DNA of 64,000 bases. Source: Thalassospiraceae bacterium LMO-JJ14. Lineage in GTDB: Bacteria > Pseudomonadota > Alphaproteobacteria > Rhodospirillales > Casp-alpha2. Within the stretch, counting starts at the first letter, position 1. Every line of letters starts with the position of its first letter. The notes below the pieces were generated by a model. That model had not been told where the DNA came from. It did not search any database and was given only the letters and a program-made list of their open reading frames with translations. The position numbers and the translations under genes were made by a program. Below, in pieces: positions 1-64,000 of the stretch. The DNA lies in assembly GCA_021555105.2 (NCBI GenBank), contig CP134604.1:1302001-1366000 (forward strand), written 5' to 3'.

Positions 1-766
1 AGGCAAAGACCAGTGCGGTGACCAGGCCGATCTCGGACGTTTCAGGGAGAATGGACGACAGCCGTTCATCCATGATTTTCGGCAGGGAGATCGTGGTTGC
101 CTGAAATATCAGGCCGCCGACCATGGGGGCGATGATGAGAAACAGAAAGACGCGTTTCTGTATGGAAAGCGGGACCTGCGGCGGGGCTTTCTTTTGTTTG
201 GCGACGTGATCCGCATCGACACCTTTCAGCAAATGCAATCCGTACAACACACCGATGCCGATGGACACGATACCGGGGATGATGAATGCCATGCGCCAGC
301 CATATATATCGGCAATGGCGCCGGTGGTCAGGGCCGCCAACGCCACGCCCATGTTGCCCCATACGCCGTTTACAGCCAGCGCGCGACCGACGCGCTCGGC
401 ATCCTCGACCACCAGGGCCAGACCGATCGGGTGATAGATGGCACCGAAAATGCCGACCATCGCCAGACCGATTTCGATCTGCAGCGGATCGGCGGCAAAG
501 CCCGTCAGGATCGAGGCGGCGCCGATGCCGATGAAGAACACGAACATCATGCCGGTTCTGGACCATTTATCGCCGAGCCAGCCTGCGGGCAGGGATGCCC
601 CGCCGAAGAAAAAGAAGCTCCACGTCGTCAGCAACAACAGCCGACCATAGGAATCGGCAAACTCGCTCTCCATGGTCAGTACCGCAGTGGTAAAGATCAG
701 CATGAAAAAATGATCGAGCAGATGCCCGAGATTGAGAAACAGGAAATTCCGTTTTGCGGTTGTCAT
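1..766 (-). CDS. MFS transporter (3' end cut by window edge)
   Basis: The minus-strand frame opens at the ATG at 766 and runs without a stop to base 1, so only about the first 255 residues are present. The protein is strongly hydrophobic, with successive membrane segments, short basic loops and a long, mostly polar central loop near residue 190, as expected between the two six-helix halves of a major facilitator. The loop after TM2 contains GGASLPAGWLGDKWSR, which matches the G-x3-D-(R/K)-x-G/S-R-(R/K) signature of the superfamily. The substrate cannot be told. The role is inferred to be proton-coupled import or export at the inner membrane. No neighbour gives a functional hint. Confidence 0.85.
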   Translation of the reverse strand, partial: MTTAKRNFLFLNLGHLLDHFFMLIFTTAVLTMESEFADSYGRLLLLTTWSFFFFGGASLPAGWLGDKWSRTGMMFVFFIGIGAASILTGFAADPLQIEIGLAMVGIFGAIYHPIGLALVVEDAERVGRALAVNGVWGNMGVALAALTTGAIADIYGWRMAFIIPGIVSIGIGVLYGLHLLKGVDADHVAKQKKAPPQVPLSIQKRVFLFLIIAPMVGGLIFQATTISLPKIMDERLSSILPETSEIGLVTALVFA

Positions 767-895
767 GACATCAACCTAGCAAAACATGTGGCGGCTGTAT
801 CACGATGGCAGGACAATAAATATCGCTAAACGGACACATGGAACGACACGCCGTGCCGGCGTGCCGCCAGGAAGAAATGTGAAGGACTCAGACGA

Positions 896-1060
896 TCAAC
901 CGTGTGCCTTTTCTGCCGTCAGGGCATTGGCATAAGCGCGTTCTGCGTACTTAAGCATCCGGTAATCCAAGGTGTTGTCGGTATCCGTGGCGAGGGCAAA
1001 AAGCCGTTCGGCCCAATGTAACTGTTCGCGCACGTAACCGTTCCAAACGATTTTAACCAC
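896..1060 (-). CDS. small hypothetical protein, 54 aa
   Basis: I place the start at the GTG at 1060 because an AAGGGAG ribosome-binding sequence sits about 7 nt upstream. An ATG further upstream at 1099 has no such site. The product is a soluble 54-residue protein with aromatic and alanine-rich helical stretches and a basic N-terminus. I do not recognise the family. It stands alone between the MFS gene and the carboxylate-amine ligase gene on the same strand. A roughly 110-bp gap upstream can hold its promoter. Confidence 0.5.
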   Translation of the reverse strand: MVKIVWNGYVREQLHWAERLFALATDTDNTLDYRMLKYAERAYANALTAEKAHG

Positions 1061-1172
1061 GTTATGTCTCCCTTTCTGGAACGCCGTGGAACGTATCAAA
1101 CGATTGCTACAGTATATATATGCCGAACTGAATTGAGAGAATGATCGGGATCACCACTGTACTCAATTTTAT

Positions 1173-2315
1173 TTAAATTTCCGAAAAATCCCGGGTTTCT
1201 GCGGCTAAATGATCGACAACGTCGATCAGCGCGGTCTCATTATTATTGCCGTTTTGAAGTGAATCTTCATAACACTTCACCTGTCTGTGCGCGCTTGTCC
1301 CTCTTTTGGCGATCTTTTTGAGGTTCATGATCTCGTCCATGCAGCCCAGGGCTTCGGCGTCTTCGTTAACCAAATCGATCAGTTCGTCGATCAGGTCCGC
1401 ACAGGGAACAATCTCGCCACGGCCGAAGTCGACAAGCCCTCCGTCAAGGCCATACCGTTGTGCGCGCCAGCGGTTTTCGGATATCAGCATCATCGCGTAT
1501 TGCCGCCAGCGTTGATTTCTCGTCTTCAGCCGCCACAGCATTCTGAGGATGCAGCAATAAAGGGCGGCGACGGCTGCCGCATCATGAATATATGTGCAGA
1601 TATCGCAGATCCGCATTTCCAGTGTCGGAAAACGGGCGCTCGGACGGATGTCCCACCAAAGCTTGGTTGCATCTTCGATGATGCCGGCGTTGACGAGTGC
1701 GGCGACGTGCCGCTGATACTCGGCATGGCTATCGAAGTCGTTCGGCAGGCCGGTGCGGGGCATTTCGTCCCAAACGCTGAGCCGGTAGGATTTCAGTCCG
1801 GTGTTCTGGCCCTGCCAAAACGGTGACGAGGTGGTCAAAGCCAGAAGGTGCGGCAGGAAATAGCGGACCTGGTTCATCAGATCGATGCGCAGCTCATCGT
1901 CGTCGACTCCGACATGCACATGCATGCCGCAGATCACCAGCCGGCGGACGACAGCCTGCAGATCATTGGCGATGGTGGTGTAGCGTTCCTGCTCCGTGAA
2001 ACCCTGTTCGGACCAATGCGAAAACGGATGCGTTGATGCGGCAATGGGCATCAGATCGAATTCCGCGGCGATATCGACGATCGTCTGGCGCAATTCGCCC
2101 AGCATCTGTGTCGCTTCAGGCACAGAGCGGGCGACCTTCGTATTCACCTCGATCTGCGACTTGAGGAATTCGTGTGCGACCTGGGGGCCCAGTTTCGCCG
2201 CGCACTTTTCGTACATTTCCTTAGGGGGGTCCGCCGCCAGAGCCCGGGTCTCGGCGTCGACAAGCAGGTATTCTTCTTCAATTCCAATGGTCAGCGATGG
2301 TGCGCCGCCGACCAT
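1173..2315 (-). CDS. carboxylate-amine ligase, glutamate-cysteine ligase type 2 (YbdK) family
   Basis: This 380-residue protein belongs to the ATP-grasp-like GCS2 family. An N-terminal IGIEEEYLLVD segment carries the acidic residues that bind Mg-ATP, and HVHVGVDDDE near residue 145 is the family's second metal and ligand motif. Family members ligate a carboxylate such as glutamate to an amine; the E. coli YbdK protein has only weak glutamate-cysteine ligase activity, so the true substrate here is unknown. The start ATG shares one base with the TGA of the upstream amidohydrolase gene (TGATG), so the two are almost certainly translationally coupled. The pairing points to glutamate or glutamyl-amide chemistry. 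Confidence 0.88.
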   Translation of the reverse strand: MVGGAPSLTIGIEEEYLLVDAETRALAADPPKEMYEKCAAKLGPQVAHEFLKSQIEVNTKVARSVPEATQMLGELRQTIVDIAAEFDLMPIAASTHPFSHWSEQGFTEQERYTTIANDLQAVVRRLVICGMHVHVGVDDDELRIDLMNQVRYFLPHLLALTTSSPFWQGQNTGLKSYRLSVWDEMPRTGLPNDFDSHAEYQRHVAALVNAGIIEDATKLWWDIRPSARFPTLEMRICDICTYIHDAAAVAALYCCILRMLWRLKTRNQRWRQYAMMLISENRWRAQRYGLDGGLVDFGRGEIVPCADLIDELIDLVNEDAEALGCMDEIMNLKKIAKRGTSAHRQVKCYEDSLQNGNNNETALIDVVDHLAAETRDFSEI

Positions 2316-3115
2316 CAGAACCGCTCGACCCTATGCAGCCCAGGAATATCGAAAATCGGCAAAACGCATTCAGACAGGATATCGACCCATTTCAGAACAC
2401 CGCTTTTATCCCTGATCTGGTCCTGGTTGATTTCTATGGCACAGTTGGCAATGCCGGCGGCGGCACCGTGCATATCGATGGTATAAGCCAGATCATGACC
2501 CGAATAAGGCTCGTTATCACCGACTTCGAGTTCGAAGCGGTCGAGATGTTCCATCAGCGGGACCGCAATGCGCGGATCGCGGTTCCACAGCACGCCGATA
2601 TCCCAAGGCCTCGGCTTGCCGCCGAAAGTCGGGCTGAAGCTATGGATCGACAGGATCGCCGGGGCCGGGCCGCGGTCCCATAATCTCGCCAGCGCCCGGT
2701 TGACGGCATCGTGATACGGTTCGAATATCTGCCGCACACGCTGCCGGCGGGATTCTGACGATAAATCCTGGTTGGCGGCAATCCTGAACCCATCATTCTC
2801 CGGCATGATGCTGTCCGGGTGTCCGGGCGGTCGATTGACGTCGATGACCAGCCTTGAATACCCGGCGAGAACGGCCTGCGCATCAAGCCTGGACGCCAGC
2901 CCGCGGGTGACGGCGGCGGCACCAATGTCATATGTGATATGCTTTTCGAAGGCCTCATCGGGCAGGCCCAGATTGCCTAGCTGTGCCGGGACAGTGTTGC
3001 TGGCATGGTCACAGACCAGCAGCATATGAGCACCGCCCTCGCGATTGATGACCTCGAACGGGGGCGGATCTTCTGGGCCGAGCAGGTCGGGCCCATCATT
3101 CGGTAGAGTTGTCAT
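2315..3115 (-). CDS. N-formylglutamate amidohydrolase family protein
   Basis: The 266-residue protein has the family signatures LLVCDHASNTVP (about residues 33-44) and SRLVIDVNRPPGHPDS (about 87-102), which hold the zinc-binding Asp-His and the substrate arginine. Family members hydrolyse N-formyl-L-glutamate to formate and glutamate in histidine degradation, but many copies outside hut operons have unknown acyl-amino-acid substrates. No hut gene is present here. The gene is the first of a two-gene unit with the carboxylate-amine ligase (1-nt overlap). The pair is a plausible amide-forming and amide-cleaving couple, which is inference only. Confidence 0.87.
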   Translation of the reverse strand: MTTLPNDGPDLLGPEDPPPFEVINREGGAHMLLVCDHASNTVPAQLGNLGLPDEAFEKHITYDIGAAAVTRGLASRLDAQAVLAGYSRLVIDVNRPPGHPDSIMPENDGFRIAANQDLSSESRRQRVRQIFEPYHDAVNRALARLWDRGPAPAILSIHSFSPTFGGKPRPWDIGVLWNRDPRIAVPLMEHLDRFELEVGDNEPYSGHDLAYTIDMHGAAAGIANCAIEINQDQIRDKSGVLKWVDILSECVLPIFDIPGLHRVERF

Positions 3116-3220
3116 GAAGAAATTATAGCGTGCGTTTTCCCGCTAAGCGATACGGAAAAGCCTTCTCTTGCAATCCATACAGATGCGGATTAAGTCCGGT
3201 CATTCGAGAGGAAAAGCCGA

Positions 3221-3445
3221 ATGGACCAGCCGCAGCACATTGAAAGCCCATGCATCAGTGTTTGCCAGCTCGATGACGAGAGCGGGTTATGTCAGGGATG
3301 CTGGCGGACACGCGATGAAATCGCTATGTGGGGCAGGGCTACTAACGAGCAGCGGCTCGAAATCCTTGCGAAACTTCACGACAGGCGTGAACAGATGACC
3401 GGTATTTCCCGCCGCAAAACGCGCAGACGCGATACCACCGGCTGA
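3221..3445 (+). CDS. DUF1289 domain protein, 74 aa
   Basis: This small cytosolic protein has the DUF1289 pattern. Cysteines at 11, 15, 24 and 27 (PC-x3-C ... LCQGC) are followed by WRTRDEIAMW. The arrangement suggests a bound zinc ion or Fe-S cluster, though no function is established for the family. A basic tail of about 15 residues follows. It is 12 nt upstream of the homocysteine methyltransferase gene on the same strand, so the two are probably co-transcribed. Confidence 0.85.
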   Translation: MDQPQHIESPCISVCQLDDESGLCQGCWRTRDEIAMWGRATNEQRLEILAKLHDRREQMTGISRRKTRRRDTTG

Positions 3446-3457
3446 CGGAGTAATAGA

Positions 3458-4462
3458 ATGACGGATATTCTGTCCAGGCTGCTTGCCGAACGGGATTGGC
3501 TGTTATGCGACGGGGCCATGGGGACCAGCTTGTTCCAGCGCGGCCTGGCAACGGGCGAGGCCCCCGATCTATGGAATGTCACGCATCCGGATAAAGTTGC
3601 CGAGGTGCATCAGGGCTTTGTCGATGCCGGTTCGGACATCATCCTGACGAATTCCTTCGGCGCCAATGCGTTGAGACTTAAACTTCATGGCGATGAACAC
3701 CGTGTGGCGGAGTTGAATATCGCCGCGGCCGGAATTGCACGAAACGTTGCCGATGCCGCCGAACGCCCGGTCGTCGTCGCCGGTTCCATCGGGCCGACCG
3801 GTGAATTGATGCAGCCGATGGGCGCGCTGACCCCGGAAATTGCCGAGCAGGTCTTTGCCGAACAGGCAGCGGCGCTCAAACAAGGCGGCGTCGATGTCAT
3901 CTGGATCGAGACCATGTCATCGAAGGAAGAATATGCCGCCGCAGTTGCCGGTGCGGCAAAATGCGGCCTGCCGGTGGTCGCCACAATGAGCTTCGATACC
4001 AATGGCTGCACCATGATGGGCGTAACGCCGGAAGAAGCGGCGACTTTCGCATCGTCGCTCGAACCCGCGCTGGCGGCCTATGGATGTAATTGCGGTGTTG
4101 GTCCGGCAACGCTGATCGATACCGTGCTGGGATTGAAAAAAACCGCCAAGCCCGGCGACGTCATCACGGCCAAGGGCAATTGCGGCATTCCCGAATATGT
4201 CGATGGCGCCATTGCCTATAGCGGGCCGCCGAAAATCATGGCGGATTATGCCCGACTGGCGCGCGATGCGGGGGCCAGGATCATCGGTGGTTGTTGCGGC
4301 ACCACGGACATGCACGTCAAAGCCATGCATGATGCCCTCAAGGGTTATGACCCGGGAGCGGCACCGGACCGCAGCCGAATCGAGGATATTCTGGGACCGG
4401 TTGATCAGGCTTTGCCCCGCGCCGACGGTGCAGGCGAGCGCCCGCGCCGCCGTCGCCGGTAA
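3458..4462 (+). CDS. bmt: betaine--homocysteine S-methyltransferase family protein
   Basis: The 334-residue protein is a full-length homocysteine-binding (Pfam S-methyl_trans) barrel. The zinc thiolates are visible as Cys212 in GCNCGVGP and Cys279/Cys280 in IIGGCCGTT. The N-terminal LLCDGAMGTSLFQRG is the usual beta1 signature. The family moves a methyl group from betaine (or a related methyl-sulfonium or -ammonium donor) to homocysteine, making methionine. A good Shine-Dalgarno (CGGAG) lies just before the ATG. The last 20 residues are arginine-rich and variable. The gene converges on the glyoxalase gene with a 14-nt gap. The actual methyl donor cannot be told from sequence. Confidence 0.86.
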   Translation: MTDILSRLLAERDWLLCDGAMGTSLFQRGLATGEAPDLWNVTHPDKVAEVHQGFVDAGSDIILTNSFGANALRLKLHGDEHRVAELNIAAAGIARNVADAAERPVVVAGSIGPTGELMQPMGALTPEIAEQVFAEQAAALKQGGVDVIWIETMSSKEEYAAAVAGAAKCGLPVVATMSFDTNGCTMMGVTPEEAATFASSLEPALAAYGCNCGVGPATLIDTVLGLKKTAKPGDVITAKGNCGIPEYVDGAIAYSGPPKIMADYARLARDAGARIIGGCCGTTDMHVKAMHDALKGYDPGAAPDRSRIEDILGPVDQALPRADGAGERPRRRRR

Positions 4463-4476
4463 TCAGGGGGCAACGC

Positions 4477-4896
4477 TTACCAGCTTCCTGTGTTTTCCAT
4501 GGATGACCAGGGTTCGGCGGGTTCCAGCGGATCGCCTTTCTGCAGCAATTCAATGGAAATGCCGTCCGGTGAGCGGACAAACGCCATGCGGCCGTCACGC
4601 GGCGGGCGATTGATGGTCACGCCGCCGTCCTGCAGGTGCTGGCAGAGATCATAGATATTGTCGACGCGGAACGCCAGATGGCCGAAATTGCGGCCGCCGT
4701 CATATTCTTCCGGATCATAGTTGTAGGTTAGTTCGATTTCGGCATCCGGGGTCTCATCGGCCGAGAGGAAAATCAGACAGTAACCGTGTTCCGGGCGGTC
4801 GCTGCGCCGGACTTCCTTGAGGCCGAGCAGATCGCAATAGAACTTAATCGACGCATCGATGTCCGAAATCCGGACCATGGTGTGCAAATATCTCAT
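4477..4896 (-). CDS. gloA: lactoylglutathione lyase (glyoxalase I)
   Basis: This 139-residue protein is a vicinal-oxygen-chelate fold enzyme. His5 in the first beta strand (MRYLHTMVRI), an acidic ligand in DAEIELTYN, the His of FGHLAFRV and the Glu of GISIELLQ supply the four metal ligands. It isomerises the hemithioacetal of methylglyoxal and glutathione to S-lactoylglutathione in the cytosol. The length matches E. coli GloA (135 residues). It is probably monocistronic; the following Ada-like gene is on the same strand but begins 35 nt upstream of the intergenic AT-rich stretch. Confidence 0.92.
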   Translation of the reverse strand: MRYLHTMVRISDIDASIKFYCDLLGLKEVRRSDRPEHGYCLIFLSADETPDAEIELTYNYDPEEYDGGRNFGHLAFRVDNIYDLCQHLQDGGVTINRPPRDGRMAFVRSPDGISIELLQKGDPLEPAEPWSSMENTGSW

Positions 4897-4930
4897 GAAG
4901 GGCCTCCCCGAAATTTAAGTTATTAGGAAC

Positions 4931-5869
4931 TTAGGGAGTGTGTGCGGCGGTTTCCAGTCCCGTTTCCTGCATACGGACGGCTTCCAGTCCCAGGATTGCC
5001 GATTTGCGCACCGGGTCCCACCGATAGCCGGTAATCATGCCGTTATCGCGGATGACACGGTGACACGGAATCACATAGCCGATCAGGTTGTTGGCAATGG
5101 CACCGGCGACGGCACGCGCAGAACCGGGGCGCCCGATGTGCGCCGCCAGTGCGCCGTAAGACATGACACCGCCTTCTGGGATACGTAACAGGGCTTCCCA
5201 GACTTTGACCCGGAAAGGCGAGCCCCGCAATAACAGCTTCAGTTCGGGCTTCGGGCTGTCATAGGCAAAGGCGCGCTCGGCATAAGGTGCCGTCGCGGCA
5301 TCGTCGTGAACCCAGTCCGCGCATTCCCATCCGGCTTTCTGTTCGGCCAAAACCGATTCGCGGTTATCGACAACGAAGGATATCCCGGTCAGGCCCCGCG
5401 CGTTTACGACAATCAGACATTCTCCGAAAGGTGAAGGGTGGAACCCGTATCGGAACGTCAGGCCCTCGCCCCGGCTTTTGAATTCCCCCGGCGTCACGGC
5501 GTCGATGCTGACGAAAAGATCATGCAGACGGCCGGGTCCGGAAAGGCCCGCATCGAAGGCGGTATCAAGAACGTTCGTTGACTGCCTGAGGCGCGATTTC
5601 GCGTCTTCCAGGGTGATCGCCTTGAGGAATTTTTTGGGGCTGACGCCGGCCCATTCACTGAATGTGCGTTGCAGGTGATGCGGACTCATGCCGATATGCG
5701 TGGCGACATCATCCAGTTCCGGCTGCTCAAGCCTGTTTTCATGAATATATGCAATCGCCCGGGCGATCTGCGTATAAAGCCGGGCTTGGGTTTTCGATAC
5801 TGATTGCGTGCCGTTATCGGACATATGATCGGTTGTCCTGTGTGCCGTCATGTCGGGATCCTTATTCAC
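4931..5869 (-). CDS. ada: Ada-like fusion: AraC-type HTH plus O6-methylguanine-DNA methyltransferase
   Basis: The 312-residue protein joins an AraC helix-turn-helix region (about residues 30-130) to a methylguanine-DNA methyltransferase domain (about 140-300). The methyl-acceptor Cys269 lies in IPCHRVI, and the arginine-finger region RAVAGAIANN precedes it. It repairs O6-methylguanine by suicidal transfer. The N-terminal zinc domain that senses methylphosphotriesters in E. coli Ada is absent, so autoregulation by that route is not expected. The ATG at 5869 is used; an internal ATG seven codons later is an alternative start. Confidence 0.88.
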   Translation of the reverse strand: MNKDPDMTAHRTTDHMSDNGTQSVSKTQARLYTQIARAIAYIHENRLEQPELDDVATHIGMSPHHLQRTFSEWAGVSPKKFLKAITLEDAKSRLRQSTNVLDTAFDAGLSGPGRLHDLFVSIDAVTPGEFKSRGEGLTFRYGFHPSPFGECLIVVNARGLTGISFVVDNRESVLAEQKAGWECADWVHDDAATAPYAERAFAYDSPKPELKLLLRGSPFRVKVWEALLRIPEGGVMSYGALAAHIGRPGSARAVAGAIANNLIGYVIPCHRVIRDNGMITGYRWDPVRKSAILGLEAVRMQETGLETAAHTP

Positions 5870-5959
5870 GTCCCTGCCTTCAGGGGATTTCCCAACATAA
5901 TGACTGGATTGTACAGGCCCACCCGAAACTTGATAAAATGACCGCGCAGGGGCAAAAAA

Positions 5960-7507
5960 TCAGGGCTCGAAGTCGGTAATGACCCGCTCTTTCGGAAACG
6001 TTACACGGACGGCTGTCCCCTTACCCAGATCGCTTTTGATCGACAGCTTCGCCTGATGCAACTCCGCCAGTCTCCGGCTTAATGGAAGACCGAGGCCGGC
6101 ACCTTCATGCTCGCGTGTCATTGAATTTGCGACCTGGCCGAATGGCTCAAGTGCGACCCTGATGTTTTCCTCATCCATGCCGGCGCCTGTATCCGCGACC
6201 TCCATCGAAATTGATCCGTCTTCGTTTGCGTACCAGCCGAATGTAATCTCATCATTGGTGCTGGTGAATTTGATGGCATTCGTCATCAGGTTGAGGATGA
6301 TCTGTTTGATCCGGGTTTCGTCGGCAAACAGCCGGACTTTCGGCGGCCTTTCATGATTGGTGATCTTTGTGCCGGCCCGGCGGGCGCGTTCGCTGATCAT
6401 GCGCAGGCATTCTTCACTCAATTCACGCAGGCATAGCGCTTCTTCATCAAGCTTTAACTCGCCCACTTCGATCTTCGAGATGTCGAGAATGTCGGATATC
6501 AGTCTGAGCAAGTGCCTGCCCGACCGGTTGATGTCCGATAAATATTCGTTGACGCTGCCCGCGCCGAGCGTTTGGAAATCTGTCGAAATCAGCAATTCGG
6601 AAAACCCGATGATGGAATTCAGCGGGGTTCGCAGCTCATGCGACATGTTTGCCAGAAAATCGGTTTTGGCGCGGTTTGCAAACTCCGCTTCTTCCTTGGC
6701 GCTGATCAATGCCAGCTGCGCTTTCTTCAGTTCCGTAATGTCACTGCTGACCATCACGGTATGGCCGCTTTTCAGTGTCACGACCTCGACCAGGCGCCAG
6801 TGACCATCCGTTCGCTCAACTTCCAGGCTGCCGTGTGGATCGCGTTTGTTTTGATTCCATTTTTCGATCCAGGCGTCCTCGCGCTCTTTCACGCCGGCGA
6901 TAATGTTATATTCGAGTGCAGCGCGCGCCCAGGCTTCATAGCCGAATCCGGGCATGGCGATCCCGCGAATGAAAGGATTGCCGACGCGGATCGTGCTGTT
7001 GGTCAGGACCAGATTGTCATCCGGATCGAATATCGCGATGCCGGCGGCACTTCGGTCAAGGGCCTGACTCAAGAGATCGCTGTAGGATTCCGCGCTGTCC
7101 CAGTCGGTAATATCCGTGTACGTCGTGACAAAGCCATCATTGCTCGGCAAGGGCTTGCCGACGATTGCAATGACGGTGCCGTCTGGGCGAATGCGTTGAA
7201 ACGAGTGGGGCTGAAACAACTGGGCGAGATCGACGCGTTCCTGTATCTGCTGATCTATGTCCCCCGGCCCGTATTCACCGCGTTCCGCGTTGTAGCGGAT
7301 AAAATCGGCGAACGGCCGCGGCAGAACGTCATAATCAGGCGGGAAATCGAGAAGTTTTATAAACTGCTTATTGCACAGCACGATGGAAAGCTGGCCATCA
7401 ACCAGCTTCGTAACACTCAAGCCTTGGCTCATTGAATCAAGGCTCTGTTGGACAAAATCCATGCCGATAAGCTCGGAATAGATATCCTTTGTCTGATCCG
7501 TGTCCAC
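5960..7507 (-). CDS. soluble PAS-domain sensor histidine kinase
   Basis: I start this gene at the GTG at 7507 (515 aa), preceded by GGAAG. The frame stays open for another 60 codons, but that extension runs antisense through tRNA-Thr and is not protein-like. Two PAS-type segments (about residues 15-135 and 140-265) precede a HisKA domain with His290 in FLANMSHELRTPLN. A HATPase_c domain follows, with GAGLGLPLSRR as the G2 box. No membrane helix or receiver domain is visible, so it should sense a cytosolic signal and pass phosphate to an unlinked regulator. The kinase at 33,200-34,864 is clearly related in its catalytic half. Confidence 0.87.
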   Translation of the reverse strand: MDTDQTKDIYSELIGMDFVQQSLDSMSQGLSVTKLVDGQLSIVLCNKQFIKLLDFPPDYDVLPRPFADFIRYNAERGEYGPGDIDQQIQERVDLAQLFQPHSFQRIRPDGTVIAIVGKPLPSNDGFVTTYTDITDWDSAESYSDLLSQALDRSAAGIAIFDPDDNLVLTNSTIRVGNPFIRGIAMPGFGYEAWARAALEYNIIAGVKEREDAWIEKWNQNKRDPHGSLEVERTDGHWRLVEVVTLKSGHTVMVSSDITELKKAQLALISAKEEAEFANRAKTDFLANMSHELRTPLNSIIGFSELLISTDFQTLGAGSVNEYLSDINRSGRHLLRLISDILDISKIEVGELKLDEEALCLRELSEECLRMISERARRAGTKITNHERPPKVRLFADETRIKQIILNLMTNAIKFTSTNDEITFGWYANEDGSISMEVADTGAGMDEENIRVALEPFGQVANSMTREHEGAGLGLPLSRRLAELHQAKLSIKSDLGKGTAVRVTFPKERVITDFEP

Positions 7508-7642
7508 TTTTTGCTTCCGTCCCAGCGTCCCGGGAACGACAGTAGCCGATAAATAGCCGGAAATCGATGTATTCCGTAATAGACGGAACGTCTGCACGAA
7601 ACCGGCAGCGATGGACAGGCTGGCAGGAAAGGAATAATGGAA

Positions 7643-7717
7643 TGGTGCTGCCGGAGAGATTCGAACTCTCGACCTCCCCCTTACCAAGGGGGTGCTCTAC
7701 CCCTGAGCCACGGCAGC
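7643..7717 (-). tRNA. tRNA-Thr (GGT)
   Basis: The minus strand folds into a full cloverleaf. The 7-bp acceptor stem is GCTGCCG/CGGCAGC, the D arm is GGCTC...GAGC, and a 5-bp C/G anticodon stem encloses the loop TTGGTAA (anticodon GGT). The T arm has TTCGAAT and a GAGAG/CTCTC stem, and the CCA end is encoded. The anticodon decodes ACC and ACT. It stands alone in the roughly 270-bp gap between the histidine kinase and the small ORF before murA. Confidence 0.97.
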
Positions 7718-7780
7718 CCCTGAAGTGCGGCGGAACATGCCACAGGGTTTCGATAGAGGCAAGGCCGGAGACAACGTTGA

Positions 7781-7933
7781 ATGACGAAATCTGAACCCCC
7801 CGGAAATACGGACAGGCCTTCACCCAAGTCGGGCGGCAAGGAAGACCGGCGTGTCCGTGCTGCCCGGGCTCTGCGGGAAAACCTGAAAAAGAGAAAACAG
7901 CAGTTAAAGGCCCGGGAAAAGCCTGAAAAATAG
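7781..7933 (+). CDS. small basic hypothetical protein upstream of murA, 50 aa
   Basis: An ATG at 7781 opens a 50-codon frame ending at a TAG at 7931-7933. The product is highly charged: a Pro/Gly/Lys-rich N-terminal half, then an alanine/arginine/lysine helix (RAARALRENLKKRKQQLKAR). My recollection is that short proteins of this shape, with a RALRENLKRRK-like core, commonly precede murA in Rhodospirillales, which supports it being real. The function is unknown. It ends 139 nt before murA on the same strand and could be the first gene of that transcript. No strong Shine-Dalgarno is seen. Confidence 0.6.
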   Translation: MTKSEPPGNTDRPSPKSGGKEDRRVRAARALRENLKKRKQQLKAREKPEK

Positions 7934-8072
7934 CTATCCACGTCATATTCGCGCCATATCCGACCTGCATACCTGACTTTATACTGGCTCTTACTTGCAC
8001 CGGCGGGGCGGGTCGCCTACAAGCCGATACAAACTGGCCGATACAAACTGTACGGGATGATTTGAGGAACAT

Positions 8073-9338
8073 ATGGATCGCATTCGTATCACCGGCGGGC
8101 GGCCGCTGAATGGGGAGATTGAAATCGGCGGTGCCAAGAACGCGGCGTTGCCTTTGCTGGCGTCTTCGATTTTGACGCCGGGAACGCTGGTGCTCGAAAA
8201 CCTGCCGATCGTTGCCGACATACGTGCAATGGCCCTGCTTCTCGCCGAGCTGGGCGTGCAAACCGAGATGGATGCGGAAAGACGCGCTATATCCATGGTT
8301 GGCGATAACATCACCGAAACCACGGCACCGTATGACATTGTGCGCAAGATGCGCGCATCCGTGCTGGTGCTGGGGCCTTTGCTGGCCCGTTTCGGCAAAG
8401 CCCGTGTCAGCCTGCCGGGCGGTTGCGCCATCGGCACACGGCCTGTCGATCTGCACCTTAAAGCCCTTGAGCAGATGGGGGCGAAGATCGAACTGAGCGG
8501 CGGTTATATTAATGCTCATGTGAATGGTCGCCTTAAGGGCACGCATATTCTGTTTCCGTCCATTACCGTGGGCGGCACCGAGAACATTCTGATGGCGGCG
8601 GTGCTGGCCGACGGTGAAACCGTGATTGCCAATGCGGCGCGCGAGCCGGAAGTGACGGACCTGGCGCGTTGTCTGCAGGCCATGGGGGCAAATATCACCG
8701 GGATCGGCAGCGATACCCTGCATGTGACCGGGGTCGAGGAATTGGGCAGTGCGCGCTATTCCGTCGTGCCGGACCGGATCGAGACAGGGACCTATGCCGT
8801 CGCCGCCGCAATTACCGGCGGCAATGTTTTGCTTCGGCATGCGGAAATGGCCAGTAACGAAGCGGTCTTTGGATTGCTGATGCGTGCCGGCGTCGAGGTC
8901 GTGGAAAGCGAGGATGGCATCCGTGTCACCCGCCAAAACGGCCGAATTCGCGGTGTCGATGTGATGACGGAGCCTTATCCCGGCTTTCCGACCGATATGC
9001 AGGCACAATTCATGGCGCTGCTGAGCCTTGCCGAAGGGGCATCGATGATTACGGAATCGATCTTCGAGAACCGCTTTATGCATGTCCCCGAGCTGTTGCG
9101 GATGGGCGCAGACATCAATGTTCACGGCTCTTCGGCGATCGTCAGGGGGGTGCCGAAGCTTTCCGGTGCACCGGTGATGGCTACCGATCTGCGCGCATCC
9201 GTGTCGCTGGTGCTGGCAGGACTTGCGGCCGAAGGGGTGACGGATGTGAACCGGGTCTACCATCTGGACCGGGGATATGAGCGGATTGAGCAGAAATTGG
9301 CTGCCTGCGGCGCCGATATCGAGCGGATGCCCGAATAA
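8073..9338 (+). CDS. murA: UDP-N-acetylglucosamine 1-carboxyvinyltransferase
   Basis: The 421-residue enzyme makes the first committed step of peptidoglycan synthesis, transferring enolpyruvate from PEP to UDP-GlcNAc in the cytosol. [16 protein letters not shown] near residue 20 holds the conserved Lys-Asn pair, and Cys118 in [13 protein letters not shown] is the PEP-reactive cysteine that fosfomycin alkylates, so the protein is predicted to be sensitive to it. Length and motifs match the family throughout. The ATG follows a GAGGAA site. hisG begins 160 bp downstream on the same strand. Confidence 0.97.
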
Positions 9339-9498
9339 AAACCTGTTCTTGCCGGCGGCGACAACTGTAGTTCCAGGCTTAAACAGCTTCTTCGCAGCCA
9401 AATCATAGGTAATCCACTGGCAATACGGGGCAAAAACCTCTAAGTAAGGCTCGCTTTTGCCAGCCTGAAGGCATGGCACCTGTAAAAAGGACAAGATC

Positions 9499-10167
9499 GT
9501 GACGGCAAACGAAAAAATCGTCCTGGCGCTGCCAAAGGGGCGCATCCTCAAGGAAGTGATGCCGCTGGTGCGTGCAGCCGGGATCGAACCGGAACCCGCT
9601 TTCGATGACAAGGATGCGCGGCAGCTCCGATTCGAGACCAACCGGCCCGAAATCGACATTATCCGTGTCCGTTCCTTCGACGTTGCGACTTTCGTCGCTT
9701 TCGGCGCGGCGCAACTGGGCGTTTGCGGTAACGATGTCCTGATGGAATTCGACTATCCGGAGATCTATGCGCCGCTCGACCTGAATGTCGGCCACTGCCG
9801 TTTGTCGGTGGCGGAACCCGTCGATCTGGCCGGCGAGGACGATCCCAGGACATGGTCATCGGTCCGTGTCGCCACCAAGTATCCGGCGCTGACCCGGCAG
9901 TATTTTGCCGCGCGCGGCGTGCAGGCGGAATGCATTAAGCTGAATGGTGCCATGGAACTGGCGCCGCCGCTCGGGTTGTGCCGCCGTATCGTCGACCTGG
10001 TATCGACCGGTGCGACGCTCAAGGCCAATGGCCTGGTCGAGGTCGAGACGATCTGCGAAATCACATCCCGGCTTTGCGTCAACCGGGCGGCATGGAAAAC
10101 CCGCGCCGATGAAATCAGCGCCTGGGTCGAACGCTTCCAGGAGGCCACCGATGCCGTTGCGGCTTGA
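9499..10167 (+). CDS. hisG: ATP phosphoribosyltransferase, short form
   Basis: This 222-residue protein catalyses the first step of histidine synthesis, joining ATP and PRPP. It starts with GTG after an AAGGACA site. [14 protein letters not shown] at the N-terminus and the PRPP loop near [12 protein letters not shown] identify the family. It lacks the C-terminal ACT-like regulatory domain of long HisG, so by family precedent it needs the HisZ subunit for activity. No hisZ is in this window. The last 17 nt overlap the start of hisD. Confidence 0.94.
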
Positions 10168-11452
10168 TCAACGGAGCGGGGATTTCGAAGCACGGTTCAA
10201 GGCGTTTTTGTCTGTAAAACGCGAAACCGAAGCCGACGTCATTGACGTGGTGAAGGCGATCCTTGCCGATGTCCGTGCCCGCGGCGATCAGGCGCTGGTT
10301 GATTACACGACGAAGTTCGACCGCTATCCGTTGACGCTGGAATCCATGCGGATCACGCCGTCGGAAGTCGCCGAATGCAAGAAGCAGTGCGATAGCGAGA
10401 CCTTGAAAGCGCTGAACGTCGCTTATGAACGGATCGTTGCCTTTCACGAACGTCAGCGCCCCGATGACCTGGACTTTATCGACGATGACGGCGTCGGGTT
10501 GGGGTATCGATGGACATCAGTCGGCGCCGCCGGGCTTTATGTGCCGGGTGGGACCGCAGCTTATCCGTCATCCGTATTGATGAATGCCGTCCCGGCCAAG
10601 GTTGCGGGCGTGCCGCGCCTCGTCATGGTCGTGCCGACACCGGATGGTGTTATCAATCCGCTGGTCATGGCGGCGGCCGACCTGGCCGGTGTCGACGAAA
10701 TTTACCGTATTGGCGGGGCGCAGGCTGTCGGCGCACTGGCTTATGGCACCGAGACGATTGAAGCAGTCGACAAGATCGTCGGTCCGGGGAATGCCTTCGT
10801 GGCGGCGGCGAAGCGCGAAGTTTTCGGCACCGTCGGTATCGACATGATCGCCGGACCGTCGGAAATTCTGGTTTTGGCGGATGGTCAGAACGATCCGTCA
10901 TGGATTGCCGCCGATCTGTTGAGCCAGGCCGAACACGATACTGCCGCGCAGGCGATCCTGATCACCGACGATGCGGCATTTGCCGACGCCGTCATTGAGG
11001 CCGTCGAGAGTCATCTGAAGACACTGCCGCGCACGGAAATCGCCCGTGAAAGCTGGAACAATTTCGGTGCGGTGATCCTGTGCCAAAGCCTGCAGGCGTC
11101 ATTGCCGCTGGTTGACCGGCTTGCCCCTGAACACCTGGAAATCGCCGCCGACAATGCCGATGCGCTGGCTGCGGGTATCCGCAACGCGGGCGCTATGTTC
11201 CTCGGCCGTCACGCACCGGAAGCGATCGGCGATTATGTTGCCGGGCCGAACCACGTTTTGCCGACGGCACGTTCAGCCAGATTTTCCAGCGGGCTCGGTG
11301 TTCTCGACTTTATGAAGCGCACGTCGATGATCCGCTGCGATGCGGCAGGGCTGCGCAAGATCGGCCCCGCGGCAAAACGGCTTGCCGATGCTGAAGGGCT
11401 GGGCGCACATGCGCTTTCCGTATCTATCCGACTGAACATCGCATCGGAATAG
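10151..11452 (+). CDS. hisD: histidinol dehydrogenase
   Basis: The 433-residue zinc enzyme performs the last two oxidations of histidine synthesis, from L-histidinol to L-histidine with two NAD+. The ATG at 10151 lies inside the end of hisG (17-nt overlap) and gives the usual N-terminus. The frame is open further upstream but that part is only a shadow of his[15 protein letters not shown], the [14 protein letters not shown] nucleotide-binding segment and the zinc and catalytic region LLSQAEHD are all intact. It is coupled to hisG and followed after 9 nt by the UPF0262 gene. Confidence 0.96.
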
Positions 11453-11461
11453 GATGGCGGC

Positions 11462-11935
11462 ATGAGTGAAACTCAGTGCATCGCCAATATCTATCTCGAC
11501 GAACGTTCCGTTGTCCGGCTGAGCCCGCAGGTAGATCATGAGCGCAAGGTTGCGATCTTCGATCTTCTGGAATCCAACAGTTTTGATCCGGCCGGTCTGC
11601 CCAAGGGTCCGTATAACGTGATCCTGTTGATAGAGGATAACCGGCTGGTTTTTGATGTCCGCGATATTGCCGACAAGAAGCTCGACCGCTTCAGCCTGCC
11701 GATCGGCGCCTTCCGGCGCATCGTCAAAGACTATTTCATGATTTGTGACAGCTATTTCGAGGCCATCAAGCGATCCTCTCCCTCGCAGATCGAAGCCATT
11801 GATATGGGGCGGCGCGGCTTGCACAACGAAGGTGCGACGATCCTCAAAGAACGTTTGTCCGATAAGGTTGAGATCGACGATAATACCGCGCGCCGCTTGT
11901 TCACGCTGGTCTGCGTGCTGCACATCCGTGCATGA
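11462..11935 (+). CDS. UPF0262 family protein
   Basis: The 157-residue cytosolic protein matches the UPF0262 family, which to my knowledge is nearly confined to alphaproteobacteria and usually follows hisD. Typical features are the N-terminal IxLDERSVVRLSPQVDHER, the central LLIEDNRLVFDVRD and the C-terminal RRGLHNEGATILKERL. No function has been established. It sits 9 nt after hisD and 7 nt before the phosphatase-like gene, so it is part of the same transcript. The conserved linkage hints at a housekeeping role, which is inference. Confidence 0.9.
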   Translation: MSETQCIANIYLDERSVVRLSPQVDHERKVAIFDLLESNSFDPAGLPKGPYNVILLIEDNRLVFDVRDIADKKLDRFSLPIGAFRRIVKDYFMICDSYFEAIKRSSPSQIEAIDMGRRGLHNEGATILKERLSDKVEIDDNTARRLFTLVCVLHIRA

Positions 11936-11942
11936 GGCGCCG

Positions 11943-12389
11943 ATGAGCGATCTGCCTTCCGCCGTACTATTCGCCTGCACGATGAATTCTGTGCGCTCGC
12001 CGATGGCAGAGGCGATTATGAAATTTCTGCATGGCCATCGGGTCTTTGTCGATTCCGCCGGGGTGCGCTCGAAAGACATCGACGGCTTTGCGGTCGCGGT
12101 GATGGATGAAATCGGCATCGACCTGTCGCGTCATCACGCAAAAACGTTCGATGATCTGGAAGACGATTATTTCGATATCGTCATCACACTGTCACCGGAA
12201 GCGCAGCATCGGGCGATCGAACTGACCCGGGTCATGGCGTGCGACGTTGAATTCTGGAACACCATGGATCCGTCGCTGATTGAGAGCGAGGACCGTGAAG
12301 TGGTGTTGCAGGCATACCGCGATGTTCGAGATCAGTTGATGCAGCGGATTAAGGACCGCTTCCCGCTGCAGACGGCCATGGATACCTGA
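11943..12389 (+). CDS. low-molecular-weight phosphotyrosine phosphatase/arsenate reductase-family protein
   Basis: The 148-residue protein has the CX5R phosphate loop as Cys12-TMNSV-Arg18, a variant of the usual CxGNxCR. A likely general-acid aspartate is Asp109 in NTMDPS. The second cysteine that would form a redox pair in arsenate reductases is not evident, so phosphatase activity is the simpler reading. The substrate is unknown. I chose the ATG at 11943, 7 nt after the UPF0262 stop. It ends the his/UPF0262 run and converges on the RND permease gene with a 16-nt gap. Confidence 0.85.
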   Translation: MSDLPSAVLFACTMNSVRSPMAEAIMKFLHGHRVFVDSAGVRSKDIDGFAVAVMDEIGIDLSRHHAKTFDDLEDDYFDIVITLSPEAQHRAIELTRVMACDVEFWNTMDPSLIESEDREVVLQAYRDVRDQLMQRIKDRFPLQTAMDT

Positions 12390-12405
12390 CGCATTTTCAG
12401 AGCGC

Positions 12406-15400
12406 CTAAGCGGCTCCGGATTTCTGCGGCCGGACTTTCTCACGCAACGACTGAATGAAGACGTATAACGGCGGAATGAAGAAGATGCCGATGAATGTCG
12501 CTGCGACCATGCCACCGAAAACGACAAATCCGACAGACACCCGGCTCGCCGCCCCGGCACCGGAGGCGACGATAAGGGGCGAGACGCCCAGAATAAACGA
12601 CATTGCCGTCATCATAACGGCGCGGAACCGGAGCCGGGCCGCTTCCATGGCGGCATCGTAAATGCTCAACCCGTCTTCACGCCGGACTTTGGCGAACTCG
12701 ACGATCAGGATGGCGCTTTTCGCGGCAAGACCTATCAGCATCACCATGCCGATCTGTGCATAGAGATTGAAGTTCAGGAACGGAAGCAGGCTGATCGGCA
12801 CCAGCGCACCGAAAGCGGCAATGGTGACGGACAGGATCACCGAGATCGGGATTGTCCAGCTTTCGTACTGTGCGACGAGGAACAGATAGGCAAAGACCAC
12901 GGCAAGGCTGAAGATCGCGACGACGAGCGCGCCGGCCTGTTGTTCCTGCAGGGCGGTCCCGGTCCAGCTGAGGGCATAGCCCGGAGGCAAGGCTTCGGCG
13001 GCCAGTTTTTCCATCGCGGGGATGGCTTGTCCGGTTGAAAAGCCGGTTGCCGGTGTCGCGTTGATGTTGGCGCTCTGATACTGGTTATAGCGCTTGATGC
13101 TGATCGGCCCCAGGATCGGCTTGATGCTGACCAGTGCGCGAAGCGGTACCATGTCGCCGGCACTGTTACGCACATATAGCCGGTTGATGTCCTCGATCTT
13201 CGAGCGATATTGCGATTCCGCCTGTATGCGGACCTGATAGATCTTCCCATAAAGGTTGAAGTCGTTGATGTAGCTGGAGCCGAAATTGGCCTGCAGGGTC
13301 GAGAAAATATGATCCAGCGGCACACCGAGCACCTGCGCCTTGTCACGGTCTACATCCAGAAACAGCTGCGGCACGTTGGCCGAGAACGTCGAAAAAGTCC
13401 GCGCGAATGCCGGGCTTTGATTGGCATGCACGACAAGGCTCCGAACGGCGGCGGCCATTTCCTGGGGCGAGCGGTCCTGCAGGTCCTGCAATTCAGCCTC
13501 GATGCCGCCCGACGTGCCGAGGCCCATGATCGGCGGCAGCGGAAACGCGAAGGCGTTGGCGCTCGATATTCCGGCGAGCTTTGCGTTGATCTTCTGCAAG
13601 ATCTCATACCACTTAAGACCCGGTCCCCGCCGTTCGTCCCATGGCTTCAGGATCGGGATAACCAGCGCCGCATTCGACGCGGCCCCGGAAATGATGCTGA
13701 AACCGGTGACGGAAATAACGTCCTGCACGCCCTCGGTCTTGAGCATCATGTCGACGACGTTGGTGACCACTTCGTTGGTTCGTGTCAGCGACGCCCCGTC
13801 GGGAAGCTGAATGTTCGAGAACAGCACGCCTTTGTCTTCCGTCGGCAAGAACCCCGTTGGTGCGGTTTTGAACATCATAAAGGTGGCACCACCGAAGATC
13901 GCAAAAACAGCCAGCGAAAGCAGCAGGCGCCGCGCCATGACGCCAACGATCCTGACATAGCTGTTGCGTCCTGCACCGACCATGGCAGCAAACCACTTGA
14001 GCGGGCCTTTCGGCACACCGGCACCCTTCTTGAAAAGGATTGCGCAGACGGCCGGGGCCAGGGTCAGGGCGTTTAACGACGAGAACGAGACCGCGACACA
14101 GATGGTCAGCGCAAACTGGCGATAGAGTTGCCCTGTAACACCCGGCATAAAGGCCACCGGCACGAAGACGGCGAGAAGGACCAGCGTCGTCGCAATGACG
14201 GGGCCGGTGATCTCGTGCATGGCCTTGCGGGTCGCATCAACGGCATTCTGGTCTTGTTCGTCCATGATCCGCTGCACGTTCTCGACAACGACGATGCTGT
14301 CGTCGACGACGACGCCGATGGCCAGGATAAAGGCGAAGAGTGTGATCATGTTGATCGAGAAGCCGGCAACGTAAAGCACCGCGAGCGTGCCGATCAGGGA
14401 CACAGGTATAGCCAGGGTCGGCACAAGCGTTGCGCGCCAGTCGGCCAGAAACAGAAATGTTACGAGGACGACCAGAACAAAAGTGATGAACATCGTCGTC
14501 ACCACTTCTTTAATAGAAGCCCTGACGGCACGCGTGGTGTCATAGATGATCTTGGTTTCCACACCTGGCGGAAAGCGCTTGGTCAGCACTTCGAGTTCCG
14601 CATAGACGGCATCGGCAACATCCAGGGCATTTGCCCCCGGTGACAGGTAAACCGCAATGGCCGTGGCCGGCGCATTGTTCAGCCTGGCGCTTGAGGCATA
14701 GCTTTTGGCGCCGAGTTCGATCCGCGCGATATCGCGAAGCCTGACGAAAGAGCCGTCCGTGTTTGCGCGGATGATGATGCCGCCGAATTCCTCGACCGTC
14801 TCGAGACGGCCCTTGGCCTGAATTGAAAGTTGGAATTGCGGGGCGCCGGCGAACGGGGGCGCACCGAGAGAGCCGGCGGTGGCGAGAATATTCTGCTCGT
14901 CAATGGCCTGCGCAACATCGGTCGTGGTTATGCCGAGCGCGGTCATGCGCTCGGGATCCATCCAAACCCGCATGCCGTAGTCGAGGGCGCCGAACTGCGA
15001 GACGCTACCGACACCGCTCAGGCGCGATAACGCGCCTTCGATGTTTATCGATGCATAGTTGCTGAGAAAAATTGCATCCCGGCTCTGGTCCGGGGACACG
15101 ACATTCACCACCAGCAGCATGTTCGATGACTGTTTTTTTGTGACGACTCCTGAACGTGTTACATCGGACGGTAGCCGTGGTGTGGCAATGGCGACGCGGT
15201 TCTGTACGTTGACCGCGGCTATATCGGGATCGGTGCCGACGGCAAACGTGACAGTCAGTTCATAGCTGCCGTCGTTGCCGCTCGACGATGACATGTACAG
15301 CATGTCGTCGACGCCGTTGACCTGTTCTTCAATGGGGATGGCGACGCTTTGCTTGACGACTTCCGCATTCGCACCGGAATAGCTGGCGGTCACTTTGACC

Positions 15401-15528
15401 TGTGGTGGCGTGATGTTCGGGTATTCGGCAATCGGAAGGGCGCCGAGGGCAATGGCGCCGGTCAGCGTGATGATGATGGAGATGACGAACGCAAACCGCG
15501 GGCGGCTGATGAAAAAGTCAGAGAGCAC
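12406..15528 (-). CDS. RND efflux transporter permease, HAE1 (AcrB) family
   Basis: The 1040-residue inner-membrane protein has the AcrB plan: a single TM helix (starting [14 protein letters not shown]), a large periplasmic loop, six TM helices, a second loop and five more. The proton-relay aspartates are in [13 protein letters not shown] at about residues 405-417. It should pump hydrophobic compounds from the membrane or periplasm using proton motive force. The adaptor gene lies 3 nt upstream, so the two form an operon. No TolC-type outer-membrane factor or local regulator is encoded nearby, so the exit duct must come from elsewhere. Confidence 0.95.
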
Positions 15529-15531
15529 GGA

Positions 15532-16674
15532 TCAGGATCCCTTTCCACTCTCTGCGCGAAGTGTTGGGACAACTTTTGTGCCTACGCCGGCTTTCTGGAT
15601 GCCCTGGACGATCACACGTTCGCCGGTGGCAAGACCATCACTGACGATCCATTCACTTTCAATTTGGGGTCCGACGGAGATGCGGCGCATCTCAACCCTG
15701 TCCTCGCGATCGACGACAAGTACGAAATAACCGGTCGCATCCTGTTGCACGGCCACCTGCGGGATGGCGATGGCGCGTTCGACGGCTTTCTGGCGCACCA
15801 GTACGGAGACGAACTGGCCGGGCAGCAGAAGTTTATCCGGGTTCGGGAATTCGGCGCGCGCTGTAATAGTGTCGGTGCCTTCGTCGACCTTGGCGGCCAG
15901 ATACTCGAACCGTCCTTCATAGGAAAAACTGGAGCCATCGGACAATAGCAGCGACGGCGCTACCGGTGGGTTATCGAGGTCGATGCCGCGTTTGCGTGCA
16001 CTGATCAACTGTTCCTCGCTGACCTTGATGGTAACGTATATGGGATTATAGCGGGTAACCGTGGCCAACGGTTCACTCGATGGATTGACCAGATTGCCGA
16101 CGCTGTAGGTCGCACGGCTGATCCGGCCATCGATCGGGCTACGGATTTCGGTGTAATTGAGATCAAGGCTTGCCGCTCTGAGAGAGGCCTGGGCATGCAG
16201 GACTTCGGCCCGGGCCGAGGCAAGCGCCGCTTCGGATTCATCCAGCATAGCCTGGGATACATCGTTACGCCTAATCAGGGACTTCTTGCGTTTGAAATCA
16301 GCTTGGGCGTTCTTTTCGGTGGCCTCGGCGGCGGCCAGTTCGGCACGGCGCTGCTCGACGACGATTTTGTAAGGTTCCTGCTCGATGATGAACAGCAGGT
16401 CGCCCTTGGCGACATCAGCACCTTCGCGAAAGTTTCTCTGTTCAAGGAATCCTTCGACGCGGGCACGGAGATCAACGGTCTCGATCGCTTCGGCGCGCCC
16501 CGGATATTGAAAGACGGGCGTTACTTCGCGTTCGGCCGCTTCGATGACGACAACGCTGGGGCCGCTCTGGGCGGGCTTTTCCTGAGCCAGGGCGCCGGCG
16601 AGGGGGATCGCGACGAAGGTCAGGACTAAAACGCCATATTTCAGGCGGGATTTCATATGTTCTAACTGTATCAT
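15532..16674 (-). CDS. RND efflux periplasmic adaptor (membrane fusion protein)
   Basis: I start at the ATG at 16674 (380 aa) because GGAG lies 8-9 nt upstream; the frame is open 10 codons further, and an internal ATG six codons in is also possible. A signal peptide (hydrophobic VLVLTFVAIPLAGALA then Gln) is followed by the half-lipoyl and coiled-coil hairpin (roughly residues 55-200), a beta-barrel and a C-terminal membrane-proximal domain. DLRARVEGFLEQRNFREGADV is cut by the hairpin as in AcrA. The signal peptide lacks a clear lipobox cysteine. It works with the permease encoded 3 nt downstream. Confidence 0.92.
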   Translation of the reverse strand: MIQLEHMKSRLKYGVLVLTFVAIPLAGALAQEKPAQSGPSVVVIEAAEREVTPVFQYPGRAEAIETVDLRARVEGFLEQRNFREGADVAKGDLLFIIEQEPYKIVVEQRRAELAAAEATEKNAQADFKRKKSLIRRNDVSQAMLDESEAALASARAEVLHAQASLRAASLDLNYTEIRSPIDGRISRATYSVGNLVNPSSEPLATVTRYNPIYVTIKVSEEQLISARKRGIDLDNPPVAPSLLLSDGSSFSYEGRFEYLAAKVDEGTDTITARAEFPNPDKLLLPGQFVSVLVRQKAVERAIAIPQVAVQQDATGYFVLVVDREDRVEMRRISVGPQIESEWIVSDGLATGERVIVQGIQKAGVGTKVVPTLRAESGKGS

Positions 16675-16858
16675 GTCGGCTGCTCCGATGCTGCAGCGCA
16701 ACATACCAGACGCAGAACAAAGAGAAATACCAGATTTGTCGCGAATTGTCGTAGCGGCGGTTTTTCCCGGCTGTAAATGGGTGGTTTTATTGAAAACTTG
16801 ACCAATCGCGACGATATGGGCATGGTCTGCTCGATTTTGACATCAGGCATGGAAAAGT

Positions 16859-17077
16859 ATGGCTAAAGAAGACCTCCTAGAGTTCACGGGAACCGTGATG
16901 GAACTGCTTCCGAACGCAATGTTCCGCGTGAAACTCGATAATGAGCATGAAATTCTCGCCCACACGGCGGGCAAAATGCGCAAGCACCGTATCCGTGTGC
17001 TCGCCGGCGACCGCGTCAACGTTGAAATGACGCCTTACGACCTGACCAAGGGTCGGATCACTTTCCGTTTCAAGTAA
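16859..17077 (+). CDS. infA: translation initiation factor IF-1
   Basis: The 72-residue OB-fold protein ([19 protein letters not shown] at the start, [12 protein letters not shown] at the end) is full length and highly conserved. It binds the A site of the 30S subunit during initiation. It is the first gene of the infA-maf-RNase G-yacG block, an arrangement common in alphaproteobacteria. Confidence 0.98.
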
Positions 17078-17082
17078 TTGAG

Positions 17083-17107
17083 GCGTCCATGATGACGCAC
17101 CTTTTTT
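17083..17107 (+). terminator. weak stem-loop and T run after infA
   Basis: A 5-bp stem GCGTC/GACGC with a 6-nt loop is followed, after three bases, by six Ts. It may terminate or attenuate transcription between infA and maf. The stem is short, so read-through into maf is likely. Confidence 0.4.
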
Positions 17108-17122
17108 GAATCCGAGTTTTTT

Positions 17123-17707
17123 ATGAGTGCCCGGCTCATCCTTGCGTCCGCATCGCCGCGCCGCCTTGAGCTTCTGGCACAGATCGGCATTACACCTGAC
17201 CTCGTCGCGCCCGCTGACATCGATGAGGCGCCGCTGCCACGCGAGCGCCCGCGCCAGCTTGCCGAGCGTCTCGCCGCTGCCAAGGCGGCTGTCATTGCCG
17301 CTCAGCATCCTGACGATTTCGTCCTTGCCGCCGATACCGTGGTCGCGCTCGGTCACCGCGTCCTGGAAAAACCCGCCGATGCCGACGAGGCCGGCCGTTT
17401 TCTGGAACGTCTGTCGGGCCGGCGGCACCGGGTCATCGGCGGTTTCGCCGTCGTTGCCCCGGGCGGAAAAAGCGTCATCAGGAGCGTCGTTACACAAGTT
17501 CGTTTCCGCCGTCTCGACAAGGACGACATTCGCGCCTACGTCGCCACGGGCGAATGGGACGGCAAGGCCGGCGGCTATGCCATTCAGGGCCGGGCGGCGG
17601 CCTTCATTCCCTGGATCAACGGATCCTACAGCAACGTCGTCGGCTTGCCGCTCAGCGAAGTTTCCGGTGTGCTCGCCGGTCTCGGCTATGGCAGGCGTGC
17701 CCCGTGA
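17123..17707 (+). CDS. maf: Maf family nucleotide pyrophosphatase
   Basis: The 194-residue protein starts with the family's SARLILASASPRRLELL (substrate loop) and has ADTVVALG and GFAVVAPGG further on. Maf proteins hydrolyse dTTP/UTP or modified nucleotides to monophosphates and are linked to septum formation. It follows infA by 45 nt and its TGA overlaps the GTG of the RNase G gene by 4 nt, so they are coupled. Confidence 0.94.
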   Translation: MSARLILASASPRRLELLAQIGITPDLVAPADIDEAPLPRERPRQLAERLAAAKAAVIAAQHPDDFVLAADTVVALGHRVLEKPADADEAGRFLERLSGRRHRVIGGFAVVAPGGKSVIRSVVTQVRFRRLDKDDIRAYVATGEWDGKAGGYAIQGRAAAFIPWINGSYSNVVGLPLSEVSGVLAGLGYGRRAP

Positions 17708-19104
17708 GCGGGGCTGGACGTATCGTTATCGAAACCCGACCGGGCGAAGTCCGGGCCGCCGCACTTGACGACACCGGACGGCCGGTCGCCTTTCGTATCG
17801 AACGCGAAACGGGCCGCAGTCTGGTCGGGGGCATTTATCTGGGCCGTGTTCAGGCCGTGCGCCGTGAAATCGGCGCGGCTTTTGTCGATATCGGCATCGG
17901 CGTGGACGGGTTTCTCAACCTCAAGCAGGGCGCTGCCGCCTGCACCGGGGCGGCGATCGTCGAAGGGGCGGCAATTCCGGTTCAGGTCAGCCGCGATGCG
18001 GCGGAAGGCAAGGGGCCGGCGCTATCGAGCGTTGTCGATATCGTCGGTGCGGCGCTGGTGCTGACACCGGGCAAGCCCGGTCTCGGGCTTTCCGGCCGTA
18101 TTTCCGATGATGACGTGCGCGCACGCCTGAAGGGACTGTTTGACGGTCAGGACTTCAGTGCCGTCGGGCTGGTTGTGCGGACCGCTGCCGAAGACATGAC
18201 GGATACGGATATTCTGGCCGCATTCTCGACGCTGCAGAACCGCTGGCATGACATGCAAGAGCAACTCAAAACCCTCAAGGCACCGGCGGTCCTGCAGCCG
18301 GCGCCCGGCCTCGCCGAACGCATGATCAATCAGTTCGCGGGGACGCAGACACGCGAAATCATTACCGACGATACGGATACATTGCTGCGCCTGCAGGCGC
18401 ATATTCTGGGTGCCCTGGATGCGTCGTTGCCGTCACCGTCTCTATGCCCCGGCGGCATGCCCGCGTTCGAGGCGGCTGGTCTTGAGGAAGCCTTCGAGGC
18501 TGCGTTATCGCCGTTCGTAGCGCTTCCGTCCGGGGGAAGCCTGATTATTACCGAAACCCCGGCGATGACGGCGGTCGATGTCAATGCCGGGCGGACGGCT
18601 GGCGGGAATCCGGAACGTCTGGTGCTGGAAACCAATCTGGAGGCCGCAACGGCGTTGGCGCACGCGTTGCGCTTGCGCGGTATCGGCGGCCTGATTGCCG
18701 TCGATTTTCTGAAGATGCGCGAGGAAGCCAGCCAGAAGCGTGTGCTGGAGACACTGGGGAAGGCCTTCAGGGGCGATCCGGAGAACCCCCGCGCCGGGAC
18801 TTTCAGCCGGTTCGGCCTTGTCGATATCGTACGTCAGAGCAGGGGGCCGTCATTGGGGGATGTGCTGCTGGCACGAACGCAATCACGGACACCGGAGAGC
18901 GCGGCACTCGATGCGCTGGCCCGGATCGAACGCCGGGGCGGCAGCGGCGCGGTGCTTCGCGCATCCCCGGCGGTGTGCGCCTGTCTTGAAGGGCCGCTTC
19001 TGGAAATCCGTAAAAACCTTGAACAGAAGCTGGGATTTGTTATTCGTCTTGAACCGGTGCCCGGCGCCGGGATGGAAGTGACAGAGGTTGAAACCCCCAG
19101 ATGA
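17704..19104 (+). CDS. rng: ribonuclease E/G family protein (RNase G type)
   Basis: I use the GTG at 17704 (466 aa), which overlaps the maf stop (GTGA) and gives the expected N-terminus GRIVIETRPGEVRAAALDD. The S1 segment (about residues 35-120) is followed by the RNase H-like and DNase I-like catalytic parts, with the Mg-binding aspartates in MTAVDVNAG and GGLIAVDFLKMRE. The length fits RNase G, without the long C-terminal scaffold of RNase E. No clear zinc-link CPxCxG is seen after the catalytic core; the single CACLE segment near the end is atypical, so oligomer assembly may differ. Confidence 0.9.
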   Translation: MSGAGRIVIETRPGEVRAAALDDTGRPVAFRIERETGRSLVGGIYLGRVQAVRREIGAAFVDIGIGVDGFLNLKQGAAACTGAAIVEGAAIPVQVSRDAAEGKGPALSSVVDIVGAALVLTPGKPGLGLSGRISDDDVRARLKGLFDGQDFSAVGLVVRTAAEDMTDTDILAAFSTLQNRWHDMQEQLKTLKAPAVLQPAPGLAERMINQFAGTQTREIITDDTDTLLRLQAHILGALDASLPSPSLCPGGMPAFEAAGLEEAFEAALSPFVALPSGGSLIITETPAMTAVDVNAGRTAGGNPERLVLETNLEAATALAHALRLRGIGGLIAVDFLKMREEASQKRVLETLGKAFRGDPENPRAGTFSRFGLVDIVRQSRGPSLGDVLLARTQSRTPESAALDALARIERRGGSGAVLRASPAVCACLEGPLLEIRKNLEQKLGFVIRLEPVPGAGMEVTEVETPR

Positions 19105-19319
19105 ATGCCGATCCGGAAAATCCCAAGACCGCCAAGGTAATCCCGCTCAGGGGGGCCAAGTGCCCGATCTGCGCCAAACCGGCGACGGCGGAAATGCGGC
19201 CGTTCTGCTCCAAACGCTGCGCCGATCTCGATCTGGGCCGCTGGCTGGGCGGGGATTATCGCCTGCCGACGAACGAAGCCCCCGGCGATGCCGAAGCCGG
19301 CTTCGACGAAGACGAATAA
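19101..19319 (+). CDS. yacG: YacG, zinc-binding DNA gyrase inhibitor family
   Basis: The 72-residue protein has the YacG zinc site CPIC (Cys21, Cys24) and CSKRC (Cys36, Cys40), followed by ADLDLGRWLGGDYRLP, the family hallmark. YacG binds GyrB and blocks DNA binding in E. coli. The tail is acidic. Its ATG overlaps the TGA of the RNase G gene by 4 nt (ATGA), so it is coupled to it. tRNA-Phe follows about 100 bp downstream. Confidence 0.94.
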   Translation: MNADPENPKTAKVIPLRGAKCPICAKPATAEMRPFCSKRCADLDLGRWLGGDYRLPTNEAPGDAEAGFDEDE

Positions 19320-19415
19320 AGTCTTTCATCAAGTGGAAAATTCCGTCTTCGGGGCGCTGGACAGGCCCCGGCATATCTTCTATAAGCGCCTGTCTTCGCG
19401 TTCGCGCGATACGGT

Positions 19416-19491
19416 GCCCAGGTAGCTCAGTTGGTAGAGCATCGCACTGAAAATGCGGGTGTCGGTGGTTCAAATCCGCCCCTGGGCACCA
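19416..19491 (+). tRNA. tRNA-Phe (GAA), integration target
   Basis: A full cloverleaf of 76 nt is present. The acceptor stem is GCCCAGG/CCTGGGC, the D arm is GCTC...GAGC, the anticodon stem-loop has CTGAAAA (anticodon GAA), the T loop is TTCAAAT, and CCA is encoded. Its 3' end is the core of the 20-bp repeat that bounds the island, and the gene remains intact after integration. Confidence 0.98.
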
Positions 19492-19494
19492 TTT
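19475..19494 (+). repeat. attL: tRNA-Phe 3' end
   Basis: The sequence TCCGCCCCTGGGCACCATTT covers the 3' T-stem strand, the acceptor 3' strand and CCA of tRNA-Phe plus three bases. An identical copy lies at 32632-32651 in the same orientation. The integrase gene starts 83 bp inside. Confidence 0.93.
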
Positions 19495-19576
19495 TCTCCC
19501 TAAGTCCTTGGAGAGAAATAACTTCTTTAAATTCATAGCCTTACGCCTCCCCTAGTGGTACAGACAGGGGGTACAT

Positions 19577-21127
19577 ATGGTGTTGGCAATGTCGCGTCCA
19601 TGGAAACATACGAAGACGGGTGTCTATTACTTCCGGAAGGCTATTCCGAAAGAGCTTCGACCTCTGTTGGGAAATCGCTGGGAGGAGAAGATTTCTCTCG
19701 GAACGAAAGATCCCGTCGCAGCGCGTGAACTTCATGCGGAGAAAGCTGCAGAGGTTGCGATACAATGGAAGGCGCTTCGATCACAAGCGGTCTCACTAAC
19801 ACACAAGCAGATTGTCGCCCTCGCTGGGATTATCTACCGGGACCTTATTGAGTTGCTCGACGGTGAACCCGGTGAGGTTGGTATTTGGGAGGAAGTGCTC
19901 CGACTTCACGCAGAGGCTCGGGAGACGGACATGCTTGAGGAATGGTTTGGTCAGATTGTTGATGACGTTCTTCTCAGCCAAGGCTTGCGGGTCGATGCAG
20001 ACACAAGGAAGCGCCTTCTCGAAGAGACCGATAAGGCAATAGTCCAAGCCTCAGAGGCGATCGAGCGGCAAGCTTCGGGGGATTACAGGCCAGATCCAGA
20101 GGCAGATAGATTTCCAAATTGGACGCCTACAGGCACAGATCTCAGTTCTAGAAGGTCAACACTGGGTGTATCTAGCCACATCACTTTAGCTTCCCTTGTT
20201 GATGGCTGGTGGGCTGAGGCGGAACGGGCTGGCCGGTCGGTATCCACATATGAGAGCTACAGGAATACCTTTAGAAAGTTCTCAGTGTTCCTTGGCTCTG
20301 ATGATGCAGTAGGAGTAACGACAGAAGATGTAATTGCTTACAAAGACCATCGGCTTTCGGAAGTTAATCCGAAGACTGGCAATCGGATTTCTCCGAGGAC
20401 GATCAAGGATAGCGATCTCGCGGCACTTAAGAGTGTCTTTAAGTGGGCAGTAGCCAATAAGAAATTGCAGATAAATCCTGCTTCAGGGGTCTCAGTGATT
20501 GTGGGGCAGAAGGTACAACTCCGTGACACCAATGGGTTTACGGATGCAGAGGCTAAGGCACTACTCTCGGCGTCATGGAACCTTGTGCAGGGGAGGGAGT
20601 CTGATCACATTTACGCTGCAAAGAAGTGGGTGCCGTGGTTGTGCGCGTACACGGGCGCTCGGGTTGGTGAGATGGTGCAGCTGCGACGAGAAGATGTGAC
20701 CGAAGACGATGGTCATTGGGTTTTGCTTATCACTCCCGAGGCAGGGCGGGTTAAGAATAAGAAGCCAAGAAAGGTCGTCATGCACACTCATTTGATTGAG
20801 CTGGGGTTTCCAAAGTTTGTCCAGTGTGCTGCAGAGGGTCACCTGTTCTTCTCGAAGGCGGGTGGTGAAGACACGAGGGGACGTTGGCGAACCGCAAAGA
20901 ACCGACTCCGCGAGTTCATTCGTACGGTTGTAACTGACCCTTCCGTACAGCCAAGCCACGGGTGGCGACACCGCTTTAAGACTGTCGCGCTTGAGGTTGG
21001 CATGGACCCCCGTATCCGCGATTACATACAAGGTCATGCACCACGCACCGAGGGAGAAGCGTATGGGGGGAATACCCCGAAAGCGCAGTTCAGAGAACTC
21101 TCCAAAATGCCCCAGTACGAGCTTTGA
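19577..21127 (+). CDS. tyrosine recombinase/integrase
   Basis: The 516-residue protein starts with a segment like the DUF6538 N-terminal domain (WKHTKTGVYYFRKAIPKELR), then has a SAM-like core-binding domain (about 200-300) and a catalytic domain (about 315-516). The active-site set is complete: Arg362 in YTGARVGEM, His461-x2-Arg464 in HGWRHRF, His487 in QGHAPR and the nucleophile Tyr496 in EAYGG. It should cut and join within the tRNA-Phe 3' end. The ATG follows a GGGGG stretch; an ATG four codons later is an alternative. Location and orientation are typical of a tRNA-targeting island integrase. Confidence 0.95.
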   Translation: MVLAMSRPWKHTKTGVYYFRKAIPKELRPLLGNRWEEKISLGTKDPVAARELHAEKAAEVAIQWKALRSQAVSLTHKQIVALAGIIYRDLIELLDGEPGEVGIWEEVLRLHAEARETDMLEEWFGQIVDDVLLSQGLRVDADTRKRLLEETDKAIVQASEAIERQASGDYRPDPEADRFPNWTPTGTDLSSRRSTLGVSSHITLASLVDGWWAEAERAGRSVSTYESYRNTFRKFSVFLGSDDAVGVTTEDVIAYKDHRLSEVNPKTGNRISPRTIKDSDLAALKSVFKWAVANKKLQINPASGVSVIVGQKVQLRDTNGFTDAEAKALLSASWNLVQGRESDHIYAAKKWVPWLCAYTGARVGEMVQLRREDVTEDDGHWVLLITPEAGRVKNKKPRKVVMHTHLIELGFPKFVQCAAEGHLFFSKAGGEDTRGRWRTAKNRLREFIRTVVTDPSVQPSHGWRHRFKTVALEVGMDPRIRDYIQGHAPRTEGEAYGGNTPKAQFRELSKMPQYEL

Positions 21128-21479
21128 GTTAGCTACTAATCAAAAACAGATACACAGGGATGGATGAGCCTGAAGATCAATATCTTGTAATGGCGTTGAA
21201 CATTGAGGGTTGGGCTTTGGCCAGTGGTGGTTGGTCTCCTAGAGGGGCGTCTAATTGAATGACTCTCAGGAGCCACCTAGGAGTCGTTGGAGCGGCTGTC
21301 TCTCCTGCTCGACCCCGATGTACCTAATGTTGAGTTGTCGCTCAGTGCGCCTTGTGTAGCCATACAGAGACGGTACCGGATAGCGTCTCTGTATTTCGGC
21401 GATCAAGGTTTAGTGCGTGGCAAACAGCTGCCTAATTTGCCTATGCATTATGCACTACTCAAGGAGTGCATAGGTCAGA
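21128..21479. other. intergenic gap with stem-loops between integrase and ParB-like gene
   Basis: No convincing gene is seen in these 352 bp. They hold an 11-bp perfect inverted repeat (ATACAGAGACG at 21362-21372 and its complement at 21384-21394, 10-nt loop) and an 8-bp inverted repeat (CCTATGCA at 21440-21447 and TGCATAGG at 21467-21474) just past the end of the ParB-like gene. The convergent genes would need terminators here. Neither stem has a good T run, so terminator function is only possible; recombination or protein-binding roles are equally open. Confidence 0.55.
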
Positions 21480-22373
21480 CTAGAAATCGGGATCGCCAGT
21501 GTCTTCTTTATCAAAGAGAAAGGGATCTTCATCTGACAAGTAATCTTGTAGTTCGAATGCTAGTTCACCGATCCGCCGACCAAAGTGGATCTCCAACGCC
21601 CGTGCTGCGATAGTAGTGTTATTAGCGAGTTTAGTTCCGAATTCCTTGGACAATCGATCAGCGTATTCGTTCGCTTGTGCTTCAATCCAATCATCGTCGA
21701 TTCCAGTAAAATCGTCAGTCTGGCCTTTGTGCGCTATCCAAGCGGCCCACCAGTTCCTCGCCTGAAATGCGGCGTCACCCAACTGCCTTTTCACCCTACG
21801 CATGTTGGCGACTTGGCCATCTGAAACCCCAGAAGCTTCTCTGATGTTTTTCTTGGAATACGTCGCTCCAAGTAACACCAAACGCCATGCATACTCTTGA
21901 CGTTCGGACGACGTCATTGGCAGCTTAGCCTTGCTGTTTGCCTTGCCTGACTCCAGGACAGCTTCTTCCAGTGTCCCTTTAAAGTAATTCACTGGCACAG
22001 CCGCTGTGACTTTAGATTCCACATATGCGGCAATGCGATGGTGTCCATCAATTAGGATATTTGTTCCACCGACATTGATTACGGTTATGGGGTCGAGTGC
22101 GCCATGGGCTTTGATGGAACGTCTGAGTTCCTGAATGTGTCGCTCATTAATCTCCCTAGGCTGAAACAAAACGGTCTTCAGAATGATTCGGCTAATTGGC
22201 AACTTGCTAGGCAGAACACTAGGACGTTCGCCACCATCATCCATCGCGTTAAGTTCTCTAAGAACCTCCGCCGGTTCAAAATAGAGTTCATCCTCTTTTA
22301 CATATCCATTGGCCTGTGGGGCTTCAGTCGACTTAAGTGAAGGTGTGGACGAGGGGGATTGGTCGGAGGCCAT
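21480..22373 (-). CDS. ParB/Srx-fold domain protein linked to the type I RM genes
   Basis: The 297-residue protein has a disordered acidic/serine-rich N-terminus (1-55) and then a ParB N-terminal-like domain (about 58-135) with the GHHR motif at 110-113 (LIDGHHRIAAY). A putative helix-turn-helix lies at about 172-200 (KKNIREASGVSDGQVANMRR). ParB-like domains bind CTP in partition proteins, and in other families cleave DNA or hydrolyse ATP. There is no ParA partner nearby, so chromosome or plasmid partition is unlikely. The gene is 59 nt downstream of hsdR on the same strand and is probably the last gene of the RM transcript. The function is unknown; an accessory or regulatory role in defence is inference. 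Confidence 0.8.
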   Translation of the reverse strand: MASDQSPSSTPSLKSTEAPQANGYVKEDELYFEPAEVLRELNAMDDGGERPSVLPSKLPISRIILKTVLFQPREINERHIQELRRSIKAHGALDPITVINVGGTNILIDGHHRIAAYVESKVTAAVPVNYFKGTLEEAVLESGKANSKAKLPMTSSERQEYAWRLVLLGATYSKKNIREASGVSDGQVANMRRVKRQLGDAAFQARNWWAAWIAHKGQTDDFTGIDDDWIEAQANEYADRLSKEFGTKLANNTTIAARALEIHFGRRIGELAFELQDYLSDEDPFLFDKEDTGDPDF

Positions 22374-22432
22374 TTGCTCTTTAATCTCACTGAAGTTTGA
22401 CGATGGTGAATCGTTAGGAAGGAGTGAGTGGC

Positions 22433-25400
22433 CTACATTTGGGCAGCATTGTAAATGCTTTCTCCGCCACCGGCATAGCTACTGAAGACATGATTGAACG
22501 TGGCACTACACTTGGCATCATAGATGGCCTCATCATATACCTCGGGGAGTCCCTGGTCTAAGACCGCCTTAATAGCCTGTTCCACGGCTCCTCGTGCTTG
22601 AGATTTGTTCCTCCAATCGATGACTAGCTTCTCGGCTTTCAGCGTCTCCAGAAGGGCCTTGCAGACCTTCTTCACTTCGGTGCGTTCCTTGTCGGTCAAC
22701 TCAGGTTCCGGCTTGGTGAGAATATCGAAGACCGCAAGTTCTTCCTCGGTGAGGCCTTCGCGCATGGCTCGTCGATCTTCTTCGCTCAGGTCTTGGGTCA
22801 GCTTGATTAATTCGGCGAAGAATGCCTCGACGTTGAGGCTGGCAGAGTTGTACTTGTCGATCAGCTTCTCGAACCGTTCCAGGAAGTCGGCACGGGAAGG
22901 GTTCAACTTCGCCATCTGGACTAGCTTCTGGTTCAACAGTGCCCGCAGCTTCTCGGCCTCCGTCCGCTTCCGTCCTTTGGCGAACTTCTCCTTTAGTTTG
23001 TCAAAGTCGATCTGGCTCAGGTCGAACAGCTTTTCCTCGTCCATGTCTTCGATGACGTACGGGATCGGAGCGACTGAACGATCCAGCAGGTCTTCCACCT
23101 GGTCCATGATGTGGGAGATGTTCACAGGCGGGGCCAACGACTTGATCTTCTGCGCCAGGACGGAGACCAGAACCGCATCCGTTATCAGTTCCTTTGCCAG
23201 TGGGTCGGGCAGGATCGCCCGGTATACGCGGGAGACAGCCGCCGCCATGCCCAGGTAGGTCCTCTTGTTCTCGTCCGTGTCGATTAACTTCTCGACCGCA
23301 TCGTCCAACAAGGCGATTTTCTCAAAGCCTTGAGCTTCTTTGATAGCTGCCGGGTCGATGCCGCGCTCCACCAGGAAGGCGATAGCTTGGGCGGACAGAA
23401 CCCTCAGGTACTCAATCAATTCTGACTTGTCCTTGATCGGCTGTTCGCCGCCTTCCCCCGTCGCCCCACCGTAGATGGCTAGGGCCTCCTGGAGTTTGCG
23501 AAACACGCCCACATAATCGACGATCAGCCCCGCTTCCTTGCCAGGGTACTTGCGGTTGGCCCGCGCGATGGTCTGCATCAGGGTGTGGTTCTTCATAGGC
23601 TTGTCGAGGTAGATGGTCGAACACGACGGTACGTCGAAGCCCGTGATCCACATAGCGCAGACGAAGACCAGCCGGAGTGGATCGTCCGGGTCTTTGAACT
23701 TCTCATCGATCTCGCCTGAGACCATACGCTTCCGGTGCGGCACGATGTCGAGACCCTTGGCCTTCATCTCAGCTTCTTCGTTCTGACCCTGGGAGACGAC
23801 CACGGCCATGTCCATCTTCTCCATGCGCTTGATGGTGGCCTCAAGGGCTTCACGGCCTTCCTCAGCCACGGTGGGCCGTTGCCCTTTTAGCTTGGCGAGG
23901 TGGGCCTTCCAGTGGGCCTGGACTTTGTCGTACATGCGAACTGCTGTGGCCTTGTCGATGCAGACCATCATCCCCTTGCCCTGGTGCCCCCGTCCTGTGA
24001 AGTGCTGGACCAGGTCCTCGGCGATGGCCTCCAGACGTTCATCACGGGTGATCAGGTGGTACTCACGAGCAAAGACCCGCTGGACCTTGCGCTCCTGATC
24101 GTCATCTAGCGCAGCGTCTTCCAGCAGTTGTTCCAGATCGTCGGAGAGGTTCTCGTTGGTTAGCTGGAGTTCCGGGATGCGGTTCTCGTAGTAGAGCGGC
24201 ACCGTGGCCCCGTCCGCGATGGACTGGCCGAAATCGTAGACTGAGACGTAGTCGCCAAACACCTCCTTAGTCTTCTCTTCTCCGGCGATCAACGGAGTCC
24301 CAGTGAAGCCCAAAAAGGCCGCATTGGGCAGGGCCGAGCGCATGTTGAGGGCCAACGTGTCGTACTGGGAGCGGTGGGCTTCGTCGGTGATCACGATGAT
24401 ATCCCGGCGGTTGGACAGCTGGGGGTAGGTCTCGCCTTGCTTGGTGTTGAACTTGTGGATCAGGGTGAAGACGTAGCGGTGGTCCTCGGTCAGCAGATTC
24501 TTCAAGTGTGCCCCGCTGGTGGCATGGGCTTCTGCTTCGGTGACAGCCCCAGTAGCTGCGAAGGTCTTGTAGATTTGGTCGTCCAGCTCCTCGCGGTCGG
24601 TAACGACAACGAAGGTCCAGTTGCCGGGGACGGTGCGGAGGATCTTCTGGGTGAAGAACACCATGGAGAGCGACTTGCCTGACCCCTGAGTATGCCAGAA
24701 TACGCCCAACCGCCCAGCCTCGTCCTCGGGGCGTTGATTGACTTTGTCCAACTCCAGGATCGCCTTGTTGACGCCCAGATACTGGTGGTTCTTGGCCATC
24801 TTCTTGATCAGGCCGCCCTTGGCTTCCTCAAACACGGTGAAGTTCTCGACGATGTCCAGCAAACGTTCCGGCGTCGTTGCACCCCGGATCAGGGTCTCCA
24901 GCGAGACCACGCCTTTCTCGCCTTCGTCGTTGATACGCTTCCACTCGAAGAAATGTTCCCATTGAGAGGAAGTGCTCCCCATCACGGTCTTGGAGCCGTT
25001 GGACAGAACCAAGAAGCCGTTGAAGGTAAATAATTGCGGAATGGCCGAGCGGTAGTCGGTCAGATTGCCGTCATACGCCGCTTTGAGCGTGTTATGGCTG
25101 GCCTTCAGTTCGATGAACAATAGGGGGATGCCGTTGACAAAGCCGATCAGGTCACAGCGGCGGTTGTAGATGTCGCCCCGCACCCAAAACTGAGAGGCGA
25201 TGAAGAAGTCATTGTTCCCGGCTACCCGCCAATCGATCAGGCGCACCCGCTCGGTCGTCATCCCGCCGCGCTCATCCGGCACATCCACGTTGATGCCGTC
25301 CTTGAGCAGTTTGTAGACCTCCTGATTAGCGTTGACGGGGATCATGGTAGACCGGTCCCGTGTCAGGACCTCAATGGCTTGGTCGAAGGCCGCATTATCC

Positions 25401-25606
25401 AAGGTTGGATTGAGACGAGCCAAGGCAGCCCGAAGGCGCGGCACCAAGACCACATCATAATCACTGCCCCGACCTTCGCTGGAGATGCTGCCCGTCCATT
25501 CGCCGTAGAGGTTCCCCGTCTCCCACCCCAGATCACCGAACAGGCCCAGAGCGGCTTGCTCCAGGGCGTCTTCAGAATAGTCATGGGCAGGAGACGGAGG
25601 GGTCAT
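22433..25606 (-). CDS. hsdR: type I restriction endonuclease subunit R
   Basis: The 1057-residue protein has the HsdR layout. An N-terminal PD-(D/E)XK nuclease (Asp152 in RRCDLIGF, Glu166-x-Lys168 in FIELKAS) is followed by two RecA-like motor domains with Walker A TQGSGKS (about 306-312) and a DEAH box (408-411), then a helical C-terminal region. It translocates DNA with ATP and cuts unmodified DNA when complexed with HsdM and HsdS. The catalytic residues I can see are intact, so the system looks functional. Its start overlaps the hsdS stop by 4 nt. Confidence 0.96.
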   Translation of the reverse strand: MTPPSPAHDYSEDALEQAALGLFGDLGWETGNLYGEWTGSISSEGRGSDYDVVLVPRLRAALARLNPTLDNAAFDQAIEVLTRDRSTMIPVNANQEVYKLLKDGINVDVPDERGGMTTERVRLIDWRVAGNNDFFIASQFWVRGDIYNRRCDLIGFVNGIPLLFIELKASHNTLKAAYDGNLTDYRSAIPQLFTFNGFLVLSNGSKTVMGSTSSQWEHFFEWKRINDEGEKGVVSLETLIRGATTPERLLDIVENFTVFEEAKGGLIKKMAKNHQYLGVNKAILELDKVNQRPEDEAGRLGVFWHTQGSGKSLSMVFFTQKILRTVPGNWTFVVVTDREELDDQIYKTFAATGAVTEAEAHATSGAHLKNLLTEDHRYVFTLIHKFNTKQGETYPQLSNRRDIIVITDEAHRSQYDTLALNMRSALPNAAFLGFTGTPLIAGEEKTKEVFGDYVSVYDFGQSIADGATVPLYYENRIPELQLTNENLSDDLEQLLEDAALDDDQERKVQRVFAREYHLITRDERLEAIAEDLVQHFTGRGHQGKGMMVCIDKATAVRMYDKVQAHWKAHLAKLKGQRPTVAEEGREALEATIKRMEKMDMAVVVSQGQNEEAEMKAKGLDIVPHRKRMVSGEIDEKFKDPDDPLRLVFVCAMWITGFDVPSCSTIYLDKPMKNHTLMQTIARANRKYPGKEAGLIVDYVGVFRKLQEALAIYGGATGEGGEQPIKDKSELIEYLRVLSAQAIAFLVERGIDPAAIKEAQGFEKIALLDDAVEKLIDTDENKRTYLGMAAAVSRVYRAILPDPLAKELITDAVLVSVLAQKIKSLAPPVNISHIMDQVEDLLDRSVAPIPYVIEDMDEEKLFDLSQIDFDKLKEKFAKGRKRTEAEKLRALLNQKLVQMAKLNPSRADFLERFEKLIDKYNSASLNVEAFFAELIKLTQDLSEEDRRAMREGLTEEELAVFDILTKPEPELTDKERTEVKKVCKALLETLKAEKLVIDWRNKSQARGAVEQAIKAVLDQGLPEVYDEAIYDAKCSATFNHVFSSYAGGGESIYNAAQM

Positions 25607-26871
25607 GCGACGACATCCTCAAGGGCAACCTCAGACTCGCTGACGTCGATCTCACCGGCAACCAGCTTGGGCAGCAGGAGGTCGCGTTGGGTGCGAAGGT
25701 TGGTGTTCTTCGAAAGCAGAACCTGTATCTGCCTTTTCATTGGGTCAACCAACTCTCCGAACCTGGATTGTATGGGTTGGCTGGGGTGAAGGACCAACGT
25801 CTCAGACACTCGGGTCTTTGATAGTTCCGTTTGCCCTGTTGCACCTACACCCTGATCTTCGAAATGGGGCTGTAGATGTAACAACTGCTGGCCGTAGAAG
25901 ACCTTGTCCATTGTGTCGTTGGCACGGGCAATTGTGACATGGCTGTCCACTGTCACCTTGTCGAATTGCTCCTGCACCTGTGCTACACGTCCCAGAGTGC
26001 CCACACCTGTGGAGTTGATCAGAAGGTCACCAAATTGAACGTACTTATCTTCAGGTACGTTCTTACTCTGTCGGCGGGATAGGTCCATGTTCAGCCTGTG
26101 ATCGCGGATGCACTTCTGGTTGATAACCCGACACTCAGCGTCATCGTCGTATTTGGGCGAAATGCCACGGCTGATGAAAGCCGAAACCTCACCAAGTTGA
26201 CAATACTTCCACCCTCCCGGCACACGGCCATGTTCGGTTTCGGTGAAGGTGGCGTCCTCATGGCCGGGGAAGCGGAAGTGGACGAACCACTCTTCGTAAA
26301 GCCGTCGGGCCATTTCCTCCAAGATTGTTATCCGCCGCATGTTGTTCTCGATCAGGTCGTCGTATACGGAGAGGATGGAGGCGATGCGGTGCTGGGTTGA
26401 TTGTGGTGGCACGTTGATCTCAAAGGTCCTCATGTCCCTGAGCAGCAAGTTCTTCTGGGCAGTGCCTCCTGCGAAGGCTATGAGACGCTCAACCTCTGCC
26501 AGTAGGTAGTAGTACAGCCAAGTGTTAAAGACCTTCGTATGGTCAGGCTTCACAATTGCCACACTCTTTTGGAACGTGGTTTGGTGAGTTCTATCCGCCT
26601 TCGGCGCGATAGCCATTCGACCAATTGTGCCGCTGTTCGTCACGAGTATGTCGCCAGGTTCCAATTGGGTGCGACGATGGGTATCAAGGAAATCAACCTC
26701 TGTAATTTGCCGCGCCCCTACGTAGTTCAACTTCCCATCGCGGACGTCTTTGCAACTCAAGAAATAGTAACCAGAGGCTTCTTGATTCTCGCAATCACCA
26801 TGTTTGCCGTCAGTGATAAGATGACAGACGTCCTGTAATTTCATTCGAGTGCTGGCGCGGTGATCAGCCAT
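25603..26871 (-). CDS. hsdS: type I restriction-modification specificity subunit
   Basis: The 422-residue protein has two target-recognition domains (about residues 10-165 and 215-370), each followed by a helical conserved region ([21 protein letters not shown] after the first in shortened form), as in HsdS proteins. It sets the bipartite DNA sequence recognised by both methylation and cleavage. The target cannot be predicted from sequence. It overlaps hsdM by 8 nt upstream and hsdR by 4 nt downstream. I found no second or inverted hsdS copy in the island. Confidence 0.92.
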
Positions 26872-28426
26872 CGAGAGCCGCCTCCAACACAGAGACTACG
26901 TTTTCTGCGATCTGGGCTTCCAATTCCCTTGCTTCCGCGTTGAGAATTTCCAGTTCCTCGTTCAGTTCTTCCAAGCGTTCAGTGAAGTCCACGTCCTCGG
27001 CTTCTCGCGCCGCTGCACCAACGTAGCGCCCTGAGTTGAGGGACCAGCCCTGGGCTTCGATCTCCGCCCGTGTGGCGATCTTGCAGAGGCCGGGAACATC
27101 CACGTAGCCATCATTCAGCCCCTTCTCCGCCAGTAGGTTGTCACTACCCTGCTCCAGTTCGACCTCTTGCCCTCGGTAAAGGCGTACGATGTTGGCCAGG
27201 AACTCGATCTGATCGGGTGTGAAATCGCGATGCGCCCGGTCGATCTGGCGGAAGATGTGCCGGGCATCGACGAACAGGACCTTGTCTTCGTTGTCCTTGC
27301 CGACCTTGCCCTTGTCGAAGAACCACAGGGTGCAGGGCAGGGTCACGGTGTAGAAGAAGTTGGGGCCGACGGAGACGATCACGTCCACCGCGCCAGTTTC
27401 GATGATCTTCTGACGGATATCCGCCTCACTGCCCCGTGCATCACCGGCTGAGTTGGCCATGACGAACCCGGCCCGGCCCGTTGCGTTCAGGGCTGCATGG
27501 AACAGGCTAATCCACAGGTAGTTGGCATTGTCTGTTCGGGGTAGCCCATAGGGGAATCGTAGGTCTCCCTCTAGACGCTCTTTATCTACGCCAGAGACGT
27601 TGAACGGCGGGTTGGCCATGATGAAGTCGAACCGGCCACCCAGCTTGTCCACCGCTTCATGAGGGTCTTCGTAGAAGGTGTTGGCCTTGATCACGTTGCC
27701 CGACAACCCGTGGATAGCGAGGTTCATCTTGTTCAGGTTGACGGTGATCTGGTCTTTCTCGGTCCCGAAGATGGAGATTTCCTCCATCGCTGTCTTGTGG
27801 TGGCGTTCCACGAAACCAGCCGAGTGGACGAACATACCACCGGAGCCACAGGCCGGATCGTAGATGCGCCCGTGATACGGCTCGATGATCTCTACGATCA
27901 GTTTCACGATGGCTTCCGGGGTGTAGAAGACGCCGCCTTTCTGGCCCTCGGCCATGGCAAAGTTGCCAAGGAAGTATTCGTAGACCTTACCAAATGCGTC
28001 CCCGGTCAGGTCCACGGGGGCCAGCAGTTTCAGAAGTTCGACCAGAACGTGGTTCTCGATCTGGGTGTAGGTGCGGGGCAGAGCGCCCTTGAGGTCGGTG
28101 TTCTCGTCCTCCACAGCCTTCATGGCATCGTTAATGGCCTTGCCGATGTTGTCGCCTTCGGTGAGGGAGAGGAGATGAGAGAAGCGAGCTTCGGCTGGCA
28201 GGAAGATCACCCCCTCGGCTTCGTAGTCAGCCTTGCTGATCTTGCGACGACCACCGGAACCGACCTGCCCCAGCTTAGCCTCGGCTTCAGCATACTTCTT
28301 CTCAGCATAGCGAAGAAAGATCAGGCCCAGGACAGGGCCGGAGAACTCACTAGGCTTTAAGCCTGTGTTCGCCCATAGCTGATCCGCTGCCGCCCAAAGG
28401 CGTTTCTCGTCGTCACCGTTGACCAA
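26864..28426 (-). CDS. hsdM: type I restriction-modification DNA methyltransferase subunit
   Basis: The 520-residue N6-adenine methyltransferase has the HsdM N-terminal helical domain (about 5-130), the SAM-binding motif DPACGSGGM (190-198) and the catalytic NPPF (272-275). The C-terminal 60 residues form a likely coiled coil ([20 protein letters not shown]) that contacts HsdS. It starts with TTG after GGGGAG. It methylates host DNA at the site defined by HsdS. It is the first of the three overlapping hsd genes, with 77 bp between it and the recombinase gene upstream. Confidence 0.95.
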
Positions 28427-28503
28427 GTTGCTCTCCCCTATGTTTTCTTAATTGGGATGATACCCGCCATAGGCGAGCCATGCCACAGTTCCGGCACTAG
28501 CCC

Positions 28504-29091
28504 CTATGCCGCTGCGCTTTTAACGATGCCGTGCACGGTACCCAATGATACGCCAGCCTGCTTCGCAATACTGCGAAGACTACGTCCTGCTTCTCTGGCA
28601 GTTAGAATTTGGTTTCGGAGGTCATCCGAGAGGGCAGGGCGTCCGAGCTTTATGCCGTTGGCCCTAGCACGATCCAGTCCGGCTTTGACGCGATCTTGGA
28701 TCATGGAACGTTCAAACTCGGCGAATACACCCATCATTTGAAACATCGCCTTCCCTGCGGGTGTTGTTGTGTCGATGCCTTGTTGATGAAGGTAGAGATC
28801 GACATTGGTCGCGTGAAGTTCGCTCAGGAAACCGACGAGGTCTTGAAGTGACCGGCCAAGGCGGTCAACCGACCAGGCCATCGCTACATCGAACTTCCGT
28901 CGCGTGGCATCGTGATAGAGTCGGTTGAAGGCAGGGCGATGATCACGGCCCTTTGAGCCGGATATGCCCTGGTCCTCGTATATCTCTACGATATCCCATC
29001 CGGCACCTTTGGCAGCTTCTTCAAGAACGAGGCGCTGGTTCTCGGTGTTTTGATCATTGGTGGAAACGCGAATGTAAATGGCGGCTTTCAT
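28504..29091 (-). CDS. serine recombinase (resolvase/invertase family)
   Basis: I start at the ATG at 29091 (195 aa), with GAGGAG about 9 nt upstream; an open extension of nine codons has no such site. The catalytic serine lies in YIRVSTNDQNTENQ, followed by the conserved RPAFNRL, WSVDRLGRS and FAEFERSMIQ motifs of small resolvases and invertases, and a C-terminal Hin-type helix-turn-helix (SLRSIAKQAGVSLGTVHGIV). It could resolve cointegrates or invert DNA. No pair of inverted recombination sites was recognised near hsdS. It lies between the 93-aa hypothetical gene and hsdM on the same strand. Confidence 0.92.
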   Translation of the reverse strand: MKAAIYIRVSTNDQNTENQRLVLEEAAKGAGWDIVEIYEDQGISGSKGRDHRPAFNRLYHDATRRKFDVAMAWSVDRLGRSLQDLVGFLSELHATNVDLYLHQQGIDTTTPAGKAMFQMMGVFAEFERSMIQDRVKAGLDRARANGIKLGRPALSDDLRNQILTAREAGRSLRSIAKQAGVSLGTVHGIVKSAAA

Positions 29092-29120
29092 CAAATTGGC
29101 TCCTCGGGCTACATGCATTT

Positions 29121-29402
29121 TTAAAGTGGATTGATCTTGCCCCTACCAGGTTCGCCTCCACCTTTCTTAATTTCAGCCAATGCTTTCATGACTCTATCCA
29201 GATCATCAGTGCCTGATGGATAGGATGGCGATCTGCGCCCTGATACAGCGCCTCCATAAACCATCTGTACCTTGATTACATGGACTGGCTCTTTGCCGCC
29301 CCAATACTCAAGCCCAAAGGATACAAGGTATTCGGTGTCTTCCGGGTGTGGCTTGCTTGCTTTGACGTATATGCATCGAACCGGGTGATAGACTTTTGGC
29401 AT
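29121..29402 (-). CDS. hypothetical protein, 93 aa
   Basis: A soluble 93-residue protein beginning PKVYHPVRCIYVKASKPHPED, with a beta-rich first half and a glycine/lysine-rich tail. I do not recognise it. The ATG follows AGGAGGAGT, a strong ribosome-binding site, so it is likely translated. It ends 29 nt before the recombinase start and is probably co-transcribed with it. A tandem palindromic repeat sits about 50 bp upstream. Confidence 0.65.
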   Translation of the reverse strand: MPKVYHPVRCIYVKASKPHPEDTEYLVSFGLEYWGGKEPVHVIKVQMVYGGAVSGRRSPSYPSGTDDLDRVMKALAEIKKGGGEPGRGKINPL

Positions 29403-29819
29403 CTACTCCTCCTGTATGTGATATGCCTATAAAAGAACCTAACGGAGTCCTATAGGAACCTATAGGAACTTACAAGTTATTATTGTCGTGCATTAAGGCT
29501 CATAGGCTCAATTGGATGGAGAACCGGACAGCCAATACCAACGTTGCGTGGGCGGATCTTGGCCGGGGGCACATAACGCCCAATTCTATATGTTCATTTA
29601 ACAGATGGTTTATGAACGCCACATCAAGGTGTCCTTAGGGCACAGAAATCCTAGGTTTACAGACACGGATTTTGGAGGGGTTTTTTGAACGCCAAGTTGA
29701 ACAAAATCACCTAAACGGCATCAGTCACTTATGCATAGATTTATTTATTACGCCTAGTCCTTGACCAGGCTGGGTAGTCAAAAGACATTGATCCGACGTT
29801 TTTAACCGTGGGGTCATAT
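29403..29819. other. AT-rich divergent intergenic region
   Basis: These 417 bp separate the minus-strand recombinase/hsd transcript from the plus-strand hypothetical gene. No gene is supported. The stretch must hold both promoters. Besides the tandem CCTATAGGAA repeat at 29449-29468 I see only short T-rich and A-rich runs. Confidence 0.5.
29449..29468. repeat. tandem palindromic 10-bp repeat, candidate operator
   Basis: CCTATAGGAA occurs twice head-to-tail with no gap; each unit contains the perfect palindrome CCTATAGG. It lies 47-66 bp upstream of the start of the 93-aa gene, a position suited to a repressor or recombinase binding site at that promoter. Confidence 0.5.
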
Positions 29820-30398
29820 ATGACACAGAGTAATAAGTTTTTATTAGATGCTTTATTAGCTGCTGGTGAGGATAAAAAGCATCCATTTCTCAGTAGGTTA
29901 TTCCAAGAAGCGGAAGATGATTTTGGGGTGTGTAGTGGTGCAGTTAAGGAATTGATGGATGAAAAAAATTGGTCCGTTAAACGGCGTCCGAAGATCATTG
30001 TTGTGGCACGAGAGAATCAATCAGGTAACCTGACAGTGAGGTGGTACCCACTTAAATCAGTAAATCAGCCAACTAGATATAAATCTCAGATTTCGATTGA
30101 AAAATTATCGGAGCTTGAATTCGAAGAGTCATATCTAGGGCAGTGTGAAGGTACAGAGATGACGGGGGGCATGCCGTATCGTCCGCTGAATGAAATAATG
30201 TGGTTTCGTCAATTTAGAGATTTATGCCGATCTCGCAATGAAGTGAAGTCTGAAATCACAGCCTCACTTTTGCATGCTGTTGAAGCCCGATATTTAGAAT
30301 TGTTGGATAGCATCGGTAAAAAACTGGTGATCAAACAGGCTTCAGAATTTGTGCCTATCTATAAAAACGGGTGGGTCTCTGATTTGGAACTGCATTAG
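29820..30398 (+). CDS. AT-rich hypothetical protein, about 192 aa
   Basis: The ATG at 29820 follows a GTGGGG stretch; a GTG at 29808 in the same frame is an alternative start. The protein is soluble and mixed alpha/beta, with an N-terminal helix pair (NKFLLDALLAAGEDKKHPFL) and no motif I recognise. Base and codon use are much more AT-rich than the core genes, which fits horizontal transfer. It stops at 30398, but another frame stays open across and beyond this point, so the gene may be frameshifted at its 3' end. Confidence 0.6.
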   Translation: MTQSNKFLLDALLAAGEDKKHPFLSRLFQEAEDDFGVCSGAVKELMDEKNWSVKRRPKIIVVARENQSGNLTVRWYPLKSVNQPTRYKSQISIEKLSELEFEESYLGQCEGTEMTGGMPYRPLNEIMWFRQFRDLCRSRNEVKSEITASLLHAVEARYLELLDSIGKKLVIKQASEFVPIYKNGWVSDLELH

Positions 30399-30607
30399 AA
30401 TGTAGGTTTAATGACACTCCAGCGCCTCATAAGAAGAATGAACCCCAAAGCTTAATAATTGCAGCTTGTGCCGTTGATGCGCCGGGGGCACGGGGGGATC
30501 GTGCCTTGGAATATTTATTGATACCCCAACAGAAATTCCTATCAAAACTTAATCGGTTTTATCCGGGTACCCTTCCAAGTGTGTGCCCAAAAGAACTTCG
30601 AAAGTAG
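30383..30607 (+). pseudogene. open frame continuing past the hypothetical gene, possible frameshifted tail
   Basis: From 30383 to the TAG at 30605-30607 the frame one base off the preceding gene is open for 74 codons. It has no good start codon, yet its translation looks protein-like (for example IIAACAVDAPGARGDRALEY and KFLSKLNRFYPGTLPSVCP). The simplest reading is the true C-terminus of the preceding gene, separated from it by a frameshift near 30383-30395. A sequencing error or a programmed shift are alternatives. The remaining bases to 30740 hold no feature I can support. Confidence 0.35.
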
Positions 30608-30740
30608 CTTCTTAGAAAGTTGCAAATGCTACGTCTTTGTATGGCCTAAACCCTGCTATCGATAAGGATGGAGGAGGATATAGCTGAGTCATCTCGATAG
30701 TTAAATCAGACGCAAGTCTTCAAAATTATATAGCGTAACT

Positions 30741-32042
30741 TTATTCGTCCGATTCTTGGCGTTGTTGCATATAGCGGTCAATCCATCGTGACAGCCGTCC
30801 GGTATTATTCTCTGCTGCAATTGAGCGGCCATCGGGCAAGATCACGCATAAGCATTCGACAGTAGTGAGTTCTAATTCTTTTCCTTTCCGTGCAACCAAG
30901 CGTGTTTCGATTAAGGTGTTGATAAATTCGTCAGCAGTTAGCCCAGAACCTGAGACGAAGGATAAGAAGTCCTTCTTGCTCGTGTCGACCGTTTCGCCTT
31001 GGCATAGAAGGTTGATAACAACGAACTGCTCTTTCGTAAGCTCGTTGGGTTCCCAGTTGGTTGCCACAGGCGCATTTTCCAACGCTTTCTTGCTGATGGT
31101 CTCGGAAGTACATATCCAACCGTATTGCTCCGGATTTTCTGGGTGCTCAGCCAGCCTCGTCCAAAGAAGCGGCGAAAACCCCTCCATTTGAAGGTCTTCG
31201 CCAAACAGTTCAGGCATTGGCTGGATATATGATAAGCGTGTCCAGATCAGCTCTAACATAAGGAGCAGGGGGTTGGAGCTAGAACTCGCCAGTAGGAGCA
31301 TATTGTCGCCGTTCATTGGGGATCGGTAGGGATGGCCGGTGAATTTTACGAGGCTGGCGCCCCCCGCCACAATTAGTTGTGGAAAGGCGTGCGGACCATA
31401 TCCTGTTTTCAGAAGCTTATCCTCGAGGAATTTCAGGAACCCCTTGCGCAACCCGTATTCACTGCTGAAACCACCGTATCCAAATGCAATGCGCACCGGT
31501 GAAAATTGGTCACCTACAACGGTATGAAAGATATGTTCGATCTCAGGCGGTAATTCACTTAGCCTTTCATAGGAAGGCGCGATAATGCCCGTAATTTCGC
31601 TAAAGGCGCGGCGTGAAGGTAGCATGTTGACGGAATTACCGCCTTTGACCTTCTGTATCCAGCGTGAATGGGTTTCTAGGACCTCGCGAAGCTGATGATA
31701 CGCTTCATCGAGACTTTTGGAGAACAGGTTCTTCTTGACCTCGATAACGGCGATAACGTCCTTAATGTGCCATTTGAATTTATCAGTGTATGGCACAGGC
31801 GTTCCTTTGCCACGGACGAGCATGCAATCGATCTGATTGCTGAGTTCACCTTCGTCGTCTTCGGCAAAACCTGATACGACTTGGAGTCCTAAGCCCGGTG
31901 GGATCGTACGCTCAAGAATGTCGGTTGTTAAACCTTCATACATTTCACCGATGGTTGGAGCATGACGGATACCCGCTTGTTCAAGCGTTATGGCTTCCTT
32001 TTCTGCAAAGGAGCGCAATAGGTTCGCGACGTCATGAATCAT
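30741..32042 (-). CDS. DUF6602-type protein with PD-(D/E)XK-like motif
   Basis: The 433-residue protein has an N-terminal domain (about 20-200) that looks like a restriction-type nuclease fold. GEMYEG (32-37) supplies a helix glutamate, QIDCMLV gives Asp72, and VIAVIEVKKNL gives Glu101-x-Lys103. The DUF6602 label is from memory of that pattern. The C-terminal half (about 250-430) contains what may be a winged-helix segment (TKEQFVVINLLCQGE). The start has a good AGGTG site. DNA cleavage is a plausible role, but whether it defends the host or processes island DNA is unknown. It is alone on its strand at the right end of the island. Confidence 0.6.
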   Translation of the reverse strand: MIHDVANLLRSFAEKEAITLEQAGIRHAPTIGEMYEGLTTDILERTIPPGLGLQVVSGFAEDDEGELSNQIDCMLVRGKGTPVPYTDKFKWHIKDVIAVIEVKKNLFSKSLDEAYHQLREVLETHSRWIQKVKGGNSVNMLPSRRAFSEITGIIAPSYERLSELPPEIEHIFHTVVGDQFSPVRIAFGYGGFSSEYGLRKGFLKFLEDKLLKTGYGPHAFPQLIVAGGASLVKFTGHPYRSPMNGDNMLLLASSSSNPLLLMLELIWTRLSYIQPMPELFGEDLQMEGFSPLLWTRLAEHPENPEQYGWICTSETISKKALENAPVATNWEPNELTKEQFVVINLLCQGETVDTSKKDFLSFVSGSGLTADEFINTLIETRLVARKGKELELTTVECLCVILPDGRSIAAENNTGRLSRWIDRYMQQRQESDE

Positions 32043-32358
32043 TCTTTCACCTCACAATTATGATGTGATAACCCGGTTGCGAGTAAATAATACGTTTTTG
32101 CCATCGTATTTATGCTTCTGTCGAAAATAATGCATCTCCTAGTTAGATGCCGATAACTCGCCTACTCGAGGCTTAGTCGGATCATGATTTGTAAAATGTC
32201 AGTGTTCGTTTAGAGGTGAATGAAACCGTCATTATGGCGAGGTGGTATTGTTCATATACGGAAATGACAGTGTTATAAGGGCTGTCACGTCCAATCTTTT
32301 GTTTCCCTATGTCAGTTAAGGTAGAGGCTTGGTCGTATGCAAACGCAACGTTGGACAG

Positions 32359-32607
32359 ATGGTTAAGTGGGATGATGCGTTGGTTGAGAATATGCCAATT
32401 ATACTCGGCCAAAGGTCAAGACATGGCTACAACTGGCGACCTACGTATTTCGAGATATTGTCCGGTCATGATTATGAGTGGTCATTGCTTCGCGTGCTGG
32501 CGAACCGTCACTACGTCAATAGATTAGAGTTTATGATGTTGTCGCTGGCACAACGCGGTGGTACAGAGGGGGTGATTGGGGATGTTGTTAAGCTATTGAA
32601 AATATAG
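32359..32607 (+). CDS. short hypothetical ORF next to attR, 82 aa
   Basis: The frame from the ATG at 32359 to 32607 encodes a soluble protein (RHGYNWRPTYFEILSGHDYE in the middle) ending 24 bp before attR. No motif is recognised and no clear ribosome-binding site is seen. A competing frame on the other strand (32182-32412) overlaps its first part. Either or neither may be real. Confidence 0.3.
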   Translation: MVKWDDALVENMPIILGQRSRHGYNWRPTYFEILSGHDYEWSLLRVLANRHYVNRLEFMMLSLAQRGGTEGVIGDVVKLLKI

Positions 32608-32631
32608 AAGTATAGCTCTTCGGCGACACAG

Positions 32632-32651
32632 TCCGCCCCTGGGCACCATTT
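32632..32651 (+). repeat. attR: duplicate of tRNA-Phe 3' end
   Basis: The 20 bases are identical to 19475-19494 and in the same orientation. There is no cloverleaf upstream, so this is only the duplicated attachment core and not a second tRNA. Confidence 0.93.
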
Positions 32652-33199
32652 ATTTTCAATGACTCATCCATAGTATCCAATCCTGTAGTGCGGTGCTCTT
32701 CGGTTCCAACGCGGTTCAATGAAGCCGAGCTGGCCCGCTCGCTGGCGCTCGCATTCAACGCTTCGGTTTGTTCAGGTTGACGGCGAACGTCTGCTGCTGA
32801 CGCTCGGATCGATCAACAGGATGTGTTCCGGAAACAGACGCCCAGGCGCGCGAAGTGTACTAGTGCCTGACGCCGGGGGAACATTTCGCAATTCTCCACA
32901 TGAAATGAACTTGTTGAGTTATGCACATTTCTGAATGCAGATCTAATTCTGTTCGAGAAAATCAGACAATATGTCGTCGATTACTTTGTTCTGAATTATT
33001 CCGAGGCCGCTATATTTCAGTATAAGGCGGCACGGTGTGCATAAGATCGCAGAATAAGGTTTTTTTAAGCCGATGAGTTCTTTTATTAGAGAATGCTTAT
33101 TTTGGAAGGGTATAACAAACACGCTTCATTAATTTTATTTGATCGTCTATTCTTGTATCTGTGCTTATGGGGGGAGGCGCACAAGCGCCCCTACGATAC
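32652..33199. other. non-coding stretch right of the island
   Basis: These 548 bp fall between attR and the sensor kinase. The first 200 bp (about 32690-32880) are GC-rich and look like decayed coding sequence without a recognisable product. The rest is AT-rich and probably contains the kinase promoter. Before the island arrived, this sequence would have followed tRNA-Phe directly. Confidence 0.5.
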
Positions 33200-34864
33200 A
33201 TGGAAAACGTGCAACAGATCGACTTCGGCTCAAGTGAGCCAGGAAGCAAGGCTGAAGCGCGACTTGCGGCATTAACCATGCTGGCGGGCGCCACCGGTAC
33301 GCATACCGAGTTTCTGCAGACGGCTTTACGTGCGTTATCCATTGGTCTGAACAGCGTGATCGCCGGGGTTGGCGAACTCAGTAAAGACGGCACGAAGATC
33401 AACCTGATTTGTGTGATCAAAGATGGTGAGTTTATGGAGCCGTTTACTTGCGAAAGGGACGGGACAGCGTGTGGCGAAGTTTACAATCCAGAGAACAGTG
33501 AGGCGCATGTTTTTTGCGGTAATAACCTTGGTGGTGTCTTCCCCGTAAAAGGTATCGAACACGATCTGGGTTTGCAGAGCTATCGCGCCGAAGGCTTTCA
33601 CGATCTGCAGGGAAACACGATCGGCCACGTCTTTGTCTGTGACCACAGACCGATTAAAGAAGACGATACGGACACAGCCTTCTTTCGCCTTGTCAGTCAG
33701 CGTATAGGCGCCGAGGTAACCCGTTGGCGCGCTGACCATGCACATCAGGAGCAACGCTTCCTGCTGCAGACGATTGTCGACAACCTGCCAATTCCGATCA
33801 CCCTTTGTGACATAAATGGACGCTATATTCTGGCGAATTTGAAATTCGAGGAATGGTATGGCACGCCGATAAGCGATGTTATTGGCAAAACGGCGCGTGA
33901 GGCCCTGCCGATTCCTGACCGGGATTTGGTAATTCGCGAGGAGATGGAACGCCTCGTGCTTTCGACAGGCGAAGTTCGTCGCCGTGAAGAAGCCAAAACG
34001 CTTGCTGACGGCTCGGACCATTACGTGATTGTCACCAAGTTTCCGGTATATGACCGTGCCGGGAAAATAATTGCTTTCGGCTCGACATCGACGGACATCA
34101 CGGACCGTCGCGAGAACGAAACCGAACTGCAAAACGCCAAAGAACGTGCCGAGATGGCGTCCCGGGCAAAAAGCGAATTTCTGGCGAACATGAGCCACGA
34201 ATTACGAACGCCTTTGAATTCCATAATTGGACTGTCCGAAGTTATGCTGGAAAACATTTTTGGCGCGCTGAACGACAAGCACAGGGAATATGTTACCGAT
34301 ATCAATGTTTCCGGTGAGCATCTTCTGGATGTCATCACCGATATTCTGGATATATCCAAGATCGAGGCAGGGGAAACGGATCTCGAGGAAACGGCCCTCA
34401 GTATTCCAGACATCGTCCGCTCGGCCTTGCGGCTCGCCTATACCCGGACAAAAGACAAGCGAGATTGGACTGCTATCGAAATCCCCGACGGTCTGCCCAA
34501 GCTGCTAGCCGACAAGCGGTTATTGAAACAGATTTTGGTCAATCTGTTGACCAATGCGATCAAGTTCACACCTGATGACGGCGACGTCGGCATCAGCGCC
34601 AAGCTGGATCAGGACGGCGGCATCGTAATTCGTGTCATCGATAGCGGGATCGGCATTTCCGAGAGCGATATCCCCCGCGCACTTGAGCCTTTTGGCCAAG
34701 TGCGAAACCGCTCGGAACTGACCCATGGCGGCACCGGCCTTGGTTTGCCGCTTTCCAGGAAGTTCACGGAACTGCATGGCGGTTCGCTCAGCATTCAAAG
34801 CGCGCCGCAAAAAGGGACCACGGTCATCGTGGCTTTTCCGCCGGAACGCACCATCCGCGACTAA
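33200..34864 (+). CDS. soluble GAF-PAS sensor histidine kinase
   Basis: With the ATG at 33200 the protein has 554 residues; the frame is open 13 codons further and GGGGGGAGG lies about 20 nt before this ATG, so the start is uncertain. A GAF-like domain (about 15-175, with several cysteines such as CERDGTACGE) is followed by a PAS domain (about 185-305), HisKA with His333 in FLANMSHELRTPLN, and HATPase_c with GTGLGLPLSRK. There is no membrane helix and no receiver. It resembles the kinase at 5960-7507 in the C-terminal half. The partner regulator is not in the window. Confidence 0.88.
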   Translation: MENVQQIDFGSSEPGSKAEARLAALTMLAGATGTHTEFLQTALRALSIGLNSVIAGVGELSKDGTKINLICVIKDGEFMEPFTCERDGTACGEVYNPENSEAHVFCGNNLGGVFPVKGIEHDLGLQSYRAEGFHDLQGNTIGHVFVCDHRPIKEDDTDTAFFRLVSQRIGAEVTRWRADHAHQEQRFLLQTIVDNLPIPITLCDINGRYILANLKFEEWYGTPISDVIGKTAREALPIPDRDLVIREEMERLVLSTGEVRRREEAKTLADGSDHYVIVTKFPVYDRAGKIIAFGSTSTDITDRRENETELQNAKERAEMASRAKSEFLANMSHELRTPLNSIIGLSEVMLENIFGALNDKHREYVTDINVSGEHLLDVITDILDISKIEAGETDLEETALSIPDIVRSALRLAYTRTKDKRDWTAIEIPDGLPKLLADKRLLKQILVNLLTNAIKFTPDDGDVGISAKLDQDGGIVIRVIDSGIGISESDIPRALEPFGQVRNRSELTHGGTGLGLPLSRKFTELHGGSLSIQSAPQKGTTVIVAFPPERTIRD

Positions 34865-34876
34865 TCAATTTAGCCT

Positions 34877-35869
34877 TTACGGTAGTGCTGGCCATGTGGG
34901 CCGGTGGTTTCCGACCAGTTGTTTTAGGCTTTCGGGGGCCAGGACCTCGACCTTGTCTCCCCACATATACAGATGCCAAGCCATCTCAAGATCGGATGCC
35001 GCCCAAAAACGTACGATCAGCGCGCCGTCTTCCTGAGGTTCAAGGACCTGGGTCGGGTGAAATTCGAACTCTGCGGCTGTCGTTGCCGCCTCGGGTGAGA
35101 ATTTCCAGATCACTTCGTATGGATCTTGCTGATAAACGCCGAATGACCGGGCTGCGAACTCGGAAAGGCGGAAGGCCGGATCGCGGACAAAATAGTCTTC
35201 CAGTATCCGGACTCCTTCGATATTGCTGAGGCTGAACAGTGCCATGTCATTGGCCTTCGGGTGTTCGTGAAAAGCCACGAGATAATTACGGTGGCCGAAC
35301 AGGAAACCATAGGGGTGTACAAGGCGCGTATTCAGTTTGCCGTTCCTGCGGTTGCGATACTCGATCTCGGTCTTGAGGCACGCTTTCACCGCATCGCGAA
35401 GTTCCACCATGACCTGACCGGGGACCCGCGGCCGGGGGCCCGGGCGCATGGCAAAGCCTTCGGCTTCCAGAAGCGCGTCTATATCCGGCTCGGTGCGTCT
35501 GGCGACATCCGGGGGAATAAGCGCCCTCAGCTTGCCGCGCAGGTTTTCCAGCCGTTCCGCGCGGTCCGGCTGACCATTGGCACGGAGCAGGGTAATCGTG
35601 CTTTCGATATCGGCCAGCTCGTCGGCGGAAAACGAGACCAAACGGTCGAGCACACCCGGCGGGATGCGCCAGCGCTTGGTCTTTTCGCCGGTGTCGACCT
35701 CGATCGCTTGCGGGAAGTTGCGTAAAATCGCATCGCGCATGCGCATGGCCGTGCGGCGGCCGACGTCGAAGCGCTCCTGAATATCCGGCAACGACAGGCC
35801 CTGCCGCGCCGCCTGCATTTCAAGGGCGAGCTGTAACAGGTTGTCGGCTTTTTCGTATCTGAGGCTCAT
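34877..35869 (-). CDS. WYL-domain transcriptional regulator
   Basis: The 330-residue protein has an N-terminal winged helix (about 1-75, LSLPDIQERFDVGRRTAMRMRDAI) and a WYL domain (about 155-235, LKTEIEYRNRRNGKLNTRLVHPYG then RNYLVAFHE), followed by a WCX-like C-terminal domain. WYL proteins sense single-stranded nucleic acid or nucleotide ligands and often control stress or defence genes. It converges on the kinase gene (12-nt gap) and is divergent from the creatininase gene across 115 bp, which it may regulate. Confidence 0.9.
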   Translation of the reverse strand: MSLRYEKADNLLQLALEMQAARQGLSLPDIQERFDVGRRTAMRMRDAILRNFPQAIEVDTGEKTKRWRIPPGVLDRLVSFSADELADIESTITLLRANGQPDRAERLENLRGKLRALIPPDVARRTEPDIDALLEAEGFAMRPGPRPRVPGQVMVELRDAVKACLKTEIEYRNRRNGKLNTRLVHPYGFLFGHRNYLVAFHEHPKANDMALFSLSNIEGVRILEDYFVRDPAFRLSEFAARSFGVYQQDPYEVIWKFSPEAATTAAEFEFHPTQVLEPQEDGALIVRFWAASDLEMAWHLYMWGDKVEVLAPESLKQLVGNHRPTWPALP

Positions 35870-35984
35870 GGTTCAGTCTTATTCTATATATATGACATAT
35901 TTGGTCACCCATTATTGCATGACTTCATGGGCAGATGAATTATGGTGCTCTCAACCCGCCGTTACGTGACAAGGAGATAACCGC

Positions 35985-36746
35985 ATGCGCTTGCAACTGA
36001 TGACCTGGCCCGAGGTCGAAACCTACCTGAAGCGTTCTACGGCCGTGATCATGCCGATCGGTTCCGCCGAGCAGCATGGCCCGACCGGTTTCATCGGTAC
36101 CGACGCCCTTTGCCCGGAGATCGTCGCTGAAAAGCTGGCCGAGGAAGTGGACGGGGTGATCGCGCCGACCATCAGCGTCGGCATGGCACAGCATCATCTG
36201 GGTTTTCCGGGGTCCATCACGCTCCGCCCGACGACCCTGATCGCCGTCATCGGCGACATGGTGACCTCGCTGGCCCGGCACGGTTTCGACCGGTTCTATT
36301 TCGTCAACGGTCACGGCGGCAACATCGCCACCGTCAAGGCGGCGTTCGACGAGTTATACGCGGAAAGCAGCATGGGGACCGCACGGCACAACCGAAGCGG
36401 TCTGCGCTGCGTGCTCAGGAACTGGTTCGAATGCCCGTCGGTGCATGAAATCGAAGCCGAGGCGTTCGGCGATGCCAACGGCTCGCATGCCACGGCAGGC
36501 GAAGTATCGCTGACCTATTTCGGGTATCCCGAAGATGGCGCGCGCATTTCCAGCGCATCGAAACTGTCGCCTGAAATCGCTCCGCGGGGAAGCTTCTATG
36601 ACTGCGAAGATTATCGCCGTCGGTTCCCGGATGGGCGGATCGGCTCGGACCCGACGCTGGCGACAGCGGCCATCGGGGAGCGTCTGCGCGCTGCGGCGGT
36701 CAAGGATCTGGCCGCCGATTACCGGAATTTCCTAGAGGCCGAGTAA
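35985..36746 (+). CDS. creatininase family amidohydrolase
   Basis: The 253-residue protein has the binuclear-metal signature of the family: IGSAEQHGPTGFIGTDA (Glu and His ligands, about residues 22-38) and FVNGHGGN (about 106-113). Family members open cyclic amides such as creatinine or cleave N-formyl or related amides in cofactor pathways; the substrate here is unknown. GGAG precedes the ATG. Its last 15 bases overlap the end of the convergent alpha/beta hydrolase gene. Confidence 0.88.
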   Translation: MRLQLMTWPEVETYLKRSTAVIMPIGSAEQHGPTGFIGTDALCPEIVAEKLAEEVDGVIAPTISVGMAQHHLGFPGSITLRPTTLIAVIGDMVTSLARHGFDRFYFVNGHGGNIATVKAAFDELYAESSMGTARHNRSGLRCVLRNWFECPSVHEIEAEAFGDANGSHATAGEVSLTYFGYPEDGARISSASKLSPEIAPRGSFYDCEDYRRRFPDGRIGSDPTLATAAIGERLRAAAVKDLAADYRNFLEAE

Positions 36747-37439
36747 CGCCTCGCAAAGGTCATCCGCCGCCGTTACGAACGGCGAGTGTCCGCTGTCCAG
36801 TTCAACGATGGGATCGCAGCCGGCACGCTCGGCCATCCAGCGTTGGTGCGCAGGCGAAATTGCACGGTCCCCGCTGCAAACGATGGCGGCCTTGCGGACG
36901 CGGCCGAAGTTGGCGTCACTCAACGCAATCGGGGTGCGAAATGTATGGGCAGCCTGAAGCTGTATCCGGTCCTCGACCCAGCCGAGCTGTTCGTCCGTCG
37001 CGTCGTTGTAAAATGCGTCTTGCAAAACCCCGGCGCCGAGACTGATTGCGGTTACGCCGCCGACATCGATTTTGCCGGCTTTTACATGCGATTCGGGATC
37101 GGTTTTGACCATGTCGCCGACACTTTCGCCGTCTGCCGGAATATAGGCGGCGAGGAATATCACTTTTTCCAGTTTATCGGGCCGAAGCTCGGCGGCCCCG
37201 GCAACGACGGCGCCGCTCATGGAATGTCCGAGCAGTACCGGCGGGGCCTCTGATTTGTCGATGAGGTCGACGATCGCATTGATATAATTGGACATATCCT
37301 GCTGCCCGATCCAACCGTCGGCAAAAGCATGCCCCGGCAGATCCGGGGCGATAGCGTCATGGCCGCGGGCGCGTAACCGTTCGATCAGGGGCTGCCAGCA
37401 CCAGCCGGCGTGATAGGCACCGTGAACCAGAATAAACAT
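36732..37439 (-). CDS. alpha/beta hydrolase
   Basis: The 235-residue protein is close in plan to plant-type esterases (salicylate/methyl-jasmonate esterase-like). FILVHGAYHAGWCW carries the oxyanion loop, LLGHSMSGAV the nucleophile serine (about residue 73), and SGHSPFVTAADDLCEALLGL the catalytic histidine near the C-terminus. It is probably a cytosolic esterase or lactonase with unknown substrate. The 3' end overlaps the creatininase gene by 15 bp. Confidence 0.88.
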   Translation of the reverse strand: MFILVHGAYHAGWCWQPLIERLRARGHDAIAPDLPGHAFADGWIGQQDMSNYINAIVDLIDKSEAPPVLLGHSMSGAVVAGAAELRPDKLEKVIFLAAYIPADGESVGDMVKTDPESHVKAGKIDVGGVTAISLGAGVLQDAFYNDATDEQLGWVEDRIQLQAAHTFRTPIALSDANFGRVRKAAIVCSGDRAISPAHQRWMAERAGCDPIVELDSGHSPFVTAADDLCEALLGL

Positions 37440-37499
37440 GCTTGAAGCTTAGTGGATCGTCCTAAGAATGTCTCATGCAACAAAAAGAGAGGAAGCATC

Positions 37500-38126
37500 A
37501 TGCACGTGCACTGGTATTTTGACGTTATTTCGCCATTCAGTTATCTGCAGTTCCTGCGTCTGGACGAGGTGTCGAAGCGTTGCGATCTCTCGCTCAAGCC
37601 GGTGCTGTTCGCCGGGCTTTTGAATGCCAACGGCCAAAAAGGACCGGCGGAAATTCCGTCAAAGCGATTGTTCACCTATCGTATGGTAACGTGGCAGGCC
37701 AAAAAACGCGGTGTGCCGTTTACCATGCCGGACGCACATCCGTTCAATCCGATCCGGGCGCTCAGATTATGCATTGCTCTGGGGTCGACACCTGAAGCCG
37801 TCGGCAGCATCTTCCATGCGATCTGGGGCGAGGGGCATTTGCCCGACAGCGATGCGGGTTGGCAGGCCATTCAGGACAGGGCGGGCGTTGCGGACGGCGA
37901 TGCGCGGATTGCCGATCCTCAAGTGAAGCAGGAATTGATAGCCAACGGCGAACAGGCGTTGGCGGAGGGTGTCTTCGGCGTGCCGTCGTTCGCGGCGGAT
38001 GGTGAAGTGTTCTGGGGCGACGATGCGCTCGGTTTCTTTTCCGAATGGCTCGATGACAAGGACCTGCTGGAATCCGCGGAAATGCGGAAACTCGATAATC
38101 TGCCGTCGAGCGCCAACAGGATCTAG
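37500..38126 (+). CDS. 2-hydroxychromene-2-carboxylate isomerase family protein
   Basis: The ATG at 37500 follows GAGAGGAAG and gives a 208-residue protein starting with the thioredoxin-like [14 protein letters not shown]. This family (kappa-class GST fold, DsbA-like) includes a glutathione-dependent isomerase of naphthalene degradation, but many members have other roles. [17 protein letters not shown] near the C-terminus is the typical cis-proline and substrate segment. No aromatic-degradation genes are nearby. The TAG shares bases with the stop of the convergent msrA gene (4-nt overlap). Confidence 0.88.
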
Positions 38127-38758
38127 CCGCAGCGCACCCCGGTGCCGCCGAGCCCGCAATAGCCGCGCGGGTTCTTGTGCAGATATTGCTGGTGATAATC
38201 CTCGGCGTAGTAGAATTCCGGCGCGTCCAGGATTTCCGTCGTGATTGCCGGATATTTGTAATTCCGCAATGCCTTCTGGTAGGCCTTTTTGGTTTCCTCG
38301 GCGTTGGCGCGCTGGTCGTCGGACGTCACGTACACGCCGGACCGGTATTGCGTGCCGACGTCATTGCCCTGGCGCATGCCTTGTGTCGGGTCATGGGATT
38401 CCCAGAAGGTTTGCATCAGCTTGCGAAACGGCACTTTCTTCGGATCGAAGACGACCAGGACAACTTCATTGTGGCCGGTGCGCCCGGTGCAGACTTCTTC
38501 ATACGTCGGGTTCGGGGTCAGTCCACCGGCGTAGCCGACGGCGGTCACGTAAACGTCCGGCAACTGCCAGAAAATTCTTTCCGCGCCCCAAAAGCAACCC
38601 AGCCCGAACAATACCGTTTCATGGCCTTCCGGAAACGGCGGCTTTAACGGGTTCCCGTTGACGGCATGGTGTGTTGCCGTCTGGATGGCTTCGGCGCGAC
38701 CGGGCAGGGCTTCGGTGCGTTTCGGAATTTCGGTCGGCTTCTGGAATAGTCCGAACAT
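38123..38758 (-). CDS. msrA: peptide-methionine (S)-S-oxide reductase
   Basis: I start at the ATG at 38758 (211 aa), 8 nt after AAGGAG; nine further open codons upstream lack a site. The catalytic cysteine is in [15 protein letters not shown] (about residue 52), and the resolving cysteines are in the C-terminal [13 protein letters not shown]. The enzyme reduces methionine-S-sulfoxide in oxidised proteins with thioredoxin. No signal peptide is present, so it acts in the cytosol. It is separated from the Lrp-type gene by 74 bp. Confidence 0.95.
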
Positions 38759-38832
38759 GGCAAACACTCCTTCACTATCTGCCAAGCATATGGTGTTTGA
38801 TGGCCGAAAAGCCAGCCGGCTTTATTCACGAG

Positions 38833-39297
38833 TTAGTGTGCATCCAGATGTACGCCGTTACGCCGCACGACCTGCCTGAGGGCGAAGCTGGATTGGATAC
38901 GCGCCACACCGGGCAAGCGCGACAGGTAGAGCTTGTGGATACGTTCGTAATCCGCCGCATCGCGGGCCTGCAGGCGCAAGACGTAGTCGGCATCCCCGGC
39001 CATCAAATAACACTCCATCACGTCGGGGCAGTCGGCAACGGCGCGCTCGAAAGCGCTTAGATAATCCTCGCTCTGGCGCTCCAGGGTTATCGAGACGATG
39101 ACGTGGGTCGCCCAGCCAAGTGTCGCGGCATCGATCACGGCAGCATACCCGGCAATGATGCCGCGCTCTTCAAGGAGCTGCACACGGCGCAGGCAGGCGG
39201 ACGGTGAAAGCCCAACCTTGTCGGCAAGCTGCACATTGCTGATTCGGCCATCCGCTTGCAAAGACGAAATGATGGAATGATCGATAGAATCAAGCAT
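38833..39297 (-). CDS. Lrp/AsnC family transcriptional regulator
   Basis: The 154-residue protein has an N-terminal winged HTH (about 5-60, DGRISNVQLADKVGLSPSAC) and a C-terminal RAM/ligand domain (about 65-145, with YLMAGDADYVLRLQARD). It is divergent from alanine dehydrogenase across a 166-bp AT-rich region with palindromes, so it probably controls ald and itself in response to an amino acid, as AldR-type regulators do. The ligand and sign of control are inference. Confidence 0.92.
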   Translation of the reverse strand: MLDSIDHSIISSLQADGRISNVQLADKVGLSPSACLRRVQLLEERGIIAGYAAVIDAATLGWATHVIVSITLERQSEDYLSAFERAVADCPDVMECYLMAGDADYVLRLQARDAADYERIHKLYLSRLPGVARIQSSFALRQVVRRNGVHLDAH

Positions 39298-39302
39298 AAT
39301 TC

Positions 39303-39331
39303 GAATATTATTCTGTTAAATAGCTATTTAA
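39303..39331. promoter_or_regulatory. candidate Lrp-type operators between regulator and ald
   Basis: Two AT-rich palindromes lie 6-34 bp upstream of the regulator start: GAATATTATTC (39303-39313) and the perfect 16-bp TTAAATAGCTATTTAA (39316-39331). A further TTATTCTAAAAATGA-like half-site follows. Position and composition fit Lrp/AsnC sites that control both divergent genes. Confidence 0.5.
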
Positions 39332-39463
39332 AACAGTTTATTCTAAAAATGATGGTTAAAGTCCGTATTTTTGCAAGGACTCACGCCATCTTTCAGGGAT
39401 AAACTCCGTGCCATCGTGTAATCCCCTTGCGCTGAGCAAGGGTAAAAAGTGGAGGATACGGGA

Positions 39464-40582
<1,119 letters not shown>

Positions 40583-40621
40583 AGCCTGTCAGACGTAAAA
40601 GAATCTTCCCTAAGTAAACTC

Positions 40622-40650
40622 GGGCGGGGTGTTCGCATCCCGCCCTTTTT
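40622..40650 (+). terminator. Rho-independent terminator of ald
   Basis: A 7-bp GC stem GGGCGGG/CCCGCCC with a 10-nt loop is followed directly by TTTTT. It ends ald transcription and lies just before the end of the convergent MoaD-like gene. Confidence 0.88.
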
Positions 40651-40652
40651 CT

Positions 40653-40907
40653 TTACCCGCCTTCGATCGGCGGGAAGACGACAATCTGATCGCCGTCGTT
40701 CAGCGTCTTTGCCGTGCGGTTTTCGGGGGCCACCGGATCGCCGTTGACCAGTGTCATGAAGCCGAGTTCCGGTTTCATGCCGATCATGGACATGGCTTCG
40801 GCCAGGGTGCCGCCATCCTTCAGGGGGATTTCGCCAAGGCCGTCACGGCCGAGCCCCTTGTACTCGGTGGCATCGATGGAAACGAGCTGGAAGCCGACCT
40901 GGATCAC
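40653..40907 (-). CDS. MoaD/ThiS-family sulfur carrier-like protein, 84 aa
   Basis: This 84-residue beta-grasp protein ends in GG (FPPIEGG), as needed for C-terminal thiocarboxylation. DGDQIVVFPPI is the usual penultimate segment. It starts 1 nt after the stop of the AOR-family gene, so the two are one transcript. The pairing suggests it supplies sulfur for the pterin cofactor of that enzyme, like MoaD in molybdopterin synthesis. That role is inferred from context. No MoaE or MoeB is nearby. Confidence 0.85.
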   Translation of the reverse strand: MIQVGFQLVSIDATEYKGLGRDGLGEIPLKDGGTLAEAMSMIGMKPELGFMTLVNGDPVAPENRTAKTLNDGDQIVVFPPIEGG

Positions 40908-40908
40908 G

Positions 40909-42738
40909 TCAGCTCAGCCCAAGACGGCTCAAGGTTTGCGTTGTCGGCTCACCGTCCGGTGTCCAGCCACGCAGTTCATAATACTCCGGCAGCATCTTCG
41001 AAAGCTCGGTGACCCTGCCCTTGCCGGCGCCTGAAGGAGCGGGTTCGTCCAACATGCGTTTCGGCAACGTGTCGTCGTCTTTGGTGAACCCGGCGCGCAT
41101 GTTGAACATCCGTTCCATGTTCCAGATGCGCTCGCCGGTATCGAAGAACCGGTCCACCGACCAGTCGCCGGGCAGTGCGCCGGCAAGCTGTGCAACCAAA
41201 TCATCGACTTCCCAGGCGTTGCCGGCAAACAGGCAGACGCCGGTGGAATCCCACGCCGCGTTGCGGTCCTGTGATTTCTTGACGATCTCTGCCTTGCCGT
41301 CGGGCCTGACGTGCGCGAAATCATCGACGAAAGGACTGGCGCGAAGATGGCAGGCACCCCGGTTGGACGTTGCGTATGCCAGCCCCATGCCCTGCATGGC
41401 ACGTGTGTCGTATCCGGGAAATTCCTGGCCTTTGACGGTCATGGAAAATTCCGGATGACCGTACTTGTCGCAAAGCCGCTTTGCGCCCAGGCCGATGTCC
41501 TTGCCAAAACCCGTCGCTGTTCCGGTCACTTCAGCCGCCCAGCAGAGCGCTTCCGCGGATCCGAACTCGAGCGCTATGCCGCCGGTGTCTTCCTTGGTGA
41601 TCGCGCCGACATCATACAGTTCCATCGCTGCTGCAACGGAAGCGCCGAACGAAATCGGGTCCATGCCGTGTTCGTTACACAGCGCGCTGGCGTATGTCGC
41701 TGCATCGATATCGTCGACCCCGCACATCGGACCGACCGCATAAATGCTCTCATATTCCAGTCCGCCCAGCGAATGCTTGTAGCGGGGCTTGTCCTTCACC
41801 GAGAAATGCTCGGGGTCAATGGTGGCGATGCGGCCGCAGCCGATGGAACAGGCAAAACAGGCCTTGTTGCCCTGAACGTTCTTGTGTCCGTCGGAGCGTC
41901 TGGGCGTGTGCGCGGCCTTGACGTTGATCTTGTCGGTGCCGGCAAACTGAACAGCGCGGCAATTCATGGTCGGCACCGAACCATAGGCGTTCGTGACGTC
42001 GAGCATGGAGTGCGTGCCGATGGTCGAAAGACGGGTCCGCGCGGCATGCGGGTCGAGCTTGTGGCGTGCGGCGGCGTTGGCTTCCTTGAATTTCTCGGGA
42101 TTGGCAACGGTGGTGCCGACAGTGCCGTATGCGGCGATGGCCTTGAGATTCTTCGACCCCATGACGGCGCCGACACCGGAGCGCCCGGCGGCGCGGTCGC
42201 GGTCGTTCATGACGCACGCAAAGCGGCACAGGTTCTCACCGGCAATGCCGATGGAAGCGATCTTGATGTTCGGGTTCTGGTGCTTGGCGGTGATCTTGTC
42301 TTCGGTATCCCACACGGTTTCACCCCAGATGAAATCCGTGGCCGGCAGGATGCGGACATCGTCATTTTCGATATACAGATACACAGGGTCCGGAGATTTG
42401 CCTTCGAGGATCAGCATGTCCCACCCGGCGAGTTTGAGGTAGGCGCCGAACTGGCCACCGGAGTTGGAGCACGCAATAGCCCCCGTTAGCGCACCCTTGG
42501 TAATGACCGAATAGCGGCCGCCGGTCGACACCCCCGTCGCGGTCAACGGCCCGGTGGCGAAAATCAGTTTGTTTCCGGGCGCCAGGGGATCGACGGCCGG
42601 GTCGATTTCTTCAGAAAGGTACTTGGTGCCGAGACCGCGCTGGCCCATGTACTTCTCTGCCCACTCCATGTTGAGCGGTTCCGGCGTAACCGTGCCTGAA
42701 CTGAGATCGACCCTGAGAATTTTGCCTTGCCACCCCAT
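40909..42738 (-). CDS. aldehyde:ferredoxin oxidoreductase family (tungsten) enzyme
   Basis: I start at the ATG at 42738 (609 aa), 8 nt after CAGGAG; the frame is open seven codons further. The N-terminal AFOR_N domain (WQGKILRVDLSSGTV; later RSGVGAVMGSKNLKAI) binds the bis-pterin cofactor, and CFACSIGC (C-x2-C-x3-C) with a later cysteine in STGVCLF holds the 4Fe-4S cluster. Family enzymes oxidise aldehydes or reduce acids and thioesters with ferredoxin and are mostly from anaerobes, so this is notable in an organism with an aerobic-looking gene set. The substrate is unknown. The MoaD-like gene follows immediately. Confidence 0.92.
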   Translation of the reverse strand: MGWQGKILRVDLSSGTVTPEPLNMEWAEKYMGQRGLGTKYLSEEIDPAVDPLAPGNKLIFATGPLTATGVSTGGRYSVITKGALTGAIACSNSGGQFGAYLKLAGWDMLILEGKSPDPVYLYIENDDVRILPATDFIWGETVWDTEDKITAKHQNPNIKIASIGIAGENLCRFACVMNDRDRAAGRSGVGAVMGSKNLKAIAAYGTVGTTVANPEKFKEANAAARHKLDPHAARTRLSTIGTHSMLDVTNAYGSVPTMNCRAVQFAGTDKINVKAAHTPRRSDGHKNVQGNKACFACSIGCGRIATIDPEHFSVKDKPRYKHSLGGLEYESIYAVGPMCGVDDIDAATYASALCNEHGMDPISFGASVAAAMELYDVGAITKEDTGGIALEFGSAEALCWAAEVTGTATGFGKDIGLGAKRLCDKYGHPEFSMTVKGQEFPGYDTRAMQGMGLAYATSNRGACHLRASPFVDDFAHVRPDGKAEIVKKSQDRNAAWDSTGVCLFAGNAWEVDDLVAQLAGALPGDWSVDRFFDTGERIWNMERMFNMRAGFTKDDDTLPKRMLDEPAPSGAGKGRVTELSKMLPEYYELRGWTPDGEPTTQTLSRLGLS

Positions 42739-42874
42739 GCGGCGTACTCCTGATTTCATCTGATTGTTATGGAACGGTGAACATCCGTTGTTGCCTGAAC
42801 GCTACGACAAATAGCGGGTGATGAAAAGCAGGGGAGGGCGATGAAACTGATGTGAAGCGAAGGAAGGAACTGGA

Positions 42875-44908
42875 TTATTGCTGCTTTGGCGGCTGATTGA
42901 CCTCGACCGGCGCGTTTGCCAGCCGGCGGCGCTGCATCAGCATCAGATCCATCGTCGAGATATGCTTGAAAATCGGCCGCGACCCGTTGCGATAAAGCCG
43001 TACCATGCCGCGATCCATATCGGCGAACGAGCGGCGCAGATCGTCGAAATTGCGTACTTCGAGGACGATGGCATCGGTGTGATCGGCGCTGAACGCTTTC
43101 CAGCGGAAGGTCGTATTGGGTAGTCTCGGCGCTTCCAGCATGTGCATCCAGCCGATCTCGCGTTCCTGCGGCGGGCCAAAGCGGTGCTGCATGAATTTAA
43201 CGACATCGGCAAAATCGCCGGCTTTGAAGACGGCATAAACACGACTGACGGTGCCGTTTTCATAGCGCACAACGCCTTCGCCCGGCAGCACGAATGCGGT
43301 ATCTGTAGCAAAGCTGGCGGCGATCTCCGATGGCCAGTTCAGGTTCTTGAGGCAGAAAACGCTGCCCTGAAGCGATCTTTCAACGCAGCTATCGGCGTTA
43401 TGAGCGGCGGCGTCATAAGGGGCGCCGATAATGCTGTCCCGGCCCATGAAGAGATCGATATTCTTGAGCGGGCCATCGCCGATCTTTGTTAGCTCCTGCT
43501 CCTTCAAATTTGCATCAGGCGATATATACCCAAGGTCGAGCTTTTCCTCGGGCACGATGCGGTCGGATACCTTGCTGGCGAGGGTTTCTTCCGCTTCGGC
43601 CGGATTGTCGATGCCGAACAGGTTCTCCAGGACGCGGTCGAGAAGCGATTCGTCAAGCGGATCCGGAGTCACCGATTTATGCGCGTGCCCAAGTGCGGCG
43701 TGATTGCGCATCAAGGGGCGATAGGGGGCGCGGGTGCGAAGGACGGGGATTTTCTGCTCAGGTTCAGTTACAGCCGTTTCAAGGGGGGCGGGTTCGGAAA
43801 CAACCGGCGCGGCAGCGAGAAGCGGTGAGCCATTGATTGTGAACAGGTTGTCATCCGGATTGAACGGATCGCTTTCCGGGCGCGGCACCCATGGCGCGAT
43901 TTCAAGGGGAGCAGTTTCCATCGGTTTCTGCGCGACAGCCATCTCGACGTCAGCACCCCTGCTTTCATCATCCTGCGGCAGGGCCGTGGGGCGGGAAGGC
44001 TGAGTGTCGGCAACTGCCGCCGCCGGTTCAGGGGCGGGAACGGATGCCATATCCGTGCTCACGCTGATGTCCTTGCTGGTATCCTTGGGTGACAAAAGGC
44101 TGGCGATATCGCGAAGCAGCCAGGATATCGGATCCATGGACGGCGTGTTCTCCACGCGTGTTGCATTTTCAACGGGTATCACCTGAGAGTGCGCGCTTGC
44201 GGAGGCTTCCGGTTTCGTTTCAGCAACAGGGGGCGCGTCCGCACCGGGGGCGGCGGCGGACGCGGTTTCAACGGTATCGTTGATCTTGGCCGTTTGCGGC
44301 GCCGGGACGGCGGTCTTTGGAGCCAGCAGTTTCGCCAGATCGCTGAACAGCCAGGCAATCGGGTTTTTGGGTTTATCGGTGCTGTCAACAGGGGTGGCCA
44401 CGGTGGCGGCGGGCGCCTCAACAGGGGCCGGATTCTGGCTCACCGTGCCATCGCCGGCGGAGGACGACACTTTTATCGGTGCGGGGACGCCGCCGGGATT
44501 GGCAACTTTCTGTTCGATCTCGAGATCCGGTTGAAAGATGCGGGCAAGATCACTGAGAAACCAGGCCAGGGGATTGCGGGATTTGTCGGCGACCACGGCG
44601 TTTTGCGCAGCCTGATCATGCGCGGTTTCGCTGGCGGCTGGTGCGCTTTCGGTCTGCGGCGCATCGGCAACGGGGACCATGGCGGATGCTTTCCGGCGGT
44701 CGTTTTTTTCCTCGTTCTCGGCTTCGGATTGTGTGGTTTTCTGCTTCAGCGATGACGTTGCTTTCTGCAGCAGTTTGCCAAGATCATTGAGCAGCCATTC
44801 GATCGGATTCCGGTCTTGCCGGTCATCTCCGTCGATGTTTGCACGTGAGGTTTCAGCCCATGACAGGACGAGCACGAATGCCAGAACCATAGCGGTGCTT
44901 TGCCGCAT
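42875..44908 (-). CDS. exported Ala/Pro-rich protein with four spaced helix repeats, 677 aa
   Basis: The ATG at 44908 (GGA about 9 nt upstream) gives a clean signal peptide (MRQSTAMVLAFVLVLSWAET, cleavage near residue 23). Four copies of a roughly 14-residue motif follow, at about residues 34, 112, 182 and 259: NPIEWLLNDLGKLL, NPLAWFLSDLARIF, NPIAWLFSDLAKLL and DPISWLLRDIASLL. They are separated by about 55-60 residues of Ala/Pro/Glu/Thr-rich, low-complexity sequence. The C-terminal 240 residues look folded, with two cysteines (SCVERSL, FCLKNL). I do not recognise any domain. It is probably periplasmic or surface associated. An upstream GTG at 44968 also opens the frame. Confidence 0.75.
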   Translation of the reverse strand: MRQSTAMVLAFVLVLSWAETSRANIDGDDRQDRNPIEWLLNDLGKLLQKATSSLKQKTTQSEAENEEKNDRRKASAMVPVADAPQTESAPAASETAHDQAAQNAVVADKSRNPLAWFLSDLARIFQPDLEIEQKVANPGGVPAPIKVSSSAGDGTVSQNPAPVEAPAATVATPVDSTDKPKNPIAWLFSDLAKLLAPKTAVPAPQTAKINDTVETASAAAPGADAPPVAETKPEASASAHSQVIPVENATRVENTPSMDPISWLLRDIASLLSPKDTSKDISVSTDMASVPAPEPAAAVADTQPSRPTALPQDDESRGADVEMAVAQKPMETAPLEIAPWVPRPESDPFNPDDNLFTINGSPLLAAAPVVSEPAPLETAVTEPEQKIPVLRTRAPYRPLMRNHAALGHAHKSVTPDPLDESLLDRVLENLFGIDNPAEAEETLASKVSDRIVPEEKLDLGYISPDANLKEQELTKIGDGPLKNIDLFMGRDSIIGAPYDAAAHNADSCVERSLQGSVFCLKNLNWPSEIAASFATDTAFVLPGEGVVRYENGTVSRVYAVFKAGDFADVVKFMQHRFGPPQEREIGWMHMLEAPRLPNTTFRWKAFSADHTDAIVLEVRNFDDLRRSFADMDRGMVRLYRNGSRPIFKHISTMDLMLMQRRRLANAPVEVNQPPKQQ

Positions 44909-45174
44909 TTTATCCGTCAACCCCGACCCCTGTTGCTGCAGGCTGCATCCCTCGCGCGAATGTCGCACGACATGTCAAAACCGGCAACCGGCTTAGCTTA
45001 AAAACTGAACGATGCATCGCCGCCCCATTCCATTACGCCATCGATGCGGTGGCGCTCATACCCAGTTCACCGGATGGAAGAGAAAATCTCTGCGAATCCG
45101 GTGAATAACACTATATTTTGTCTTGGGTACTTTAACCAAACACATTTTATGGAATTGTTAACGCGCTGGCGATC

Positions 45175-47454
45175 TTAGCTTTTTTTGCTGTTTTGGGAGT
45201 CGAGCACGGCCACCGCACTCATGTTGTAGATGCCGCGGGATGTGACGGCCGGTGAAAGAATATGCGCCGGTTGTGAAACACCGACGAGGATCGGCCCGAC
45301 CGATAGACCGTCACCAAGCATTTTCAACAGATTGAATGAAGTATTCGCAGCGTCGATGTTCGGGAAAACCAGCATATTCGCGGCCCCGCTGAGGCGTGCG
45401 TGCGGGAAAATCCGCTTGCGCAGTTCCTCATCCAGGGCGGTGTCGCCTTTCATCTCGCCTTCGACCTCGAAATCGAGGTCCTTTTCCATCAACAATGCCA
45501 TGGCGGCGCGCATTTTTTCCGCGGACGGGCATTTGCCGCTGCCGAAGTTTGAATGCGACAGCAGCGCCACCTTGGGAATCATGCCGAAGCGTTTGACGGT
45601 TTCAGCCCCCAATTGCGTCATCTCGGCGATTTCTTCGGGCGTCGGGTCCGGGGTGACATGCGTGTCGCAAAGAAAGTACGTCCCCTTGCTGAGGATCAGG
45701 GCGCTGAGTGAACTGACATCGCACACGCCCTTGGCCCGGCCGATGATGTCGAGGACGTATTTCAGGTGCCACTCATATTGACCATAAGTGCCGCAGATCA
45801 TGGCGTCGGCTTCGCCGCGCTTCAGCATTAAAGAAGCAATCGCCGTGGTGTTGGTCCTGATAATGGTTTTGGCTTCGTCGATGGTGACGCCTTTGCGCTC
45901 GGTCAGTTCGTGATACAGGCTCCAGTATTCCTCGTAGCGGGGATCATCGAGCGGGTTGGTGATGCCGAAGTGGATATCCGGTTGAATTCTGAGACCCAGC
46001 CTCTCGATCCGCTTGGCGATGACGTCCGGACGACCGACAAGGTGCGGCCGGGCCAGCCGGTCGTCGACCAGTGCCTGTACGGCGCGGAGGACACGTTCAT
46101 CTTCGCCCTCGGCAAAAACGATTCGTCTGGGATCGCGGCGGGCATGCTCCAAAATCGGCTTCATCAGCATGCCGGAGCGGAACACGAACCCGGCCAGTTT
46201 TTCGCGGTAGGCGTCAAAATCGACAATCGGCCGGGTGGCGACGCCGGTATCCATTGCCGCCTTGGCGACGGCAGGCGCGATTTCGGAAATCAGACGTGGG
46301 TCGAACGGTTTCGGGATCAGGTACTCCGGCCCGAATACCAGCCGTTCGCCGGCATAGGCGTCGGCGACCCTTTCCGAACTTTCGGCCATCGCCAGATCGG
46401 CGATCGCCTTGACCGCAGCCTGTTTCATTTCCTCGTTCACGTCGGTGGCACCGCAATCCAGTGCGCCCCGGAAAATGAACGGGAAACAAAGCACATTGTT
46501 GACCTGATTGGGATAGTCCGAACGGCCGGTCGCCATGATCACGTCGGGATTGGCTTTCTTGGCAACGTCGGGATCGATTTCCGGATTCGGGTTGGCAAGG
46601 GCCAGGATAAACGGCTTCGGATCCATTCTTTCGACCATCTCGGGTTTCAGAATGCCGGCTGCCGACAAACCCAAAAAGACATCCGCGCCGTCAACCACAT
46701 CGCCCAGTGTGCGCAGGTCGGATTTCTGCGCATAGCGGGATTTGCGGTCGTTCATCTGTTCTTCGCGGCCTTCGTAGACAAGTCCGACCTGATCGACGAG
46801 CCAGATGTTCTCGGTTTTGACGCCCATAGAAACCAACAGGTCGAGACATGCGATCCCGGCAGCGCCGCCGCCGGTTGAGACCAGTTTGATGTCCTCGAAT
46901 TTTTTGTTCTGTAGCCTGAGTCCGTTCAGGATAGCAGCGGCACAGACGATGGCGGTGCCGTGCTGGTCGTCATGGAAGACCGGGATGTTCATGCGCTTGC
47001 GGAGTTCTTCCTCGACGATAAAGCATTCCGGCGCGCGGATATCTTCAAGGTTGATGGCGCCGAAAGTCGGTTCCAGGGGGGCGATGACTTCCACCAGTTT
47101 ATAGGGGTCCAGCTCGTTCACCTCGATATCGAAGCAGTCGATGTTGGCAAATTTCTTGAACAGGACGGCCTTGCCTTCCATCACCGGCTTCGATGCTTCA
47201 GCACCGATCGGACCCAGGCCGAGGACGGCCGTGCCGTTGGTGATGACCGCAACCAGATTGGCGCGGTTGGTCAGTGCATAGGACTCCATGGCGTCGTCGA
47301 CAATGGCATTACAAGCGGCGGCAACGCCCGGTGAATATGCCAGCGCCAGGTCGCGCTGGGTCGCCAATGGTTTGGTCGGTTGAATCTGAAGCTTTCCGGC
47401 AGGTGCCTGTCGGTGATATTCGAGTGCCCGTTCGTCGAGTGATTTGTCGGACAT
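45175..47454 (-). CDS. maeB: NADP-dependent malic enzyme with phosphotransacetylase-like C-terminus
   Basis: The 759-residue protein joins a malic enzyme (about 1-430; [12 protein letters not shown] and [15 protein letters not shown] are the metal and NAD(P) motifs) to a phosphate acetyl/butyryltransferase-like domain (about 440-755; [15 protein letters not shown]). It decarboxylates malate to pyruvate and makes NADPH. In characterised MaeB proteins the C-terminal domain is regulatory and lacks transferase activity. The start is the ATG at 47454. It is flanked by a 118-bp divergent gap to ugpQ. Confidence 0.95.
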
Positions 47455-47572
47455 TGAGCTTGGTCTCCCGCTATTAAGTTTGTCCTGTTGAGCATAGGTT
47501 GATCGGTTGCAGGCGCTGGGGCAACCTGAATTAAAGGTTTCTTGTATCTCAATGAATATACGCGATTAAGTA

Positions 47573-48319
47573 GTGGTTGAAATGACAGACACTTCTTCAA
47601 ATGTCCCATTCGTAATCGGTCACCGTGGCGCTGCGGGGCTGGCGCCGGAGAATACGCTGATCAGCCTACGCCGCGCCCGCCTCGAGGGGGCGGCATGGGT
47701 TGAATTCGACATCATGCTGAGCGCCGATGGCGTGGCGATACTTTTCCATGACGATAAACTCGATCGCACAACCAGCGGCAAGGGACCTGTTGCCCGCCAG
47801 AACTTCGATCAAATCCGGCGGTTGGAAGCAGGTGCGTGGTTCGGTGCATCTTATGCCGGGACCCGTGTGCCCACTTTTGCGGAAGCGATGCAGACACTTG
47901 CAGATGAGGGCCTTGGCGCCAATGTGGAGATCAAGCCATACCCCGGGCTGGTCCGTGAAACGGCAATTGCGACCTGCAAATTGATAGCCGAAGCCTGGCC
48001 GTCCGGCGTACCGGGGCCTGTGATTTCCAGTTTCGAACAGGATGCCATGGCGGTGGCGCGCGATATGCTGCCGGATTCGGCGCGTGCCATGCTGTTCGGC
48101 AAGTTGCCGAAAAACTGGAAGGATATCGTTGCCGCGTTGGATTGCCGTGCCGTGCATGCATCGAATCGGCATGTCACCGAACAGGTTGTCCGCGATGTTA
48201 CGAGTGCGGGGTTCCCGCTCAGAATTTACACGGTCAACGACCCGGCGCGTGCGAAAACATTGCGTGAGTGGGGCGTATCCTCGGTGTTTACCGATCGCCC
48301 GGACCTGATCAAGGACTAG
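47573..48319 (+). CDS. ugpQ: glycerophosphodiester phosphodiesterase
   Basis: The 248-residue cytosolic enzyme has the GDPD signature GHRGAAGLAPENT (about 15-27) and EFDIMLSADGVAILFHDD with catalytic His and metal-binding Glu/Asp. It splits glycerophosphodiesters to glycerol-3-phosphate and an alcohol. No signal peptide is present. No ugp transporter genes are adjacent, so it probably recycles phospholipid head groups. Confidence 0.92.
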   Translation: MVEMTDTSSNVPFVIGHRGAAGLAPENTLISLRRARLEGAAWVEFDIMLSADGVAILFHDDKLDRTTSGKGPVARQNFDQIRRLEAGAWFGASYAGTRVPTFAEAMQTLADEGLGANVEIKPYPGLVRETAIATCKLIAEAWPSGVPGPVISSFEQDAMAVARDMLPDSARAMLFGKLPKNWKDIVAALDCRAVHASNRHVTEQVVRDVTSAGFPLRIYTVNDPARAKTLREWGVSSVFTDRPDLIKD

Positions 48320-48425
48320 GGCACTTTCCACCATTGCGTCGATGCTGACTTTCCGCAACCATGACCCCGGGAGTACATAGCCGACTCCGTGTCGGCTCTG
48401 CGGGATCGAAAAGCGGAATAAATCC

Positions 48426-49724
48426 TTGAACGGCATTTTCTTTGCCATAGTTGCTATTGCCTTCGCCGTGGCGGCGTATCGTCAGGTGAATTTCACGGCA
48501 CCGGACGCTGGCGATGTCGATGCGCCGATGGATGCGCTCGGCAAGGCGATGATCGGCACCGCCGGCGATGCCGTGACATTGGCTATCGGCTTGGTCGGCG
48601 TGATGGCGCTGTTTCTCGGCCTGATGAAAATCGCCGAGCGTGCCGGTTTGCTTCTGGTCGTTGCCCGTACCCTGCAGCCCTTGATGACGCGGTTGTTTCC
48701 GGGTGTCCCCGCCGAGCATCCGGCAATGGGGGCGATGATCATGAATTTGTCGGCAAATGTCCTTGGTCTTGGCAATGCCGCGACGCCGTTCGGTATCCGG
48801 GCCATGGAACATCTGGATACCCTGAACGGCGACAAGGGGAAGGCAACCGATGCCATGATCCTGTTTCTTGCCGTCAACACATCAAGTGTCACTTTGTTGC
48901 CGACCGGGGTCATTGCACTTCGCGCCGCCGCCGGTTCGACGGACCCTGCGGGTATCGTGCCGACGACGTTATTCGCGACACTGGTTTCGACCACCGTCGC
49001 CATTCTGACAGCCAAGCTCTGCGCGCGTCTTTTTGCATCGTCGGCACCGCCGCACGTTAATCACGATTCAGATACTGCCGCAGCTGAAAAAGACGACGAT
49101 GACCTGCCACCGCCGCCAAGTGAAGGCTATCCCATCTGGATTTCCGCCCTGGCACTCGGGTGTGTCTTGGCATTGGTACCGTTGACGATATTTTACGGCC
49201 GCAGCTTTGCCCCATGGATCGTTCCGGGACTGATGATTGGATTTCTGGCGCTGGGAATGTGGAAGAAAGTGCCGGTTTATGAATGCTTCGTCGAAGGGGC
49301 CAAGGATGGCTTCAATGTCGCGTTGCGCATCATTCCTTATCTGGTGGCGATACTGGTTGCCGTGTCGATGTTCCGCAACTCCGGCGCCCTGGAATTGCTG
49401 ATTACGCCGCTGGGGGCGGTAACGGAACTCGTCGGACTGCCTGCGGATGCGCTGCCGATGGCGTTGCTGCGGCCGCTCTCCGGTTCCGGCGCTTACGGTA
49501 TTCTGGCGTCGATCATCAATGACCCTGCCGTCGGCCCCGACAGTTATACCGGCTATCTGGTCTCGACCTTCCAGGGATCGACGGAAACCACGTTTTACGT
49601 GATTGCCGTTTATTTCGGTGCCGTGCAGATCAGGCGGTTGCGCTATGCCCTGATCCCGGCTCTGACAGCCGATGCCGCCGGGATTGCGGCGGCTGTCTTT
49701 ATCGTCGCCGTGCTGTACGGATAA
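48426..49724 (+). CDS. nucleoside-gate domain membrane protein (SpmA-SpmB fusion-like)
   Basis: The 432-residue membrane protein has two Gate (nucleoside recognition) halves: about 40-200 (GNAATPFGIRAMEHL) and 280-430 (PLSGSGAYGILASIINDP). This is the arrangement of fused SpmA and SpmB. It starts with TTG; no strong ribosome-binding site is seen. An acidic linker with two Asp/Glu runs (AAEKDDDDLPPPP) joins the halves. The Gate family includes nucleoside and ion transporters and spore-maturation proteins; function here is unknown. The TAA overlaps the next ATG by one base (TAATG), so the EamA transporter is coupled. Confidence 0.85.
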   Translation: MNGIFFAIVAIAFAVAAYRQVNFTAPDAGDVDAPMDALGKAMIGTAGDAVTLAIGLVGVMALFLGLMKIAERAGLLLVVARTLQPLMTRLFPGVPAEHPAMGAMIMNLSANVLGLGNAATPFGIRAMEHLDTLNGDKGKATDAMILFLAVNTSSVTLLPTGVIALRAAAGSTDPAGIVPTTLFATLVSTTVAILTAKLCARLFASSAPPHVNHDSDTAAAEKDDDDLPPPPSEGYPIWISALALGCVLALVPLTIFYGRSFAPWIVPGLMIGFLALGMWKKVPVYECFVEGAKDGFNVALRIIPYLVAILVAVSMFRNSGALELLITPLGAVTELVGLPADALPMALLRPLSGSGAYGILASIINDPAVGPDSYTGYLVSTFQGSTETTFYVIAVYFGAVQIRRLRYALIPALTADAAGIAAAVFIVAVLYG

Positions 49725-50692
49725 TGAAGAACCCGCTCGCCCATCCGACGGACCCGACACCTAATCTGTCTGTTGAGCCGCCCCGCAAGCCCGGCGGTGC
49801 TCGCGATACGGATTCGCCGGGGAAGGCAATCCTCTGCGCGCTCGCAGGCGGCGCTGTGCTGACCCTTAATGACGGGTTGGTGAAAACGCTGACGGCCGAT
49901 TTTCCGGTGGGCCAGGTGCTGGCCTTGCGGGGTTTGATTATGTACATCTTGATTTTCACTTTGGCGGTTCGTTTGGGCGGCGTTCATACCGCGTGGCAGA
50001 TCAAAAGCTGGAAGGGGCAAGGACTGCGCGGGGTATGTGTTATCGGCGGTTCGTTTTCATTCGTGACCGGGCTTTCGTATCTGCCTCTGGCTGACAACAT
50101 TGCCATCGCCTTCGCCGGCCCGTTGTTCGTGACCCTGATGGCGCCCGTGATGTTGGGCGAACATGTCGGCTGGCGCCGATGGGCAGCGGTGCTCGTCGGT
50201 TTTGTCGGCGTCCTGGTGATCGTTCGTCCCAGCTCCTCGGCATTTCAGTGGGTTGCGATATTTCCCTTGATGGCGTCTTTCCTGGGTGGGATGCGCGATG
50301 TATTGACACGCAAGATGGCGGCCAGTGAGACAACGGTGGCGGTGTTGTTCGTAACGACGACGTCCGTCGTCGGTGCCGGGTTCGTCTCGTATTTTTTTAC
50401 CGACTGGATGCCTATAGAGACGCATCATCTTAAATATTATCTCGGCAGCGGCTTATTGATCGGTGTCGCACACTATCTGATTATCGAATCATTCCGACTT
50501 GGCGAGGCGGCACTGGTCTCGCCGTTCAAGTACAGCAACATACTTTGGGCGGTCCTTTTCGGATATCTTCTGTTCGGCGATCTGCCGGATGGCGCCACGC
50601 TATTGGGCGCGTTTATCGTCAGCATGTGCGGTTTGTACATTTTGCACCGTGAACGTCTGCGGTCCCGCGCGGCCCGCCAAACGCAAACCTGA
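49724..50692 (+). CDS. DMT/EamA family transporter
   Basis: The 322-residue protein has ten predicted membrane helices in two EamA repeats (about 30-165 and 180-310), preceded by a polar 30-residue N-terminus rich in Pro. Typical motifs include SFSFVTGLSYLPLADNIAIAF and APVMLGEHVGWRRWAAVLVG. It is likely an exporter or importer of small metabolites; the substrate is not predictable. It is translationally coupled to the gate-domain gene, which may be functionally linked. The usher-like gene converges on it 5 nt downstream. Confidence 0.9.
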   Translation: MKNPLAHPTDPTPNLSVEPPRKPGGARDTDSPGKAILCALAGGAVLTLNDGLVKTLTADFPVGQVLALRGLIMYILIFTLAVRLGGVHTAWQIKSWKGQGLRGVCVIGGSFSFVTGLSYLPLADNIAIAFAGPLFVTLMAPVMLGEHVGWRRWAAVLVGFVGVLVIVRPSSSAFQWVAIFPLMASFLGGMRDVLTRKMAASETTVAVLFVTTTSVVGAGFVSYFFTDWMPIETHHLKYYLGSGLLIGVAHYLIIESFRLGEAALVSPFKYSNILWAVLFGYLLFGDLPDGATLLGAFIVSMCGLYILHRERLRSRAARQTQT

Positions 50693-50697
50693 CCCTT

Positions 50698-53600
50698 TTA
50701 TTTGATCGAGATATTGAGCGGGTTGCAGAACGTGTCGCCGAAGCGCGCGCGCAGTTCGATGCAGGCGTTCTCGGCGGCGTCGCGGCTCGGGAACGGCAGC
50801 GCATAAAGATCGACATACCTGGCGCGGTTGTCCTGCGCCGGTGTCTCCGGGAACTCGGCGGTGACGTCCTGGAAAATCTCGGGCAGCGCCGATCTGATCT
50901 CGTCCCAAGCCTTGCGGGCTTCATCGGCGCTCGCAAACGATGCCAGAAGCACGCGGGCTTCAAGCTTGCCTTCGGCGGCTTCGCCGATGACGAAGTCCTC
51001 GCCATTTAGAATGGTACCGTCCTGGCCAATTATTATATTGCGTGGCTCGACGTCCGGCAGTTGCAGGCGCGCAAGCTGTTCGGGGTCTATCCTGAGCTGA
51101 TAAGTCCCCGGACGGATGAATTCGAGGAGATAGAAGCCGTCGTACTGTGAGCGGACTTCCTGAGCGATATCACCGTTGCTGTCGACAAGCTGAACAATGA
51201 CATCGGATACAGGTTTCGACCATTTGCCGTCACGGCGGTAAATCACACCATCGATTTCGCCGGTCGTGACGACGGCAAAATCCACATGACCCGGGACGCC
51301 TGGCCGCAAGGTCACTTCGACACCTTCAGGAGTCGGGATCCAATAAGGGTCTTCGAGAGTTCCTTTGTCGATCTCGAAGTTGACCGGCTCAAACGTGTCG
51401 AGCGAGGTAATGAACGCAATGCCGTCGGCATTCGTTTGTTGTTTCAGCTTGGTGCGGCCGGAAGCAAAGCTGACGCCTTCAAGCGGTTCGTCGACACCTT
51501 CTGTAAAGGTGCCGTTGCCGTCCAGATCCCTAAACACGCGGGCTGTCATGGTGCCGCGCTCGGCAGTGGCCTTCGATGCCACGCGCAGGCCGCCGTCAGC
51601 GGCGTCCTTGCCCCATGAGTAAGAAAGCTTGAGCTTGGCCGAATAATTACCGCCGGTGTCATATGTGCCTTCGAGGCCTGCAGCGACGATCTCGAAGTCG
51701 GAGTTGACGCCTGCCGTATAGGACGTCAGTCCGGAATCGGTCAGTTCCTTGGAGATGCCGGCGCGTGCATTAAGGCTCGAATTCAGTTTCCAGTCTCCCG
51801 ACAGGGCAACGGTGGTCAAAGCTGGTTCGGGCATGGCGTCGTATGCAAGCTGGCCACGGGTCCGAAGGTTGCCGATGGAGCCGCCGACCTGGAAGGTACC
51901 CGCAGCGGTTTTCGTATCCTCGCTTTCGGCAGGATCGGTGAGCGTCAGATTGAGTGTATTGGAAATCGATGCCCGCCCGATGGCCGTGGATAAGCGGTTT
52001 TGCAGGGTTGTCGTCTTGTCGCGGGACTTGAAGTTCTCATGAGTGACATTCAGGGCATAGGGAATATGCGGTAAAAGATCAGAGCGGATTACGCCGTCTA
52101 TTCTGAGCCGGGTTTCAGATTCCAGCGGATCGGTTTCGTTGTCGTATTCTTCGCTCAGGAAATCGTTCAGAATCGTGTGTTCTGCGAACACGCTAACGCC
52201 GAACAACTGGGTCTGTCCCGATAGCGTTCCGGCCCAGCCGCCCTTAATATCCTTGGTCAGGTCCGTACGGAGATAGACCGGCCCCAGCGATGTTACGACA
52301 TTGCCACCCGTGTACATTTTGTGGCCGCCTTCGAACGGGATGCTGGCAAAGTTTGTGCCGACGGACAGGTTTTTGTTGATGCCGTACTTGTACTGCGCCG
52401 CGTAACGGGATTTCCCCTGGAATCCGTCGCTGTTGTTGTCTTCGTCGTCGCCCATGAGCGTGAGACGGTTTTGCTGGTTGTACGACACATTGTAGGTGTG
52501 TGAACCGGGTTTGATCTGGTCCGGGCCGACGCGGATCTGCTGTATTTCCTCACGTTGCTGGCCTTGCGGGCCATAAAATACCAGCTTGATGACGTTGACG
52601 CCGAACAGCAGCGGCACATCCTCGAACAGATACCGGCCGTCGTCCTGGGATTCACGGAAATCGAGAAGAATTTCGTTTCGGTACAGTTCGACTTCCCAGC
52701 CAAGCTGCAGATCGCCTTGCAGGGTGATGCGGTCGAATTCCGTTTCGTCGCCGATCGGGGTGTTGGAAATGCTGAAGCCGCGGCCGAGCTTGGTGCGGGT
52801 CATGTGCGCGATTTGAGGGCCGTAAATGTCGCCGACAGCAAACTTGGTCGCATCGAGTTTTCCAAGCAGACCGCCATCCACATCCTGGCGGCCCAATTTA
52901 ATGCGCGCGACCTTGAGCCGGTCGTCCTGAGTGCCGGACAGGAAAACATCTGCATTGAGTTTGACCAGATCCGCGGTCGCCAGGGTTGTGTAGTTCCTGC
53001 TGAGCGTTGGACCTTCGTCACTGGAACTCACGGTAAAATCAAGCGTTGTGTCGGATACCGGCCAGGTGATCCATTTGTAAGGGACCTCAAGCTTGTCGTA
53101 TGTGCGGCCCTTACCGCCACGCTGTCCGAAAATCCTCTTGCGCCGTTGTTCTCGTTGCAGCCGGGCTTCGATCGGCAACGGTTCACGGGATTCGATATTC
53201 AAGATCAGGTTCGGGATATCGTACTCGATATCGATCGGGAACCATGTCGACAGGGTGCGGACATCGACATAGATGTCGTCGGGCAACTGTTCGACGAAAG
53301 CGGGATCGACGGGGCGGACCTCCCCGGCGATCACGACTTTGCTGGCTGCGAGATCAAGCGAAAACAACCTGTTCTCGTCAAGGAACCAGCCCTGTGCACG
53401 TCCGTTTTCAGCGTCAACAGTGATGGGAAACTCCAACGCTTCAACGACGTCAGTTAACGGCAGGATAAGACTACCCTGCTTGGGGAAACCGAAAATTGCA
53501 TCGCGCAGAATGATCTTTCCAAGAGTCATCTGCAGGATCAGCAATTCCTCGTCACTGCGTTCGGCAGTTTTGAAAGGGGTTTCGGCTTCGGGGACCTGCG

Positions 53601-53868
53601 CAACGTATGAAGAAACATCCAGGGTGGACGAATACTTCACCGTTTTTGCAAGGCCGGGAGCGGGCGCAAAAAGAATGGCCGCAATGAAAATCATTGCAAC
53701 CAGCACAACAGGTCCGGAGACAAGTCTATCCAGTCGTAATGCGGATATGAGCAAACGTCCCGCCGAAGGCAGGGCAAGTGCTGTCTCTGTCGTGTGCCGC
53801 CGGCACGGTGTAACCACCGCGCCGGAATGCGGCACGTTTACTTTTTGCAACCTCAAACGAACTCCCAT
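50698..53868 (-). CDS. usher-like outer-membrane protein with C-terminal SPOR-like domain
   Basis: The protein has about 1056 residues if the ATG at 53868 is used; the frame is open to 53997, and a TTG nearer the signal peptide is possible, so the start is uncertain. A signal-like segment (VVLVAMIFIAAILFAPAPG) is followed by an N-terminal domain (LTDVVEALEFPITVDAENG), a long alternating beta region (about 270-770) typical of a barrel, two Cna-B/carboxypeptidase-regulatory-like modules (VFRDLDGNGTFTEG; GFYLLEFIRPGTYQLRI) and a C-terminal SPOR-like domain (about 966-1056, YVDLYALPFPSRDAAENAC). It is probably the secretion pore for the DUF4402 subunits. Family assignment is by architecture and neighbours; a peptidoglycan-binding SPOR tail is unusual for an usher. 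Confidence 0.65.
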   Translation of the reverse strand: MGVRLRLQKVNVPHSGAVVTPCRRHTTETALALPSAGRLLISALRLDRLVSGPVVLVAMIFIAAILFAPAPGLAKTVKYSSTLDVSSYVAQVPEAETPFKTAERSDEELLILQMTLGKIILRDAIFGFPKQGSLILPLTDVVEALEFPITVDAENGRAQGWFLDENRLFSLDLAASKVVIAGEVRPVDPAFVEQLPDDIYVDVRTLSTWFPIDIEYDIPNLILNIESREPLPIEARLQREQRRKRIFGQRGGKGRTYDKLEVPYKWITWPVSDTTLDFTVSSSDEGPTLSRNYTTLATADLVKLNADVFLSGTQDDRLKVARIKLGRQDVDGGLLGKLDATKFAVGDIYGPQIAHMTRTKLGRGFSISNTPIGDETEFDRITLQGDLQLGWEVELYRNEILLDFRESQDDGRYLFEDVPLLFGVNVIKLVFYGPQGQQREEIQQIRVGPDQIKPGSHTYNVSYNQQNRLTLMGDDEDNNSDGFQGKSRYAAQYKYGINKNLSVGTNFASIPFEGGHKMYTGGNVVTSLGPVYLRTDLTKDIKGGWAGTLSGQTQLFGVSVFAEHTILNDFLSEEYDNETDPLESETRLRIDGVIRSDLLPHIPYALNVTHENFKSRDKTTTLQNRLSTAIGRASISNTLNLTLTDPAESEDTKTAAGTFQVGGSIGNLRTRGQLAYDAMPEPALTTVALSGDWKLNSSLNARAGISKELTDSGLTSYTAGVNSDFEIVAAGLEGTYDTGGNYSAKLKLSYSWGKDAADGGLRVASKATAERGTMTARVFRDLDGNGTFTEGVDEPLEGVSFASGRTKLKQQTNADGIAFITSLDTFEPVNFEIDKGTLEDPYWIPTPEGVEVTLRPGVPGHVDFAVVTTGEIDGVIYRRDGKWSKPVSDVIVQLVDSNGDIAQEVRSQYDGFYLLEFIRPGTYQLRIDPEQLARLQLPDVEPRNIIIGQDGTILNGEDFVIGEAAEGKLEARVLLASFASADEARKAWDEIRSALPEIFQDVTAEFPETPAQDNRARYVDLYALPFPSRDAAENACIELRARFGDTFCNPLNISIK

Positions 53869-54220
53869 CATGTTCGTTGACTGAGTAATGCACATCAACG
53901 TGCCACCCGCCGCCACCGGGAGGTCGACACGGGCCCCGAAGGGCGCGTCTCCCGTACACAGGCATTTGCAAGTGCCTGCGCGGCAAAAGGATGACAAAGC
54001 TAGTTTGCGGCGAGTTTGGTTAAGGCCGGCTTAAGGGCTTTTGGGGGTGTTGTCAGGTTTCTGTAAGGTTTTGAAAAACTTCACTTTTTTAGAATCTGTC
54101 ATGTTTGTGTCAGTAATCATCGTTAGAAAGGCGATACATATTGAGGGATGGGGCCGCTAGGCCCTTTAGTTATGTCATTTTTGCCCCGGCAATCCGGGTA
54201 TGAGTAAAGGAAACTGTGAA
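53869..54220. other. divergent leader region between usher and DUF4402 genes
   Basis: This gap holds both promoters of the fibre locus. The usher side has two stem-loops (listed separately). The plus side has a GGGCC-GCTA-GGCCC hairpin near 54150 and CCCGG-CAAT-CCGGG near 54185, ending just before the AAAGGAAA site of the subunit gene. Such stable hairpins near the ribosome-binding site may tune subunit translation. I could not match any known riboswitch. Confidence 0.45.
53917..53978 (-). promoter_or_regulatory. structured 5' leader of usher-like gene
   Basis: On the minus strand two stem-loops precede the likely start. One is CAGGCA/TGCCTG (53959-53978). The other is nested: outer CGGGAG/CTCCCG (53917-53922 with 53949-53954) around a TTCG-capped GCCC/GGGC stem. 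The folding potential argues that the longest open frame is not all coding. Confidence 0.45.
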
Positions 54221-54718
54221 ATGAAGATCAGAAAAATTCTTGCAGTGGCTGCCTTGGTTGCCATGTTCGCCGCACCTGCTTCCGTCAAAGCCGCAAGCGA
54301 TACCGCCAGCGCATCGGCAACGATTGCCGCCGCCGTGACGGTCACCAAGGTCAGCGACCTTGAATTCGGCCTTATCTCCCCGACGGGGACGGCGGGTACC
54401 GTGACCATCTCCGACGCCGGTGCACGCACGGGCGATGCCAACGTCGTTCTGCAGTCCGGCACCACGCCGTCGCAGGCCTCGTTCAACGTCAGCGGTTCCG
54501 CCAGCCAGGCGATCACCGTGACGATCCCGTCGACCGCCGTTCTGACCGGTTCCGGGACCGATATGACCGCCACCCTGAGCCAGACCGAAGCCGGTTCGCA
54601 GACCCTTGACGGTAGCGGTGCATTCACCGTTGACGTCGGCGCAACGCTTGCCGTTGGTGCGAACCAGGGTGCAGGCGCATACTCCGGCAGCTTCGATGTG
54701 ACGGTTGTCTACAACTGA
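54221..54718 (+). CDS. DUF4402-type exported subunit (candidate major pilin)
   Basis: I start at the ATG at 54221 (165 aa), which follows AAAGGAAA; an in-frame ATG seven codons earlier is weaker. A signal peptide (KILAVAALVAMFAAPASVKA) is followed by a small beta-rich domain. It has the DUF4402 pattern: a DLEFGLISP segment, a central FNVSGSASQAITVTIPS and the ending ATLAVGANQGAGAYSG...VVYN. The terminal Tyr-Asn fits subunits handled by a donor-strand system. A strong terminator follows closely, so this gene can be expressed alone at high level, as expected for a major fibre subunit. Confidence 0.88.
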   Translation: MKIRKILAVAALVAMFAAPASVKAASDTASASATIAAAVTVTKVSDLEFGLISPTGTAGTVTISDAGARTGDANVVLQSGTTPSQASFNVSGSASQAITVTIPSTAVLTGSGTDMTATLSQTEAGSQTLDGSGAFTVDVGATLAVGANQGAGAYSGSFDVTVVYN

Positions 54719-54755
54719 TTTTGCCCAACCCGGGGATTATCCGTTAAAAAGCTTT

Positions 54756-54791
54756 AAAAGCCGCCGGAGAAATTATGCTCCGGCGGCTTTT
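54756..54791 (+). terminator. Rho-independent terminator after DUF4402 subunit gene
   Basis: A stem AAAAGCCGCCGGAG/CTCCGGCGGCTTTT with an 8-nt loop provides a very stable hairpin with flanking A and T runs, so it may work in both directions. Confidence 0.93.
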
Positions 54792-54908
54792 CGATTCTGT
54801 GTTAACCTCTTGTTCGGAAAAAGTTAATACGTTCAGATCAATGCGGTTTTTATTGGCCCGAATCACGATTTCATGTATTGTCGCGTTGAACAGAATGAAG
54901 GTGGTGCG

Positions 54909-55580
54909 TTGAAAAAGACGCCAATAGGTATAGTCAGCACCCTGTGTGCGCTCGGTTTGGTGGGCGGGATCGTCAGTCTTGATGCAACGTCCCTGCAGGC
55001 GGGGCCGACGCGCGATACAGCGACTATTTCGGTCACCATCCAGGCCGCCGCCAGCCTTGGCGTGACAAGAGTAACTCCGGTCACGACAGCAAAATCCGGG
55101 GGTATCCCGTCCATACCGGTCAGCACCACGTCCAATGTCGGCTACGACTCGTCGGCGTCCACGACTGCGGATGCAGGCACGGCTGCATCCACGGGTACAT
55201 CGGCAACACCGGATCAGGCGGCCCGCACTTTTGCCGCGAACGGTGCATCGCCGATTTCGATCGGGCCCAGTGCCGCTGTTGCCGTTGCGGGTGCGCCAAA
55301 TCAGACATTCAATGTAATTTTGCCGGGCAAGACATCCTTTGCCAGCGGCGGGAACGTCGTCAAGCTCAGCGGGTTTCAGCATAGCGCCGGCGCCACACCT
55401 GCGCTCGGCAGCGATGGGTCCGGTACGTTCAGCATCGGTGCCGCAGTAGACACCGCACCGGTGGCTGCCGGGGTCGCAGCCGGTGCAGGTGGCGGTATAG
55501 GAAACGGGCAACAGACGGTTCTGGCGGCAGCGTTTACTCAGAGTTCTCCTTTTGTAAATATCGTCGTTTCCTATAACTGA
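54909..55580 (+). CDS. second DUF4402-like exported subunit with Ala/Ser/Thr-rich insert
   Basis: The start is a TTG at 54909 after GAAGGTGG, giving 223 residues and a signal peptide (PIGIVSTLCALGLVGGIVSL); an ATG at 54873 is in frame but would add a non-signal extension. The mature part resembles the first subunit at its ends (ISVTIQAAASLGVTRVTP; terminal NIVVSYN). It has a central low-complexity stretch of about 60 residues rich in Ala, Ser, Thr and Gly. Both proteins end in Y-N. It is probably a minor or tip-associated subunit, which is inference. Confidence 0.75.
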   Translation: MKKTPIGIVSTLCALGLVGGIVSLDATSLQAGPTRDTATISVTIQAAASLGVTRVTPVTTAKSGGIPSIPVSTTSNVGYDSSASTTADAGTAASTGTSATPDQAARTFAANGASPISIGPSAAVAVAGAPNQTFNVILPGKTSFASGGNVVKLSGFQHSAGATPALGSDGSGTFSIGAAVDTAPVAAGVAAGAGGGIGNGQQTVLAAAFTQSSPFVNIVVSYN

Positions 55581-55635
55581 GGCTGCCGCATTTTCTGCGG
55601 ACAATCATCCATCATGAGAAAAGGGGCCATAGCCA

Positions 55636-56523
55636 ATGTCGCGAGAAAGAAATAGCGCCCGTTCGGTGCCGACACGCGCGATCCCCACGTTTTTACTGGG
55701 CGTGCTGACGGCTGCGCTTACCGCATCCGTTTCGTTCGGGCCGCTTACCGCACAGGCACAAGGCGCCGGAGACCTGGTTGTGTCGCCGACGCGTGTTGTC
55801 CTCGAGGGCCGGACGCGTTCCGCCCAACTGGGTCTGGTCAATAAAGGCTCGGGAACCGCGACATACCGTATTTCCGTCATTAACATGCATATGGGCGAGA
55901 ACGGGAGCATGACCGAAGTCGCGAAACCGGTTGACGGTCAACAGTTTGCCGACAAACTTTTTCGCTATTCACCGCGTCAGGTGACGCTAGAGCCCGGCGC
56001 TTCGCAGGCAATCCGGCTACTGCTGCGCAAGCCCAAGGACCTGCCGGATGGTGAATACCGTTCACATATCATGATGCGCGCCGTGCCTGATGCTGCGGGA
56101 CAAAGCGTCGAGAGCACCGGCGACGGCGCTACGGTGCGATTGATTCCGGTATTCGGAATCGCTGTGCCGATTATCGTCCGGCACGGCAATGTCGAATACG
56201 ACATGTCGCTGAGCGATATCTCGTTCGTGCCGGCAACGGAGCAGAATCCACTGCCGAAAATCCGTTTCAATCTGAACCGAACCGGTAATCGTTCTTCATA
56301 CGGGGATCTGACGGCAACATTGATGGCTGGAGGCAAGGAAGTGGTCTTGTCTGAAATTTTCCGCCTTGCCGTATATACCCCGAATGCCAGCCGAACCGTT
56401 GAAATGTCGTTACGGGTGCCGGATGGGGTCAAGCTTTCCGGGAACACCATCAAGGTTACGTATAAGACGACTTCGGACGAGGGCGCGAAATTGCTCGCAG
56501 AAGGCTCGACCGTCCTTCCCTGA
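55636..56523 (+). CDS. PapD-like periplasmic pilus chaperone
   Basis: The 295-residue protein has a signal peptide (about 1-42, cleaved after AQA) and two immunoglobulin-like domains. The first begins DLVVSPTRVVLEGRTRSAQLGLVNKG and has SPRQVTLEPGASQAIRLLLRKP, as in pilus chaperones. The second domain ends at 294. A basic residue (RTRSAQ region) fits the cleft that anchors subunit C-termini. It should bind DUF4402 subunits in the periplasm and pass them to the usher-like protein. It follows the second subunit gene by 55 nt and is likely co-transcribed with it. Confidence 0.85.
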   Translation: MSRERNSARSVPTRAIPTFLLGVLTAALTASVSFGPLTAQAQGAGDLVVSPTRVVLEGRTRSAQLGLVNKGSGTATYRISVINMHMGENGSMTEVAKPVDGQQFADKLFRYSPRQVTLEPGASQAIRLLLRKPKDLPDGEYRSHIMMRAVPDAAGQSVESTGDGATVRLIPVFGIAVPIIVRHGNVEYDMSLSDISFVPATEQNPLPKIRFNLNRTGNRSSYGDLTATLMAGGKEVVLSEIFRLAVYTPNASRTVEMSLRVPDGVKLSGNTIKVTYKTTSDEGAKLLAEGSTVLP

Positions 56524-56551
56524 GGGGCTTGAGGCGGCCTGTTCCGGATCC

Positions 56552-57058
56552 TTACAAATATTCGACGATATACGTGAAGGTATTTTCGTCGTTGTAATTG
56601 CCTTTTGTCTGATCGGTTGAGATGTGCAGCGTCGCGCCGATGTTGATCGTCTTTTTACCGTCTTTTGAAAGCTTGACCGGGTTTGTCTTATCCATCGTGA
56701 AATTGTCGATCGTCATGTAATTGTTCGACGTGCCCTTGCGGATCGTTATCGATGATGGCAGCGAGACAATCACATACGCTTTGGGTTCGCCGACGATCTG
56801 AAACCGTGCGCGTTTAACTGTGCCACCGAAATTGGTGATCGCGCCGGACCAGGACACACTGTCCGCATCCGGGCTTAATACGACGGTGCCGCCGCCATCG
56901 ATAGAAGCGGCAAATTCACCGAATTTCATATTGCGTTTGGGGACAAGCGTGATGGCGACCTGGGTTGTCGCAGGGCCGGGTGCGAAAACACAAAAGGCGA
57001 CCGCAAGGCAAGCGGCACGTATCCAGGAGCGTTTTTTCCCCAATGATTTCGTCAGCAT
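56552..57058 (-). CDS. third DUF4402-like exported protein, 168 aa
   Basis: The signal peptide (IRAACLAVAFCVFAPGPATT) is followed by a DUF4402-like domain: MKFGEFAASIDGGGTVVLSP, SLPSSITIRKG, INIGATLHIS and a final FTYIVEYL. It is transcribed opposite to the chaperone operon, 28 nt away, so it has its own promoter. It differs in sequence from the other two subunits. It may be an alternative or adaptor subunit of the same fibre. Confidence 0.8.
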   Translation of the reverse strand: MLTKSLGKKRSWIRAACLAVAFCVFAPGPATTQVAITLVPKRNMKFGEFAASIDGGGTVVLSPDADSVSWSGAITNFGGTVKRARFQIVGEPKAYVIVSLPSSITIRKGTSNNYMTIDNFTMDKTNPVKLSKDGKKTINIGATLHISTDQTKGNYNDENTFTYIVEYL

Positions 57059-57175
57059 GTGAAGGTTATTCCCAAAAGAAGCATTCTATGCCGCCTTGTA
57101 GCATAGGAGCATGACATAAGCCTGACGAAAGCTACCTGGAAGCTGCTATCCGTCCGGTACAATACGATTAAAAAA

Positions 57176-57925
57176 TCAGAAGCCTTCGGCGACCGAGGTC
57201 AAGCCGTCTTCGTCGAGGATTTCGATCTTGCGATCCCGGTCTCCACCGATCAGCCCGTCCTTGCGTAATCTGGAAAAGGTCCGGCTCACGGTTTCCGTCG
57301 TCAGGCCGAGGAAGTCGCCGATGTCGTCCCGGCTCATGGGGACGTCCACGGGATTTGCGCTCACGCCACGTTCACCGGCACGCCGCGCCAGCATCAAAAG
57401 AAATGTGGCGACCCGTTCGTGTGCGGTTTTGCGGCCGAGCAACAGGAGTTGTCCCTGAACTTCGGCAAGAGCCTCGGAGGCCATATCATGCAGGCGTCTT
57501 TCGAGATTTGGAATGGACCCGGCAAGCTTTTCCAGTTCACGGCGTTCCATACGGCACACGTTTGCCTGTGTAACGGCCTCGACACTGCTCGGGTTGGTTT
57601 CGGATCGGGCAAGGCCCAGGAAATCACCGGGGAACAGGAAGCCGATAATCTGGCGGCGGCCATCCGGCAGGAGCTTGAAACATTTAAGGCATCCGTTCGT
57701 CACTGAGAAGACATGCGTTTCAGGTTCGCCTTCGTCCACCAGATGATCGCCGGGCTGGAGAATGACATTCTTCATGACGCCGCCGAAACGCGAAAGCTCG
57801 GCCGGAGCCAGTGCGCCGCATACCGCGTGTTCGCGGACCTGACATGCCGCACACGGGGTTTCCGCGGCTTCTCCACGCGGGATTGCCGGTTTCAGGGCAG
57901 GGCTTTTTTGCGGCGAGCCGGACAT
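57176..57925 (-). CDS. fnrL: FNR-type oxygen-sensing regulator (Crp/Fnr family)
   Basis: The 249-residue protein has Cys25, Cys28 and Cys36 (C-x2-C-x7-C) and Cys124 in ANVCRME, the four ligands of an oxygen-labile 4Fe-4S cluster. A cNMP-like beta-roll follows, then a Crp-type HTH with DFLGLTTETVSRTFSRL. The E..SR residues fit recognition of TTGAT half-sites. It should activate or repress genes under low oxygen. A perfect TTGAT-N4-ATCAA lies at 59010, upstream of the stress-protein gene. The neighbouring fibre locus may also be a target, which is inference. Confidence 0.93.
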   Translation of the reverse strand: MSGSPQKSPALKPAIPRGEAAETPCAACQVREHAVCGALAPAELSRFGGVMKNVILQPGDHLVDEGEPETHVFSVTNGCLKCFKLLPDGRRQIIGFLFPGDFLGLARSETNPSSVEAVTQANVCRMERRELEKLAGSIPNLERRLHDMASEALAEVQGQLLLLGRKTAHERVATFLLMLARRAGERGVSANPVDVPMSRDDIGDFLGLTTETVSRTFSRLRKDGLIGGDRDRKIEILDEDGLTSVAEGF

Positions 57926-58042
57926 CTGTAAATCCGTTCCCTCTCGGCTTCGGGACCCCCATCATAGATAAATATATTCAGGGTTTCCAGACTTGCCTTG
58001 AGAAGGAGTTACAGTCCTTGAAAAAAATGGTTGCAGCGGCAC

Positions 58043-58915
58043 TCAGTGCGAAACAAGCAGGGGAATGTCAGCTTTCGACATCACCGTACGGGTGACGCCG
58101 CCAAACATATATTCAGCAACGGCGCTGGTGCCGTAGGCTCCCATGACCAATAGTGCGTGGCCGTTCGTTCTGGCCGCCTCCAGCAGGGTATCGGCGACGT
58201 TCTCGCGGGTAGCGGAAATGGTGCGCGATACAGATTTGATGCCGTGTAATTGCAGATATTTTCCGACATCCATTGGGTCGGTTTTCGCATCCCCGTCAAC
58301 CATTACATGAATGATTTCGACTTTGTTTGCGATCAGCATAAGCGGCAGGGCATTGCGAATGCTTTGTGCGGACTCCCTGGAGCCATCCCAGGCGACGGTT
58401 ACGTGTCCACCGATGACGGGGCGTGGATATCGGCACGTGATCAAAACCGGCCTAGCGGTATCAAGGAGGGCCGCTTCAAGAGCGGCACTGTCCAGTCCGC
58501 CACTTTCAGCATTCGGAATGCCGATCACGATCAGATCGAACAGCCGCCCGCGCTCGGCGATTTCGCGGTTCTCATAGCCGATAACGGATTCTTTGGTCAC
58601 GGCAAAAGTGGCGACCTCGTTGACGTCATCCGGCGATATGACAGGCAAGCCGGCGGCAATGACCGCCTGCTCGTACAAGGTGTCAAAATTACTGCGGCGA
58701 TCATCGATGGACCGTTCCATATCAGTAATCATGCCCTCAATTATTTCAGGAGGTGCGGCATCAAGAACAGGGTAAATGCTATTAGCAGCCGGGGGCGTAA
58801 TCTGCATGAGCGACGTTACGGCATTGAAGCGTTTGCCTAGCTCAATAGCCGTCGTGAGCACGGCCTTGCTCTCGACGCCACCATCGACGATCGCCATGAT
58901 CGACCTGATATCCAT
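58043..58915 (-). CDS. tandem universal stress protein
   Basis: I start at the ATG at 58915 (290 aa), 6 nt after GGGAGG; the frame is open for 16 more codons. Two UspA domains are visible (about 1-140 and 150-290); the second ends with the ATP-binding-type LVMGAYGTSAVAEYMFGGVT. Tandem Usp proteins are linked to survival under oxygen limitation or starvation. The perfect FNR box 95-108 bp upstream, next to an fnr gene, supports anaerobic induction. Confidence 0.9.
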   Translation of the reverse strand: MDIRSIMAIVDGGVESKAVLTTAIELGKRFNAVTSLMQITPPAANSIYPVLDAAPPEIIEGMITDMERSIDDRRSNFDTLYEQAVIAAGLPVISPDDVNEVATFAVTKESVIGYENREIAERGRLFDLIVIGIPNAESGGLDSAALEAALLDTARPVLITCRYPRPVIGGHVTVAWDGSRESAQSIRNALPLMLIANKVEIIHVMVDGDAKTDPMDVGKYLQLHGIKSVSRTISATRENVADTLLEAARTNGHALLVMGAYGTSAVAEYMFGGVTRTVMSKADIPLLVSH

Positions 58916-59009
58916 GCCGGGCCTCCCATGATGGCCGCTATCCCCGGCCTGCCAAAATGGCACGACCTTTCATTGCCACATATTCTTGTCGGCAATGCGG
59001 CTTGTCGCA

Positions 59010-59023
59010 TTGATTTACATCAA
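59010..59023. promoter_or_regulatory. perfect FNR box upstream of the universal stress protein gene
   Basis: TTGATTTACATCAA matches TTGAT-N4-ATCAA exactly. On the minus strand a -10-like GAATAT lies at 58985-58980, so a start near 58974 would put the box centre about 42 bp upstream, the class II FNR position. The stress-protein start codon lies about 60 bp beyond that. It is not upstream of the outer-membrane protein gene, whose 3' end is 7 bp away. Confidence 0.85.
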
Positions 59024-59030
59024 GGAGAAA

Positions 59031-60065
59031 TCAGAACTGGAATCTAAGTCCGGCACGGAATTCATGTGCCAAAAGATCGTCATACTTGGTCGCTGTGGTG
59101 CCGCTGCCGTTGGTGAACGTACCATCCTGTTCGTACTGGCCAAGATTGATGAAACGGTAGCCGATATCCAGCGTGACCTGTTCGGAAATTTTCGATGCCA
59201 ATCCGGCCATCGCGGCATATGTCAGATTATAGACCTGTGTTCCGCGCTCGGTATTGCCGCCCGCAGTCATGCTGTCCGTATCCAGCATGGAAATGCCGAT
59301 CCCGGCACCGACATAAGGCGTGATGATATCGCTGCCGAGCCATTCATGCGCTTCGGAAATGTCATAATAGAGATTGAGCATGGCGCTGATGCTGTCGACC
59401 TCACCGGAAATAGTGTTGCCGGCACCATCGGTGCCGTCTATCGCCATTGGGGAACGATAGCTCAGCATGCCCTCGAGACGGACCTGTTCTTCGACCCGTG
59501 TCCCCATGCCTAGACTGATGAGGCCCGTATCCTGGGTTTCGCTAATGCGATGCGGGCCGTTGTTGCCGCTTCCGTCCGGGTTGGACGTCATGGCATATCC
59601 GCCATCGATGCGGAGATAAGGCCGGAACAAGGCGTCATCTGTGGACGCCATTTTTTCCTTCATGTCGGCAGCGGGCTTTGCTTTTGCCGCCGGTGCCGTT
59701 TCCGGCGTTGTTTGCTGAGCGGCTTGCGCCGGTGTCTTTGTGTCGTCTTCGGATTTGGCGGCCATCGGCTTGCTTTGTGCCTCTGCGGCGGGGACGGGTG
59801 CCGTTGCCGATTTATTGACCTCAAGGGCGGCCGGTTTTTTCAAGGGATCGCGTGATTCGGCCGTGGGCTGCGTCGGCACCATGTTGGTTCCGCTGTCGCG
59901 CAGTTCCTTTTCAGTGGCGACGTTGCTTTCATCGGCACCGGCGACTTCAATATGATAAGTGAAGGAGAAATCATTCTTGATGCGGTCTGACGCAGCAACG
60001 GCGCCGGTGGAATAGAGAACCGTCATTCCCAGTGCAAGCGCCGTCATTGGCCCAGTAATTTTCAT
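59031..60065 (-). CDS. outer-membrane beta-barrel protein with Ala/Pro/Lys-rich linker
   Basis: The 344-residue protein has a signal peptide (about 1-24, ALALGMTVLYSTGAVA), a roughly 90-residue charged, Ala/Pro/Lys-rich linker (about 50-140) and an eight-stranded OmpW/OmpA-like barrel (about 145-344). The barrel ends EFRAGLRFQF, with the terminal Phe that targets the BAM complex. The linker before the barrel is unusual, as barrel domains are normally N-terminal to such regions. Its role is probably structural or adhesive; no substrate is implied. Confidence 0.85.
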   Translation of the reverse strand: MKITGPMTALALGMTVLYSTGAVAASDRIKNDFSFTYHIEVAGADESNVATEKELRDSGTNMVPTQPTAESRDPLKKPAALEVNKSATAPVPAAEAQSKPMAAKSEDDTKTPAQAAQQTTPETAPAAKAKPAADMKEKMASTDDALFRPYLRIDGGYAMTSNPDGSGNNGPHRISETQDTGLISLGMGTRVEEQVRLEGMLSYRSPMAIDGTDGAGNTISGEVDSISAMLNLYYDISEAHEWLGSDIITPYVGAGIGISMLDTDSMTAGGNTERGTQVYNLTYAAMAGLASKISEQVTLDIGYRFINLGQYEQDGTFTNGSGTTATKYDDLLAHEFRAGLRFQF

Positions 60066-60617
60066 CGTAACCCCGTTGTCCCAGTCTTTGGGCCGGCGCG
60101 AATCGTGCGACGCCCCTTGAGGGTAGAATCGCCTGAAGACGTAAAAACGTGGTTAACGTTCGGTATATATTCAGCAACGGGTTAGACGGTGGATACTGTA
60201 GAGTCGGAAGGCTTTTTAAGGATTGTTAAACGCAACGACCGTGAATATTGGCAGAATGGCACGCCAGCCAAGCGCGTTCCTGTCGAATTTCGAGCTTTAT
60301 ACCACAATTATCTAAAAAGACTCACTTCAGTAAAGTTATAGTGAGCAGATGTACGGAGGCAAAAATGATGCATATCCGATCTCCGACTTTCCGCCTCAGC
60401 CTCTGCACAGCCGTCAATGATTTGATGAAGGACGTTTGTATAACTTGATGCAATTCAAGGTAAGCGACGCAAGGTCTGGTTAAGTCTGCAAAGCAGGTCA
60501 AGTCTAGCCTGACAAAAATGGCGGCAATTAGCCAGAAGCAGACGTTCGACAATAGGGGTATTACGTCATCCGTATCTTCACGGTATGATGACCGGCAATC
60601 ATAGGACGGAACCGGGA
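60066..60617. other. long intergenic region with a candidate 27-codon ORF and a near-FNR box
   Basis: These 552 bp separate the minus-strand barrel gene from the GntR gene. A short ORF with a strong GGAGG site is listed separately. TTGATGCAATTCAA at 60445-60458 matches the FNR consensus with one mismatch and overlaps the end of that ORF. Otherwise I see AT-rich promoter-like sequence only. Confidence 0.5.
60365..60448 (+). CDS. possible small protein, 27 aa
   Basis: The ATG at 60365 follows CGGAGGCAAAA, a near-ideal ribosome-binding site at good distance, and TTATAGT upstream could serve as a -10. The product would be MMHIRSPTFRLSLCTAVNDL and seven more residues, ending in CIT. The frame has no stop as far back as 60248. 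No family is recognised. Confidence 0.3.
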   Translation: MMHIRSPTFRLSLCTAVNDLMKDVCIT

Positions 60618-61316
60618 ATGGCATCAAACAAGGATCAGGCGGAGCCCAGCTCGCCGACGCTCGGTGCGGAAGTATCCGTGCGCCTGCAGGAGGAAATTCT
60701 GGCTGGTAAATTTCAGCCGGGCGCAGCGTTGCGCGAGATCCCGCTAGCCGAAGAATACGGTGCATCCCGCCAGACCATGCGCGAAGCGCTCCGATCCCTG
60801 TCCGATCTTGGGCTGGTCGAGCTGCATGCGCGGCGCGGTGCACGTATTCCGACCATGTCGCCCAGCCGTGCGCGTGAAGTTTATACCCTGCGCGCTTTAC
60901 TGGAGCCCTTCGCGCTTCGTGCATCGCTCGTCGAAGGACGGATCCGCCGTGCCGAGATGACCCGCATCGAGGCCGCTTATGATCACATGGTGGCCTGTGC
61001 CGAGAGCAATGACGTTGCGGCCCTGATTGAAGCCGACATGACGTTTCATTGGGAACTCTGTTCGCCCTGTAATCACGGCATGCTGCTCGAATTCCTGAAA
61101 CGGCTCCAGAATGCCACACGGCAATCGATGGTCCATATGAAGGTTTACGGTTCCGACGCCGAAGGCGAGGTCGAATCTCATGCGCCGATATTGCGCGCGG
61201 TGCGCGAACGCGATGCCGACGGTGCGGCGCAGGCCATGCGTGAGCATATCAACGCACATGGTGAACGGTTGCTCATCAAGTTGCTTGAAACAGATCCGGA
61301 AGAGGGCCATTCGTAG
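60618..61316 (+). CDS. GntR family transcriptional regulator with FCD domain
   Basis: The ATG at 60618 (232 aa) follows GGAACCGGGA; an upstream ATG at 60585 has no site. The N-terminal GntR winged helix (about 20-80, IPLAEEYGASRQTMREALRSL) is followed by an all-helical FCD domain (about 85-225) with candidate metal-binding Asp and His residues (DMTFHWELC; REHINAHGE). FCD regulators sense carboxylates or amino acids. The aminotransferase gene 201 bp downstream has two matching operators at its promoter, so it is the likely target. Confidence 0.92.
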   Translation: MASNKDQAEPSSPTLGAEVSVRLQEEILAGKFQPGAALREIPLAEEYGASRQTMREALRSLSDLGLVELHARRGARIPTMSPSRAREVYTLRALLEPFALRASLVEGRIRRAEMTRIEAAYDHMVACAESNDVAALIEADMTFHWELCSPCNHGMLLEFLKRLQNATRQSMVHMKVYGSDAEGEVESHAPILRAVRERDADGAAQAMREHINAHGERLLIKLLETDPEEGHS

Positions 61317-61452
61317 AATTTTGTCGACAACCACCCTCGACAAGCAGTTGCCGCATCACCCCCGAGCATTCCGCAGCTGTATCTATATAAAACATTGATA
61401 TAGAGCCAATGCTGCTGGAAGATCAGCTCCAGTCGCGCCGCAACTTCGCTTT

Positions 61453-61503
61453 TTTATTGTCAGACAAACATAACAATATTAGTTTATTTTGTCTGACAAT
61501 AAA
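61453..61503. promoter_or_regulatory. paired GntR-type operators at the aminotransferase promoter
   Basis: Two sites matching TNGTNNNACNA occur: TTGTCAGACAA (61457-61467) and TTGTCTGACAA (61489-61499), with centres 32 bp apart, about three helical turns. Together they form a perfect 16-bp inverted repeat (TTTATTGTCAGACAAA at 61453-61468 and its complement at 61488-61503) that ends 14 bp before the ATG. A shorter TTGTCGACAA is at 61321-61330. Confidence 0.85.
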
Positions 61504-61517
61504 TGCTGGAGAAACCG

Positions 61518-62903
61518 ATGCCACTGCACGCCAAGCCGAATTCCACGGCCGCCCGGGATATTGCCAATGTCCTGCACCCCTACACCAATGCGCGCCGCCA
61601 CGAAGAGCGGGGCCCAACCGTGCTGGAGCGTGGCGACGGCATCTACGTCTATGACGACAACGGCAAGGAGTATATCGAGGGTCTGGCCGGACTTTGGAGC
61701 GTTGCGCTGGGATTCGGGGAGCAACGCCTCGTCGACGCCGCGACGGAACAGCTCCGGAAACTGCCCTATAGCCACATCTTCTCGCACAAATCGCACGGGC
61801 CGGCAGTCGATCTTTCGGAAAAACTGGTGTCGATGACGCCGGCCGGCCTGGATCACGTCTTTTTCACGAATTCCGGTTCCGAAGCCAACGACACGGTCAT
61901 CAAGTTCATCTGGTATTACAACAACGCGCTCGGGCGTCCGGAAAAGAAGAAGATCATATCGCGCGAAAAAGCCTACCACGGTGTCACCATCGCTGCCGCG
62001 AGCCTCACGGGTTTGCCGCTGAACCATGAAGCCTTCGACGTGCCGGTCAACGACAGGTTCCTGCATACCGGCTGCCCGCACTACTATCGGTTCGGAAACG
62101 AAGGCGAGAGCGAGGAAGAGTTCGCCACGCGGCGCGCCGACGAGTTGCGCCGGATGATCGAGGACGAAGGCCCCGATACCATCGCCGCTTTCATTGCCGA
62201 GCCGGTCATGGGCGCCGGCGGCGTGCTGGTGCCGCCTGCGACCTACTGGGAAAAGATCAGCGCCGTTCTGAAAGATTACGACATTCTGTTCGTCGCGGAC
62301 GAGGTTATCAACGGGTTCGGCCGGACCGGAAAACTGTTTGCCTGTGAACACTACGGGCTCGAGCCCGACGTCATGGTGTTCTCGAAACAACTGACGTCAT
62401 CCTACCAGCCGCTCGCGGCAATTGTGATGAGCAACGCGCTATACCAGGGCATTGCCGACAATACGGCGCGCATCGGTGGCCTCGGCCACGGGTTCACCGG
62501 TAGCGGACATCCGGTGGCGACGGCCGTTGCACTTGAAAACCTACGGATCATGGAGGAGCGCGAGCTTGTCGATCATGCTGCGCGGATGTCGCCGATCCTG
62601 CTCAATGGCTTAAGGAGATTCGAGGATCATCCCCTAGTCGGCGAAGTTCGCGGCATCGGCATGATCGCCGCCGTCGAACTGGTCGCTGACAAGGCAACGA
62701 AAGAGAGCTTTTCCCCGCCGGGCAAGGTCGGCGGTGCATTTTTCGAACGCGCACATCATCACGGCCTGATCATCCGCAACATTCAGGACAGCATCGCATT
62801 GTGTCCGCCGCTGATCATCGAGGAAGACCAGATCGAGGAACTGCTACACCGCTTTGAGGCCACCCTCGATGACATCACTGTCTGGGCCGCAGATAACATG
62901 TGA
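61518..62903 (+). CDS. class III omega-aminotransferase
   Basis: I start at the ATG at 61518 (461 aa), after CTGGAG; the frame is open five codons further. The PLP site is complete: Asp261 in FVADEVINGFGRTG and Lys290 in VMVFSKQLTSSYQP, plus FFTNSGSEANDTV for the phosphate. It belongs with omega-amino acid:pyruvate and taurine/putrescine-type transaminases. The amino donor is unknown. Its promoter carries two GntR operators, so the upstream GntR/FCD gene probably regulates it. It is followed by a terminator. Confidence 0.93.
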   Translation: MPLHAKPNSTAARDIANVLHPYTNARRHEERGPTVLERGDGIYVYDDNGKEYIEGLAGLWSVALGFGEQRLVDAATEQLRKLPYSHIFSHKSHGPAVDLSEKLVSMTPAGLDHVFFTNSGSEANDTVIKFIWYYNNALGRPEKKKIISREKAYHGVTIAAASLTGLPLNHEAFDVPVNDRFLHTGCPHYYRFGNEGESEEEFATRRADELRRMIEDEGPDTIAAFIAEPVMGAGGVLVPPATYWEKISAVLKDYDILFVADEVINGFGRTGKLFACEHYGLEPDVMVFSKQLTSSYQPLAAIVMSNALYQGIADNTARIGGLGHGFTGSGHPVATAVALENLRIMEERELVDHAARMSPILLNGLRRFEDHPLVGEVRGIGMIAAVELVADKATKESFSPPGKVGGAFFERAHHHGLIIRNIQDSIALCPPLIIEEDQIEELLHRFEATLDDITVWAADNM

Positions 62904-62947
62904 GCCGGGTACCGGTTTATTACTGCTAGACACAACCCTGGCAGACT

Positions 62948-62985
62948 AAAGGGCGGCCCCGGAAGATTACGGTGCTGCCCTTTCT
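62948..62985 (+). terminator. Rho-independent terminator of the aminotransferase gene
   Basis: A stem AAAGGGCGGC/GCTGCCCTTT, with one G-T pair and a 16-nt loop, is followed by CTTT. It ends the aminotransferase transcript just before the convergent sulfatase gene. Confidence 0.8.
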
Positions 62986-63018
62986 TTGTCGGGATATTTC
63001 TGTTTGTCCCTCGATCAG

Positions 63019-64000
63019 TCAGAACATGCCGACGATCGGCAGAGGTTCGGGCCGGATATCATCCGGCCGTGTGGCGCGCACCTTTTCCATCTCTTCGCGA
63101 AGCGACGCCGACTTTGCATCGTAGAAAAGATTGTTCATTTCATAGGGGTCGTTCTTGAGGTCATACAACTCGCCGTCGCCGCTCGTGAGCTCGATGGTAT
63201 AACGGTAGCGCTCGGTAACCACGGTTCTGAGATCAAGATCGACACCGCACCGCGAGGCATCCAGCCCCCATTCCACGTGCGCCATATTGCGCATCGCCGA
63301 GACGCCGCCGCCTAGAGCGGGCATCAGGGACTGACCGTGATAGCCGTCGAACGTGCCGCCGCCGATATCGACCAGCGTCGGCGCCAGGTCGACGGTCGAC
63401 ACCACGTTGTTGACGACCTTGCCCTGATCGATGCCGGGCCCGGCAGCAATCATGCCGACCCGGATCAGGCTGTCATAGAACATCGGCCCCTTGAACAGCA
63501 GCCCGTGGTCGCCGAGAAACTCGCCGTGGTCGGAGGTCATGACGACGATCGTATCGTCGATGATACCCTTCTCGGTCAAAGCCTGCATGATGCGCCCCAC
63601 GTTATGGTCGACGAGCGAGATCATGCCGAAATAATTCGCGGTAATATCCCGGATCTGGCGTTCCGTGAGTGTGCGTTGACGCGACAGCTTCTCGCGGACC
63701 GTGCGGAACTCATCCGTGGTTTTCGGGGTACGGGTCAGTGCCGCCTCGTGCCACCACGGTCGCCGGGACAGGTCGAGATCGTGGTGCTTCGGAATGTCCA
63801 CCTGGTTCGGATCGTACATCCGCCCGTAAGGGTCGGGTGCATCGAACTCATGGTGCGGGTCCGGGAACGATACCCAGAGCATGAACGGGTCGTCATTCTC
63901 GTCGTCGTGCCTGGCAATGAAATCGGTGGCCCGATCGCCGAGCCAGCTCGATGTATGGCAGGCCACGGGAAGATCGGAAACATGCGTTTGCTGTGCCCCG
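63019..64000 (-). CDS. sulfatase family protein (5' end cut by window edge)
   Basis: The minus-strand frame is open from 64000 to its stop at 63019, so the N-terminal part with the formylglycine-forming C-x-P-x-R motif lies outside the window. The visible part has the alkaline-phosphatase-like fold signatures VSFPDPHHEFDAPDPYG, the metal-binding VVMTSDHGEFLGDHGLLFKG, and a C-terminal YDLKNDPYEMNNLF typical of aryl- and choline-type sulfatases. It is therefore a hydrolase of sulfate (or phosphonate) esters, but the substrate and whether it is exported cannot be judged. It converges on the aminotransferase gene. Confidence 0.9.
   Translation of the reverse strand, partial: GAQQTHVSDLPVACHTSSWLGDRATDFIARHDDENDDPFMLWVSFPDPHHEFDAPDPYGRMYDPNQVDIPKHHDLDLSRRPWWHEAALTRTPKTTDEFRTVREKLSRQRTLTERQIRDITANYFGMISLVDHNVGRIMQALTEKGIIDDTIVVMTSDHGEFLGDHGLLFKGPMFYDSLIRVGMIAAGPGIDQGKVVNNVVSTVDLAPTLVDIGGGTFDGYHGQSLMPALGGGVSAMRNMAHVEWGLDASRCGVDLDLRTVVTERYRYTIELTSGDGELYDLKNDPYEMNNLFYDAKSASLREEMEKVRATRPDDIRPEPLPIVGMF

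Follow-up and report, generated by a model that had tools for sequence, protein, structure and literature searches.

A probable non-classical chaperone-usher locus with DUF4402 subunits in Thalassospiraceae bacterium LMO-JJ14

Gene content of the locus

We have analyzed a five-gene locus of Thalassospiraceae bacterium LMO-JJ14 (contig CP134604.1). The window, that is the whole stretch of DNA analyzed, is 64,000 nucleotides long, and the locus occupies its positions 50698-57058. The genes encode a large outer-membrane protein, three small secreted proteins of DUF4402 type (S1, S2 and S3) and a PapD-like chaperone; all five are adjacent and lie where the first-pass annotation of this DNA had placed them. 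A summary is presented in Table 1. The outer-membrane protein, named 'carboxypeptidase regulatory-like domain-containing protein' by NCBI, is between 998 and 1099 aa long, depending on the start. The ORF opens with a TTG at 53997, a questionable start; both the signal peptide and the conserved region begin near 53694. The hairpin that follows S1 may act as a terminator or attenuator, in which case S1 would be the most abundant product, but this inference lacks a proper control. Hairpins after S1 are common in related loci, yet they also follow chaperone genes and, without a control for composition, are not counted as evidence. A sigma-70 promoter scan of the locus found none, although the consensus may not suit an alphaproteobacterium. 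The locus probably represents a complete machine for threading surface fibres (pili) across the outer membrane and polymerising them.

Table 1. Genes and features of the locus, by position in the window
Feature	Positions	Strand	Description
Usher-like ORF	50698-53997	-	1099 aa; 998 aa conserved form from ~53694; no PF00577 match
SPOR domain, usher C-terminus	50740-50952	-	residues 915-985; PF05036 24.7 bits, cut-off 21
C-terminal Ig/prealbumin-like domains of usher	50980-51528	-	residues ~723-905; SdrD_B / CarboxypepD_reg matches
Barrel region of usher	51529-53088	-	residues ~203-722; about 22-24 long strands in model
Plug-like domain within barrel	52501-52845	-	residues ~284-398; model and conserved stretch
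N-terminal periplasmic domain of usher	53185-53553	-	residues ~48-170 (998 aa form); model secondary structure
S1, DUF4402 subunit	54200-54718	+	PF14352 1.1e-28; signal peptide, N-terminal extension, pilin-like core
GC-rich hairpin, 14 bp, 3' of S1	54756-54791		-28.6 kcal/mol
S2, divergent DUF4402-type subunit	54873-55580	+	N-terminal extension, low-complexity insert, penultimate Tyr
PapD-like periplasmic chaperone, non-classical type	55636-56523	+	PF00345, hhalign, residue columns
S3, DUF4402 subunit without N-terminal extension	56552-57058	-	PF14352 8.9e-25

The usher and its chaperone

Neither the large protein nor 24 diverse relatives match the Pfam usher family PF00577 (0/25), while three archaic ushers used as controls score between 1e-33 and 1e-36; the pore is too diverged for this family model to detect. 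Pfam matches to the classical families PapC_C and PF00419 were likewise absent from the locus, and the CooC_C (PF15976) and TcfC (PF16967) domains, both present in EcpC, were found in none of the 25 ushers. PDB sequence searches with the usher, the chaperone and the subunits gave no usher or pilin match of significant E-value. In a Foldseek search of the PDB with the AlphaFold model of the large protein, the best 18 rows were all FimD or PapC (E 7e-24 to 9e-10); an SdrD domain came next (1e-8), and after it other barrels (about 1e-5). VIA-align superposed the model on FimD with Z 17.8 over 472 residues (rmsd 4.8), against Z 14.1 for the best non-usher; the confidence of the model is middling (pLDDT 70, pTM 0.46). 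By hhalign, the profile matched the archaic (sigma, SCPU-linked) ushers over 679 columns with 99.0% probability (E 2.7e-18), whereas the negative controls gave 0.2% (reversed) and 0.1% or less (LptD, BamA and FhuA). Only the archaic profiles bridged the distance: the comparison with classical FimD-type ushers failed, and that with EcpC reached only 3.8%.

Model and profiles support the identification of the large protein as an outer-membrane usher, predicted to comprise a plugged barrel flanked by periplasmic domains at the N and C terminus. The usher-like pore proposed in the first-pass annotation is thus upheld. Of the closed 24-strand barrel with plug that it expected, the plugged usher-type barrel is recovered, but strand number and closure are not established. 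The plug-like domain contains a conserved stretch (ELYRNEVLL...DGRYxFEDVPLLFGVN...FYGPQGQ), and its boundaries are approximate because pLDDT is low there. The N-terminal domain is Cu_amine_oxidN1-like in relatives, and some FimD/PapC structural alignments, of low quality, start at residues 47-48. Across the relatives the C-terminal additions comprise an SdrD_B-type domain, frequently joined by SPOR, TPR or POTRA; the peptidoglycan-binding SPOR domain terminates some of these ushers, including the present one, and probably ties its platform to peptidoglycan, although such tethering is inferred. SdrD_B and SPOR domains are unusual in ushers and, with the lack of an usher Pfam match, could point to some other outer-membrane transporter (LptD-, TonB- or autotransporter-like) that adjoins the remaining genes by chance. 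This reading is barely credible, since the fold search and the profile comparison pick out ushers, the negative controls fail, and the gene linkage is preserved across phyla; a TonB/LptD-like transporter was rejected on these grounds.

The chaperone matches PapD_N (PF00345) at 3.5e-5, just above the cut-off of that family, and its hhalign probability is 97.3% against archaic and 90.6% against classical chaperones, with both domains matching the archaic ones. The sole residue invariant in the chaperone-usher superfamily, the universal proline (PMC4654587), is present as Pro113 in 24/24 chaperones, and the protein qualifies as a PapD-like two-domain chaperone. The classical anchor pair is not conserved: an equivalent of Arg8 occurs in 21/24 chaperones and one of Lys112 in 0/24. 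The Lys112 column holds an archaic-like proline (24/24 and 8/8). In archaic chaperones the subunit carboxylate is anchored by Arg89-Tyr196-Arg174; here the column of Csu Tyr196 is mostly Val or Ile. With Lys112 missing and Tyr196 replaced, the anchor for the subunit C-terminus must differ. Arg61, Arg114, Glu140, Arg142 and His144 are invariant, and the last two fall in the region of Csu Arg89, although the alignment register is uncertain.

DUF4402 subunits and gene linkage

All three small proteins had been taken for DUF4402 subunits. S1 and S3 match PF14352, while S2 has no Pfam match of its own and is placed in the family by its relatives and by a match that stays below the threshold (18.6 bits, E 0.0064). 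The DUF4402 matches of the genome are confined to the subunits of this locus. PF14352 is matched by 35 of 37 subunits and PF05229 by none, and hhalign relates the subunits to those of SCPU systems (96.7%, 142 columns). Chaperone-usher pilins make up 49 of the 50 best structural rows for the S1 model (pLDDT 95.6), and the alignments mostly begin at model residues 12-14, where the N-terminal extension ends; in statistical terms these matches are weak (Foldseek E 0.025), and Z does not exceed 7.6.

This donor-strand-like extension is present in S1 (about 54293-54328) and S2 and lacking in S3. About 22-30 residues precede the core in S1-type subunits and about 5-16 in most S3-type ones, often with one short member per locus, and in the relatives of S3 this stretch mostly amounts to about 10-15 residues; signal-peptide cleavage was assigned by a simple rule and some sites are misplaced. 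The S1 model, the pilin matches and the extension lengths thus describe Ig-like subunits with an N-terminal extension together with one that lacks it. Since it has no extension, S3 is probably the tip subunit, and S1 is probably the major one; the order of subunits is inferred. The proteins end in VVYN (S1), VSYN (S2) and VEYL (S3), and a penultimate Tyr occurs in 129/184 related subunits but in 0.8% of 832 unrelated ORFs. The Tyr-Asn and Tyr-Leu ends noted in the first-pass annotation are therefore real, but the donor-strand role it gave them is not: the penultimate Tyr belongs to the last subunit strand, which meets the chaperone, and the donor strand is the N-terminal extension.

The small size of all the subunits and the absence of an obvious large adhesin at the locus leave room for a system without a pilus, which would secrete DUF4402 proteins, single or in short capsule-like form, and display them at the cell surface in the manner of thin Caf1-type capsules or short polyadhesins. 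A single recognised subunit accompanies chaperone and usher in three related loci (L058, L061 and L062) and on an S. indica plasmid, although the profiles may miss further subunits. We consider this possible but improbable, since the extensions of S1 and S2 and the several subunit types in most loci suggest ordered polymers. Polymerisation and an adhesion function nevertheless remain inferences.

The 80 relatives of the usher come from Alpha- and Gammaproteobacteria, Desulfobacterota, Acidobacteriota and others, mostly environmental bacteria. A chaperone gene lies next to the usher in 76 of these loci and DUF4402-type genes in 69, the exceptions being at contig ends. The usher was found in 10 of 11 DUF4402 genomes (Fisher p 1e-16), and among 72,556 plasmid records the same 7 hold usher and chaperone. 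The co-occurrence across genomes on which the initial proposal depended is thus conserved.

Proposed assembly and relation to known systems

We conclude with considerable confidence that the locus encodes a non-classical chaperone-usher system in which DUF4402 subunits are assembled into a surface fibre; fibre formation is inferred, as none has been seen. Signal peptides would take the subunits into the periplasm, where the chaperone would lend a strand of its own to complete each unfinished Ig-like subunit before handing it to the usher. At the plugged barrel the N-terminal extension of the incoming subunit would displace the chaperone strand in the preceding one (donor-strand exchange), and the chain would be threaded outward through the usher. 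S3 would enter first and form the tip, with S1 and S2 after it, while the SPOR domain may hold the platform at the peptidoglycan in this member.

Three chaperone-usher families are recognised: classical, alternative and archaic (PMC4654587). The present system is probably a fourth, archaic-like lineage that works by donor-strand exchange, although no complex was modelled. The distinct fibre-assembly system first proposed is thus retained as a distinct lineage of the chaperone-usher pathway and not as a wholly separate invention, because its profiles are homologous to those of the archaic (sigma) pathway. On balance we favor, with some reserve, a fourth major family, spread over several phyla and characterised by DUF4402 pilins, a chaperone anchor of its own and many ushers tied to the cell wall through SPOR or other C-terminal domains. 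The open-access literature yielded no paper naming DUF4402 or PF14352, which does not exclude an earlier description, and only seemingly unrelated papers that combine chaperone-usher with SPOR domain. If there is a fourth family, many unstudied groups have pili that were overlooked behind the labels 'carboxypeptidase regulatory-like domain-containing protein' and 'DUF4402'. The system suggests a likely function for a domain of unknown function and offers a comparison point for the evolution of ushers and chaperones; an usher that binds peptidoglycan would anchor or place a pilus in a new way.

With the classical systems (FimD/PapC, FimC/PapD) the locus shares the usher and pilin folds, the Arg8 equivalent and the penultimate Tyr, but it lacks PF00577, PapC_C, PF00419 and Lys112, and the usher and subunit profiles barely match. 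The alternative (CS1/ECP) systems resemble it in that the EcpC usher is also outside PF00577 and has a weak C-terminal CarboxypepD_reg match, and in an arginine in the same region, chaperone strand F1; they differ in PF15976 and PF16967 and in the EcpC profile. The archaic (sigma; Csu/SCPU) systems are matched best by the profiles of the usher, both chaperone domains and the subunits and share the proline at the Lys112 column, and the locus might accordingly be merely a drifted member of that family. We think this unlikely: the archaic ushers match PF00577 and these do not, the subunits belong to PF14352 and not to PF05229, and the Tyr196 anchor column differs, as does, in an uncertain register, that of Arg89. 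A further difference is the C-terminal SdrD_B-type domain of the ushers here, with frequent SPOR, TPR or POTRA additions. In the usher tree, unrooted and built by a quick method, these ushers stand on one side of a long branch (support 100, stem 1.94), with the archaic, classical and alternative ushers beyond it.

Gene content of the locus

The five genes of the locus and the other features discussed are listed in the table below. S1 and S3 belong clearly to the DUF4402 family (Pfam PF14352 matches of 1.1e-28 and 8.9e-25, respectively), of which S2 is a divergent member, while the chaperone only just passes the PapD_N cut-off. The large outer-membrane protein matched no usher model in Pfam, which instead identified SdrD_B/CarboxypepD_reg-like and SPOR domains. 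Elsewhere in the genome no further DUF4402 genes were found, nor was any PF00577 usher. RefSeq names the subunits 'DUF4402 domain-containing protein', the chaperone 'fimbria/pilus periplasmic chaperone', 'molecular chaperone' or 'hypothetical protein', and the usher 'carboxypeptidase regulatory-like domain-containing protein'. The open-access literature searched contained no mention of DUF4402 or PF14352.

Coordinates of features in the window and at the loci of relatives
Feature	Sequence	Coordinates	Strand	Remark
Large outer-membrane protein (usher)	window	within 50698-57058	-	first of five genes
S1, S2, chaperone	window	within 50698-57058	+
S3	window	within 50698-57058	-
Hairpin	window	54756-54791		14 bp, strong; between S1 and S2
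Crp/Fnr-type regulator	window	57176-57925		adjoins S3; nearest to FnrL/FixK models
Region beginning with tRNA-Phe	window	19416-32042		G+C down to 0.47
Phage-type integrase	window	19577-21127		DUF6538 + Phage_integrase
Type I restriction HsdR gene	window	22433-25606
DUF6602 protein	window	30741-32042
Usher	L047	7680-11096		ShlB-type POTRA at end instead of SPOR
Usher	L067	2482-6012		TPR at end instead of SPOR
Stand-alone SPOR-domain genes	L170	3410-3895, 8712-9350		flank DUF4402/chaperone/usher operon
Three tandem S3-type subunits	L035 (same as L017)	3107-5136		nearest relative

The hairpin is a possible attenuator setting subunit ratios. The Crp/Fnr-type regulator, also kept at the locus in a genome of the same genus (L017), possibly places the pilus under redox control or is a mere neighbour. 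Elsewhere in the window, the region behind tRNA-Phe looks like a tRNA-inserted defence island.

Genomic linkage and the usher family

Matches to the large protein, some partial, were found in 15 of 60 related genomes, and in those 15 S1, S2, S3 and the chaperone adjoin it, contig permitting. Relatives show two layouts, the divergent one of the window or a single operon (S1-S3-S2-chaperone-usher). A wide scan of 84,980 species, one genome apiece, left 80 loci in Rhodospirillales, Kiloniellales, Sphingomonadales, Gammaproteobacteria, Desulfobacterota and Acidobacteriota, and in bins labelled Zixibacteria, Eisenbacteria and Nitrospinaceae, labels that are possibly wrong. The chaperone is present at 76 of these loci and DUF4402-type genes at 69; each locus lacking either lies at a contig end. 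Among 398 genomes spread over the phylum, 384 have neither DUF4402 nor usher, and the usher occurs in 10 of the 11 with DUF4402 (Fisher p 1.3e-16, which is optimistic since the species are related). In one surveyed genome, G311, two DUF4402 genes occur and no usher of this family could be recognised. Among 72,556 plasmids, usher and chaperone occur in the same seven records.

None of 25 diverse DUF4402 ushers matches PF00577, PF15976 or PF16967; archaic control ushers match PF00577 at 1e-33 to 1e-36. The AlphaFold model of the window usher (11 sequences, pLDDT 70, pTM 0.46) has about 22-24 long strands at residues 213-722, with a domain inserted among them at about 284-398. Foldseek ranks 1-18 are all FimD and PapC chains (E 7e-24 to 9e-10), and below them come an SdrD domain at 1e-8 and barrels of other kinds at about 1e-5. 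VIA-align matches the model to FimD with Z 17.8 (472 residues, rmsd 4.8), the best non-usher reaching Z 14.1. By profile-profile comparison, DUF4402 ushers match archaic ushers, defined as those found next to SCPU genes, at 99.0% (E 2.7e-18, 679 columns); reversed sequences, LptD, BamA and FhuA all score <=0.2%. In an unrooted tree of 42 ushers, made by a quick method and with long branches flagged, a branch with support 100 separates the 25 DUF4402 ushers from the rest; their stem measures 1.94 changes per column.

A C-terminal SPOR domain is found in the ushers of the window, L045 (a Kiloniellales bin), L066 and L073 (Desulfobacterota) and L108 (Vibrio). Since the usher C-terminus is on the periplasmic side in FimD/PapC, it is plausible, although untested, that this domain tethers the usher to the cell wall. 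In Pseudoalteromonas xiamenensis (L170), a TPR gene lies behind the operon.

Subunits and chaperone

The S1 model (pLDDT 95.6) is matched by chaperone-usher pilins in 49 of its 50 best structural rows (Z up to 7.6), among them the PapG pilin domain, FimG, CsuA/B, PapA, FimA and CfaB. A Z below 8 may by itself reflect a common arrangement; the evidence is that the rows are nearly exclusively pilins. Foldseek E-values for S1 were weak, with names almost all of pilins. Many pilin rows align only from residue 12-14 of the model on, at the end of their own N-terminal extension. DUF4402 subunits match SCPU subunits at 96.7% in profile comparison. Tyr is penultimate in 129 of 184 related subunits and Gly stands at -14 in 104; classical pilins have a C-terminal motif resembling this.

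The stretch between the predicted cleavage site and the 'LxFG' core is mostly about 22-30 residues long in S1-type subunits, where it shows an alternating pattern (TGTASATIxxPI), and mostly about 5-16 in S3-type subunits. Because a subunit without an extension can only be first, we infer that S3 is the tip subunit. The tandem S3-type subunits of the nearest relative all lack the extension, and raise the question of alternative tip subunits. Geothrix loci (L085-L087, L091) encode, after the usher, a second, larger DUF4402 protein of 330-365 aa with a two-domain look and DUF4402 at its end, which could be a tip adhesin.

The chaperone of the window lineage matches archaic chaperones at 97.3% with both domains aligned, versus 90.6%, mainly over the first domain, for classical ones. 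Among 24 chaperones the superfamily-invariant proline is present in all and Arg8 in 21. Lys112 occurs in none, its column holding Pro, as in archaic chaperones (8/8). Arg61, Arg114, Arg131, Gly139, Arg142, His144 and Arg215 are invariant in, and typical of, DUF4402-linked chaperones; Glu140 is likewise invariant. Archaic and alternative chaperones anchor the C-terminus of the subunit through Arg89, Tyr196 and Arg174 (PMC4654587). DUF4402-linked chaperones mostly have Val or Ile at the position of Csu Tyr196, and in them Arg142 or His144 may take the anchor part, an inference made in an uncertain register.

Placement among chaperone-usher families

We consider it very likely that the locus works like a chaperone-usher system. 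By the features tested, it is outside the classical and alternative families. The archaic family is nearest, yet it differs from the DUF4402 system in the families of usher and subunit, and probably also in the anchor residues. The best description of the DUF4402 system is therefore a fourth lineage, archaic-like in nature.
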